Assembly: GCA_916048095.2 (NCBI GenBank)
Contig: OU696574.1
Coordinates: forward strand, 6,111,587-6,175,586
Source: Sacculina carcini
Taxonomy: Eukaryota > Arthropoda > Thecostraca > Sacculinidae
Direction of reading: 5' to 3'
DNA: 64,000 bases
The notes beneath the pieces are model-generated. The model did no database searches and had not been told where the DNA came from. It worked only from the letters and a program-made list of their open reading frames with translations. Both the position numbers and the translations under genes were made by a program. Below are positions 1 through 64,000 of this stretch, piece by piece. Every line of letters begins with the position of its first letter. Positions within the stretch are counted from its first letter, which is position 1.

Positions 1-3000
1 CGGTCCGCATCCACGCCCTCACCAGTAGCCAGTCGCTCAGGTGGCAGGCTGTCAGGTGTTCTGTCACCGCCGGGACTATCGGCCGCCTCGTCCCGTCCGC
101 CATCACCGCTCAGGTCCAAGCTACACCGGGTGGCTCCACCGGGTGGCTCCACATCTCCGCGATTGCCGGTCGCATCCACATCCCAACCGCCGCTGGTCGG
201 TTCCACGTCGCCATGAGTGCCGGTCTCGTCTGTGGCTCCACTATGGCCGGCACAGCGACGCTTGCGCAGGTCGCGCACATGGCGCGGCATGCCATCTACG
301 CACACAACGTGCTGTGAGACGACCCTGGTCACCTTCCCGAGGGTCCACGGCGTTGTACATGACGGGATCGGCGGTTTCACCCACACCTCGTCACCAACGG
401 CAAACGCTGCTGTCTGGTCATCAGCGTCCCTGCGGCCGGTCTCAAATGGAAGACGCCACTCGTATCTGAAAATACACCTCGAGGGAATAGTGCTCACCTG
501 AGTCTCTTTGCGCGGCGTAACGTTGTACCAGAACGTCGCCTCCTCCGGGGAAATATGTCCCCTCGCTGCGATCCTTTTGATCGTACGGTGATTTCGCTCC
601 ACGATCCCGTTACCGCCCGGGGCGTATGCGGCTCGGAATCGCAAAGAAATGCACCACTCGTCGGCGAACTGCTCCATCGCCGCCGACCGGAACGCCGTAG
701 AGTTGTCCAGTAACAGCTCCTCAAACGGCCCACGCTCAATCACAATCTGCCGCAGCTGAGCTATAATGCACAACGCCGTCTCATTCGGCAATCTGCGCCA
801 TACGGCAAGACGTGATGGACCACAATCCACCATCGACAGGTAAACGCCGGCATCGTAATGAGTGACGTCCGCTGCCACTCGATACCAGTCCCTGTCCACG
901 GCCAGACTACCCTGACCTACGAGATTCTCCTCTCTCACCGCTGGATCGATACGTTGACAAGCCTCGCATCCAGCTAACTCCGTCTTCACATGGGCTCTCG
1001 TCAAATCACTCCGCAATTGTTGACCCAGGTACAGCGTCCTCTCGACAGCTAAATGATGGGGCAGATGAGCCCCCCAAACGGTGTCCTTAATGCTCTTCTT
1101 CGTAGCAATAGCTGCTGATATTGCCACCTCCTCCTCACCAGCGTCACGATGAACAAGCCACTTCTTGGCCACCCTGGTCATCTGATCAGCTTTATTCTCC
1201 ACAGTCGTGACAAACCGGAGAGAAACTGTCAGGCCATGCTCGGCGATCGTCTCCTTAATTACCGCCAGTCGGCGCTTCACCAGCATCTCGGCAGAACCTT
1301 TAGTGCGTACACGGTTGCGCCCCTCGACAGTGCTGTCCATCCAACTAAGCACTGTACTCGAGTCTGTCGCGACGGTAAACGTCTTGAACCCCCACGAAAT
1401 CGCCATATTGATGCCACGACCGACTGCCTCCAGTTCGGACACATTAATGTGTAGAACGTCGGTCTTCTTACGGAGCCAAGTAGCATCCTCAACGATGCAG
1501 CCGTCCACCTCGACCACCACGCCAAGCGCCAACGTGCTCGCGTCAGTCCATACAGTGACGTCTCCAGCTGCGTTCACGTCCCATCGACCCCTTACCGGGT
1601 CCGCCTTCTGAACACGCTGCAACAGCTCAGACACAAGCACACACACAACATTCTCCACCGGGTTATCCCACGACCCGCCACACCCCAACCGTTTAAAAAA
1701 ACTGCAATGGGGGCGTAACCACCCGGCAACGGGGTAATGACCGACTAAACGACCACATACGGAGAACAACCCACGCTTGGTCAGCCCTGTCAATTCGGGT
1801 GCAGCGTCACGAAGAGCTGTCCCTCTCGACATATTCAACCACCCATCGGGTCCCTTCCTCAGAGCAATTCCCAATAATCGACCCCCATCTAGGCCCTCCG
1901 GCTCCTTAGTCTCAAAGCCATACCTTCGCAGATGCTCCCGAAGCTGCTGCACGCTCACATCGGACGTCCTCACGATGATATCGTCGACATAATGATCTGT
2001 CGCCTTTCGCACCTTCTCGTCCAATGACAGGACCTTTCGCAGAATCAGCGTCATTATTCTTGGTGCACATGACAGGCCGAAGCCCAGCCGCGTCAACGCA
2101 TAATGCACACCATTATACCTCACGACCTGATACTTCCACAGATCTCGGCTCACGTGAATCTGCAGGTACGCCGACTTGAGATCAACTACATTGATCTCCC
2201 CCTGCCATTGCCTCCACTCTCTGATCTTGTCAGCACACACTGACACACCGTCATCTCCTGTGTGACACTCGACAAAGCCGTTCAGCTCACGGTAATCCAT
2301 AACAGGACGAACTTTGTCTTTCGTCGGCTGTACGACGGCCAACAGCGGGATGATCCCCTTTACTGGGCCGTGCCATGTGATTAACCAGCCTTTCTCGATC
2401 CAGCTCCGGATCTCGGCATTGTACCTCTCGCTCACTCCGGGAGCTCTCGTACATCTGTACTCCGCCACGCTGTTCTGTAGCTGGTCCGGCTCTTTGTCAG
2501 ACCACCGCCAGCTCACCGTCCATCGGCCCTCAGCGAATGACGCTACGAAGTCCTTGTCGACAACTTCCAGCGGCTGCGGACTATCCGTGGAACCTGCCAA
2601 CATAAACCTCACACACTTCGTCGATTTATTAGACACACTCTTACGCGCCGGTGCACGACAGCACCCCTCGGGGTAAGGTTTCCCCCACTCAACGGTGTAT
2701 TTAGAGTCAACACCCCTTTTCACTGTCACGCCTCCCATATGGTCGATAACATCGTTGCCCAGGAGGCACTCCACCCCAAGGTTTTCTAATCCCTTAACTA
2801 CGAGCCCGGGAACTCTAAAACAGTGTCCCTGCAGCCCTATTACTACGTCACAGGACTTCGTCTCATGAGAAGTCCTACCATCCGCTGTAATCAACGGTCG
2901 TCCCCGACGGGGAAGTGAACCCGCCACCACCCGTGCACTAACAATTGTGCACTCACTTCCCGTGTCAACCAGACACCGGGAGCAACGACCGTTGAGAACA

Positions 3001-3269
3001 GCTTCAACGACCGGCATACGACGCGAAGTCAATACACCGGCCGTCCCTCGAATCGCCCGGCGGGCCCGACGCACCAAATGTGCTCCGCTGATGAGTCCAC
3101 GCGCAGAGCAGGGACTCACCGTCGCCCCTTTACAGGGGCCGCCGCTTAATTGCGGTCGACTTCCATGTCGGAGGACGCTGCGCCCCGTGCTGCGCCCTCC
3201 ACATGAAAATGCGAGCTCGTCCGAGCTCGCGAGCGGCGTGACGTCGACGTCGACGCCGGCTCCTCGCAA
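1..3269 (-). CDS. LTR retrotransposon pol (protease-RT-RNase H-integrase), runs off left edge
   Basis: I translated the minus strand base by base and found one frame open from just after a TGA at 3272-3270 to base 1, about 1089 codons with no stop. In order: an aspartic protease with DTGS at about 2966; reverse transcriptase with the YVDD box at 1991-1980; RNase H with TDAS at about 1544; an integrase H-H-C-C finger at about 1060-955; and the integrase triad Asp 869, Asp 707, Glu 599 (D-x53-D-x35-E). A C-terminal DNA-binding region follows (PRHVRDLR at about 260). All catalytic residues are present. The pol frame overlaps the end of gag by about 120 bases and lies in the -1 frame relative to it. 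The matching plus-strand copy shows that the true C-terminus lies about 66 codons past the window edge. I cannot firmly separate Ty3/gypsy from BEL/Pao. The frame has no stop inside the window, so an ORF finder that needs a stop would miss it. Confidence 0.92.
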   Translation of the reverse strand, partial: MRGAGVDVDVTPLASSDELAFSCGGRSTGRSVLRHGSRPQLSGGPCKGATVSPCSARGLISGAHLVRRARRAIRGTAGVLTSRRMPVVEAVLNGRCSRCLVDTGSECTIVSARVVAGSLPRRGRPLITADGRTSHETKSCDVVIGLQGHCFRVPGLVVKGLENLGVECLLGNDVIDHMGGVTVKRGVDSKYTVEWGKPYPEGCCRAPARKSVSNKSTKCVRFMLAGSTDSPQPLEVVDKDFVASFAEGRWTVSWRWSDKEPDQLQNSVAEYRCTRAPGVSERYNAEIRSWIEKGWLITWHGPVKGIIPLLAVVQPTKDKVRPVMDYRELNGFVECHTGDDGVSVCADKIREWRQWQGEINVVDLKSAYLQIHVSRDLWKYQVVRYNGVHYALTRLGFGLSCAPRIMTLILRKVLSLDEKVRKATDHYVDDIIVRTSDVSVQQLREHLRRYGFETKEPEGLDGGRLLGIALRKGPDGWLNMSRGTALRDAAPELTGLTKRGLFSVCGRLVGHYPVAGWLRPHCSFFKRLGCGGSWDNPVENVVCVLVSELLQRVQKADPVRGRWDVNAAGDVTVWTDASTLALGVVVEVDGCIVEDATWLRKKTDVLHINVSELEAVGRGINMAISWGFKTFTVATDSSTVLSWMDSTVEGRNRVRTKGSAEMLVKRRLAVIKETIAEHGLTVSLRFVTTVENKADQMTRVAKKWLVHRDAGEEEVAISAAIATKKSIKDTVWGAHLPHHLAVERTLYLGQQLRSDLTRAHVKTELAGCEACQRIDPAVREENLVGQGSLAVDRDWYRVAADVTHYDAGVYLSMVDCGPSRLAVWRRLPNETALCIIAQLRQIVIERGPFEELLLDNSTAFRSAAMEQFADEWCISLRFRAAYAPGGNGIVERNHRTIKRIAARGHISPEEATFWYNVTPRKETQVSTIPSRCIFRYEWRLPFETGRRDADDQTAAFAVGDEVWVKPPIPSCTTPWTLGKVTRVVSQHVVCVDGMPRHVRDLRKRRCAGHSGATDETGTHGDVEPTSGGWDVDATGNRGDVEPPGGATRCSLDLSGDGGRDEAADSPGGDRTPDSLPPERLATGEGVDAD

Positions 3270-3711
3270 TCACGAGCGAAATGCCCGTGCTTGCCACACC
3301 GGTAGCATTGCGCTCCCGGGCACTCGCGGACCAGATGGTCGCCGCCACATCGGTAGCAGCGGAGCGTCCGGCGCGCAGAAGAGCGCTCCGGACGGCCCGC
3401 CCACCGAGACACAGAGCCGTCTCGCTCGTCCGACGCTTGAGGACCAGGAGAGCGGTCCCTCGAGCTGCTCGCTACTTGGGCGTAGCTGCCTCGCTGCCTA
3501 GATGCAGCCACCACCCCAGATGGGCGGTTTCTAGCTGCAGCAGCCCTACGCGCACCAATTCTGGCGCGCACCGCCGACAGCACGCTGTCGAACTCGGAGG
3601 TATACGCCCCCTCTCTCGCCATAGCCCACTCATAGATTGAGTCGGGTAGGCCCTCATAAAATTTGACGCGGAACGCCAAGCTCTCGGGTGTTAACCCTAC
3701 ACGGCGACCTA
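3146..3711 (-). CDS. gag nucleocapsid part with two CCHC knuckles, 5' truncated
   Basis: This minus-strand frame ends at TAA 3148-3146 and is open back to the rearrangement junction near 3711. No convincing ATG is present, so the N-terminal capsid part is missing. Counting from 3679, two zinc knuckles are plain: C108-x2-C111-x3-H115-x4-C120 and C125-x2-C128-x4-H133-x4-C138. An Arg/Ser-rich linker precedes them. This is the nucleocapsid part of gag, which packages element RNA in virus-like particles. pol starts in the -1 frame inside the gag 3' end. With the 5' LTR and gag N-terminus lost, the copy should not be able to move by itself. Confidence 0.88.
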
Positions 3712-3723
3712 GACGACCTAGAC

Positions 3724-4524
3724 GGGATCGTGGAGCGAAATCACCGTACGATCAAAAGGATCGCAGCGAGGGGTCATATTTCCCCGGAGGAGGCGACGTT
3801 CTGGTACAACGTTACGCCGCGCAAAGAGACTCAGGTGAGCACTATTCCCTCAAGGTGTATTTTCAGATACGAGTGGCGTCTTCCATTTGAGACCGGCCGC
3901 AGGGACGCTGATGACCAGACAGCAGCGTTTGCCGTTGGTGACGAGGTGTGGGTGAAACCGCCGATCCCGTCAACGCCGTGGACCCTCGGGAAGGTGACCA
4001 GGGTCGTCTCACAGCACGTTGTGTGCGTAGATGGCATGCCGCGCCATGTGCGCGACCTGCGCAAGCGTCGCTGTGCCGGCCATAGTGGAGCCATAGACGA
4101 GACCGGCACTCATGGCGACGTGGAACCGACCAGCGGCGGTTGGGATGTGGATGCGACCGGCAATCGCGGAGATGTGGAGCCACCCGGTGGAGCCACCCGG
4201 TGTAGCTTGGACCTGAGCGGTGATGGCGGACGGGACTAGGCGGCCGATAGTCCCGGCGGTGACAGAACACCTGACAGCCTGCCACCTGAACGACTGGCTA
4301 TTGGCGAGGGCGTGGATGCGGACCGTGTGTCTGTGGAGCAGGAACCTGGTGAGCCCTCAGAGGACGTGAGTGTACATACTGCTCGAGAGAATGTCGGAGA
4401 GGGCGTCGCGGCTGAGAGAGTCGAGGATGAGGCTGCAGTCGAGCAGCCGAGGCGGTCAACGAGGAGACGTCGACCGCCGGCATGGTTAAACGAGTACGTG
4501 TGTCTATCCGATGATGAAGTTTAA
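3724..4524 (+). pseudogene. integrase C-terminus of the same LTR element, opposite orientation
   Basis: The reading starts at the GIVERNHR integrase motif, including the catalytic Glu, and matches the minus-strand copy at 1-600 almost base for base. Differences seen: a 6-bp in-frame deletion near 3970, several substitutions, and a G-to-T change creating TAG at 4237-4239 that cuts the frame. Past that stop the same frame continues to TAA at 4522-4524 and gives the natural C-terminus of pol, an Arg-rich tail ending in acidic residues. Everything upstream of the integrase Glu is absent. The join with the gag end of the minus-strand copy lies in about 3712-3724. Confidence 0.88.
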
Positions 4525-4570
4525 CCATGCGTGTTTGCAAGTGTGTTTGTTGTGAGCTTTCAGGTGAAAA

Positions 4571-4581
4571 GCTGGGGGAGA
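4571..4581 (+). promoter_or_regulatory. Polypurine tract of the left LTR element
   Basis: A purine run (GGGGGAGA core) lies just before a TGT-starting segment and 47 bases after the pol stop. This is the usual place and composition for the plus-strand primer of an LTR retrotransposon. Confidence 0.55.
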
Positions 4582-4882
4582 TGTGGCGTTGTTGTCGAGT
4601 GGCGTGCGGTGTGGCGAGTGGTGCGAGGTATGACGTCGCACGTTACTGCGCGCTGATTGGCCGCGACTTGAGCCTAGTGCCGGAGGCGTGTATCAGCTGG
4701 CGTGTGTGAAGCTGGCTTTGCGAGCGGTCGAGCGGCATTCGGTTGGTGGACTGTGCGTGATAAGCATCGTTGCCGTGTGTTCGAGAATATTTCTGCTCGA
4801 GTGGACGAATTCTCGTCGTGTGCGCGGGTTACCTGCGCGAAGGTGAGAGGGCTTTGCCCCGTTGTTTCTTCGCTTGATTACA
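4582..4882 (+). repeat. Probable 3' LTR of the left LTR element
   Basis: About 301 bp beginning TGTGGCG after the purine tract and ending TTACA. The right edge is set by comparison with the empty site in the inverted repeat copy at about 56.76 kb, which carries the flank AAAACAATGAAAC without the insert. No second LTR is in the window, so both ends are inferred. Confidence 0.6.
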
Positions 4883-5398
4883 AAAACAATGAAACTTTCT
4901 ATCATCTCTATAATTCCAGATTAATGCTTCCGCTAGAACAGCATATGCATATAGTTGGCATTGCATATTACATGCATTTGCATTACATATGGCATTGCAT
5001 ATCATATTACGAAAGGCGGTGGATATTACAACCCGTATCCTTATTCAACTTAAGCGTATGCAGCTTGAAATTAAACCAATTAAATTACACAGTAAAAATC
5101 AGTAGTTTACTTTGTTCCCAGTAGCATTTTACCCGCCCGTAGTGCGGAACAATTCATGTGTAAATATTGAGGACAATAAAGACTTTCTATTCAGTATAGT
5201 GTAGCATTAATTAAACTGTACGCAATAAAACCACATTTTCCATGCTTGGAGCTAATATGATGCATTCTTAAATGTGATTGGGCTTCAGTGAAATTTAATC
5301 GGTGTATATTCCTGTGTAATCGCAAGTGCGCATAATAGCTGTCAAATTGGTAATATGTCCTTTTGACTTTACACCGCCGTAACTTCTTTCAGATACAC

Positions 5399-5730
5399 TG
5401 TAGCGGAGTCGTTAGGCGACGCAATGCTGAGATGTTAGGCATCGCGCCGCCTCGCTACACCAGTGAAACAGTACTCTCGCGATAGTTTATTTGACGACTG
5501 ATGAATTACATGCCTCATACACACAAATACACACACACATACAAACACGCCAGATGCCGCAGCCAGTGCCCGTGGCGGCGCCTGGCGGAAACGTCCGCAA
5601 ACGCTTGAAGCCACGCCCAGTGGCGCGATGCTCTTGCAAGCCAGCAGCGCGTGAGCGCTCTGGAGAGAGCGGAGAGAGTGCAGCCACGTGGTGTGTAGGC
5701 AGCGGTGCCTTGCTGATACACCGCGCTACA
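5399..5730. mobile_element. Solo-LTR-like insertion with 4-bp target duplication
   Basis: Repeat copy 2 lacks this 332-bp GC-richer block, so it is a clean insertion. It starts TGTAGCGGAG and ends CCGCGCTACA, giving short inverted termini with TG...CA ends, and is flanked by ACAC at 5395-5398 and 5731-5734. This fits a solo LTR; a small DNA transposon is the alternative. No coding sequence is seen. Confidence 0.65.
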
Positions 5731-6633
5731 ACACTTTGGAAAATTACAAATTATACCGCATTGTAGAAAACAAAATTTCCAGCAAGATAGTATATTTTAT
5801 TTTAACGTGTGACAAGTAGTTACTGAGAAATAGGTAGAAAAATGAATACATTTTAGTCGCCCGGTGTTCAAGTGCAATTTTGGATGTATTTGAGAATGTT
5901 TTACAATTTTACACCTTTTTTGTATCATTTGTGGTTATAAATTATATTTTTTCTTGTAGAACACTAAATTCTCTACATAATAGTATACTTTTTATAGCTC
6001 TAACTTTGGTGATTTATGAGGAATAGATAGCGGAATATTGACCAAAATATTCGCGTATTTCAGTGCTAATTTTGCCATTTTGACTTTGTCATTTTGACTT
6101 CACACCGCCGTAACTTTTTTTTATTACACTCTGAAAAATATAAAATTATATCGTGTTGTAGAAAACAAAATTCCCAGCATGATGGTATTATTTATTTAGA
6201 TGTGTGAAATTTAGTTGCTGAGAAATAGAGAAAAAGGTAAATACAATGGGACGCGTTGAGTTTAAATAAAATTTTGAATGTAGATTGAAATTTTGTCGCT
6301 TTTACATATTTTAGATTCAATGTTTGGATATGAATAATAACCTATTTTGTAGAACGAAAAATTTTCTACACAGTGGTATACTTTGTATTGCTTTACCATT
6401 CTTGGTTTAGGGAATCTTGATGGCAGAATATTGACCAAAATTTTCGCATTTTTCAGGGTTCATTTTGTCTTTTCACCGCTATAACTTTTTTGATTTCATT
6501 TTAAAATTTAAAATTTAGCCTAAAGTGTAGACAAGCAAACTTCCAACGTGATGGTATAAATTGTTAGCAGGTACGCCAGGTGGTGGTTGAGTAGTAGCTG
6601 ATAGAAAATGGACCAAGGAGGGTGGGACACACA

Positions 6634-8511
<1,878 letters not shown>

Positions 8512-8519
8512 CTCTTCGA

Positions 8520-8733
8520 CAATGGTGGCGTCAGGATTTGTTCGTTGGGGGGGCTTAGGGAGGGCTAAGGGAAAATTTGTGGAGGCTTGTTAGGGCGAAG
8601 TTGTAGGGCAACAAAATTTCATTTACAGTTGTAAGAAATTTTAATGTTCATGATTAAGATTTGGGTAAGGCATAGGGGGGCTTGGCATATTTTGGGGGCT
8701 CCAGCCCCGAAGCCCCCCTTGGCGCCGCCACTG
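8520..8733. mobile_element. hAT-type MITE, 214 bp
   Basis: The element starts CAATGGTGGCGTCAGG and ends CTTGGCGCCGCCACTG, an imperfect inverted pair (CARTGGYGGCGYCARG). It is flanked by the identical 8-bp repeat CTCTTCGA at 8512-8519 and 8734-8741. The 8-bp duplication with CAxTGGxGG-type ends is the signature of hAT transposition. It is non-coding and must depend on a transposase made elsewhere. Confidence 0.92.
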
Positions 8734-8741
8734 CTCTTCGA

Positions 8742-9284
8742 GCTTTCTTTCTAGGTCTTTTGAGCGGTTACGGATCACCGCAATGTGGTAATATTTTTCT
8801 TGCACATTTTCCATGACACTGGATTTGCCTGTAATCAATTACACCAGTACTTTTTAGCGCACATAAATGCAGTGGAGAACCGTACGTTTCACACTGGGGC
8901 ACTCGGGCACATATTGGTGTTCCGTCTGGATCAATGCGACATCCAATATTGACTATAAAACTTCTGGTGCAAGTACAGTCGCTATAAATAGGAAATTTCC
9001 AGCCGTGTATTTATATGATTGTGTTTACAAGCACCGTCACGCATTCATAACACACAATTCTATGCATACAGCGTGAACGAACCCACCGACACCGTTCAAT
9101 CGAATCGCCCCCAACAAACGCACATACACACACGCACACACATACACATACACGCACAGATACACACGTACACACTCACCGCTAGTGATGCAAAAAACCG
9201 TTTTTTGGTTGCGTTTTTTTTGCAAAAAAAAACATGTTTTTTTAGTTTTTTTTTGTTTTTTTTTTATTTAGAATGAGCCCCAAT
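8742..9284. other. Intergenic DNA, no gene seen
   Basis: No recognisable gene. There is an (AC)-rich patch at about 9120-9180 and a poly-A/poly-T self-complementary patch at about 9187-9268, just left of the young LTR retrotransposon. The original insertion site reads CCCCAAT before the element and CCAATTGTCCCC after it. Confidence 0.7.
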
Positions 9285-9518
9285 TGTTGGGAGTTTGTCT
9301 AAAATTGATTATTGTCGTTGTGTGGGTCGAAACTGACGGGGGGGAGACAATTGCGGCTGGGAGACAACGTGGGTTTTTTGTGGTTATTGCTCTGTGATTT
9401 ATTGTGAATATTCCTGATATCTTGCGTTACGTAACACGTTAAGAAATACTTTACGAGGTCTAGCGTTACCTGTTTTTGCGCGAATACACGTTGATAACTT
9501 GTGCGCGGCCTTTGAACA
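9285..9518 (+). repeat. 5' LTR
   Basis: 234 bp, TG...CA ends, appears base-identical to 13871-14104. It should carry the promoter of the element; no clear TATA box was found. Confidence 0.95.
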
Positions 9519-12500
9519 TGGCGCAGCCGCACAGCGAACCTCAAACGTCCTCACCTATACGGCCCTCACCGCTTCCGCGGACATCAGAACCGTTTGCGTG
9601 GCTCGGAAAAGCTTCCCAACCGCAGAGACTAGACGTCTCCGTCGACAAAGAGGTGTCCCTCAGGGCCTGGAGACGGCGCTGGGACGATTTTTTTCTGCTC
9701 AGCGGTCTGTCAGCAACCAGCCGCGATGTACAAATGGCCGCTTTACGAGCGTGCCTCAGCGACGACACGCTGAAGGTGGTAGAAAATTTTGATTTTGCCG
9801 AGGGCGAGGAAAATGACGTTTCAACGGTCGTCAGAAAAATTTCCGATTATATCGTTGGACAAACAAACGAGGTACTGGAACGCAAATATTTCAATTCACG
9901 CAGTCAAAATCACGGCGAAAATTTCGATGATTTCTTCACGAGCCTCAAAGACTTAGCGGCAAGGTGCAATTTTTGCGAGACATGCAAGGAGTCGCTGATT
10001 CGGGATCGCATTGTTATGGGCCTGCGCGACGGCGCCACTATCCAAAAATTGTGCGCGATCCCAAAACTTGGCCTGAAGACGGCCATAGATATTTGCAGAG
10101 CCGAAGAGGCTGCCAACCGAGACGCCTCAACAATCATTGGTCACCAACTGAATAAAGTGTCAAATGCAGCGACCGGCGGCACAACCACCAAAGTCCAGCA
10201 ACGACACAAGTGTTCGTGGTGCAGCGGCCCGTGGCACACACATGTCAAGGACTGCCCGGCGAGAAATTCTGTGTGCAACAATTGTGGAAAGCGCGGGCAT
10301 TTCGCGAAAGCGTGCCGACAACGACACAAGACTCAAGTGACAACCATTATCGCTACCATGTCGGCCACACACGCGCCGAAGGTGAGTGTTACCGTGTGCA
10401 CTCCTGATGCTCGCGCGCAGATAATGGCACTGCCGGATTCGGGCGCCGACATCTCCGTGGCCGGGTTGGATGCTTTGAACGAGCTCCACATCGCCACCAG
10501 AGACCTCGAGCCACCGGAAGGACAACCCAAACTGGCAGATCAGTCCTCAGTCACAACCGTAGGTGTTTTCGACGCCACAGTGTATTGTGGCCAACGTTGC
10601 ACACAAACACGTTTCCATGTGCTCCCCGGTGCACAGGGACTGGTACTGTCCTGGTTTGCCGCACGTCAACTGGGATTTTTGCCAGAAGATTACCCAAGAC
10701 AAGTGTCCACGCTTCAAACGGCACTCACGCCGCCACCGACGCCGTGCGCTCGCCGGCAGACAGCGCCGCCACCGACGCCGCGCGCTCGCCGGCAGACAGC
10801 GCCGCCACCGACGCCGCGGGCAAGCCGGCAGACAGCGTCGCCACCGACGCCGCAGGCCAGCCGGCAGACAGCGTCGCCACCGACGCCGCGGGCAAGCCGG
10901 CAGACAGCGCCGCCACCGACGCCGCGGGCCAGCCGGCAGACAGCGCCGCAGCCATCGCAGCGCACCGGCCGACAGATGCCACAACAATCAATCGAGGACA
11001 GCAGGACAACGGTCAACACCGCCATGAGCGACAGCCTGACACAGCAGCTTGTGGACGAATTTCCACGTGTGTTCGACGGTCAAGTAAGGTCAATGCCCGG
11101 CGAGAAATTCAGAATCGTACTGCGTGACGACGCACGACCGTTCTGTGTGACGACACCGCGACGCGTACCATTTGCTCTACGAGAGAAACTCCAACAAGAG
11201 TTAGACACATTGCAGCGCAATGGGATAATATCACCCACCACCTGTGCTACGGAGTGGTGTGCGCCAATAGTGGTGACGCCAAAAAAGAACAGCGACGACA
11301 TTCGTTTATGTGTTGACTTGTCTCACCTAAACAAGTACGTGGTGCGGGAGCGATACCAGAGCGAAACACCCGCAGAAGCAGTCTCGTCGATCGCTCAGAA
11401 GGATGCACGCTGGTTCACCGTTTTTGACGCGCTGAAGGGGTACCACCAATGCCCACTTGACAAAGACAGCCAACTGCTAACAACATTCATCACACCTTTT
11501 GGTAGGTATCGGTTTCTGCGTGCTCCGTATGGTATTAACAGTATATCTGAGCATTATAACCGAAGGATGACTGAGTGTTTTACAGGGCTTCAGCGTTTCG
11601 CCAGAGTGGTGGACGACATCGTACTGTATGACCGAGACCTGGACGATCACGTCGCTCACGTGAAACAGTTTCTCCAGAGGTGTGCCGAAGCGGGGGTGTC
11701 TCTCAACAAACGAAAATTTCGCGCGGCTCAAAAGCGAGCAAAGTTTGCCGGTTATGTTGTGGATGAAGAAGGCTATCGGTTGGATCCTTCACTCACCGAC
11801 GCGATTGCGTCCTTTCCGACACCCACGCACATTTCGGAACTGCGCTCGTTCTGTGGTCTATCCAACCAAGTTGCGTCGTTTTCGACCGAAATATCGGCGT
11901 TGTTGCAGCCGCTAAGACCACTGTTGAAGACCCGCAATGAATTTATGTGGGACTCGGTGCACGACCGCGCTTTCGAACGCGTCCGCGACGCATTATCATC
12001 ACCAAAAACGCTCGCGTTCTTTGACCCCGCGAGTCCGACAACGCTGACAACCGACGCCAGCAGACTGAACGGACTTGGCTTTGTGCTCAGCCAGAAGCAG
12101 AAAGACAACAACTGGAAGGTGGTGCAAGCCGGTTCCCGCTTTCTCAGCGACGCCGAGACACGATACGCTGTCATCGAGCTGGAGGCATTGGCGGTAGCAT
12201 GGGCCATGCAGAAATGCCGACAGTTTCTCCTCGGACGGCACAATTTTGACGTCGTCGTGGACCACCGACCACTGCTGGGGATCTTCAAATCGAGGCGGCT
12301 GGACGAAATCGAGAACCCGCGACTTCAACGACTCCGTCTAAAAACAATGGAGTATAATTTCTCCATTTCTTGGTGCAAGGGCGCCGAGAACAACGCGGCA
12401 GACGCCTTGTCAAGGTCTCCTGTCTGCCAGCCAACCAAAGAAGACGAGGTCGCAGAAGATTCGTCATCGCTTTCGATCTGTGCACTACATTGTTCTTCCG

Positions 12501-13843
12501 CACATGAGGAGCAAGTGAACATACGGCTGCAGGAAGTACAGGCAGCCACCGAGGCCGACATGGAAATGAGGACACTCAGGGGAGTCATAAAGGACGGCTT
12601 CCCAGCGACGAAAAGGGAACTCCCCGAAATCATCAGGGAGTACTGGCCTAAACACACGGAACTGACGGAGGAAGATGGACTTGTTCTGTGTGGATGTCGT
12701 TTAGTCATTCCTCGCAGCATGCGAAAAAGTATACTACTGATGCTACACGACGGCCATCAAGGTCAAGAGCGCACCAAGGCCCGAGCCAGGCGTGTAGTAT
12801 ACTGGCCCGGTATTGACCGCGACATAGATGCGACGACAAGGTCCTGCGAGCCGTGCCAGCAGGCCCTGCCATCACAGCAACAGGAAACATACCGAGCGCA
12901 CGCCAGACCTCAACGACCGTTTCAGGTCATCTCAGCGGACTTCTTCCAATATGCTGGACGCCACTTCCTGGTGGTCGTAGATCACTTGTCAGGTTGGCCC
13001 ACAGTCGCGCAGTTGGGAGTAGACACGTCTGCTCGAAAACTAATATCGACCATGCAGTCTCTTTTCTGTTTTTCAGGCGCACCAGACGTGATGTACAGTG
13101 ACGGTGGACCGCAGCTAACTTCAACGGCGTTCCACAGCTTCCTGCAACACTGGGGAGTGAAGCACCGAACATCGTCACCGGGCTATGCCCAATCGAACGG
13201 GCAAGCGGAGGCGGCAGTGAAGAGCATGAAAAAGCTCATCGCTCACTGCTGGTGCAACAGGTCAAGGACACTGCAGCAAGATCAGTGGACGCGCGGCATT
13301 TTGCAGTATCGCAACACGCCGGCTGCCAACGGACTATCTCCAGCAGAAGTAGTTTTCGGTCGCGCCGTACAAGACGCCGTGCCGGCTCATCGACGCGCCT
13401 TCGCAGAGAAGTGGCACGCGGTTGCGGACGCCGCCGATCGAGTCCCGCAGCGCACCGTGGAGCGGTACAACAGTGCGGCACGGGATCTGCATACGTTGGC
13501 GGTGGGAAACCACGTGTCTGTACAGGACTTTCCCACGCGACGGTGGTCACGGTATGGTGTTATTGTTGCCGTAAACCCAGACCGGCAATATTTGGTCCGG
13601 CTTTCAAGCGGTCGTGTGCTGTGCCGGAATAGGCGATTCATCCGCCGACGCTATGCACATGCCACCGCCGACAATACGGAGGACGCGACGGTCCCGTCAC
13701 CGCCGTCCACTAGGATGGCAACCACACCAGCGGCCACTCCGTATCCTGATAATCCCTCTGCTGCAGCCAGACATGCGCCGACTCCACCGCGCAGAACGAG
13801 GCGCGTTCGAAGACCTACCCGACGCCTCATTGAATCCATGTGA
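9518..13843 (+). CDS. Gag-pol polyprotein of the complete LTR retrotransposon
   Basis: I start at ATG 9518-9520 (MAQPHSEP), giving 1441 codons; the frame stays open into the LTR, but no ATG lies upstream in it. Domains in order: capsid-like gag (about 40-200); two zinc knuckles from Cys232 and Cys253; aspartic protease DSGAD at 307; a proline-rich region of 12-residue repeats (about 403-487); reverse transcriptase (about 540-760) with VVDD, Asp 699-700, where many relatives have YxDD; RNase H with TDAS (Asp 846); integrase finger H1077, H1080-1081 region, C1110, C1113; integrase core Asp1141, Asp1195, Glu1231 (D-x35-E); and a basic C-terminal tail. All expected catalytic residues are present and nothing is interrupted. 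It makes the proteins that copy element RNA to DNA and insert it. Confidence 0.95.
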   Translation: MAQPHSEPQTSSPIRPSPLPRTSEPFAWLGKASQPQRLDVSVDKEVSLRAWRRRWDDFFLLSGLSATSRDVQMAALRACLSDDTLKVVENFDFAEGEENDVSTVVRKISDYIVGQTNEVLERKYFNSRSQNHGENFDDFFTSLKDLAARCNFCETCKESLIRDRIVMGLRDGATIQKLCAIPKLGLKTAIDICRAEEAANRDASTIIGHQLNKVSNAATGGTTTKVQQRHKCSWCSGPWHTHVKDCPARNSVCNNCGKRGHFAKACRQRHKTQVTTIIATMSATHAPKVSVTVCTPDARAQIMALPDSGADISVAGLDALNELHIATRDLEPPEGQPKLADQSSVTTVGVFDATVYCGQRCTQTRFHVLPGAQGLVLSWFAARQLGFLPEDYPRQVSTLQTALTPPPTPCARRQTAPPPTPRARRQTAPPPTPRASRQTASPPTPQASRQTASPPTPRASRQTAPPPTPRASRQTAPQPSQRTGRQMPQQSIEDSRTTVNTAMSDSLTQQLVDEFPRVFDGQVRSMPGEKFRIVLRDDARPFCVTTPRRVPFALREKLQQELDTLQRNGIISPTTCATEWCAPIVVTPKKNSDDIRLCVDLSHLNKYVVRERYQSETPAEAVSSIAQKDARWFTVFDALKGYHQCPLDKDSQLLTTFITPFGRYRFLRAPYGINSISEHYNRRMTECFTGLQRFARVVDDIVLYDRDLDDHVAHVKQFLQRCAEAGVSLNKRKFRAAQKRAKFAGYVVDEEGYRLDPSLTDAIASFPTPTHISELRSFCGLSNQVASFSTEISALLQPLRPLLKTRNEFMWDSVHDRAFERVRDALSSPKTLAFFDPASPTTLTTDASRLNGLGFVLSQKQKDNNWKVVQAGSRFLSDAETRYAVIELEALAVAWAMQKCRQFLLGRHNFDVVVDHRPLLGIFKSRRLDEIENPRLQRLRLKTMEYNFSISWCKGAENNAADALSRSPVCQPTKEDEVAEDSSSLSICALHCSSAHEEQVNIRLQEVQAATEADMEMRTLRGVIKDGFPATKRELPEIIREYWPKHTELTEEDGLVLCGCRLVIPRSMRKSILLMLHDGHQGQERTKARARRVVYWPGIDRDIDATTRSCEPCQQALPSQQQETYRAHARPQRPFQVISADFFQYAGRHFLVVVDHLSGWPTVAQLGVDTSARKLISTMQSLFCFSGAPDVMYSDGGPQLTSTAFHSFLQHWGVKHRTSSPGYAQSNGQAEAAVKSMKKLIAHCWCNRSRTLQQDQWTRGILQYRNTPAANGLSPAEVVFGRAVQDAVPAHRRAFAEKWHAVADAADRVPQRTVERYNSAARDLHTLAVGNHVSVQDFPTRRWSRYGVIVAVNPDRQYLVRLSSGRVLCRNRRFIRRRYAHATADNTEDATVPSPPSTRMATTPAATPYPDNPSAAARHAPTPPRRTRRVRRPTRRLIESM
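9519..9536 (+). promoter_or_regulatory. Candidate primer-binding site inside the ORF
   Basis: TGGCGCAGCCGC follows the 5' LTR directly. TGG at this place pairs with the CCA end of a tRNA. The site also encodes residues 2-6 of gag-pol, because the ATG uses the last LTR base. The tRNA identity was not determined. Confidence 0.65.
10725..10960 (+). repeat. 36-bp tandem repeat inside gag-pol
   Basis: About six and a half units of 36 bp, each coding for a version of APPPTPRASRQT, lie between protease and reverse transcriptase. The unit keeps the frame, so copy number can change without breaking the ORF. The segment is proline- and arginine-rich and probably a flexible linker. Confidence 0.9.
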
Positions 13844-13853
13844 CGTGAGCCTC

Positions 13854-13870
13854 AAGGGGAAGAAGGGAGG
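13854..13870 (+). promoter_or_regulatory. Polypurine tract
   Basis: AAGGGGAAGAAGGGAGG directly abuts the 3' LTR, the standard plus-strand primer. Confidence 0.9.
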
Positions 13871-14104
13871 TGTTGGGAGTTTGTCTAAAATTGATTATTG
13901 TCGTTGTGTGGGTCGAAACTGACGGGGGGGAGACAATTGCGGCTGGGAGACAACGTGGGTTTTTTGTGGTTATTGCTCTGTGATTTATTGTGAATATTCC
14001 TGATATCTTGCGTTACGTAACACGTTAAGAAATACTTTACGAGGTCTAGCGTTACCTGTTTTTGCGCGAATACACGTTGATAACTTGTGCGCGGCCTTTG
14101 AACA
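13871..14104 (+). repeat. 3' LTR
   Basis: 234 bp, appears identical to the 5' LTR, followed by the CCAAT target duplication. Confidence 0.95.
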
Positions 14105-15049
14105 CCAATTGTCCCCTGATATTGGATTTTCATACATAGAAATGACTTTAAATGATGTTTGGTGCCTTTTTACATGTTTTATTTCAAAGTTATTTTAATA
14201 ATAGTATAAAAAACAAATATGTATCAATAAATATCCCAAGATAATGTTTGAAAGTGCATCCCGGCTCGATTGCTCAAGTTTTATTCATTGAAAAAACAAT
14301 TGTTATTGAAATATGGCTTTAATGATGTGGATATTTGAAATAATCTGTCAGCAGAACAAAACAAGTTATTTGATTGATCAAGTATTTTTTAAGGAATCTA
14401 TGTTTTTTATGAAAGGAAGCCATGATGTTTTTATGAATGAGGTCACTTGTATTTACCCCAGAAAATTGAAAATATATTAAATATGTGTAATAAAACAGCT
14501 AAAATGCGTTTGAAAGCCATATTATAGTTGTTTGTACGGTACTGTGCTGTACTTCTAGGTATCATTCAATTCTCATTGTTCTAGGTGTATCATTGAAATA
14601 AGTTTATCATATTGTGAAATCAAAAATTTAGCGAGCTAAATACAAGGTAGGATATACGAAGTATGGAATAATACTGTTATGAACAAAACTGTTAAATCAA
14701 TATTTAAAGCGTAAATAAGTCATATATTCCCCAAGTTGTTTGTTGTCCGTCTTACGGTGGCGAACACATGAACGTGCCAAGAAGCGGTCATAAAGGATTA
14801 GTGAATGAGACGGCGACACACACGCGTCTATATTGACGGCTCGATGATCGATGACGGTCTTTTGTCATGTGGTAAACCACCACATACTATTTTGAATCGT
14901 ACGCAAACAGCTCGGTGTTGGATGACAGGTATTTGTCGGATGCGAAAACACCACACAATCACCAACTGGCCCATGTGCTGAGTTAGTTTCCAGCGGTTGT
15001 ATCTGGTGTGTCTTGTATTAATAGTCCTGTGGTGAGCAAGTGTGACAGA
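14105..15049. other. Intergenic DNA upstream of the hAT fossil
   Basis: AT-rich with no gene seen. It may hold the 5' end and promoter of the hAT fossil, but I could not identify a matching terminal repeat. Confidence 0.6.
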
Positions 15050-16540
15050 ATGCCCGGCAGAAAGAAAACACAAGTTTCCAAATTGTTCGTGGATGTGCCA
15101 AGCGAAACGAAAGTACCGAAAGTAAAGTGCCTGTTCTGCTCGTTGGTACTATCGAAAAATGGAAGCAGAATGGCAAAGCACATTGCAAAGTGCACAAAAT
15201 GTGACACCAACACTAAGGCAAGATTCGTGAAGACGCACAAAGGCCAAGAGGATTATTTCACTGAAACGGAAGAATCGGTGGCCAGTTCAGCGTCTTTCAC
15301 GACATCTGCTTCAGCAAAGTCATCCCAGCTGAAAATCGCTTCGTTCACCTATATCGACAAGATGACAGAAACGTAAACAGTAAGTACAATAATATTCTTC
15401 TAATTTTTCTAATTAATATTCTAATAATTCTAATTTCAATATACCATAACACATCTTCAATAATTCAAATATAATTTATGCGTACACATTATTGCACAGA
15501 AAACTATAGTTTCCGTTATAATTGTTTTACAGGAGGAATGTCAGCTACAATTAGCCCGGGCCATTTATGGCAGCGGGTGTCCACTGAATCTCGACGACAA
15601 CAACCTTTGGGCGAACTTTTTTCGGACAATCAGGCCCTCATTTAAACCACCGAGTCGGGATGCATTGTCAAACAATCTGCTGGAAAAGATCTACCAGGAG
15701 TGTTTTGTCACTGCCAAATAAATGGTAGAGTCTACTGCCAGTGTTGCAGTAGTGTGTGACAGCTGGACAAACATCAGGTGAGCCTTTGAAATGCATGCTC
15801 TGTCAAATGCCATTCGTCTCTATGTATCTTGAATTGAAATACATTCGTTTCGCATTCATATACTGAATGTATTTGAATTACAGGAATGAGGGGATTACAA
15901 ACTTCATTGTAACGGTGCCAAAGCCGATATTCTGGAGTAGCATTGCATCAGGTTAGTTTCAATTGAACGACAGTCAAGCATCGATCAAAACACGTATTGA
16001 ATGCTATGATCCAATATTCCTCACAGTCATATTTTCACATATTTACAAATTACACAAACGAAATTTCAAAATTACAAAAACCTATTTTCAAATTTATTGT
16101 TATTTTGGGCTGATGCTGTCATATTTTAGTTAATGTTAGCAAGTGTGGTGCGACATCTAATTCCATCTTGTTCAATTTTCAGGTGCAGAAAGCCACACTG
16201 GCCAGTATATCGCCGATCGCTTGAAACAAGTGATCGACGATATTGGGCCAATGAAAGTGTTGGGCGTCTGCACCGACAATGCATCCAACATGAAAAAGGC
16301 TTGGGAACTGATACAGTTGGAGTATCCCCATATTCGAACCTACGGTTGCATGGCTCATGCCCTGCAACTGGTATTCACAGATGTGAATAAAATCAGCACT
16401 GCTATCAAGGTACAGTCAGACTGTGTTGCTGTTTGCAAGAAGATCAATCAGTCACACAAACTATGTGCTCTGCTGAGGCAGCACCAGCAGCAGTCCACGC
16501 AAGAACATCGTCAATCTCTGAAATTACCAGTGAAAACAAG

Positions 16541-18192
16541 GTAAAAATTTACGTAATATTCTGAATTTATTGGGCTTTTTTAGCGTTCCATTGACTTGCC
16601 AATGAGCTAACTATGAACGTTTATTGGAAGTTTTCATGAGTTTTGATACAATTATACATGCGAATTAGTATTTATAATGAACTAGCGACAAGTTCCGCAC
16701 TTCGTGCGGTTATGGTCGCTAGTAGATCCGCACTACGTGCGTCTCGTAGCTTCGTTTGTAGTATTGTAAGTGATGCGGTCGCCTTGAGTTTTGTCTGGGA
16801 TAGCAATGCAAATATGATGATAATGCACTTGAAGCAAACGTCAAGGCCAATGCAAACAAATGGTGTCGCAAGGATGTTGCAACACCACAGCAAATATTAT
16901 ATTATTTTGAGGTATTATAGATTTTTCCCGGATGCATATTATATCTGAAAATCTAACATATATGTAGATACAAAATTAGAAAATAACAAGTGTAACCACA
17001 TATAATTCAATAAGTAGTGTAGGCATATAAAATTCAAGTGTTCATACTCACATTGAGTCGGATACGCGCTTCAACTATTAGTGCCAAAGGCACGCGAATA
17101 TTGGTATTATGGTTCTGGTATGTTTAACCAGCCTGCGACAGAATCGCCGTCTGATCATCAAAATGTTGCACAATCCGTGTGCACGACATTATGTAAGTTC
17201 GCATCGCACATACAGACGCACACGCATACAAACACTGGCTGCACACGTGTTCGTTCATAGAATTTCGGCACACGGACACACATACCAATACAAAATGCAA
17301 AACGGTATCGTGTGTGCAATTCCTGGGCAGAATTGCAAAATTATGCAAGAACAGTTCGCAGAAAAGATGTGGTGGCAATCTGGCAGGGAAGTTTCTAGCA
17401 ATCGCTCAACTGAATGACAAAAGTGTGTAGAATAAAGGTAAAAAACAAACACCAATAGAAAAATATATGATAATTACAATTACAATATTGGTAAGCTACA
17501 CATATACACTTGAAAAACGCTTCTGGAACACGCACATGCACGACAATGTACTTAATTAAACACTCCGTTTTACTACGCACTCTGCACGCCACTGTGCATT
17601 TGGAAACGCTCGCTGCAATGCACGTGAGTCATGGTATATCGACACACAGACACACACACCAATATGTACATCAGTGTGCCGTTCTGTACACTGTGTATGT
17701 ATGTGTGTGTGTACGTGTACCTGTATGTGTATGTGTGTGTGTGTGTGCATCTATGTCAGTGTGTATGTGTGTGTGTGTGCATGTATGTCAGTGTGTATGT
17801 GAGTGTGTGTGTGCCTGAGGTGGCAATCTCGCATGGGCGTTTCTAGCAATCGCTCAACTGAATGGCGCAGTGTGTAGAATAATGGTGAAAAACAAACACC
17901 AGTAGAAAAATAAATGTTAATTACAATTACAATATTGGTAAGCTACACATATCCACTCGAAAAACGTCTGTGGAACACGCACATGCACGACAATGTACTT
18001 ATTTAAACACTCTGTTTAACTACGCACTCTGCACGCCACTGGGCATTTGCAAACGGTCGCTGCAAACGCTCGCTGCAATGCACGTGAGTCATGGCATATC
18101 GACACACAGACACACACACCAATATATATACACCAATGTGCCGTTCTGCACACACACTCACTCACTCACTCACTCACTCACACACGTATCAG
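16541..18192. repeat. Repeat-filled intron of the hAT fossil
   Basis: Contains a strong hairpin at 16682-16722 and two tandem units at about 17398-17843 and 17844-18185. Both units carry CAATCGCTCAACTGAATG, AACACGCACATGCACGAC and (AC)/(TG) runs. The same modules recur in both arms of the foldback element (about 22430-22620 and 24690-25010, mirrored at about 28260-28470 and 30500-30710). An (ACTC)n run precedes the next exon. Confidence 0.75.
16682..16722. repeat. Perfect two-part hairpin
   Basis: CTAGCGAC at 16682-16689 pairs with GTCGCTAG at 16715-16722, and inside it CCGCAC (16695-16700) pairs with GTGCGG (16704-16709) around a TTC loop. A related CGGTTCTTGTCGCTAGTAG sequence sits in the foldback arms at about 24187 and 28935. 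Confidence 0.8.
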
Positions 18193-18837
18193 AAGCATTC
18201 TGGTGCCAAACAGAAGGCATCCTAATGCTTCTAGAGCCGGTGGCAGATGCCATTAAAACCATCGAAGGAGACGATAAGCCCCTTTCACTGGTAATAAAAA
18301 CATTCAGAGACTTGGAGGCCTCTCTTGAGCGAATTCTCCCCTCCTCTTCACTTTCAAAAAGTGAAGAGGATTCGCTCAGAAACATCATTCTTGTGCGGAG
18401 AAAATTTCTGGTGAAAGGCATTCACATGGCGGCGAATTTGCTAGATCCCAGATATTGTGGATCTCACCTTTCACCAGACGAATCAGTGAGTACCTATCGC
18501 AGTTATTTTTTTCATTAATAACAATTTACATCTACAATCCAGCCTTGTGGTACCATTGTTGTTCCACTGCAATACTCAAAGTTTTAATTCACCTAAATCA
18601 AGTTTGAAATAGTGCTATTTAATTATTGGATCTTTCATCACTGTTTTTCAGATTGATGCGATGGAGGAGATCCACGAGATTGCCACTCAACGGCAAGATG
18701 TGGATTCGTCTCGAATTGTGGCTGAGCTGGCAGACTTCAAGTCGAAAACAAAACTGTTTGCCAAACAATTCATCTAGACTACTGTTCACAAAACCTCGCC
18801 GGATAGTTGGTGGAATGGCATATGCAGCTCTAAATTA

Positions 18838-19127
18838 AAATAATTAGTGGTCCAGCGGTCAAACTCTGCAATCGCAAAGTAATACAGCATATCACAGTGT
18901 GTTATTTAATTAAAATAGAACTGAATTTTTTTCCCATATACAATCCATAATCTTAGTGTTTTTGTGAAGTTTTTTTAGAGTAAATTCAATAAGAAAAATA
19001 TATAGAATCGATTTTGTATCAAACTCGAATCAGACAGACTCAATCAGACTCGATTCTGTAAACCGGCTAATGAAATGGTGAGAATTGATTTTAAAATCGA
19101 TTTCCGCCCACCACTAATTTCCACATG
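18838..19127. other. AT-rich DNA between the hAT fossil and the foldback element
   Basis: No gene. ACTCGAATCAGACAGACTC-type motifs occur at 19022-19062, and CCGCCCACCACTA at about 19105 looks like a hAT end, but no partner end was proved. Confidence 0.5.
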
Positions 19128-19136
19128 TCATGCGTT
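19128..19136 (+). repeat. 9-bp target duplication, left
   Basis: TCATGCGTT immediately outside the left arm, identical to 33827-33835. Confidence 0.88.
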
Positions 19137-19436
19137 GAGTCTAGTACCTTTGGTGCGACATCCACTTCACGCGACGCTGTTTTGCACTGTACATACCTGT
19201 TACGTCATTGACTTCCGAACGAGTGACGTATTTAGGTCTAGCAGTGATGCCAGCAAGCCATAGAGAAATTGTAAGCCACTTCGTTCGACACCTTGGTTTA
19301 TCACCAGATTTCCCGGTTGACCACTCATACTCGACAGTGTATCTTTGGTGCGCGTCTTCTGTGTTCGTTCTCGGTCTTTGGCGTGTGTTCTGCAGTGGTC
19401 ATTTCGATGGTACGTGGTTATCTTTCTTACTAGTAG

Positions 19437-21180
19437 TATATTGGTATTAAGTATGGTCTGAATTGACTGCTATATCAGTACTCTCTATAATCATGTTTCC
19501 TTTTCATTTTTGATTGTGAGATATATTGGTATTAAGTATGGTCTGAATTGACTGCTTTATCAAGAGTCTCTATAATCATGTTTCCTTTTCACCTTGATTA
19601 TGAGATATATTGGTATTAAGTATGGTCTGAATTGACTACTTTACCAAGAGTCTCTATAATCATGTTTTCTTTTCACCTTGATTATGAGATATATTGGTAT
19701 TAAGTATGGTCTGAATTGACTGCTTTACCAAGAGTCTCTATAATCATGTTTTTTTCACCTTGATTATGAGATATATTGGTATTAAGTATGGTCTGAATTG
19801 ACTGCTTTACCAAGAGTCTCTATAATCATGTTTCCTTTTCACCTTGATTATGAGATATATTGGTATTAAGTATGGTCTGAATTGACTGCTTTACCAAGAG
19901 TCTCTATAATCATGTTTTCTTTTCACCTTGATTATGAGATATATTGGTATTAAGTATGGTCTGAATTGACTGCTTTACCAAGAGTCTCTATAATCATGTT
20001 TCCTTTTCACCTTGATTATGAGATATATTGGTATTAAGTATGGTCTGAATTGACTGCTTTACCAAGAGTCTCTATAATCATGTTTTCTTTTCACCTTGAT
20101 TATGAGATATATTGGTATTAAGTATGGTCTGAATTGACGGCTTTACCAAGAGTCTCTATAATCATGTTTCCTTTTCACCTTGATTATGAGATATATTGGT
20201 ATTAAGTATGGTCTGAATTGACTGCTTTACCAAGAGTCTCTATAATCATGTTCTCTTTTCACCTTGATTATGAGATATATTGGTATTAAGTATGGTCTGA
20301 ATTGACTGCTTTACCAAGAGTCTCTATAATCATGTTACCTTTTCACCTTGATTATGAGATATATTGGTATTAAGTATGGTCTGAATTGACTGCTTTACCA
20401 AGAGTCTCTATAATCATGTTCTCTTTTCACCTTGATTATGAGATATATTGGTATTAAGTATGGTCTGAATTGACTGCTTTATCAAGAGTCTCTATAATCA
20501 TGTTTCCTTTTCACCTTGATTATGAGATATATTGGTATTAAGTATGGTCTGAATTGACTGCTTTATCAAGAGTCTCTATAATCATGTTTCCTTTTCATTT
20601 TTGATTATGAGATATATTGGTATTAAGTATGGTCTGAATTGACTGCTTTATCAATACTCTCTATAATCATGTTTCCTTTTCATTTTTGATTATGAGATAT
20701 ATTGGTATTAAGTATGGTCTGAATTGACTGCTTTATCAATACTCTCTATAATCATGTTTCCTTTTCACCTTGATTATGAGATATATTGGTATTAAGTATG
20801 GTCTGAATTGACTGCTTTATCAATACTCTCTATAATCATGTCTCCTTTTCATTTTTGATTATGAGATATATTGGTATTAAGTATGGTCTGAATTGACTGC
20901 TTTACCAAGAGTCTCTATAATCATGTTTCCTTTTCATTTTTGATTATGAGATATATTGGTATTAAGTATGGTCTGAATTGATTGTTTTACCAATACTCTC
21001 TATAATCATGTTTCCTTTTCATTTTGATTATGAGATATATTGGTATTAAGTATGGTCTGAATTGACTGCTTTATCAATACTCTCTATAATCATGTTTCCT
21101 TTTCATTTTTGATTATGAGATATATTGGTATTAAGTATGGTCTGAATTGACTGCTTTATCAATACTATCCATAATCAATT
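19437..21180 (+). repeat. 84-bp tandem array, left arm, 21 copies
   Basis: Successive GAGATATATTGG sites are 84 bases apart (19518, 19602, 19686). I counted 21 copies of GGTCTGAATTG. The copies differ mainly at a TTTTCACCTTG versus TTTTCATTTTTG site and at CCAAGAGTC versus TCAATACTC, so at least two subtypes exist. Confidence 0.95.
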
Positions 21181-21600
21181 TTCAGCCACCTGATTCATTG
21201 TGATCCTGACGTGCTTATTTGTCACATTAATAGACAGTATTTGTCGTGTTATGTATGCTGGTGTTGACATGTAACCTGATCGCATGCCGTGTTTTGTTTT
21301 GTTTTTCAGTTGAGTCGCCGGTGCGCTGTGCATGCAGTCTCGGGCTCATCACAGTACTTGATCGAGGCTGGGTGGAGGATTGATCATCTCGTCGCCCACA
21401 TCGAGATTAAGAACGGTCTTGTATCGTGCTGTATGTAGTGTCTGGTTTCTGGATGTGGCAGGGCAACTGACATGCATTCTCACTGCATGCGTGTTCAGCC
21501 GACGACGACGGTGATTACTAATTGTTCAGTTATCACGTCCACGTTTCAATTGTTTTCTCGTGTGTTGGCTTGCGTGCATGTGCTGTAGTGTTTGGTGACG

Positions 21601-21648
<48 letters not shown>

Positions 21649-23777
21649 TTGATTCAGTGGATCGTGTATTGTTATGCAGTAGTGTTACGAGATCGCAGCT
21701 TCGCTCGTACTGTTTTTGCTTCATTATTCAAGTCATGTTTTATATCACCAGTGTTCTTGCACTATTATCTCTTGGCTCGGTTATAGACATTAATTCGTCT
21801 CAAATTAGCACTTTATTGCATTATATTTTTTGCATCGAATTTTCGTTTTTGCGTTTTTTCTTACCTCGTTCGTTCTTACCTCGCCTTGTTTGTGCGATTT
21901 TTTCAGCTCCACACAAAACTTCAAAACCCCACTTCTTCCTAACTTAATTTTGCCTATATCCGCCCGAGTGGTATATTTCGCTTGAAATTCAATATAAATG
22001 TTTGTGAACTTTTTGCAAACAGTGCTGAATTTTCTCAACTGTTCACCCGTTCTACTTTATCTCTCAATATGTGTTTATTATTGTGTCTTTTTCTCTGTTT
22101 CTCATATTGCTTCATGTTATCATATAGTGTCATGTGTCAGTGTTTATTGCACCATGACTGTTTTTGTTTGTGTGCTTTGTTCACTAATTGCGTGCTTGTA
22201 TAATATGCTACGTTGTTACTGTTGTTTCGTGGTCTTATGACATGCTTGTATTGTGCATATATTGGCTGGCTATGATATGTATAAGACATTCAGGGTAACA
22301 TTATTATATCGTGCGTTATGAGCATTTGGTGGACCTGATTTTTGTTGTAATCATTTGTAATCGTCGTCTCTGTTCTTACATGTCTTCTAACCAATACATT
22401 GTTACATATTATATTGTTTAGTGGCGGACAGAGTGCGTAGCGAAACGAAGAGTTTAATTAAGTACATCGTCGAGCACATGTGCGTATTCCAGAAGCGTTT
22501 TTCTAGTGTGTACGTGTAGTTTACCAATATTGTAAATGAAATTCATATTGATTTTCCTATCAGTGTTTGTTTTTCACATTGGCTCTACACACCGTGTCAT
22601 TTAGTTGAACTTTTGTGGCGTTGGTCTCATCACGGAGCTTCACTGGACCAATTTTCTGGACCGACTATATGTTGCGACATACACGACTGCAGATCAGATT
22701 GTAATGACACACAACCACATTGCTGCAATCTCAGAGAAGACTGTGCGCTTGTGTGCTTGGTAACAGTGTTTTGTATGTTTTGTAACAGCGGAGCGACCTC
22801 AAAACTACACACAAATATACATGCACACACACATGAATATTTACATTTTCATTTCGTTCAATTTCTACACAATTTTTAAGTTGTGCAGACAGTACAATAA
22901 TTGCAATGTGGACTTGAACAAACGTACACACATACATGTACGTTCATTCATAACAACATACAAACACGTACATTCGGCGTGAGTGTGGATTTATCACTGT
23001 CACTGACAGGTCCGTTAGAATCCTTCGGCATTTCGGCAAGCAAGCATTTCGGCATCAAGACAGAACGTGATGTATAGCCAAAAGGACCGCACGCACATGT
23101 ATACAAGTATAAGCAGTCAGGCAGGCTGGAAAACATGGCTGACAGCCACTAACCCTTCTGCTTTTCAAAACAGGTCTTATTTTCACCATGTATGACCGAT
23201 ATTCCACACCTGCTGACCGATATACACATATCCACACGCACTCACACACAGGCAAACAGAACACCGACCCTCGTCTTCCCCTACACACGCGTACACGCGC
23301 ACAAACACACACAGATACACACAAACATACACCGCCGGCACAGGCACAAAGGCCAGTGACAGCGGCGATATAACATGATAACAGAAAGACGTGCGAATGC
23401 AAACGACAGTTATGCATAGAAAAACGATATAAATATTTGTATAACATTTGAATATATATAATATTTGAATAGCATTGGTGGACCAAAACAATGCAAATTC
23501 ATCAAATCCTACAATACAAGCTATATACAATGCCAGTAATTATTTACAACAATTATAACATGCACATTCAATATCTCATTCACAGCGAATACTTCGGCTT
23601 TATGCAGAATTTTCCGATCATCAGATATTTGGAGCAAGTGTTTAAATATTTGATATTTAAAGATAATATAAGATATTAATATTGATTGATGTTAGATAGA
23701 TAAGATAGATCATGTAAATGGACAGATAGATATTGTAGATTAGATATTGTAGATTAGATAGATAAGATAGTTTTTGA

Positions 23778-23990
23778 TTATTTATTAGATATTGATATAA
23801 CCTGAAATGCAAAATATTTGAAGCAAGTGTTTTTCAACCAGTTCTTGAAGACATTCAGAGATCGGGACGATTTTACGTAGAATGGATATTCATTATACAA
23901 GCTGGGAGCATAAAACATCGAATATAATGGGTGTGGCGGGTAGGAAACTTCAACAAGGCATAACAAGGCAATACAACTTATGTATGGCAT
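23778..23990 (-). pseudogene. C-terminal scrap of a non-LTR retrotransposon, left arm
   Basis: A 70-residue minus-strand frame ends SRSLNVFKNWLKNTCFKYF, like the last residues of CR1/Jockey-type ORF2, where a short FxxxLKxxLF motif precedes the stop. An ATCT-rich tail follows. The same piece is in the right arm at 29154-29366, and part of it in the spacer near 26770. The family call rests on this motif alone. Confidence 0.4.
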
Positions 23991-24225
23991 TTATAATATC
24001 CTATACATATATTTTATTTTGATATATAAATTTAATTATCACTGTGTAAATTTCTGGTAAGTGGTTTTTCGTTGCGCATTACGACTCACATTGTAGCTAA
24101 GGGTAAGGATTTAGAGACGAGAGCGTCGGTTTTGCGCACGCATACATGTCTTTTCGCGCACGCACATTTTTACTTGTAACTTCATGCGGTTCTTGTCGCT
24201 AGTAGATCCTCGTTGTCAATTATAT

Positions 24226-24257
<32 letters not shown>

Positions 24258-24270
24258 AGTGTGTGTGTTT

Positions 24271-24352
<82 letters not shown>

Positions 24353-25866
24353 TCTTACACAGTCTAACAACATAGATTTTACTTTGATTTACGCACATAG
24401 AATCACCCACAAATGCACACACACGCACACACCCACAAACACACATACACATGGACGAAGTTTCGAGCAATCATTAAATTGATTGACTGTATGTATAGAA
24501 TCTATGTGAAAAACGAAAACACAGAAACAATGTTATTTACAAATACAATAAGTGTGTTTGCATGTGTGTATGTGTTTGTGTGTGAGTGTGTGTGAGTGTG
24601 TATGTATGTGCGATCGCTCCGCTTCTACAAGCGTGTCAGAACAGTTCGCAGAAATGAAGCAGAAATCGCAGATCGCAGGTGAGTTTCTAGCAATCGCTCA
24701 ACTGAATGACAGTGTGTAGAATGAAAGTGGAAAACAAACACTAATAGAAAGACCAATGTTAATTACATTTACAATATTGGTAAGCTACACATACACGCTC
24801 GAAAAAAGGTTCTGGAACACGCACATACACGACGATATACTAAACACTATAATTAAACGCTCTATTTTACTATGCGTTCTGTCCGCCACTGTGCATTTGC
24901 AAACACTGCTGAGTAATTTAAACACTCGCTGCAATACGAGTTCTCGTACATGTTCAGCACACAGATACGCACACCTGTACACACCAATGTGTCGTTGGTG
25001 ACAGGCACACACACACATGTACAGTCTAGATCACAATAGGTTTATTATTCTAGATCACAATAGCTGGTATCTCGTTGTTTACATTAGTTTGCATATAAGC
25101 AGTAGGAGGCCAGAACGTCGGTCTTGTGCACGCAAATTTACATTCATTACTGTAAACACAATGGGTATCCACGCTGATTGTTGCTAGTTGCTCGAGTAAT
25201 AGGGACAATGCTTGCATAGTAACCACCGTGGGGACGTGTATTTTATAGTTGTATATTATAGTTATTGCAATGCACTGTGCTGACCTTTTAGTACTCGTAA
25301 ATTAAGAGTTGGTGTCTAGCTTGGAGCTGAATAGCGTAATATGCAGCGCTTGTTAGACGTATTGAAGCAGCTGTTTTTAACATTCTGGGTCGTATACACA
25401 AATGGTAGAATGTGTTTGGAAAGAGAGATAGTTGAGATAGATTCTGAGGGGATGTACAGCTGAGAGGATGTGTTTGAGACCGACGCAATGCATTCATCTG
25501 TTTGAACTGGACGTCAATAGTTAACGCGGCACACCACTCTAAGAGGCCTGCACGACATCATGATTATAAAACTAGATCACATTGACAAACTTTTTCGGTT
25601 TGTAGCCTTGCAAACTGTAACAAACTGTTTTCAACAAACTGATCACAGTAACAAACTGTTATATTTGGTACCGTGCTTCACGACCAAACAGCACTGTTAT
25701 AGCAGCGCAGGCTTACAAAAATGTTCATGGTTTAGACGAATATCATAATATACCGATATTTGATATTGTCTGTTTATAGATGAATATTCATTTATTTGCT
25801 CACACACACACACACGCAGACACACACTCGTCTCTTGCCTCTTTTCGGAAGTTACAAATATTTCGC

Positions 25867-27280
<1,414 letters not shown>

Positions 27281-28795
27281 AGCGAAATATTTGTAACTTC
27301 CGAAAAGAGGCAAGAGACGAGTGTGTGTCTGCGTGTGTGTGTGTGTGAGCAAATAAATGAATATTCATCTATAAACAGACAATATCAAATATCGGTATAT
27401 TATGATATTCGTCTAAACCATGAACATTTTTGTAAGCCTGCGCTGCTATAACAGTGCTGTTTGGTCGTGAAGCACGGTACCAAATATAACAGTTTGTTAC
27501 TGTGATCAGTTTGTTGAAAACAGTTTGTTACAGTTTGCAAGGCTACAAACCGAAACAGTTTGTCAATGTGATCTAGTTTTATAATCATGATGTCGTGCAG
27601 GCCTCTTAGAGTGGTGTGCCGCGTTAACTATTGACGTCCAGTTCAAACAGATGAATGCATTGCGTCGGTCTCAAACACATCCTCTCAGCTGTACATCCCC
27701 TCAGAATCTATCTCAACTATCTCTCTTTCCAAACACATTCTACCATTTGTGTATACGACCCAGAATGTTAAAAACAGCTGCTTCAATACGTCTAACAAGC
27801 GCTGCATATTACGCTATTCAGCTCCAAGCTAGACACCAACTCTTAATTTACGAGTACTAAAAGGTCAGCACAGTGCATTGCAATAACTATAATATACAAC
27901 TATAAAATACACGTCCCCACGGTGGTTACTATGCAAGCATTGTCCCTATTACTCGAGCAACTAGCAACAATCAGCGTGGATACCCATTGTGTTTACAGTA
28001 ATGAATGTAAATTTGCGTGCACAAGACCGACGTTCTGGCCTCCTACTGCTTATATGCAAACTAATGTAAACAACGAGATACCAGCTATTGTGATCTAGAA
28101 TAATAAACCTATTGTGATCTAGACTGTACATGTGTGTGTGTGCCTGTCACCAACGACACATTGGTGTGTACAGGTGTGCGTATCTGTGTGCTGAACATGT
28201 ACGAGAACTCGTATTGCAGCGAGTGTTTAAATTACTCAGCAGTGTTTGCAAATGCACAGTGGCGGACAGAACGCATAGTAAAATAGAGCGTTTAATTATA
28301 GTGTTTAGTATATCGTCGTGTATGTGCGTGTTCCAGAACCTTTTTTCGAGCGTGTATGTGTAGCTTACCAATATTGTAAATGTAATTAACATTGGTCTTT
28401 CTATTAGTGTTTGTTTTCCACTTTCATTCTACACACTGTCATTCAGTTGAGCGATTGCTAGAAACTCACCTGCGATCTGCGATTTCTGCTTCATTTCTGC
28501 GAACTGTTCTGACACGCTTGTAGAAGCGGAGCGATCGCACATACATACACACTCACACACACTCACACACAAACACATACACACATGCAAACACACTTAT
28601 TGTATTTGTAAATAACATTGTTTCTGTGTTTTCGTTTTTCACATAGATTCTATACATACAGTCAATCAATTTAATGATTGCTCGAAACTTCGTCCATGTG
28701 TATGTGTGTTTGTGGGTGTGTGCGTGTGTGTGCATTTGTGGGTGATTCTATGTGCGTAAATCAAAGTAAAATCTATGTTGTTAGACTGTGTAAGA

Positions 28796-28873
<78 letters not shown>

Positions 28874-28886
28874 AAACACACACACT

Positions 28887-28918
<32 letters not shown>

Positions 28919-29153
28919 ATATAATTGACAACGAGGATCTACTAGCGACAAGAACCGCATGAAGTTACAAGTAAAAATGTGCGTGCGCGAAAAGACATGT
29001 ATGCGTGCGCAAAACCGACGCTCTCGTCTCTAAATCCTTACCCTTAGCTACAATGTGAGTCGTAATGCGCAACGAAAAACCACTTACCAGAAATTTACAC
29101 AGTGATAATTAAATTTATATATCAAAATAAAATATATGTATAGGATATTATAA

Positions 29154-29366
29154 ATGCCATACATAAGTTGTATTGCCTTGTTATGCCTTGTTGAAGTTTC
29201 CTACCCGCCACACCCATTATATTCGATGTTTTATGCTCCCAGCTTGTATAATGAATATCCATTCTACGTAAAATCGTCCCGATCTCTGAATGTCTTCAAG
29301 AACTGGTTGAAAAACACTTGCTTCAAATATTTTGCATTTCAGGTTATATCAATATCTAATAAATAA
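29154..29366 (+). pseudogene. C-terminal scrap of a non-LTR retrotransposon, right arm
   Basis: Mirror copy of 23778-23990, 70 residues, with the same ending and ATCT-rich tail. Confidence 0.4.
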
Positions 29367-31481
29367 TCAAAAACTATCTTATCTATCTAATCTACAATAT
29401 CTATCTGTCCATTTACATGATCTATCTTATCTATCTAACATCAATCAATATTAATATCTTATATTATCTTTAAATATCAAATATTTAAACACTTGCTCCA
29501 AATATCTGATGATCGGAAAATTCTGCATAAAGCCGAAGTATTCGCTGTGAATGAGATATTGAATGTGCATGTTATAATTGTTGTAAATAATTACTGGCAT
29601 TGTATATAGCTTGTATTGTAGGATTTGATGAATTTGCATTGTTTTGGTCCACCAATGCTATTCAAATATTATATATATTCAAATGTTATACAAATATTTA
29701 TATCGTTTTTCTATGCATAACTGTCGTTTGCATTCGCACGTCTTTCTGTTATCATGTTATATCGCCGCTGTCACTGGCCTTTGTGCCTGTGCCGGCGGTG
29801 TATGTTTGTGTGTATCTGTGTGTGTTTGTGCGCGTGTACGCGTGTGTAGGGGAAGACGAGGGTCGGTGTTCTGTTTGCCTGTGTGTGAGTGCGTGTGGAT
29901 ATGTGTATATCGGTCAGCAGGTGTGGAATATCGGTCATACATGGTGAAAATAAGACCTGTTTTGAAAAGCAGAAGGGTTAGTGGCTGTCAGCCATGTTTT
30001 CCAGCCTGCCTGACTGCTTATACTTGTATACATGTGCGTGCGGTCCTTTTGGCTATACATCACGTTCTGTCTTGATGCCGAAATGCTTGCTTGCCGAAAT
30101 GCCGAAGGATTCTAACGGACCTGTCAGTGACAGTGATAAATCCACACTCACGCCGAATGTACGTGTTTGTATGTTGTTATGAATGAACGTACATGTATGT
30201 GTGTACGTTTGTTCAAGTCCACATTGCAATTATTGTACTGTCTGCACAACTTAAAAATTGTGTAGAAATTGAACGAAATGAAAATGTAAATATTCATGTG
30301 TGTGTGCATGTATATTTGTGTGTAGTTTTGAGGTCGCTCCGCTGTTACAAAACATACAAAACACTGTTACCAAGCACACAAGCGCACAGTCTTCTCTGAG
30401 ATTGCAGCAATGTGGTTGTGTGTCATTACAATCTGATCTGCAGTCGTGTATGTCGCAACATATAGTCGGTCCAGAAAATTGGTCCAGTGAAGCTCCGTGA
30501 TGAGACCAACGCCACAAAAGTTCAACTAAATGACACGGTGTGTAGAGCCAATGTGAAAAACAAACACTGATAGGAAAATCAATATGAATTTCATTTACAA
30601 TATTGGTAAACTACACGTACACACTAGAAAAACGCTTCTGGAATACGCACATGTGCTCGACGATGTACTTAATTAAACTCTTCGTTTCGCTACGCACTCT
30701 GTCCGCCACTAAACAATATAATATGTAACAATGTATTGGTTAGAAGACATGTAAGAACAGAGACGACGATTACAAATGATTACAACAAAAATCAGGTCCA
30801 CCAAATGCTCATAACGCACGATATAATAATGTTACCCTGAATGTCTTATACATATCATAGCCAGCCAATATATGCACAATACAAGCATGTCATAAGACCA
30901 CGAAACAACAGTAACAACGTAGCATATTATACAAGCGCGCAATTAGTGAACAAAGCACACAAACAAAAACAGTCATGGTGCAATAAACACTGACACATGA
31001 CACTATATGATAACATGAAGCAATATGAGAAACAGAGAAAAAGACACAATAATAAACACATATTGAGAGATAAAGTAGAACGGGTGAACAGTTGAGAAAA
31101 TTCAGCACTGTTTGCAAAAAGTTCACAAACATTTATATTGAATTTCAAGCGAAATATACCACTCGGGCGGATATAGGCAAAATTAAGTTAGGAAGAAGTG
31201 GGGTTTTGAAGTTTTGTGTGGAGCTGAAAAAATCGCACAAACAAGGCGAGGTAAGAACGAACGAGGTAAGAAAAAACGCAAAAACGAAAATTCGATGCAA
31301 AAAATATAATGCAATAAAGTGCTAATTTGAGACGAATTAATGTCTATAACCGAGCCAAGAGATAATAGTGCAAGAACACTGGTGATATAAAACATGACTT
31401 GAATAATGAAGCAAAAACAGTACGAGCGAAGCTGCGATCTCGTAACACTACTGCATAACAATACACGATCCACTGAATCAA

Positions 31482-31529
<48 letters not shown>

Positions 31530-31949
31530 CGTCACCAAACACTACAGCACATGCACGCAAGCCAACACACGAGAAAACAATTGAAACGTGGACGTGATAA
31601 CTGAACAATTAGTAATCACCGTCGTCGTCGGCTGAACACGCATGCAGTGAGAATGCATGTCAGTTGCCCTGCCACATCCAGAAACCAGACACTACATACA
31701 GCACGATACAAGACCGTTCTTAATCTCGATGTGGGCGACGAGATGATCAATCCTCCACCCAGCCTCGATCAAGTACTGTGATGAGCCCGAGACTGCATGC
31801 ACAGCGCACCGGCGACTCAACTGAAAAACAAAACAAAACACGGCATGCGATCAGGTTACATGTCAACACCAGCATACATAACACGACAAATACTGTCTAT
31901 TAATGTGACAAATAAGCACGTCAGGATCACAATGAATCAGGTGGCTGAA

Positions 31950-33530
31950 AATTGATTATAGATAGTATTGATAAAGCAGTCAATTCAGACCATACTTAAT
32001 ACCAATATATCTCATAATCAAAAATGAAAAGGAAACATGATTATAGAGAGTATTGATAAAGCAGTCAATTCAGACCATACTTAATACCAATATATCTCAT
32101 AATCAAAATGAAAAGGAAACATGATTATAGAGAGTATTGGTAAAACAATCAATTCAGACCATACTTAATACCAATATATCTCATAATCAAAAATGAAAAG
32201 GAAACATGATTATAGAGACTCTTGGTAAAGCAGTCAATTCAGACCATACTTAATACCAATATATCTCATAATCAAAAATGAAAAGGAGACATGATTATAG
32301 AGAGTATTGATAAAGCAGTCAATTCAGACCATACTTAATACCAATATATCTCATAATCAAGGTGAAAAGGAAACATGATTATAGAGAGTATTGATAAAGC
32401 AGTCAATTCAGACCATACTTAATACCAATATATCTCATAATCAAAAATGAAAAGGAAACATGATTATAGAGACTCTTGATAAAGCAGTCAATTCAGACCA
32501 TACTTAATACCAATATATCTCATAATCAAGGTGAAAAGGAAACATGATTATAGAGACTCTTGATAAAGCAGTCAATTCAGACCATACTTAATACCAATAT
32601 ATCTCATAATCAAGGTGAAAAGAGAACATGATTATAGAGACTCTTGGTAAAGCAGTCAATTCAGACCATACTTAATACCAATATATCTCATAATCAAGGT
32701 GAAAAGGTAACATGATTATAGAGACTCTTGGTAAAGCAGTCAATTCAGACCATACTTAATACCAATATATCTCATAATCAAGGTGAAAAGAGAACATGAT
32801 TATAGAGACTCTTGGTAAAGCAGTCAATTCAGACCATACTTAATACCAATATATCTCATAATCAAGGTGAAAAGGAAACATGATTATAGAGACTCTTGGT
32901 AAAGCCGTCAATTCAGACCATACTTAATACCAATATATCTCATAATCAAGGTGAAAAGAAAACATGATTATAGAGACTCTTGGTAAAGCAGTCAATTCAG
33001 ACCATACTTAATACCAATATATCTCATAATCAAGGTGAAAAGGAAACATGATTATAGAGACTCTTGGTAAAGCAGTCAATTCAGACCATACTTAATACCA
33101 ATATATCTCATAATCAAGGTGAAAAGGAAACATGATTATAGAGACTCTTGGTAAAGCAGTCAATTCAGACCATACTTAATACCAATATATCTCATAATCA
33201 AGGTGAAAAAAACATGATTATAGAGACTCTTGGTAAAGCAGTCAATTCAGACCATACTTAATACCAATATATATCTCATAATCAAGGTGAAAAGAAAACA
33301 TGATTATAGAGACTCTTGGTAAAGTAGTCAATTCAGACCATACTTAATACCAATATATCTCATAATCAAGGTGAAAAGGAAACATGATTATAGAGACTCT
33401 TGATAAAGCAGTCAATTCAGACCATACTTAATACCAATATATCTCACAATCAAAAATGAAAAGGAAACATGATTATAGAGAGTACTGATATAGCAGTCAA
33501 TTCAGACCATACTTAATACCAATATACTAC
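31950..33530 (-). repeat. 84-bp tandem array, right arm, 19 copies
   Basis: Mirror of the left array with 19 copies counted. The order of subtypes parallels the left array, but two units are missing. Confidence 0.95.
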
Positions 33531-33826
33531 TAGTAAGAAAGATAACCACGTACCATCAAAATGACCACTGCAGAACACACGCCAAAGACCGAGAACGAAC
33601 ACACACGACGCGCACCAAAGATACACTGTCGAGTATGAGTGGTCAACCGGGAAATCTGGTGATAAACCAAGGTGTCGAACGAAGTGGCTTACAATTTCTC
33701 TATGGCTTGCTGGCATCACTGCTAGACCTAAATACGTCACTCGTTCGGAAGTCAATGACGTAACAGGTATGTACAGTGCAAAACAGCGTCGCGTGAAGTG
33801 GATGTCGCACCGAAGGTACTAGACTC

Positions 33827-33835
33827 TCATGCGTT
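33827..33835 (+). repeat. 9-bp target duplication, right
   Basis: TCATGCGTT immediately outside the right arm, identical to 19128-19136. Confidence 0.88.
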
Positions 33836-34139
33836 TAGTGTGGTCTTGTTGTTGAATTAGCGGAATGAGCGATTTTTTTATTTTCTTGATAATGTGATCA
33901 CGACAGTATTGCGAGTGTATAGTATAAGGTTTTTATGCAATAATGGAATTGAAAGGTGGGTAAGTGAATCGAACGGTCGTGAATTGGACTTTTTGATCAT
34001 GTTTAAGCGTGGCTCTGCGTGTGATTGAGGAAATATGTTTGCATGTACGTCAAGCTATTTCACCTGTACTCGGCTTTGGATGGTATTGATAAAAAATTCC
34101 TCATTGTTGATATATCCTCCCTACTTCTTGAATGAATTG
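33836..34139. other. Intergenic DNA, no gene seen
   Basis: About 300 bp between the foldback element and the CR1/L2-like cluster with no recognisable feature. Confidence 0.6.
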
Positions 34140-34275
34140 CTTTCTTTCAGCTTTAATTCTTCTTGAAATACTCTTCTCCTCTGGTGTTCCACAGGGATCT
34201 ATTGTCGGACCCATGCTATTTATCATCGATATGTCCTCTCTACGCCCTTCCCTTGGACCCCACTTTTTTGCGTTT
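34140..34275 (+). pseudogene. CR1/L2-like RT fragment (copy D)
   Basis: The plus strand reads SSGVPQGSIVGPMLF...MSSLRPSLG, the RT motif of the element at 34349-36600 but in the opposite orientation and about 45 codons long. It is truncated at both ends. Confidence 0.75.
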
Positions 34276-34348
34276 ATATCAGCTCAGTTGAGTTCAGTGT
34301 ATTTGTTATATCGCCTGTAGTACACATGCGCGCAGCAGCAAACAATAT

Positions 34349-36600
34349 AGACAACAACAACAACAACAACAGTGTGTATTTGGTATAGCGCCCATCATCA
34401 TAGGCGCGCAGACGAGTACTTATACAGAAAAACATGAAGTATATACTGGCAATGCGAGCATGGGATAATACGATAATAATATAGAGCTCGATCACAAAAC
34501 AACAAAATAAAACGCGGATTAAATTTAGGAGTAAACGCAGAATCAAACAAACAACTACATAGAAGAGAGATCAGAGGGAGGCGAAAGGAGTCAAGGCGTG
34601 AGTGGTGGGATCAAAGGATAGATCAAAAAGATATTTACGAAGATAAGCAGCAAATGAGCGATATGACAACGATGAGGTGATGTGAGAGGGGAGAGAGTTG
34701 TAAAGACGCGGACCGAAAAAAGGAGATAGATTTGGAAGACCACGCGGACTCATTTAAAGCGCGAGGGCAGGCTAAAGGGACAGGATGTCGAGAAGAGGGG
34801 GTTTCAAAGAGAGAAAGTAAGGCATAGAGATACCTAGGTTTAGTGGGACAGTGCAACAGTTTAAAGATTATGGAGCAAATTTTGAAGTGAATTCTAGATT
34901 TGATGGGAAGCCAGCGGAACTTGGAGAGATAAGGAGAAGTATGGCGGCAGAAAGCAGGATATAAAACAAAACGGCAGGATTGGTTCATCACACGCTGGAG
35001 AATTTTCAAGGAAGATTTAGGACACTTGAAGTGGAGCGAGCTGCAGTAATCCAGTCTAGAAAAGATGAGTGATTGAACAAGCTTGATAGAAGAGGGCTGG
35101 TCGAGGCATGGACGGATAGGATAGAGAGAGCGGAGTATAAGGCGACAGATGCGAGCAGTAGCAAGAATATTGGCAGAGAAGGAAAGTGAGGAATCAAAGA
35201 TAATGCCAAGGTTTCTAACAGACGAAGAGAGAGATATAGGCAAAAGAGGAGGAGACAAACGAGGAGGGTGAAGAGCAAGAAATTCTGATTTATCAGTATT
35301 CAGAAAAAGTCGACGGGAGGAGATCCAAGAAGATATATCAGAAAGTATACCAGACAGAAGAGCAGGGTCAGAAAAGGGACAAGGTATATATAATTGGATG
35401 TCATCAGCATATATGTGAAAAGGGATAGACCAGCGTCGAAGGATAGGACAGAGAGAGGACATATAAAGATTGAAAAGAAGAGGACCAAGGATAGACCCTT
35501 GAGGTACACCAGAGGTAAGATGGATCGAATTAGAGACGGAAGAGTTGAACTGGACAGAGTAAGATCGATTATGCAAATAGGAGCGAAGCAAGGAGAGCGC
35601 GGAATCAGAAACACCAATGTGAGAAAGGTCTTTAATGAGAATTTCATGATCTACAAGGTCAAATGCTGAGCTTAAGTCAAGAAGGACAAGGAGAATGAAT
35701 TTTCGAAAGGAGAATGACGACAAGATACCTTCAGTGACCGAGATGAGGACAGATTCAGTACTATGAGAAGGACGAAATCCGGATTGGTGAATGTCAAGGA
35801 CGTTACAAATAAAAGGAGATAACTGAGAAAAGATGGCAGATTCCAGGAGTTTGGAGGAAAAACTAAGGAGGGATATATGACGGTAGTTACAGCATAAGGA
35901 AGGTTCAAGCGAGGGTTTCTTGAGGATAGGGCGAACATAGACGTGCTTATCAGCAAGAAAATTTCCATGTAATAAGGAGGAGTTAATAAGATGGAGTAAA
36001 TAAGGAGACAGGGTGTCGACAGCAGGAGCAATTATACTGAAGTTAATCGGATCAGGAGGAGACGAGAGAAATTTACGGGAGAAGAGAAGAGATAAGAAGT
36101 CAGAAATTTCAAGATGAGAAAAGGATGAGAATTTGCATAGGGAGGTGGTATGTGTGACGAGGAAAGCAGAAGAAGGAATTCTAGATTGGGCGGAAATGAT
36201 TTTGCTTGTGAAATAGGAGGAAAGCTCGTTGGCGGTTAGAGAGGAAACAGCTGAGGGCGAGCGAAGGCCAGCAAGGGAGTTGAGTGTGTTCCAGAGAGCT
36301 TTAGGAGATCGAGAAAGAGAAGAAAGTCGAGACAAGTAATATGCTTGCTTGGAGGATGCTAGAGAAGAAATATATAATGAGCGAGCAGAGCAAAAAGTAG
36401 ACCAGTCACAAGAGAGGCGAGTGCGTACGCTCCAACGCTGCCAGGTACGCTCCAACGCCCTTGAACGACGTTTCAGACGATCAAGGTTAGGATTATTCCA
36501 AGGAGACGAACGAGGACGAGAAGAACGGAGATTCAGAGGGAACAAATGGTTGTTAATGAGGGATAGAGTAGAAAAGAGGAAACAAGCGAACACATCTAAA
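34349..36600 (-). mobile_element. CR1/L2-like non-LTR retrotransposon, copy A, 5' truncated
   Basis: The minus-strand element ends in (TTG)n at 34350-34371 after a 3' sequence GCGCTATACCAAATACA, which is also found at the 3' end of copy C. The 5' end is cut at about 36600, where the 3' tail of copy B begins. The endonuclease region is missing, which is usual for 5'-truncated insertions of this type. Confidence 0.82.
34635..36593 (-). CDS. Reverse transcriptase ORF of CR1/L2-like copy A
   Basis: 652 codons with no stop. The N-terminal basic linker reads PRSSPWNNPNLDRLKRRSR, typical of the stretch between endonuclease and RT. RT motifs then follow: PILKKP, YRHISLLSFSSK, HQSGFRPSHST, LLDLSSAFDLVDH, SGVPQGSILGPLLF and YADDIQLY, with the two catalytic Asp. 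A C-terminal region with the usual RLDYCSSL and RWLPIKSRIHFK segments completes it. The ORF lacks the endonuclease, so the true protein was longer and this copy is a truncated but undamaged RT. It would copy element RNA at the genomic target. The ATG used is an internal Met, not the natural start. Confidence 0.9.
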   Translation of the reverse strand: MFACFLFSTLSLINNHLFPLNLRSSRPRSSPWNNPNLDRLKRRSRALERTWQRWSVRTRLSCDWSTFCSARSLYISSLASSKQAYYLSRLSSLSRSPKALWNTLNSLAGLRSPSAVSSLTANELSSYFTSKIISAQSRIPSSAFLVTHTTSLCKFSSFSHLEISDFLSLLFSRKFLSSPPDPINFSIIAPAVDTLSPYLLHLINSSLLHGNFLADKHVYVRPILKKPSLEPSLCCNYRHISLLSFSSKLLESAIFSQLSPFICNVLDIHQSGFRPSHSTESVLISVTEGILSSFSFRKFILLVLLDLSSAFDLVDHEILIKDLSHIGVSDSALSLLRSYLHNRSYSVQFNSSVSNSIHLTSGVPQGSILGPLLFNLYMSSLCPILRRWSIPFHIYADDIQLYIPCPFSDPALLSGILSDISSWISSRRLFLNTDKSEFLALHPPRLSPPLLPISLSSSVRNLGIIFDSSLSFSANILATARICRLILRSLYPIRPCLDQPSSIKLVQSLIFSRLDYCSSLHFKCPKSSLKILQRVMNQSCRFVLYPAFCRHTSPYLSKFRWLPIKSRIHFKICSIIFKLLHCPTKPRYLYALLSLFETPSSRHPVPLACPRALNESAWSSKSISFFRSASLQLSPLSHHLIVVISLICCLSS

Positions 36601-36619
36601 ACAGTTATTCACAGCAACA

Positions 36620-39060
36620 ATAATAAGAAGAATGAAGAGCACATGAATGAGTATATATTACACACATCAGAGAGAGGCAAAAGGAATCAGGGTATGAGTC
36701 ACGGGATCAAAGGAAATTTCGAAAAGATGTTGACATAGAGAAGAGGTAAAAATCGATACGTGAGCGAGGAGGTGATAGGAGAAGGGAGCGAGTTATATGA
36801 TCGAGTACCGTAGAACGAGAACGATTTAGAAGACCAGGCAAATCCATTGAGTGCGCGAGGACAGCATAGAGGAGCTGAATGACGGGAAGTGGGATTAGAA
36901 GAGGGAGGAAGCAGATCAGAAAATATAAAGGTTGATTTGGAGCATGTAATAGTTTTAAGATTATTCAGCAGATTTTGAAATGAATGTGCGATTTAATGAG
37001 GAGCCAACGGAATTGAAACAGAAGAGAAGTATGGCGACAGAAGATAGGATGCAGAACAAAACGACAGGACTGGTTTATTACGCGCTGAAGAATTTGTAAA
37101 GAAGAATTAGGACAGCTGAAGCGTAGTGAGCTGCAGTATTGAAGTCTGGAGAATGAACAAGCTTGATTGCAGAATGCTGATCAAGGCAGGGACGGATGGG
37201 ATAAATCGAGCGAAGAATCAAGCGACAAGTGCGAGCAGTAGAAAGGATATTGGTTGACAAGGAGAGGGAGGAGTAAAAAATAACACCGATATTTTTAACA
37301 GTCACTGACAGAGACAAGGGGAGAAAAGGAGGAGCAATACGAGGAGGATGAGGAACGATAAATTCAGATTTAGAAGTGTTCAAGAGGAGGCGACGTGAGG
37401 AGGTCCAGGTTGAGATAGCAGGAAGTACGTCAGACAAGATATTAGTATGCGAGAAAGGACAAGGGAGATAGTATTGGATATCGTCTGCATAAATATGGAA
37501 AGGATTGGAGTAGCGCCTAAGGATGGGACAAAGAGAAGACATGTAAACATTGAAAAGGAGAGACCAATAATAGAACCCTAAGGAACACCGGACTTAGAGG
37601 GAACACAATAGAAACTGAGCAATTGAAGTGAACAGAATAAATGCGACCATGCAAGTAAGAACGAAGTAGTGATAGAGCGGAATGCGAGACACCGAGATGG
37701 AGGAGGCCTTCGATGAGAATAGAGTGATCAACCGAGTCAAAGGCAGAGCTCATATCAAGTAGTACTAGAAGAACAGAATGACGGTAAGAGAAAGAGGAAA
37801 GTATACTTTCAGATACCGAAATGAGGACGGATTCAGTATAGTGACCAGGGCGGAAACCGGATTGGTGAGAATCAAGAGCATTGCAGACATAAGTGGATAA
37901 CAGAGAAAATTGCAGATTCGAGGAGTTTGGAGGAAAAGCTGAGGAGGGAGATAGGACGATAGTTACTACATAAAGAAGGATCGAGAGAAGGTGTTCGAGG
38001 ATAGGGTGTACATGGCGTGCTTGGCAAGAGAATGACCGTGAAAGAAAGACGAGTTGACTAGGTGAAGTAGGTAAGGAATCAAGGAGTTGAGGGATGGTGC
38101 AATAACTTGAAAATTTATGGGATCAGCAGGAGAGGAAACGAATTCACATGTGGACAGAAGAGAAAGGAAATCGGAGAGGACCAGTTGAGAATAAGACGGG
38201 AGTTGGCAGTGGAGGTAGTACGAGGGAGAGGGACACCCACGAGATGGATTTTAGATTGAGCAGATTCAATTTTGCTCACGAAGTAGGAAGAGAGTTCGTC
38301 AGCAGTGAGATAAGAATTAGCCGAGGGAGGACGGATACCGCAGAGAGATTTGAGTATATTCTAGAGAGCGTTGGGAGAGCGAGATAGAGAGGATAGGCGT
38401 GAGGAGTAGTAAGCTTGCCTAGCAGAGGATATGGAGGAAATGTAGTTAGAACGAGCAGAGCAAAAAGCCGACCAGTCATCTGCGAGCCGGGTGTTTCGCC
38501 AGATACGCTCCAAAGCCCGGAGACGGTGCTTAAGACAAGTAAGAGAGGGAGAGCTCCAAGGAGAAAAGCGAGGGCGGTGAGAGCGGAAAAATACAGGAAA
38601 AATGAGGTCATTGATGTCAGATTAAGCGGAGTATACTAAGATAAATTGAAGACGGAGGGAGTGAGTGAAGAAGATGCAAAGGGAAATTATTAGATAGAAT
38701 ATTGTCATAATTCCTGAAACTTCTGAAAAGGGTGAATGCTGTTGATGGATTAGATGATTTGTACGCAGGCAATAACGTAAGGATTAGACTGTGGTCAGAG
38801 AAGAGAGGACCAGGAGGAAGAACAATGACTTCGAAGGGCGGCACATCAGAAGAAAGAACTGGAGAAGGGAAAAGGACTAGATCAAGAGAATGGCCCGATG
38901 TATGAGTGGGAGAGGAAACAGGGGAAACTAGACAATGAGAATCAATGATATAAATGAAAGTCGATGCGAAGGAGGAGCGAGAAGGACAGTCGACCCAAAA
39001 TTTAAAGTCACCAAGGACAATGAAACGGCTGGAGAAACAAAAAACTATAGCGTCAAGGCG
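36620..39060 (-). pseudogene. CR1/L2-like copy B, decayed, endonuclease plus RT
   Basis: An older copy of the same family, tandem with copy A. It is read in pieces: endonuclease end at 39060-38617 (VLGDFKFWVDCP, PTHTSGHSLDLVL, SDHSLI), linker at about 38611-38276, RT palm start at 37753-37517 (MSSAFDSVDHSILIEG) and YADDIQYY at about 37480, then a broken C-terminal part to about 36740. Several frame changes and stops separate the pieces. The endonuclease N-terminus is lost at the junction with copy C. Confidence 0.82.
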
Positions 39061-39065
39061 TCGCT

Positions 39066-40045
39066 TTCTCATACTGTTCTTATATGCCGACGATATCAAG
39101 TTTCTGATTTCTATCCCTTTCTTTCTTCATTTATTTCTAACGTTGTCTCGGGTATAGAGCTATGGTTTCTTCCAGATGCCTTCTCTTGAATTGTTCTAGA
39201 ATTCTTGGTGTGATTTTTTATTCTCCCGTTTCATTCTCTGACAGTTCCTCTGCTGCTAGTACCTGCCGTCTAATGTTTCGGTCGCTCTATCTTATTAGTC
39301 ATTTTATTGGTCGTCCCTCTGCCATCGAACTTGTAATCTCCCTTATCTTTGCTTGGATTGATTATTGATATATGTGCCTTCATGTTTCTCGCTATTCTCT
39401 TCACATTCTCCAGCGATTAATACACTAATCTGGTGGTTTGTTCTCTCGCCCTCTCTCTGTTGCTATACCTCATTTTGTTTCAGTTTCATTGGTTCCCCAT
39501 TATTTCTCGTATTCACTTTCGTCTTTGCTGTATTATTGTTAAACTCATTCACCGCCCTGGTTAACCCTCTTATCTTTCTGGTCTCCTAACTATGTCCAGT
39601 GCTCCTTGTCATCCTCACACTATTGTCTGCCCTCGTGTTTTGAACGATTTATCTTGGTCTTCCAAGTCTTTTTCTTTCATTGATCATCCACTGTACAATT
39701 CGCTTTCTCATACTGTTCTATTATCCATTTCCCATTCCTCATTTCGTTCGGTTCTCTTTACATAATTGTTTGAGTTATCCTTTGATTCTACTCATACCCT
39801 TGCTCCGTATGATACAGTCTGATTTCTTACGCTTGCACCGACCTCTGACCTACTCTCAATTTATCTCAATTAATTGATCTTATTGATTCATGTTCTCCTG
39901 TCATTCACTCTTGTGTTCGTTTGCGTTTTGTGTTTCTTGTTGTGTTTCTTGTGTTTTTATTCGTGTGTTTCTGTCTATGTTTTTGTTTATGCTGTTTAAC
40001 GCGCGTGTGTTTTGATATGCGCTATACCAAATACATGTTGAAATT
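39066..40045 (+). pseudogene. CR1/L2-like copy C, plus strand, 3' half
   Basis: It begins abruptly at FLYADDIKFLIS (RT motif C) next to the 5' end of copy B, so the two lie head to head. It continues with ILGVIFYSPVSFS and FAWIDYCYMCLH-like RT thumb pieces in shifting frames and ends near GCGCTATACCAAATACA at about 40020. It carries multiple frameshifts. Confidence 0.75.
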
Positions 40046-40103
40046 TATGCAGTGTCTTTGTCTATCTTGTTCATTGTGTCAACAGATTGACTTGTCTTAT
40101 GTT

Positions 40104-41356
40104 TAGGGCTGTCAAAAAAGTAACCTAAAAACCAGAAAAAAGTAACTTTATTTTCGAGAAAAAGTAACCTAAAAAATTACCTATGAGTTGTAATGTTATT
40201 ATTACTTTTATATCGCTTTATCATATGTTTATCACACCTTTTCTGATTAGTGCGCTATATCAAATACACGGTTTGTTTGTTCTTTGTTTGTGAACATAAA
40301 AAGTAACCTAATAACCTATAAAAAGTAACCTAAAATAACCTAACCTTCGTAAAAATAATCTTCAAAAAAGGTCAATTTCTGCTTGCAGTTCTGAAGGAAG
40401 AAAACACACCAGTCCTTCTTTTCTATCCTCTTTCCGAGTTGGTACTATTTTTCCACCCTCTCTCCGATCTGGTACCATTTTTACAACAAACCACCAAAAA
40501 TCACTTAATATTATTTGGCTAACATCGCAAAAAGGAGCATAACTATCAAAATGCAACTTAAAGTGGAAAGCTAATACAAATGCGAAATACACTACTTTCT
40601 AATGTAATTATTTTTAGTAATGGTCGCAATAATGCTCTTTATAATGTTTCAATAGAACTTCTTATCAAATAGAACGTACTACAGCTTGTATATTTGTGTG
40701 AGCCTAAACACTACAAGCATATGTAGCACCCTGTGCTCACAGTCTTATAAATGTCACACGTGGGAAAATGGCGCTATCTCACGCCCTGAAAATCACGTGC
40801 CAATTCCTGTTCAAGTCAATACGTACTGACAAGTGCTACAGTGCAGTATCTGGTATAGAGAGCTCACACATCGTACTATACCACGCTCCAAACATCTCAC
40901 GACACCCTTCGGTTCGTGGACATTTCCTAAAATGGAATGACGCTATCCTCTGTACCGAAAAACGTATAAATATCGAGTAGCACAGATATTAAGGTGAATA
41001 CCAATTGCTTAATCCTAACAGCAGAAACTTTGACATTTCTTGATCTTCAGACCTAATATTCCATCTCTTTTCATATTTTATCCTAATATATACAGTTTTT
41101 GTGCCTCATATCTGTAAAAAGTCACCAAACTTCGTGGTAAACTTATCTAATAACCAGAAAAATAACAAAAGGTAACATGACGATAAAAAGTAACCTAAAA
41201 GCAAAAAAAGTAACCTAACGATGAAAAGGTAACTTTTGGTAACCTAATAACTTTTTTAATAATTATCGTACACCATTTTTTCATGCAGATTTAGGCAGCT
41301 TATGAAAAAGTAACCTTTAGGTGAAAAAGTAACTTTATTAACTTTTGACAGCCCTA
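40104..41356. mobile_element. hAT-like non-autonomous element, copy 1
   Basis: 1253 bp beginning TAGGGCTGTCAAAA and ending TTTTGACAGCCCTA, with CTTATGTT repeated exactly at 40096-40103 and 41357-41364. The 8-bp duplication supports hAT. Both ends are packed with AAAGTAACCTAA-type motifs in inverse orientation, probably transposase-binding sites. No transposase gene is present. Copy 2 is at 49375-50807. Confidence 0.93.
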
Positions 41357-41694
41357 CTTATGTTCTTACTTGTGGTTTTTTCACATTCCGACAAGAGGGC
41401 GCCATATGGTCTGACAGGCCGGTGAGCCCCTTAAACACCAATGATCATCGTCATCATTCCGACAAATCTACTCTCAGCTGTTCACTCAGTGACTAACAAT
41501 ACATAAATATTTTGTGAATTTATTTACGGCTCATGGCTCACGGCTCACACGTTATGATTGGGTCAAATAGGTGATAAGATAACGCCGATAATATAGCTAG
41601 CTGTACGGGTGACTTTTTTGCTGGGTAGATAGCTCGTAGGAGGTGGGTTTGAATGAACCAGGATCGCTACTTGCACGCTGTGGTTGTATTTCAG
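41357..41694. other. DNA upstream of the first recognised USP exon
   Basis: No clear exon. The frame into 41695 is open for some 17 codons upstream, but a TATTTCAG acceptor argues that the exon starts at 41695. The initiator exon of the gene was not found. Confidence 0.5.
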
Positions 41695-41787
41695 GTGTAA
41701 CATGTCGTCATGATGCGAAAAGCATCAATTTTAAACTAATAAAGCGTAAACTGCGGGATCAGCAAGTTGTCGTGTGCGAAGCGAAAT
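41695..41787 (+). CDS. USP16/45: USP16/USP45-like protease, exon A (start of ZnF-UBP)
   Basis: After a TATTTCAG acceptor the frame reads GVTCRHDAKSINFKLIKRKL then VVVCEAK. This fits the start of the ZnF-UBP finger of USP16/USP45 proteins, where a CxH pair, an LxKxL stretch and a CxxC pair occur in this order. The second Cys of CxxC is not seen (Lys is in its place), so the 3' edge may be wrong or the site altered; no good GT donor was settled. In the family this finger binds the free C-terminus of ubiquitin. Confidence is lower than for exons B-F. Confidence 0.55.
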
Positions 41788-42341
41788 CAGGCACTTCCAT
41801 GGCTACGGCGTGTGGTCGGTCTTGCCACGAAGCGACCAATGAGCAGGTTGATCGCATCCGAATACTCATATCTACAGCGCATACTCTCATCATACTTTGT
41901 TCATAATACTGATGAATGCCTAGCACTAGGTGAAGATTGTGTCCTTGTTGTTTCTAGGGAATATGCCCGTATAAACAGATCAGTAATTTCATTGATGCAT
42001 GGATTTAGGATTTTGGATGATGGATTGGCACAGTTTTATGTATGCTGAGGCACCGGTCTAACTTATATGAATTCATTATTTCGTGCATATATCAGTCGCC
42101 AGTCGGCGATGACTAAGTTTATCTACATTTTGCTTATCTCTGCGTTTTATTTATTCACTGTTGACTATTGGCTCCATATGATTTTGAAGAGCAACACCCA
42201 TTGACAAAACGTGGTATATTTTGATGTATATGTTTCATATTTTTATGTATTTGAGTGGGAGCTCAGTGGTATTTTGCGTTCAATTATTACGCCTGTGAAC
42301 GGTGTTGTACAATTAGCACGTGATTGACCGGTGTTATACAG

Positions 42342-42493
42342 GACGGTGATGATCGATCAAGCGAGCAATACACTGTGCACATGTGCCTTCAGTGCGGCCA
42401 CCAGGGTTGCGGTGCGCATGCGGACAATCACGTGATGACTCCGCACTCCGACAGTCACTGTCTAGCCGTGGACGTTCAGCGCTGGATTGTCAG
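42342..42493 (+). CDS. USP16/45: USP16/USP45-like protease, exon B (ZnF-UBP core)
   Basis: The exon is bounded by TTATACAG before 42342 and a GTGTCG donor after 42493. It reads MCLQCGHQGCG, then HSDSHCLAVDVQRWIV. These are the hallmark CxxCGxxGCG, HxxxxHCLAxD and W residues of ZnF-UBP fingers. It ends with two bases of a codon, which join exactly with exon C to give an Arg before CLVC. Confidence 0.85.
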
Positions 42494-43072
42494 GTGTCGT
42501 GTGTCCCTGCATGTCTGGCCGTTTGCCTGTTAATTTCCCTCTCTCTGTGTGTATGTGTTTGTGTGTGTATATGTGTGTGTGGGTGTACGTGTCCAATGTC
42601 GTATTTGTACTCGTGTTTGCCATTTAATTCTTAGTGCAGGTGGTTGTGGATGTTTTTTAACAGATACTGGAAGCAATTTGTGAGAATTGATATAATATGT
42701 GAAACTATGAACATAATTTTTAATTACAATATGAATTGAAAAGCATGGTAGCGTTGGAATATTTCCCAAATATCTACGTATCTAGTCAGAATTTTGGTTT
42801 TGACAGCCCGCGGGTCTACAATAACCTTAGTGTTGTATTGATAAGTGGTGTTTATATATTTATGAGTGGCATCTAGTTCAGTCGTGTGCGCGCAGCCGTC
42901 GGGTACACACGTGTGCTCCTGTGCTGGCCGTGACTACGCCTCCTTTTGTGCTGGTGGATTCTTGTGTTTCCTGTGCGTTTACCCCAGTGACATTTTTTTG
43001 TGATTGATCGTGTTGTCACGCTGGAGCTACACGCGCCACAGGTGTGCCTAGTCCCGGTTCGTTTCCGTTCAG

Positions 43073-43146
<74 letters not shown>

Positions 43147-43329
43147 ATGCGTGTGTGTGTGCGCATGCATGTGTGTATATATGTGCGTGTGTGTCTGTGT
43201 ATATGTGCGTCTGTATGTGAACGTTCGAATACGCGGCTCGGTACTGGATGTCACACCGGGGAAAACGTACACGTCCGCATGGGCGGAAAGTCAAATCTGC
43301 CCATCCATCTTCCCAAACGACGGACCTGC
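42494..43329 (+). other. Intron DNA with (TG)n microsatellite
   Basis: First part of the 6.7-kb intron between exons B and C. It includes (TG)-rich runs at about 42545-42580 and a longer one at 43077-43146; no exon was seen. Confidence 0.7.
43077..43146 (+). repeat. (TG)n microsatellite
   Basis: About 35 TG units, then a TG/CATG-rich stretch to about 43215. Confidence 0.95.
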
Positions 43330-46242
43330 GGTCTGCCAACCGAGGCCGTGAGGCTCAACGAGCATTCACCATCGCCATCTACAACACTATAACTCTGACC
43401 GCAAATGACAGAGTAGCTGAGCTGGCTCGACTTGCCTGATTTGAACATCGACATCATCGCCGTGCAGGAACATCGCCGACGTCTACCCTCTGTAACTACT
43501 GACACGGTCCACACACTTGATGTGGGACGTGGCTGGAGTCACACCGGGGAAAACGTACCAGTACAGATGCACAGATGCAATCACAATTGTCCTTGAGTCA
43601 GTGCCAAAGAGAGACGTGGTCGTTGAGAAGCAGCGCCCGCCTGTTCTGTGACATGATACAAACGATCCCACCGCCGCCAGCATCTGTTGCAGACGTCATC
43701 CAAAAACTCAAGTCTCAGTACTCCAGAATACTGACTGCGACTTTTCAATTGAAACAGTGACGCCTACATATTGCAAACTGTTATATTCTTACTGCCTTTG
43801 CGTCATCATTAAACGAATTAGAAGTGTGCACAGATACAATCACAATTGTCCTTGAGTCAGTGCCAAAGAGAGACGTGGTCGTTGTGCTCTGCGATTTCAA
43901 CGCCGACCTGAAATTGTCCACTAACAACTGTCATTTTCATGTGCAAGCTGTGTCGGCACACAAGGACGCTGTCGAGGACTTTGTCTCCAGCTCTGACCTG
44001 TCTCCAATCAACGGCTTTATGAGGCAGCGGAGGAGCCGTCTGATCACATTCAACGGACCAGGCCGGCTAAGAGCGCGGCTGGACTACATCTTCATTAAGT
44101 CTCACTGGAGACGTATCGTTAAAGGGCTCAATTGTATCCGCCTCAAGTGTGTCCCTTCTGATCACTCCTAGTTAATATGCACGATGCAGACACGGATGTT
44201 GCCTTGTTCGCGGACAGGCGCAAGAAAACAACACCGCCCCCGACTGGCGTTCACTACAAAACCCGGCCACCATGCGACGTTTCACCGGCATGGTGATCAA
44301 CAAACACCGGTAATGAGACTGCACGTACAACTGCCTGTTGAACGCCGTGCAGTGTGTGGCGGACGCTTCACTGCCTCGTCCCACGCAACGTTGAGCCTGT
44401 CTGTGGGCTGACGACGCGCAGATCCAGGCGGCTCGTCGGCGAGTGCTGTCAGCAGCCCCTGCAGAGCGCCACAGACTGGGGCTTCACTTGCAATCGACGT
44501 ATGAGGGGCGCCGCAGCGAGATAATCAACGATGTGGTGTCTGAGCTGAGCAAGCATCATACAGCCGGCAGCGTCACTGCAATTTGGCGGTTCATAGATCG
44601 CCTCACCGGCCGAAAAGATACAACCCCAAATATATTAGCTGCCGAAGAAGTGTCAGAAAGACTTGTGGCCGCAAAAAAATATGTCTCGTCGGTGTATGCG
44701 GCCGCAATGCGGAGTGACAGCACACTGCCACCGTTAACTGCTCCACTTCCGCCTGCTCCGCTGGTGAACTGCACTCCAGCGTCTTCGAGCGAACTGTTTG
44801 CTGCTGCTCGCAACATGAAGCTGGACAGAGCGTCGGGCAGAGACGGAGTACCGATCGACGTGTGGCGTATCTAGAGCCAATGCAGCACCTCCGGACGAGT
44901 GGCGAGTTGCGTGTATAGTGCCGATCCCCAATAAGGCAAACAGCACATCAATGTCTGATCTTCGGGGGATATCGCTCCTCTCAGCAGCAGCCAAATTGTG
45001 CAACATGATGCTACTGCTCAGACTGATGTAGCGCATGGAGTGTCTGCTGCTGGCGCTTCAATCAGGATTCCGCCCGCACCGCAGCACATCAGAACAAATC
45101 GCGCACTCCGACTGTGTTTCGACACTTGTCTGGTCAGAAGAAAATCCCTTTGGATCGTGTTTATTGATTTCTCCAAGGCATTCGACAGTATCGATCGTGC
45201 AGATCTGCAAAATATCCGGTTGTGCTGCGGCGTCGAAGAGCCAGTTGTCAGGGCAATAATGTCGCTTTATACTGACTCGCATGCGTTCGTACGCACAGCG
45301 GACGTCGACACTGACACATTCACCACATACTCGGGAGTGCTACAGGGCGACACACTGGCGCCATATCTATCTATTTATCTATCTATTTGCCGTGTGCATG
45401 GACTATGTGTTGCGGTGCAGTATGCACGACACTGACGCCTACACTGTGAGGTGCAGACTTTGTCGCCGAAAATCCGCCGTCAAACTGTCTGCGCTCGTCG
45501 CCCTGCTAGCCGACACAGTGGAGTCAGCGCAGTCACAGCTGAACAGGTTTGAGCGAGTCGCCGGCACAGTGGGCCTCAAGCTGAACCGCACCAAGTCGGA
45601 GGTGATGCACATCGGAGACGGCAGTGTGACCAGCAGTGTAAGCACACTCGACGACACTGAGCTGAATGTTTGCGTTGATTTATAGTACTAGGGCTGCTAA
45701 ATGATTAGCTCCAGAAATGCATACCACCACAAACGAAGGCTTGCGTGAGTGGCAGCACGTCGTCTCAAAACACTTTGGCTGAGTGAAGCGGCACCAGCAG
45801 TGAAAGTGCAGCTGTTCAAGGCGTGTGTGCAGAGTGTGCTGCTGTACAGCGGTGAGTCATGGACACTGACCCATTCCCTCGCTGATGAGGTCGACGCTGG
45901 TCACGGAACACTGCTGCGGTATGCTCTTGGTGTCCGCTATCCTCAGATCATGTCAAACGACGACGTGTATGCTATGTCACAGTGCAAACCCGCCACCCAC
46001 ACCCTGCGTGCCAACAGACGGAGACTGTTCGCTCACACTGCCCGGCGACCTGAAACGCCTCTGGCTCTGGTGTTGCAGTTCAACCAACTGATCCTTTCAG
46101 ACGCGGGGGAGCCCTGAGGCGGGCATTTGTGACTCAATTGTTGGAAGACATCACGAACAACATCAACATGTCTGTCGTTAACGCCTGGGAGATGGCGCAA
46201 AATAGATATCTGTGGGCAAAAGCAATTCGGGATATGTCATAG
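43330..46242 (+). pseudogene. RTE-like non-LTR retrotransposon, decayed
   Basis: Endonuclease parts: [16 protein letters not shown] (about 43375), then VVLCDFNADLKL and ARLDYIFIKSHW, ending SDHS (about 43890-44170). A linker lies at 44443-44874. RT parts: SGFRPHRSTSEQIAH, IVFIDFSKAFDSID (about 45155), GVLQGDTLAP (about 45335) and ALLADTVESAQSQL (about 45515). The C-terminal part includes VLLYSGESWTLT and ends NRYLWAKAIRDMS before TAG 46240-46242. Frames shift several times. The YADD box expected before ALLADT is absent (LSALV stands there). A TATC repeat (about 45363-45391) breaks the frame after QGDTLAP, and a 59-base endonuclease segment is duplicated (about 43567 and 43831). It cannot encode a working RT. 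It lies in the USP intron. Confidence 0.85.
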
Positions 46243-46519
46243 TCTAGTCCAATATAAATGTATTCCGTATGTGTGTGTTTGTGTGTGTGTGAGTGCGTGT
46301 ACGTGTGAGTGATATTTTATTAGATGAACAATGTCGTATAGGGATTTGAATGAACGTGAGTGTATGCGTACACTGGATGTATGCCTGTTTTTTCCAGAAT
46401 GTGCAATATCTCTTATGTGTATGTGCGCTGTGTTACTTTGTGGTGATGGCTCGCCGGTCTTTCTTTTGCCATGTTTGATGACATGCGAATACCTGTATAT
46501 ATATATATATATATATATA

Positions 46520-48809
46520 CAGTGATACCTCGGCTCACGAACATAATTGGTTCCCAGAAAGTGTGCGTAAGGCGAAAAGTTGGTCTTCCGAACATTTTTT
46601 TCCCATAAGAAACCATTAAAATGATAATAATCCATTCCCAGGTCCCCATAAAACATATTTATCTACTAAATAAGCCTTAAGACTAAAAATACCTTATTTT
46701 ATGTATAATATATGTGTTATTGTATTGTAATTGAAGAAATAAACGAAAATAATAAAATAAACAAATTGTAATGAAAGAATTGTATTGAACGAACGAATTG
46801 TAATCAAATAAATAAGAGGGAGGGAGGGAGTTACTGTTTGGAAGGAGAGTCAGCTTCCATAAGCACTGTAGGTAACTCAACCTCCGGTGTGGCTTCTCTT
46901 CTTTGCTTCTTAGGATACTCTTTATCCTTTTTGCTGACTAGAAACCTCTTGATTGACACCTGTTGCTTTCTCAGTTGTACGGTCTTACGAAACTGAGGCA
47001 TCACATTATCATTCATCATGTCGATGATTCTCATAGCCACAATCTTTTCTGAATGATACTGCTCGATAAAAGCCTGCACATCACTCCACTTAGCTAACAT
47101 GGTCTTGATGCTCTCACTTGATGCTGCATACATCTCCTCGTCCTCAGATGACAACTCCTGAATGGCTTCCTTCTGCTTGTCATCTTGAAGGCAAATATAA
47201 TCCTCTGTGTTGAGGACCTCATTATGGTCATCAACAAGCTCCTCGACGTCATTTGCATCCACTTGGAGTCCCATGTTCTGTCCCATGGAAACAATGTCGT
47301 TCACAACAACAGTGTCTTGAGGACCAAATCCTCCAAAACCCTCTCAAGGATGCATGCGGGCCACTTCTTCCATGCTGCTTTCAAGGTTCGAAAGGTAACA
47401 TCATGCCAAGCCTTTTCGATCAGTTGAACACAATGATACACATTGAAATGGTCCTTCCAATAATCGCTAAGGGATAGGTCGGTGTCATTGGTCACGTGAA
47501 AGCACCGAGTAAATAAAGCCTTAGTGTAAAGCTTCGATCACTTGCTGGTCCATGGGCTACAGGAGGGGGGTTTGGAGGGAGAAATTTGACCTTGATAAAT
47601 TCAAGATCACCTTGAAGTTCCTCGCCAAACTTGGTGGATGCGCTGGGGCATTGTCAAGGAGAAGAAGACACTTGACAGGGAGTCCTTTCTCCTCGAGATA
47701 TTTCCTCACTGAAGGAGCGAAAACATCATGCATCCAGTCCATAAACAGGAGACGAGTAACCCAAGCTTTGGTGTTGGACTTCCACATTACATGAAGCTTG
47801 GATTCAACCACCTGATTTTTCTTGAATGCCCTTGGGTTTTCTGAGTGATAGACCATCATTGGTTTCATCTTACAGTCGTCACTGGCATTGCCGCACATCA
47901 GGAGGGTTAGCCTATCTTTCATAGGCTTATGCCCAGGGACAGACTTCTCTTCCTGTGTAATGAAAGTCCGGTTAGGCCTCTTTTTCCAAAAAAGACCGGT
48001 TTCATCAGCATTTAACACTTGATGAGGAACGTACCCTTCTTCTTCCACCATCTTGAGAAATAATTCCTTGTGAGCTTCGGCAGCTTTATCATCAGAACTA
48101 GCTGCCTCATCATGACGAATGACACTGTGAATCCCTGTACGACGCTTAAACTTCTCGAATCAACCGTGGCTAGCCTTGAAATCATCAATGGATGACGAAC
48201 TTCCAGCTTGCATCTTGATGATATCCGAGTGAAGTTGCCGTGCTTTCTCGGCGATAATACTCTCACTCACACTGTCACCTACTATCTGCTTTTCATTAAT
48301 CCAAATCAACAGAAGTTTTTCAACCTCTTCTATTGCCTGAGACCGTTGCTTAGACAACACAGAAACACCCTTAGCCACACACGCACCCATAATAGCTTCC
48401 TTGTTCTTAAGGATGGTAGCAATGGTAGACTTAGCGTACTGGTACTGGGACGCTAAGTCACACAAACGCACACCTCGTTAGTGTTTTTCAATGATCTTCT
48501 GCTCGATCGTAATTTTCTTCAATCTTTTCTGAGGCTTTCTTAGCCTGTGGTGGGGTCTTTTTCGGTCCCATAATAGCAAAAGTACACTCAATATGGTCCA
48601 AAATATCTATCAAACACAAACCACATGTACACTCAACGAAAGGCGGTGACGAACTGGGACGCCGTGAGCGTGCGTCAGTTTCTCGTGGCCGCCACCGTGG
48701 CGCTATTCGACCGCGTGGTTTGGTTCGTCCGCCGAAAACTAGTTCGTCAGCCGAGACTATATGCTCGCGAATTTAATGTTCGTGAGGCGAAAATTTCGTG
48801 AGCTGAAGC

Positions 48810-48810
<1 letters not shown>
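46520..48810 (-). mobile_element. Tigger/pogo-type DNA transposon 1
   Basis: The left end CAGTGATACCTCGGCTCACG lies directly after a (TA)n run. The right end, read inward, is CGCTTCAGCTCACGAAATT, a decayed inverted copy, also followed by (TA)n. Insertion at TA fits the pogo/Tc1-mariner group. It sits in the intron between exons B and C of the USP gene. Confidence 0.78.
46831..48570 (-). pseudogene. Tigger transposase, decayed
   Basis: It starts at ATG 48570-48568 (MGPKKTPPQAKK) and shifts frame almost at once. A CENP-B-type helix-turn-helix reads RLCDLASQYQYAKSTIATIL, followed by a second HTH domain and KASHG. The DDE parts are NADETGLFWKK and CLLLLDNAPAHPP, and the third acidic block PMDQQVI follows an in-frame TAG where most relatives have Gln. 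The C-terminus is read at 47304-46831 and is acidic. At least three frame breaks or stops are seen. All three catalytic Asp can still be recognised. A plus-strand relative with sharper ends lies at 52914-55033. Confidence 0.85.
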
Positions 48811-48844
<34 letters not shown>

Positions 48845-49191
48845 TATTGGTGTTGGCTGCCAATTGCATTACGAAACGCTCACCTTGACTGCGCCAACAA
48901 TTGTCTCATTTCCTTATTTTATCAATGCCGTTCTTTCTCTAACATTGATTTTGTCGGTTCGATCAATTATATCTTCTTTGTCTGATTTCATTTAATTTGT
49001 GTTTTTCAAATTTGTACTGATTTATGATTGAAATACTTTTATGAATTCATATTGAAGCTAACTTGAATTCATTTTGTAGGAGAATGCAATTCAACTGGAG
49101 TTGTATTGTTTTGCTCCCACTTAAGTCGGATGGTTGTTAGTTTGAATATTTGCATAAAATATCGGTAACTTTCAGCTTTGTTGTTGAGCAG
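48811..49191 (+). other. Intron end before USP exon C
   Basis: A (TA)n run at 48811-48842, then AT-rich DNA with no gene; it ends in a TTGTTGAGCAG acceptor. Confidence 0.6.
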
Positions 49192-49307
49192 GTGCTTGGT
49201 TTGTCGGCGAGATGTGAGTGTAACTAGTGGCAAGGCACTCGATGAGACTGTTCGTTTCATCAGGAAACACAACGCCGCACGAGACGCTCGACCGAAGAGG
49301 GAACTTG
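49192..49307 (+). CDS. USP16/45: USP16/USP45-like protease, exon C (end of ZnF-UBP)
   Basis: After the acceptor at 49190-49191 the frame reads CLVCRRDVSV...KALDETVRFIRKHN and ends before a GTGAGT donor at 49308. In USP16/USP45 the end of the finger reads WCYxCDxxV followed by a helix of the type VxxxxKxx. Exon B's last two bases plus the first base of exon C make one codon, which gives WIVRCLVC. This exact phase match over a 6.7-kb intron is strong evidence. It ends one base into a codon, whereas exon D starts at phase 0, so at least one linker exon between 49.3 and 58.1 kb is unseen. Confidence 0.82.
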
Positions 49308-49374
49308 GTGAGTGACGTTCTCTCGTGCGCATTGGCTCCATGCGACTGTTACTGGGCATGCCTGTAGTGATTAT

Positions 49375-50807
49375 TAGGGCTGTCAAAAAAGTAACCTAAA
49401 GATCATGAAAAAGTAACTGTATTTTTTAGAAAAAGTAACCTATAAAAGTAACCTAAAAATAACCTATGAGTTTCAATGTTATTATCACTTTTGTATCGCT
49501 TTATCACATGTTTATCACGCATTTGCTGATTAGTGTGCTATATGAAATACACGGATTGTTTGTTGTTTGTTTGTGAACATAAAAAGTAACCTAATAACCT
49601 ATAAAAAGTAACCTAATAACCTTTAAAAAGTAACCTAAAAACAACCTAACTTTCGTAAAAATAACATTCAAAAAAGGTCAATTTCTGTCTGCAGTTCTGA
49701 AGGAAGAAAATACACCAGTTCTTCTTTTCTATCCTCTTTCCGAGTTGATGCTATTGTTCACCCTCTCTCCGATCTGCTACCATTTTTACAACAAACCACA
49801 AAAATTGACTCAACATTATTTGGCTAACATCGCAAAAAGGAGCATAACCATCAAAATGTAATTTAAAGTGGAAAGCTAATATGTAAGTGAAATACACTAA
49901 TTGCAAATGTAAATATTTTTAGTAATGGTCGCAATAATGTTCTTTATATTGTTTCAATGTAACTTTTTATCAAATAGCACGTACTACAGCTTGTATATTA
50001 GTGTGATCGTAAACACTGCATGTGTGAATGCCCCCGTCCCCCATATGTAGCACCCTGTGTTCACAGTCTTATAAATGTCAAACGTGGGAAAATGGTGCTA
50101 TCTCCCGCCCTGAAAATCACGTGCTAATTCCTGTTCAAGTAAATACGTACTGTCAAGTGCTACAGTGCAGTATCTGGTATAGAGAGCTCACACATCGTAC
50201 TATACCACGCTCCAAGCATCTCACGACACCCTCCGGTTCGTGGACATTTCCTAAAATGGAATGACGCTATCCTGCGTACCCAAGAACGTATAAATAACGA
50301 GTAGCACAGATAGCACAGCAGAATATTTGACATTTCTCGATCTTCAGACCTAATATTTTTTCATTTCATTTCACGTATTTTGCCACAGGACACAAATATG
50401 AAAAATCAACACAGGATATATACATAAGGGAACTCGAAGCCTTGGGCTTGTTCTGAGTCCCCACATTCGTACAATATACACTAATACAAAGCAACACCAC
50501 AGCAAATATTCCATCTCTTTTCCTATTTTATCCTCATATATACCGTTTTTGTGACTCTTATCTGCAAAAAGTCACCAAACTTTGTGGTAAACTTGCCTAA
50601 TAACAAGAAAAATAACAAAAGATAACCTGACGATAAAAAAGTAACCTAAAAGCAAAAAAAGTAACCTAACGATGAAAAAGTAACTTTTGGTAACCTAATA
50701 ACTTTTTAAATAATTATCGTACACAACTTTTGCATGCAGTCTTAGGCATCTTATGAAAAAGTGACCCTTAGGTGAAAAAGTAACTTTATTAACTTTTGAC
50801 AGCCCTA
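49375..50807. mobile_element. hAT-like non-autonomous element, copy 2
   Basis: 1433 bp with the same TAGGGCTGTCAAAA / TTTTGACAGCCCTA ends as copy 1 and an exact 8-bp duplication GTGATTAT at 49367-49374 and 50808-50815. It aligns with copy 1 along its length, apart from about 155 extra bases at about 50354-50508. It sits in a USP intron, about 67 bp past exon C. Confidence 0.93.
50354..50508. mobile_element. Small nested insertion in hAT-like copy 2
   Basis: Copy 1 lacks this block, and AATATT lies at both edges. It starts TTTTTTCATTTCATTTCACG and ends CAACACCACAGCAAATATT; the last 19 bases also occur at about 16876, inside the hAT fossil intron. It looks like a short SINE or a truncated 3' tail; the type was not recognised. 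Confidence 0.6.
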
Positions 50808-50815
50808 GTGATTAT

Positions 50816-51249
50816 GGAAGAGCATGTGAGTTTCGGTGCTCGACTTTACTCTTTTTTGTTACTATGCGGGTATCTATTGATAATATCAAGAGTTTCTGCG
50901 AGCCGTCACGTCAACTTGTTTGTGTATGGAGCTACATCTGCCAGATTTATTCTCAAATCAGTGCAAATTTGTCACGCACAACCTGTTGTTTGCTGGATAT
51001 TTCAGCGCTTTGTGTTGCTGTTGTTGACATTGTCTGAATATATTTATTGTAACATTTTGTGTGTGTGTAACACAATTGTATTTTTGTGTTCGTACCTGTG
51101 TGTGTTTGGTTTATGTATACAGTTGAGAAGCAGCAGTGTGACAGTGCGACGCCGGCCAGTGATATGATCAACGTTTCTCGTGTCTATTCGACGGTTTACA
51201 GTACACAAGCCAAGGTCACACACGTACGCCATTTCGTGTTCGCCATTGT
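50816..51249. other. Intron DNA, no exon seen
   Basis: No supported coding exon. It may include the 5' part of the Penelope-like element. Confidence 0.5.
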
Positions 51250-51290
51250 GTGAAAGACTCAATATCAAAATACGTTCACACAATGAATAG

Positions 51291-52901
51291 ATGGTATTAC
51301 CATCTACAAGACAGGCAAATTTCAATAGGAAACTTGGCACAATATCAAAAAAATACAAAAATAATGAACAAGTTGAAAAGTACATCAATAGCTTCAAATG
51401 CAGTTTTCCAATGCCGAGCAGTACGTACATTCTGCCCAAAGATCATAAAGAGGGACAACTAAGAGGTAGACCTATCGTCGCATCTATTGATGGACCTGCT
51501 ACTAAATTGGCTCAGTCTTTTTCTAAGCAGTTGGACAGCTTTTTGGACGTTATTCCTGCACACATCAGAAGTACAAATGGTTTTCTTTCATGGATACAAA
51601 CCATCCAGCAAACCGGAGTAAAAGGATTTGCATCTCTAGATGTGAAAAATCTATATGGGAATATTCCACGAAATTCGACAAAAGAAGAGCTCGGTCTATA
51701 TGATGTGATGAGAATATTTTTGGAAAATAACAAATCAAAAGAAATCGTTATCTGCATGATAAAAACCGACGATGTTATAGAACTAATTCGTCTAGCAATG
51801 TCAAACGATGTTGTTATACATGACGGCAACAGCTATGAACAAACCAATGGATTGTCTATGGGTAATGCGATGGCTCCACAACTAGCGATCATATACGCTG
51901 ATTATATTGAACGACAGATCCAAGCGAAGCTACCATACATCTTTCTGTGGAAACGCTACATCGATGATATCTTTGTTGTGTGGTTCGACGACATTGATCC
52001 TCAACATCTTCTTGAAGTCGCCAATTCTGTCTGTTCCTCCATACAATTCACAATGGAAGTTTCATCAGACAAATCTCTCCCATTCTTGGACTGCAAAGTG
52101 AAATACGATGGTGATCAATTCACAAGTGAACTTTATATGAAGCCGTTTCACAGTGGCTCTATTATGAACTGGCATTCCCATGGACCTAGGTAAGCAAAAC
52201 ATTCAGTTGCACATGGTGAATTTGTGAGGGCTTGTAGGAGGTCGATAACACCACAGGATATGAGCATATTGCTTGGCAAAGTAAAACAGCGTTCGAAACA
52301 AAATAACTACCCCCATCATGCTATAAAACAGATTGAAAAACGAGCCATAGAGTCAGAACGAAAACAAAAGAGAAATTTAGACAAGAATCTCTACTATTTG
52401 AAAATGCCATTTCTCGGGGAAGCGCACAAACGTCAATGTAAGGCTCTTCTAAGACGCACAGGATTGTCTGATAAGGTTCGGGTATGGTTCGATGCTGGTC
52501 GACCTCTAAAAAGTATCTTTGGACCTCCAAAAGAAAAACTGGGTTGCCCAGAGAAATGTAGCACATGCCATATGGCTAACTAAAAGCAACAGTGCTGGAA
52601 AAAGCACTTGATCTACAAAATCGAATGTGGCATGTGTCATAAAATATACATTGGGGAAACGACCCGACCTATCAAAACTAGAATCATAGAGCACACTAAT
52701 CCTAAACTTAATAGTGCAGTCGTACAACATTTCAGAGAGGAGCATCAGACGAACCCCGCAAGGATCAAATGGTCAATAATACATGAAGGTCTGAGAGATC
52801 ACATCCAGAGAAAATACGTTGAGGCCGCATATATTCGGGAAGTGGAACCCAGTAAATTGATGAACGGCTGCAGAGGAGTTGATCTCAAGTGCAAGTTGTG
52901 A
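51291..52901 (+). pseudogene. Penelope-like RT plus GIY-YIG endonuclease
   Basis: A single frame with only two stops: TAA at 52191-52193 and TAA at 52581-52583. RT motifs in order: YILPKDHK then GRPIVASIDG, SLDVKNLYGNIP (Asp at about 51640), YEQTNGLSMGNAMAPQLA, RYIDDIFVVW (about 51957) and LPFLDCKV. After a Lys/Arg-rich linker and a CPEKCSTCH knuckle, the GIY-YIG domain reads YKIECGMCHKIYIGETTRP (from about 52611) and RTEH-like RIIEH. This RT-then-GIY-YIG order defines canonical Penelope-like elements. A TAG lies just before the first usable Met, so the N-terminus is lost. Both stops could be CAA-to-TAA changes. The remainder of the frame is strikingly well preserved. Confidence 0.9.
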
Positions 52902-52913
52902 GACAACAGAGTA

Positions 52914-55033
52914 CAGTGGAACCTCGACATACGAGCTGCTCTACTTACGAGAAACTCGAGATACGAGCGGTCTTTCGAGCAAAAATCGTGCTCTACATAC
53001 GAGTGAAAATTCGAGTTACGAGCATTTCAGATGCTCCCGCTATGTGGCCGAGCGATCGAGGCCACCTAGCGCCAGGACTGCCATGTTTGTCGTAAAAAAA
53101 TTTTCAATGACAGTCTTTCCTGACTTGCAAAATATTGTTTGTCCTTTTTGTCTTTTCTTAGTTGCAAGTTTGTCATTTTTTTCGGTCGTGACACCTGGCA
53201 ACCCTGCCCAGCGCTCGTCCCAGCAGTAAGCACGTGTGTTTCCCCGCCGTACAGGTCTGATCCCGCGCTCTTGTGTTGTGTTGATTTTATCACATTTATC
53301 TCCTTTTTGTGGCTTTTTATGTGACATTAATCATGAGTTCTAAAGAAGGAGATGGAAAGGCGTCCTCTGAGAAGAAAAAGAGGATGATGTCAATCGAAAT
53401 GAAGCAAGAGGTAATAGACAAACATGAGCGTGGTGTTCGTGTGAGTGATCTCGTAAAGCAGTACAATCGGTCATCATCCACGATCTGTACAATATTGAAA
53501 CAGAAAGATGCCATAAAAGCTATGAAACCGAGCAAGGGAGTGACTATTCTTTCCATAATGAGGACCGACATCCATGACGAGATGGAGAGACTTCTGTTGT
53601 TGTGGATACGTGACAAGGAGCTGGCAGGAGATACCGTCACGGAGAGCATCGTCTCCGAGAAAGCGCTGTCCATCTACAAGGACCTACAACGTGAGGCAGC
53701 GTCAACAGAGGGTGAGACATCGTCGGGTACACGTGGAGTGTATTTCAAGGCAAGCCATGGCTGGTTTGAGAAATTCAAGAAAAGGACAGGCATCCACTCT
53801 GTGGTACGGCATGGCGAAGCAGCGAGTGCAGATACCAAAGCCGCGGAGGAGTTTACACACCGCTTCGCTTTACTAATTTCGGAAGAAGGTTATATCCCGC
53901 AACAAGTGTTTAACTGCGACGAGACGGGCCTTTTTTGGAAGAAAATGCCACGCAGGACATTCATCACCGCTGAGGAGAAAAAACTGCCGGGCCACAAGTC
54001 AATGAAAGATCGTCTAACCTTAGCAGTGTGTGCTAATGCCAGCGGTGACTGCAAAGTAAAGCCACTGCTGGTGTACCATGCAGAGAACCCGCGCGCATAA
54101 GACTCATAAAGTCTTGAAAGAGAGGCTACAGGTGATGTGGAGGGCAAATGCAAAAGCGTGGGTGACCCGGCAGTTCTTCACTGAATGGGTAAATCTAGTC
54201 TTTGGCCCTTCAGTGAAGCAATATCTCCAGGAGAATGACCTTCCCTTCGAAGGGCTTGACGTCGAACCTGGGCCCGAGGTGGTGCTGGACGAGATTGTTT
54301 CCCTCGGAAAATCCATGGGGCTGGAGGTAGATGAGGCGGATATCATCGAGCTTGTGCAGGAGCACGCTGAGGAGATGACAACAGAGGAGTTGAAGGAAGT
54401 ACAGGCAATGCAACAGACGGATGTGTTGCAAGAGATCAGCAGCGAAGAGGAGGAGATGCTGGAGAAGGGGACGTCCACAAAGGAGATTAGAGAGGTATTG
54501 GCTAAATGGGAGGAAATTGCTGCTTTCGTTGAAAAGAAACACCCAGAAAAAGTGACTACTAGTCGTGCTGCAGCTCTCTTTAATGACACTTGCCTTACAC
54601 ATTTCCGTACCATTTTGAAAGGGAGGCAGAGACAAACCTCCTTGGATAAGTTTTTCTTCGAAATACCTATAGAAAGTGAAAGTGCTGCGAGTCCAGCTAA
54701 AAGGGCAAAGGAAAGTGAAAATAATTAAAAACGCATACACCTCCGTTCGTGCTGATAATTTACTCGCATTTTATTTCTTTAATATCATATTATCTAGCAA
54801 TCAGTTGTGTTTGTGTTTTAGTAATAAATTTGTGTGTTTAGTGTTTGTGTCTGTAGTAATCAGGAAGATGTGTTCATAGTTATTTAGGGTTAACTTGAAA
54901 AAAGGAGGAGGCCAGGAACGGATTAATTGGTTTTCAGTTATTTCTTATGGGATAACTTCGCTCGAGATACGAGCAATTCGAGATACGAGCACGATCCGGG
55001 AAAGAATTAATCTCGTATGTCGAGGTTCCACTG
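52914..55033 (+). mobile_element. Tigger/pogo-type DNA transposon 2 with intact ends
   Basis: The first 22 bases (CAGTGGAACCTCGACATACG plus AG) are the perfect reverse complement of the last 22. TA lies on each side (52912-52913 and 55034-55035). ATACGAG/CTCGTAT motifs repeat inside both ends. It has landed just after the Penelope-like ORF. Confidence 0.93.
53333..54728 (+). pseudogene. Tigger transposase with a catalytic-core deletion
   Basis: The ATG at 53333 starts MSSKEGDGKASS. A CENP-B-type HTH follows (about 20-60), then a second HTH (about 70-150) and the DDE start NCDETGLFWKK with Asp196. A frameshift at about 54100, after YHAENPRA, moves the reading by +1; it resumes KTHKVLKERLQVMWR to the natural end at 54728. 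Compared with Tigger 1, the LLLDNAPAHPP and PMDQ blocks are missing: the reading jumps from NDLPFEG to an acidic DVEPGPEVVLDE segment. So the second and third catalytic Asp are deleted. The transposase is dead, but the ends could still be moved by one made elsewhere. Confidence 0.88.
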
Positions 55034-55052
55034 TATATCCTTAAATTCTATT

Positions 55053-55061
<9 letters not shown>

Positions 55062-55131
<70 letters not shown>
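55062..55131. repeat. (TA)n microsatellite
   Basis: About 35 TA units; a shorter (TA)n at about 55305-55332 and (TG)n at about 55343-55379 follow. Confidence 0.95.
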
Positions 55132-55135
<4 letters not shown>

Positions 55136-55225
55136 GTCAGATATCCAATTCATGTATGATCACGTGTTTTAACATATTTTTGTGAATTTGGTTTCTTACA
55201 ATGGTTGACGATGTGTTATCACTGC

Positions 55226-55248
55226 TTGATAAAGCCTTAAGGCGAAAC
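55226..55248 (+). ncRNA. Possible relic of a hammerhead ribozyme of the Penelope-like element
   Basis: TTGATAA, then AGCC-TTAA-GGC, then GAAAC. Hammerhead cores read CUGAUGA, stem II, GAAA; here the first box differs by two transitions (C to T and G to A), while stem II and GAAAC are kept. Hammerheads are known in Penelope-like elements. Stems I and III were not established, so this is a weak call and the motif would not be active. Confidence 0.3.
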
Positions 55249-55300
55249 GTTGTGGTAAAAAAAACCTACTTGTGTCTGAAGAAGTTCAACTTCATCTTAT

Positions 55301-55334
<34 letters not shown>

Positions 55335-55339
55335 AGATC

Positions 55340-55380
<41 letters not shown>

Positions 55381-56765
55381 TGTCTGTCCCACCCTTCTTG
55401 GTCCATTTTCTATCAGCTGGTACTGGGCCATCACTTGGCGTACCCGCTGAAAATTTATACCATAATGTTGGAAATTTTCTTGTCTACACTGTAGGCTAAG
55501 TTTTTAATTTTAAAAATGAAACCAAAAAAAGTTATAGCGGTGAAAAGACAAAATGAACCCTGAAAAATGCGAAAATTTTGGTCAATTTTCTGAAGACTAC
55601 TCTTCCTAAACCAGCAATGGTACAACTATAAAAATTATACCACTGTGTAGAAAAGTTTCTGTTCTACTCAACAAACTATAATTCATACCCAAAAAATAAA
55701 TATAAAACATGTAAAATGGAAAAAAATTCAATCTACATTCAAAATTTTATTTAAACTCCACGCGTCCGATTTTCTATACTTTTTTCTCTATTTCTCAAAA
55801 ACTAATTATCACACATCTAAATAAATAATACCATCATGCTGGGAATTTTGTTTGCTACAACACGGTATAATTTTTAATTTTCCAAAGTGTATTAAAAAAG
55901 TTACGGCGGTGTGAAGTGTAAATGACAAAGTCAAAAAGGCAAAATTAGCACACAAAAACGTGAATATTTTGGTCAATATTCCGCTATCTATTCATCATAA
56001 ACCAGCAATGGTACAGCTATAAAAATTATACTATTGTGTAGATAATTTTGTGTTCTACAAGAAAAGTTATAATGTATACCCACAAATGATACAAAAAACG
56101 TGTAAAATTGGTAAAATTCTCAAATACATCCAAAATTACACTTGAACACCGGGTGACTAAAATTAATTCATTTTTTACTATTTCTCAGTAACTATTTTTT
56201 ACACATAAAAATAAATTATACCATCGTGCTAGAAATCTTGTTTTCTACAATACGGTATAATTTGTAATTTTCCAAAGTGTATCTGAAGGAAGTTACGGCG
56301 GTGTGAAGTCAAAAGGACATATTGCCAATTTGACAGCTATTATGCGCACTTGCACACAGCACTTGCACACAGCACAGCACTTGCACACAGCACTTGCACA
56401 CAGGAATAAGCACCGATTAAATTTCACTGAAGCCCAATCACAATTAAGAATGCATCATATCATCTCCAAGCATCGATGGTGTGGTTGTATTGCGTACAGT
56501 TTAATTAATGCTACACTATACTGAATAGAAAGTCTTTATTGTTCTCAATATTTACACATCAATTGTTCCGCATGACGGGCGGGTATAATGCAACTGGGAA
56601 CAAAGTAAGCTACTGAATTTTACTGTGTAATTTAATTGGTTTAATTTCAAGTTGCATACGCTTAAGTTGCATAAGGATACGGGTTGTAATATCATGCAAT
56701 GCCAACTATATGCATATGCTGTTTTAGAGGAAGCATTAATCTGGAATTATAGAGATGTTTCATTG
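55381..56765 (-). repeat. Dispersed repeat, copy 2
   Basis: Reverse complement of the repeat at 4883-6741, with the same (TG)n end and CCCACCCTTCTTGGTCC border. It lacks the solo LTR and the LTR element found in copy 1, and so serves as the empty site for both. Confidence 0.8.
56340..56402 (+). repeat. Short GCACTTGCACACA tandem repeat
   Basis: About four to five copies of a 13-base unit (GCACTTGCACACA) with partial units; absent from copy 1 of the repeat. Confidence 0.85.
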
Positions 56766-57960
56766 TTTTGATAGTGTTACACTTCTGAATTACTACACAC
56801 GAAGGACGGGTGTGAATTTGAGCAGTGTTGAGGGAAAATCATCGTCAATAATTAAAACAAGAATTTACAAATTTGACTTTTCTATTGGTCGTTTTTCATC
56901 AATTTTCTTTGTGTTTGTTTCGTGTTTGAGTTCTGAATTATTCCGCACGACGGGCAGCTTTAAATATGAGGTGGGTTGTGGAAAAACATGTTTCCTAAAT
57001 TGAAATATAAATTTCTTATTTAGACTTTCATATTGGCTAAAACATTCCTATGGGTTTGTTTTTCTTTTTCAATTTTCACTAATTTTTTATGAATTGAATA
57101 TTAATTATATTTTATGAACTGTTCCGCACGACGGGCGAATTAAATGTATCTATAAAGAGTGGGTTTAAATGATAGCGAGGTATATGATATTTTGCTAGCA
57201 GTAAATATTCTAGCGATAAAAGTAGAATAGCTCTTAAGCAAATGATTTTGGAGAATGATGTGAACCTTTAAATATATTTTGCGATCTGATGATATATGTA
57301 TTAGGAATAATACGTAGCGGAATATAGATTGCATAATAAAATATCGGCTGTAATATCAAGGGCTGTAATATCGGTGTAATCCAAAAAATAACAACTGTAT
57401 GAATATGATGCATTAGTGGAAGCATTAACCGGGAATTATGGGATAATATGATAATGGTGTATAATTATATCGCATTATGCAACAAATGTGAATTTAGCTG
57501 CCTTACAGTCTGGTTCCGATACTATATTGGCGGGTTGAGAGAAAAGTATTGGTGGGCCGCGTGTTTGGGACCCCTGGGGTAGATGATCTCAGTCTTCTGA
57601 TTACAAATTATGATCGCAACAGTATATTTTTTTATCACAAACTAATAAGTTAAATCACCTCAGACTAGGCTGAGAGCGGTCAAGATTGGATGGTTGGGTT
57701 GGGTTGGGTAGGTTTGACTCAGGTTATATTGGGTTTTAATGATAGCGGAAAATATATAAATTTTAGCAATAAATATTATAGCGGTAAAAGTGAAATAGTA
57801 ATTAAGCAAATGATATTGGGGAATGATGTTAAGTAATAAATATAGTTTGGAAACATTCTGATGAAAAGATTTCATCATCTTTCATTGTTTGTTTCGTGTT
57901 TGTGTTCTGAATTATACCACACGACGGGCAGATTTATATATCAGGCGGGTTGAGGGATAA
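56550..57960. repeat. Recurring CCGCACGACGGGC modules
   Basis: TTCCGCAYGACGGGC occurs at about 56565, 56940 and 57122, and a variant ACCACACGACGGGC at about 57916. Each is embedded in related AT-rich DNA (GTTTCGTGTTTGAGTTCTGAA before, AGGCGGGTTGAGGG after two of them). Another copy lies in inverse orientation at about 5131. No gene is seen here; the repeat type is not recognised. Confidence 0.65.
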
Positions 57961-58077
57961 TGTTTGTCAAAATCTGAACAAAAAAAAAAATATATATATA
58001 TAATATATGTATATAAGTATATATATATATATATATAGATATACATATGTGTTTGTGCGCGTGTATATTTTGGTCAG

Positions 58078-58215
58078 GGCTTGGTGAATGTTGGCAACAC
58101 ATGCTACCTGAACGCAGTGCTGCAGTGCTTGTGTCGATGTCGTCCGTTTTGTCGACAGCTGACAACAAACTCGCTCTCGCCGCCTCGCTTGTCACTCAAC
58201 GACACGGATGGCTCG
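58078..58215 (+). CDS. USP16/45: USP16/USP45-like protease, exon D (catalytic Cys box)
   Basis: After TTTTGGTCAG the frame reads GLVNVGNTCYLNAVLQCL, the Cys box of USP-family proteases; the nucleophile Cys is codon 58102-58104. The exon is 46 codons, phase 0 at both ends, and closes at a GTGGGA donor. USPs cut ubiquitin from substrates; USP16 and USP45 combine this core with a ZnF-UBP, as exons A-C do here. The longest plus-strand frames at this place are in another phase and are shadows. Confidence 0.92.
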
Positions 58216-58411
58216 GTGGGAGATTATCAGATACAAACACACATTCAATAAATACGTGAGCTTACTCTGCATGAATGCTTTTTATTGCGTACTGATCACT
58301 TATTTATGGTATATCATTAACACCAAGAGTGTGGTGTCAAATACAGCGATATATTGTGTTGATATGGCTGTTTGTTGGACTGCGTCGCTGCCTCGCTGCT
58401 GCCACTTTCAG

Positions 58412-58573
58412 CTGGTTGAGTTGTCGGTGGATGGAACGGCCGGTGCTCTCACATCGGCCGTCTGTGTGCTACTGGCGCAGATGGGCTGTGTGGACTCTGC
58501 GCTGGTGGCCACCTCTGTCGGCGCGTGCAGCAACCACACTGCCACCGTTAGTCCCGCTGGCGTACTGGACCAG
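58412..58573 (+). CDS. USP16/45: USP16/USP45-like protease, exon E
   Basis: 54 codons between CCACTTTCAG and a GTTAGAG donor, phase 0 at both ends: LVELSVDGTAGALTSAVCVL, ending PAGVLDQ. In USP16/USP45 the same place between Cys box and QQDS box has a PGPLTxAMxxFL...TPKxLFxxV stretch, and the ALTSAVCVLLAQM and SPAGVLDQ segments fit it. By itself it would be weak; position and phase make it convincing. Confidence 0.82.
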
Positions 58574-59602
58574 GTTAGAGAAAGTAAATATGTGTTGTGA
58601 TCAGCGGTGCATATGTGTAGAAACTGTATCTACGCTAGGCCCCGGGCGCACCAAGGAGCACCAAGCTTCATTATTCTATGACCAAATCTTCAAATCAAAT
58701 CCTTGTATGTAGTTTTCCGGTTTCCCAGTTTTTTGCCTAGGGACTGCATGATGTAGCTTGTAGCGCTTGCGCTCTTCCTGCAGTACTTTGTTGGTGTTTT
58801 GTAATAATAGTAATATTGATAATAGTAATGAGAAAATGCAATGCACCTTCCCTATTCCATTGGTTTGCAGGTCTTTCATGCTGAGTTAATCCCATCTATC
58901 AATTTTCATCTTTAACTGCTTTTGATGTTTATCATATACAATGTTAGGAGTGCGTGTAGATTTTCTCCAACGAAATTTTTTGAATGTTCGTTATTGTATC
59001 TGGTACGCTTGCTTATGGAGGTAAACATATTGCTATTTTCATTTCAAATGACAATTATGTGTTTTGTTTGGCGTTGACTCATTGGTGAGACGCTGAAATT
59101 TTGAGGCAGCTTGTATTACGCTTGATCGTATAACCTTCCAAAGCATTCCCAACTAAGTCTACTGGGGTTTGTATGTATACGATAGTACAGTGAATTTTAC
59201 TGCACTGAAAATACTACCAAAGTCTAGTGCGTGCTCTGTAATATTGCAAATGTGATAGGTTTCGTAATTTTGTCTCTGTGTTAATAAAAATTTGAACGCC
59301 TGCATATCGAGGGCTACTTGATGTCTAAAGATATGATTATCCACAAGCTTTGTTAATCATAAAATATAACAGTGAATGAGAAAGTGCGATTTATAACTAA
59401 TTTCGTTACATTGGAATTCGATTAATACGGTCGAATACTTTTAATACGATGCATATTATTTTCTCATGGTTTTCTTTTAATTTCGGCAGTCATTTAGCCA
59501 TGTGCAACAATTTGAGGGGAAGGGTGTGTTTATTTGAGTATATTCATTGTCCACTGAACCAGCAGAACGCGGTCCCCATTTTGCTTGTCTTTTTTGCGCC
59601 AG
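58574..59602 (+). other. Intron between USP exons E and F
   Basis: 1029 bp, AT-rich, with no repeat or gene recognised. It ends TTTTTTGCGCCAG. Confidence 0.75.
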
Positions 59603-59701
59603 ATTTCACGCAAGTTTCCGCAGTTTGCCGGACATGAACAGCAGGACTCGCACGAGCTGCTACGTACGTTGATGGAGGGCCTGCGACAAGAGGAGATCAA
59701 G
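59603..59701 (+). CDS. USP16/45: USP16/USP45-like protease, exon F (QQDSHELL box)
   Basis: 33 codons, phase 0, between TTGCGCCAG and a GTGACG donor: KFPQFAGHEQQDSHELLRTL then MEGLRQEE. The FxGxxQQDSxELLxxLLDGLRxEE box is diagnostic for the USP core just before the fingers subdomain and closest to USP16/USP45. The following exons (fingers and catalytic His/Asp boxes) were not found in the last 4 kb and probably lie to the right. Confidence 0.92.
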
Positions 59702-62629
59702 GTGACGTCACAGTACGCGATACCGGCGCATGCTGAGTATCAATGGCATTGTGTCGCTGTTTTTGCTTTTGTTATTAATATTGAAGCGTACACGGCCGTC
59801 TTTTGAGACTATTTGACACGTTTCGCTATGTGCCCTTCTATAGTCGGGTAGCTTTTCATGGACTTGAACCGTGACTTGTTGACGATCTGGAGACCTGGAC
59901 CCGTGAACCGTGAACCCCTGCGACACGCATAAGCTAAGCTAAGCGCATAAGTGACCTAACCCACTGAGGATATACTGTTTGTTTTGTTAAAATGGATTCT
60001 GTTTGGCATGCAGAGGGATATGTTTGTTCGTGTTTCTATTTGTGGTTATTGGCGGTGCTTGGCGATATTTTGCACAAGCCACTGCCGTTCAACACTATAG
60101 TCCTGCTTCTTGGTATTCCTTGTTTATATGGTCACATGTTCTGCGTGCTATCTCATGGTGGCTTATTGGAATAACGTGATCTGTGTAATTACTATTATTT
60201 ACAGCATAAATCAATTTCAGACGCAACCTATGTAATTATATATTTGGACAATATTTATCTTGATAAATATCATTTTATGTTTTTTTCGCTTAAGAGGTCT
60301 ATGTCAGTTTTATGTTTTTCGCTTAAAATTGCATTTAACGTGGAAAAATATTTGTATGTGATCGCATAAAATTCCCAACTCTAGTGATCACATAAACATA
60401 TTTTTTCGCATACAATACTATTTTAAGCGAAAAAACTTAAAGTGTCATTTTCACTGAAAAAAAAATTGCCGAATATATAATTCTATTGTTTTCGCCTGGA
60501 AATGATACTTGTAAATTTGGTTAATAATTGCAATTACACAGATCACGGATTTAACATGTTGATGCACTCGAACATTGCATATAGATACAATATCAATGCC
60601 AGCAACGTTAACAATGGAAACATTCCTGTAACGTTCCTGATAACTTCTCAAGACTGACTACGTGGGAACGGGTTTAAGATGGTCTGCAATAATTCACTAT
60701 GTAGATCAAATCACCTCTAGATAGGTGCACGTGCCATTAGCTTTTTGGATTGAAGGATTATACATACAATTACTTCATGTTGACATTTTCAAGAATTATT
60801 CAACACAAATTGCTCAACTGGTGTCTGTATTGTCACGCTCAAAGAGGTTGAAGGAATTAAGTGTGAAGTTGAATTTTCCCAGAAATGTACATGCCTGGTG
60901 GGAGGAGCATGTGTTGCGTTGCATGTGAGTAAAACGTCTCCACTGGTCACAAGTTGCAGCTCGATGGACACAACAAATCGGCTGCTCATTCGAAAAACAT
61001 TATATGCAAATACGCATGCAGACTCGAAGTATGGGATAACTGCGCCTCGAAGCAAAAGTCCAAAATGACACCCCTACCATGAACATTTCGATTGTAGTTC
61101 CTCTTGTTCCGCAGACACCCCGAATTTTTTCCATAGCCCCCGTCAGCCCCCCATTGGAAAAACCTGTTTCCACCACTGCACCCCTACCTTTATGGAAGGA
61201 TTCAATGAAGGTAAAACTGTCGCCAGATATTACGAAAATTTCGCAAACCCTAAGGGTGGCTTCCCAATGTAATGTTGCTGGATAAATGCTTAAAAGCAAA
61301 TAATCTACGAAAGAGTCCAAAGTTTACATATTGTATGAAATATACATATAATTCACATATACGTATGAATAATATATTTTGGGTTTTGACAACATATTTC
61401 AACATTTTTCATCATGTGTAACAAAGTTTCAGTCGGACTAGATTTTATGCTTCTTTTTCTGTCTTGTGTTGTGTTTATGTTAGGCTGAGTTTAGCAGCGA
61501 TGCTAAATATTGTCACACGTTGTTGCATCCAAATGTGTAAACTAACCATATGCGTAGTTAAGTGTGGGCGTGCAGGTGCGTATGTGCGTGTGTTGCATTG
61601 CACAGAATCATGCATTGTTTTAAAGCGAGACTGATGGTTGTGTATCTGCAAAGTGATATCATTAATCGACTGGTGTCGATCTCACATCGGAATAGGTGCA
61701 TATATGTAAACATGGTCTGTGCGCTTGCTACTGATTATGTGTTGAAACAGGGAGTAGACCTGCAAATCCTCAGATGTGAAAATACACCCAGAGCCGCTCA
61801 TAAACCACTGGTTGAGGTAGCCCTGGAACCAGGTGGCTGACATTGTTTGTGTTGTCTGTAGAGCCAACCCACACTGCGTGCACTGCGTGTGTGCGTGAAA
61901 AGGCCCGAGGTCCGTATAAAAGACGGTGTCGACTGTGCATGGAAGATTAGAACAGAGACATTCGAGGTGTAAACAGGAGCGTAGTAGGGCATTAGGAGGT
62001 GCGGGGGGACTAGAACATTGATATGCGGGTTGTACAGATAGGAGCTGTTTGGCTGTTGGTGTCTGACTTGGACTTTTTGCGACACAAGTATAGCGGCTTG
62101 TGGGCATTTGATACCATTTCACTTAGTTGTTCGGATTGCCCGTGTGTCAACAAAACATTCATATTGAACCGGAAATTTGGGTTATCGCGGCACAACAACG
62201 AGAGGAACTGAATCGGACTATCACTGTCAGTCGAATATAAAAAGACGACATCATGTGATAGAAAACAAAATGCCAATCATTATTATATAAAATTTCCAAC
62301 TCTAGTGATCACATACAATTCCCAATTCAAGTAATGTAATGAACACACTAAATGCACTACATGAACACACTAAATGCAGGTATAATTTACAATATATTTT
62401 GCTTTGCAATTGGTTTCAGTGGGATCCCTGTGAGTGGTGCAATGCCGCCAACTTATCAACGTGTGGCTCAAATGCCGTCAGAGAGAGATCTGAATCGCCG
62501 CTCTTTTCTGAACGGAGGCGATTCCTAGTTTTTGACAGCAGGTGCATCACCCGATTGAAAACAGTGAATCAAATAAGACGTAGGGAAGGCAAGTAAATAG
62601 AGCGTCACTTCTTTCCAGAGTAGTGTATA
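59702..62629. other. Long stretch with no recognised gene
   Basis: Probably intron of the USP gene. A self-complementary segment lies at about 60280-60445 (TTTTTCGCTTAAAATTG facing ATTTTAAGCGAAAAAAC). AACTCTAGTGATCACATA occurs at about 60379 and 62299, a small dispersed repeat. Open frames at 61079-61285 and 61682-62276 show no motif I recognise. Confidence 0.55.
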
Positions 62630-62639
62630 TTCATTGCAC

Positions 62640-63890
62640 ATGTCTTCATTCACCCACTTCATCCACCCTCATTCTGGTGATCTCCATGCTTGAATCTTGT
62701 TTGAGCTGTTGTCATTTTGAAGCGCAATGATACTTTCTTGTAGGCTGACGTCAACTTCAGATGCATCAAAATTGAATGGGTCCACAAACCAGTGTGTCAC
62801 ATTCATCTGGAGTATGTCGGATAATCGAGTTTTGATGACATTATTCAACTGCTTCAGATGATTAACATACACATCTAATTCCTCGTCGAGCAACTCAGCA
62901 TATATCTTCGTCAATGAATGAAAATGGGCGAACTCTCGTCTTCCAAGTTTGAACCAGTATATCTTATTTTTATCTCCGAACTTCTTGATTGTATCAGCCT
63001 ACACGAAAACATGGTGGATGAATTTCTGAAGCTCCTTGTTAGAATATTTAGTTTTCGAAATATGTCAGATAGATAGAAAGTATCACTCTTTGCAGCAACA
63101 AATTTCCTCTCAAGTTCTGTTCCGCTCGAGACCTTTGGAATTACCTTTGGAAAGCCACCTTACTTTGGTGTGCAGCACAAGTCTTTCAAAGTCATCGTTG
63201 TTCTGCTCACATAGTTGCTGAAATAGACGATCTTGCAGCGCATTATTTTGTATGATGTTGATAGTCTTGACGACATAGCCAAGTAATTCATGCAGCCACC
63301 CTAAGTTTTTAGCAATCAGGTGCCGCCGATGAACAACACAGTACACAAACGACATTGGGAACAGCCTTTTTCAAGAAAGCATTGAACCCCCGGTACTTTC
63401 GTACCATCTCAGCTGCGCCATCTGTTGCGCAAGACACAACGTTATTCATTGGAATATTGCGCTTTTCAAAATAAGTCCCAACTTTTCCGAAAATAGGTTC
63501 ACCTTTGGTGTCAGTTGTTGAGTGCAATGCAAAAAGTATGTCTTGGCATATTTTATGAACATCGGTGAACCTCACAAATGCCATCAAAAGCTAAGAACTA
63601 TCTGGCAAAGTTGATTCGTCGAGTTGAAGTGAGAAATCATTCACCTGCAGTTTCGAGACTAATTGGTTTTCAATGTCCGCTCCATCTCATCAATACGACG
63701 CGATACCGAGGAGTTACTCAAAGGAATAACACTTGTTACCTCATGTGGTCTTTCATTCATAACAGTTGAAAGCACTACATCTACTGCCGGCATGATCAGA
63801 TATTCACCGATAATTATCGGTGCATATTATTATATGAGGCTTTCCTTCTATTGCAATCAAAGTTGCTATCTCGTAAGAAGCCATTAAACA
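62640..63890 (-). pseudogene. ZBED5-like hAT transposase fossil
   Basis: Minus-strand pieces in order: ASYEIATLIA (about 63880), LIMPAVDVVLSTVMNERPHE (about 63800), a frame shift, DFSLQLDESTLPDSS with a stop after it, FVRFTDVHKICQDILFALHS and SCATDGAAEMVRKYRGFNAF (63587-63309). HLIAKNLGWLHELLG and LHTKVRWLSKG follow (63355-63110), then ELDVYVNHLKQLN and THWFVDPFN further on (62914-62669). This order matches the hAT transposase related to animal ZBED5 and GTF2IRD2-type genes. At least three frame breaks are seen, so it is a fossil. It is unlike the BED-hAT at 15-19 kb. Confidence 0.85.
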
Positions 63891-64000
63891 TCCATCCGCA
63901 TTTGCCACTTTTTGGGTAACATATTGTCCAGTGTCCTTCTCCCTAGAAATTCATGACGTAATTTTTTTTATCAATTGTAGCGGATCATTTTTCTTGTCCT

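Follow-up and report, generated by a model that had tools for sequence, protein, structure and literature searches.

Can a palindrome of 14,690 bp without an open reading frame of note be a transposon, and how have its two arms come to be almost identical? These questions are raised by a locus in a 64-kb window of the Sacculina genome, the window being the whole stretch of DNA that was analysed here. Foldback elements such as FB/NOF of Drosophila have inverted ends with tandem repeats and are flanked by 9-bp duplications, and the Sacculina locus resembles them in all three aspects. The original prediction had regarded it as a non-coding foldback element that was transposed as a whole palindrome and diverged afterwards. 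In the literature the origin of long foldback arms is still argued, and loss of the transposase together with gradual lengthening of the ends has been proposed (PMC3169594, PMC4079207). According to our analysis, the 14.7-kb window palindrome is a real transposon without genes of its own. With high confidence we assign it to the Mutator (MULE) superfamily as a non-autonomous foldback DNA transposon, on whose ends a MULE transposase would act and whose arms would be repaired from each other.

The 9-bp sequence TCATGCGTT occurs in the 64-kb window at two positions only, 19128 and 33827, and is an exact duplication. The element begins with GAGTCTAGTACC at 19137 and terminates with GGTACTAGACTC at 33826, each of which is single in the window, and its 12-bp ends are identical. 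The arms measure 6,731 bp (19137-25867) and 6,546 bp (27281-33826) and enclose a centre of 1,413 bp, inside which a long (AC)n run is located (Table 1). BLAST gave an identity of 99.06% in 6,267 columns between 19606-25867 and the reverse-complemented 27281-33526; between 19137-21014 and 31947-33826 it was 97.4%. If the arrays are left aside (element positions 2042-6731, 4,690 columns), the arms are distinguished by two substitutions, one 14-bp indel and one 4-bp indel. Anchoring of the 84-bp units gave 21 units on the left and 19 on the right; the left array possesses two additional units, while all others agree in order with 0-2 edits each. Matching ends, exact duplication, arm lengths and unequal unit numbers had been predicted from the same letters and were all recovered.

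Table 1. Features of the foldback element and its flanking duplications, in positions of the 64-kb window.
Feature	Position	Strand	Remarks
Left target-site duplication TCATGCGTT	19128..19136		exact repeat of 33827-33835
Right target-site duplication TCATGCGTT	33827..33835		exact repeat of 19128-19136
Foldback element, 14,690 bp	19137..33826		ends GAGTCTAGTACC / GGTACTAGACTC; 29 end pairs in the family
Left outer end, 300 bp	19137..19436	+	first 187 bp 94% identical to C10 left end
Right outer end, 300 bp	33527..33826	-	4 differences from left end
84-bp array, 20.7 copies	19437..21177	+	TRF
84-bp array, 18.7 copies	31953..33526	-	TRF
Left inner arm	21178..25867	+	21178-23857 is the arm part present twice in other copies; 24350-25867 is their loop sequence
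Right inner arm	27281..31952	-	2 substitutions and 2 indels relative to left inner arm
Centre of window copy	25868..27280		BLAST arm limits
(AC)n, 299.5 copies	26040..26638		TRF
Third stretch of arm sequence, corresponding to the right-arm start of ordinary copies	26768..27239	-	97.5% to 23378-23854
Filler junction from ordinary right-arm start to inverted copy of 25867	27239..27281		repeat-like; TRF 18-bp repeat at 27222-27264

No Pfam family was detected at E<=0.01 in six reading frames of the window element that are 100 aa or longer, frames of the (AC)n run excluded, and the transposase pieces of the family described below reached only E=0.38 at best against ten foldback copies. The element is non-coding as predicted, and the window copy as a longer coding version was rejected as a candidate on these two results.

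The locus is one member of a family. Among 101 candidate places in the genome that were found with the first 300 bp of the window element, 40 were scored and had 97-100% identity. A 21-bp end motif, searched with up to three mismatches, yielded 88 matches in the genome (43 forward and 45 reverse) versus four with the reversed-pattern control, an inner-arm motif 70 versus none and a loop motif 29 versus none, by which chance was ruled out as the source of the matches. Three of the 88 end matches (C25:4764419, 4764480 and 4764500) were omitted from pairing. The other 85 were paired, each with the next end that faced inward at a distance of up to 40 kb, which resulted in 29 pairs with 4.3-35.3 kb between their ends and left 27 ends unpaired; the long pairs at C3:5639231, C3:6638577 and C7:4166623 are possibly composite. 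The inner-arm motif was present in both orientations within 26 of the 29 pairs and the loop motif within 21, three of which (the window copy, C24:6822260 and C2:7055944) contain the latter in both orientations. Besides the window copy, nine others were read over their whole length, and all ten display inverted arms and, on either side, an 84-bp array. Most copies measure 10-18 kb, with arms of 4-6.7 kb. Very long inverted arms, internal tandem repeats and a short middle place the family in the Foldback structural class.

Both junctions were read in 12 copies, i.e., the window copy, the nine further fully read copies, C10 and C22. Exact and mutually different 9-bp duplications flank ten of them (window copy, C20a, C2a, C2b, C4b, C25a, C24a, C4c, C2c and C10, the last with TGTGTGGGC); none was present at the two junctions of C1a and of C22, the right end of which is altered. 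G and C account for 54 of the 90 positions in the ten duplications. The flanks of C4c, joined with one duplication kept and searched against the genome, gave 52 rows, 30 of which cross the joint with at least 20 bp on the left at 85-98% identity; they sit in a dispersed repeat and are related empty sites. For the window copy an empty site with a single TCATGCGTT had been anticipated, and none was found in the joined-flank search of the genome, which returned only the two flanks of the copy itself across the target and a diverged left repeat; its left flank is a repeat (66-79% identity) and its right flank is unique. A palindrome so long and so nearly perfect could bring to mind a trapped hairpin, an inverted segmental duplication or a misjoin. 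However, with different exact duplications in ten of 12 copies, 29 end pairs and the C4c empty sites, such an origin has next to no probability, and the predicted true transposition, as opposed to a hairpin trapped in a read, is supported.

The observations further support transposition of the foldback palindrome as a unit. In a tree of the arms, the left arms of C2b and C4c group together and their right arms do likewise; the two copies have different duplications and show no same-side match in their 500-bp flanks, the one match between them being a cross-side repeat of 262 bp at 86.6%. A deletion of element positions 4441-4665, identified by BLAST coordinates, is moreover common to C2a, C2b, C4c and C1a (four of ten copies) and present in one arm only; an exact-string check of its 4440/4666 junction gave nothing usable. 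Because arms group side by side and an arm-specific deletion is shared, the palindrome is considered to travel as one piece.

Possible sources of the transposase were sought with PF10551, which gave 52 matches in the genome, two of them near family ends by comparison of positions (C10:5283464 and C7:4165012). Of these 52 MULE loci 20 were read, and among the 20 a family end was located within the 1.5-kb flanks at C10 alone. C10 is an end pair of 12,801 bp. Beyond the 187 bp shared with the window end at 94% its left end is divergent, and its right end is of the foldback type including the beginning of the array. The transposase gene starts within the left end, is directed inward and occupies two overlapping frames. 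By eye, DGTF was recognised in the first frame and SDFE, C-x-x-H and NNGCE in the second, motifs to which we presume catalytic roles, and the frameshift falls within the catalytic core. In Pfam the second frame scored 39.9 bits for MULE (PF10551; cut-off 27.6), and the first had no significant match; a PHD finger, which characterises the Rehavkus transposase, was absent at E<=1 from the two frames of this protein, which is incomplete (frameshift, and about 0.2 kb, precisely 208 bp, unread).

Since the inner-arm motif is present in C10 in both orientations, at 5285635 (+) and 5292738 (-), and since the stretch 5285394-5285639 has 97.6% identity to the innermost unit of the array plus inner arm, C10 has the interior of a foldback, in which a transposase cassette occupies the position of the left array, all or most of which is lacking. 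The two orientations also ruled out a further candidate, in which a one-sided autonomous element would have given rise to foldbacks by mirroring of its right half. A relative of the C10 gene at C7 (95% over 1,160 bp) has the same position, about 0.8-1.9 kb inside an end, and 22 of 24 rows of DNA relatives of the gene belong to a tandem cluster on C8 (64-80%). A MULE DDE transposase between the same ends is hence represented by one copy with a broken frame, C10, and by the partial C7. An intact source was not found among the 20 of 52 MULE loci read, C10 being frameshifted, C7 partial with a stop and the C8 cluster degenerate where read; for the window copy the transposase must come from elsewhere, as had been stated. 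Because C10 carries a MULE gene between the same ends, we read the palindromes as non-autonomous Mutator foldbacks. The search of the genome with the outer ends that the original prediction had suggested revealed other copies, 9-bp duplications in ten of 12 including the window copy, and the gene in C10, which strengthens its comparison with Mutator and foldback elements.

The exact 9 bp in ten of 12 copies fall into the 8-11 bp of the Mutator (MULE) superfamily. It could nevertheless be imagined that the mover belongs to another superfamily producing 8-9-bp duplications, e.g., Merlin or P-like, and that the MULE gene of C10 is a passenger, as the foldback form recurs in unrelated superfamilies, Galileo being P-like (PMC3169594, PMC3573991), and the gene was found in a single end pair with its frame broken. 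However, duplications of 9 bp and long ends fit MULEs (PMC6446971), the C10 gene reads inward from the end and the partial C7 gene has the same position, which makes a passenger very improbable. With a Mutator-type mover, the transposase is predicted to bind the ends, and perhaps the arrays too, and to cut and paste the palindrome in trans.

As far as the cited extracts describe them, known systems share several of these characters, and by comparison structure and duplication appear to match the Mutator/Foldback group with Tm1, and the C10 layout Rehavkus or aphid Phantom. Tm1 of root-knot nematodes (Mutator/Foldback) has units of about 14 bp and a 2.6-kb transposase copy in which both inverted ends bear arrays (PMC3169594). 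Like Tm1, the Sacculina family shows composite inverted ends, tandem units unequal between ends, 9-bp duplications in most copies and mostly non-autonomous copies, few with a MULE-type transposase; unlike Tm1, it has a unit of 84 bp, copies and arms of the sizes given above, and a transposase copy, C10, without most or all of the left array (PMC3169594). Rehavkus is characterised by a 9-bp duplication, ends of 26-400 bp and a minisatellite before the 3' end, aphid Phantom by a minisatellite after the transposase gene (PMC6446971). C10 has the layout of Rehavkus with a left end shared over 187 bp, an array preceding the right end and the TGTGTGGGC duplication, and its transposase on the left with the array before the right end recalls both elements in a likeness of layout only, whereas the palindromic interior of the Sacculina family distinguishes it from them (PMC6446971). 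Galileo is comparable in long inverted ends with tandem repeats, in the lack of a functional transposase in the extract cited, and in the lengthening of ends through incorporation of internal sequence into the inverted repeats, for which repair from the other end is the model; it differs in its P-type transposase and inverted ends of up to 1.26 kb, the gene in C10 being of MULE type and the arms here reaching 6.7 kb (PMC3573991). Tetris of Drosophila virilis, a foldback with 220-bp tandem end units and 8-10-bp duplications, was suggested to be a Mutator, and no transposase copy is known according to the extract cited; by description the Sacculina family is similar in form, in tandem units within the ends and in the suggested superfamily, and dissimilar in its 84-bp unit and transposase copy C10 (PMC4079207). 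Size, the 84-bp unit and concerted arms set the Sacculina family apart. A single genome holds a transposase-bearing relative, ordinary palindromes and loop-duplicated palindromes with dated arm differences, so that conversion of one form into another is testable copy by copy.

The concerted evolution of arms was studied in ten copies (20 arms) over 1.7 kb of inner arm with 20,000 random pairings; in arm tree and pairing test C2a_L was entered from position 381 and C4b_R as two joined pieces. Inner arms of the same copy are 98.95-99.94% alike, with a mean of 99.33% versus 98.47% under random pairing, and not one of the 20,000 pairings was as alike. The outer 300-bp ends, by comparison, are 98.40% alike within a copy versus 98.44% at random (13,562 of 20,000). 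In the arm tree the two arms of a copy are joined in eight of ten cases, C2b and C4c being the exceptions, and the arms of C2a and C1a pair within the copy despite the shared arm-specific deletion. The ratio of differences within copies to those between copies is 1.00 and 1.06 for the halves of the outer end, and then 0.20, 0.24, 0.40, 0.30, 0.36, 0.59 and 0.55 from array to loop. The change is located at the 84-bp array, where the outermost three units display no clear likeness within copies (421, 598 and 1,231 of 5,000 as close) and the innermost unit does (18 of 5,000). From this pattern it follows that some process equalises the inner arms of each copy and ends in the array. The number of units differs between the arms of a copy as in random pairs (1,887 of 5,000), thus conversion does not keep the arrays equal. 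So sharp a change in likeness at a tandem array provides a ready test, made by nature, for the points at which tracts of cis repair begin and end.

The identity of the arms suggests ongoing correction between them and not decay, unless it were an effect of assembly or polishing, in which reads of both arms were piled together and the consensus levelled, with only the ends beside unique flanks being correct. The transition between outer ends, which adjoin unique sequence, and inner arms would suit such an effect. However, likeness peaks just inside the array and drops towards the loop (0.20 to 0.59) instead of peaking in mid-arm, and inverted loop duplications and arm-specific deletions are left unexplained; we regard levelling as unlikely, and even if it had occurred, the reading as a transposon would be unaffected.

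The extra length of the window copy is an inverted loop duplication. Most copies read have a single-copy loop (element 5214-6903), and in the window copy 5214-6731 is part of both arms. At element position 8103 the sequence departs from the ordinary right arm and continues with about 40 bp of filler, in which adjacent sequence is repeated (CTGTTATAACGCAC, ATTCGCACGTCTTTC), and then with the inverted copy of 6731. This duplication may have formed after insertion. Of the predicted history, transposition of the whole palindrome stands, as copies travel as units; simple divergence afterwards is put in doubt by the possibly later loop duplication and by the apparent correction of arms.

The likeness of the arms within each copy might also be explained by refolding at birth, i.e., by half an element being duplicated anew in inverted orientation through sister-chromatid fusion or hairpin copying and transposing by its identical ends, in which case continuing conversion would be unnecessary. 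In the window copy two substitutions in 4,690 columns of inner arm, the preserved order of array units, the duplicated loop and the filler at the join are in accordance with this, and any DNA between two inverted ends would presumably be a legal substrate. On the other hand, within a copy the two outer ends show no greater likeness than random ends, so a fresh half-duplication would require later exchange of ends, and the arm-specific deletion in C2a, C2b, C4c and C1a indicates old palindromes that were inherited, the arms of C2a and C1a still pairing. Refolding is therefore deemed unlikely, although it and levelling by the assembly deserve the most serious weight among the alternatives.

We infer instead that a damaged arm is restored with the opposite arm of its own element as template, which is the repair model that Marzo and colleagues proposed for the long inverted ends of Galileo (PMC3573991). 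A break in one arm would be mended by copying the other, leaving the inner arms of a copy alike, and a copied tract running into the loop and closed by end joining with filler would result in a longer palindrome such as the window copy. Likewise, if a gap in a C10-like copy covered the transposase cassette, with homologous end and inner-arm sequence on its sides, its repair might result in a plain foldback; in the alternative order a foldback would have gained the cassette. Tentatively, and with somewhat less than even confidence, we propose that the palindrome maintains itself, the inner arms serving as templates for each other's repair and exchange being bounded on the outside by the 84-bp arrays; each copy would then evolve as a concerted unit except for its outer ends. 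The same reaction would copy loop into arm and could erase the transposase cassette, and giant foldbacks would be a by-product of arm-templated repair in a Mutator-type element with transposase on one side and minisatellite on the other. Palindromes of this size are likely to be weak points for inversions and breaks. A separate inverted loop duplication is present in C24a and is, by its identity of 95.6-98.6%, the older one.

Among the ten exact 9-bp target-site duplications obtained from family copies with both junctions read, G+C accounted for 54 of 90 bases, as compared with 42% in the window, and a leaning of the foldback family to GC-rich targets is possible. One dispersed repeat, which frequently occurs in close inverted pairs (85-98% identity), hosts or neighbours several foldback copies (flanks of C4c, C2b and C4b). 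Copies of the same repeat, at C10:5281210-5281831 and C10:5296560-5296898, bracket the C10 element, the 12,801-bp copy with a frameshifted MULE transposase gene between family ends. The family may possibly have a target preference for this repeat.

Within the element itself, each 84-bp unit of the array at window 19437-21177 contains a predicted single-stranded-DNA hairpin (-9.7 kcal/mol, z -3.2 against shuffles), for which a role as a binding site or in structure is a possible candidate.

With regard to relatives of the transposase gene, two family ends were found head to head at C7:4166586 and 4166623 (L070), with 36 bp between them; a partial transposase gene lies behind one, and the other is the end of a foldback pair. 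Decayed relatives of the gene form a tandem cluster at C8:7391169-7438404, with spacings of about 6.54 kb and 4.07-4.09 kb.

The surroundings of the foldback element in the window are crowded with other mobile elements, comprising a Gypsy-type polyprotein, two reverse-transcriptase frames and two DDE_1/Tc5-type transposase pieces.

Other repeats and mobile-element matches in the window
Feature	Window positions	Length	Identity	Source
Mobile-element matches	9476-13843, 34635-36593, 47557-48051, 51291-52193, 53309-54100			Pfam
Inverted repeat pair	5731-6671 + 55343-56280	0.94 kb	87.3%	
Direct repeat pair	40103-40988 + 49374-50312	0.94 kb	86.7%
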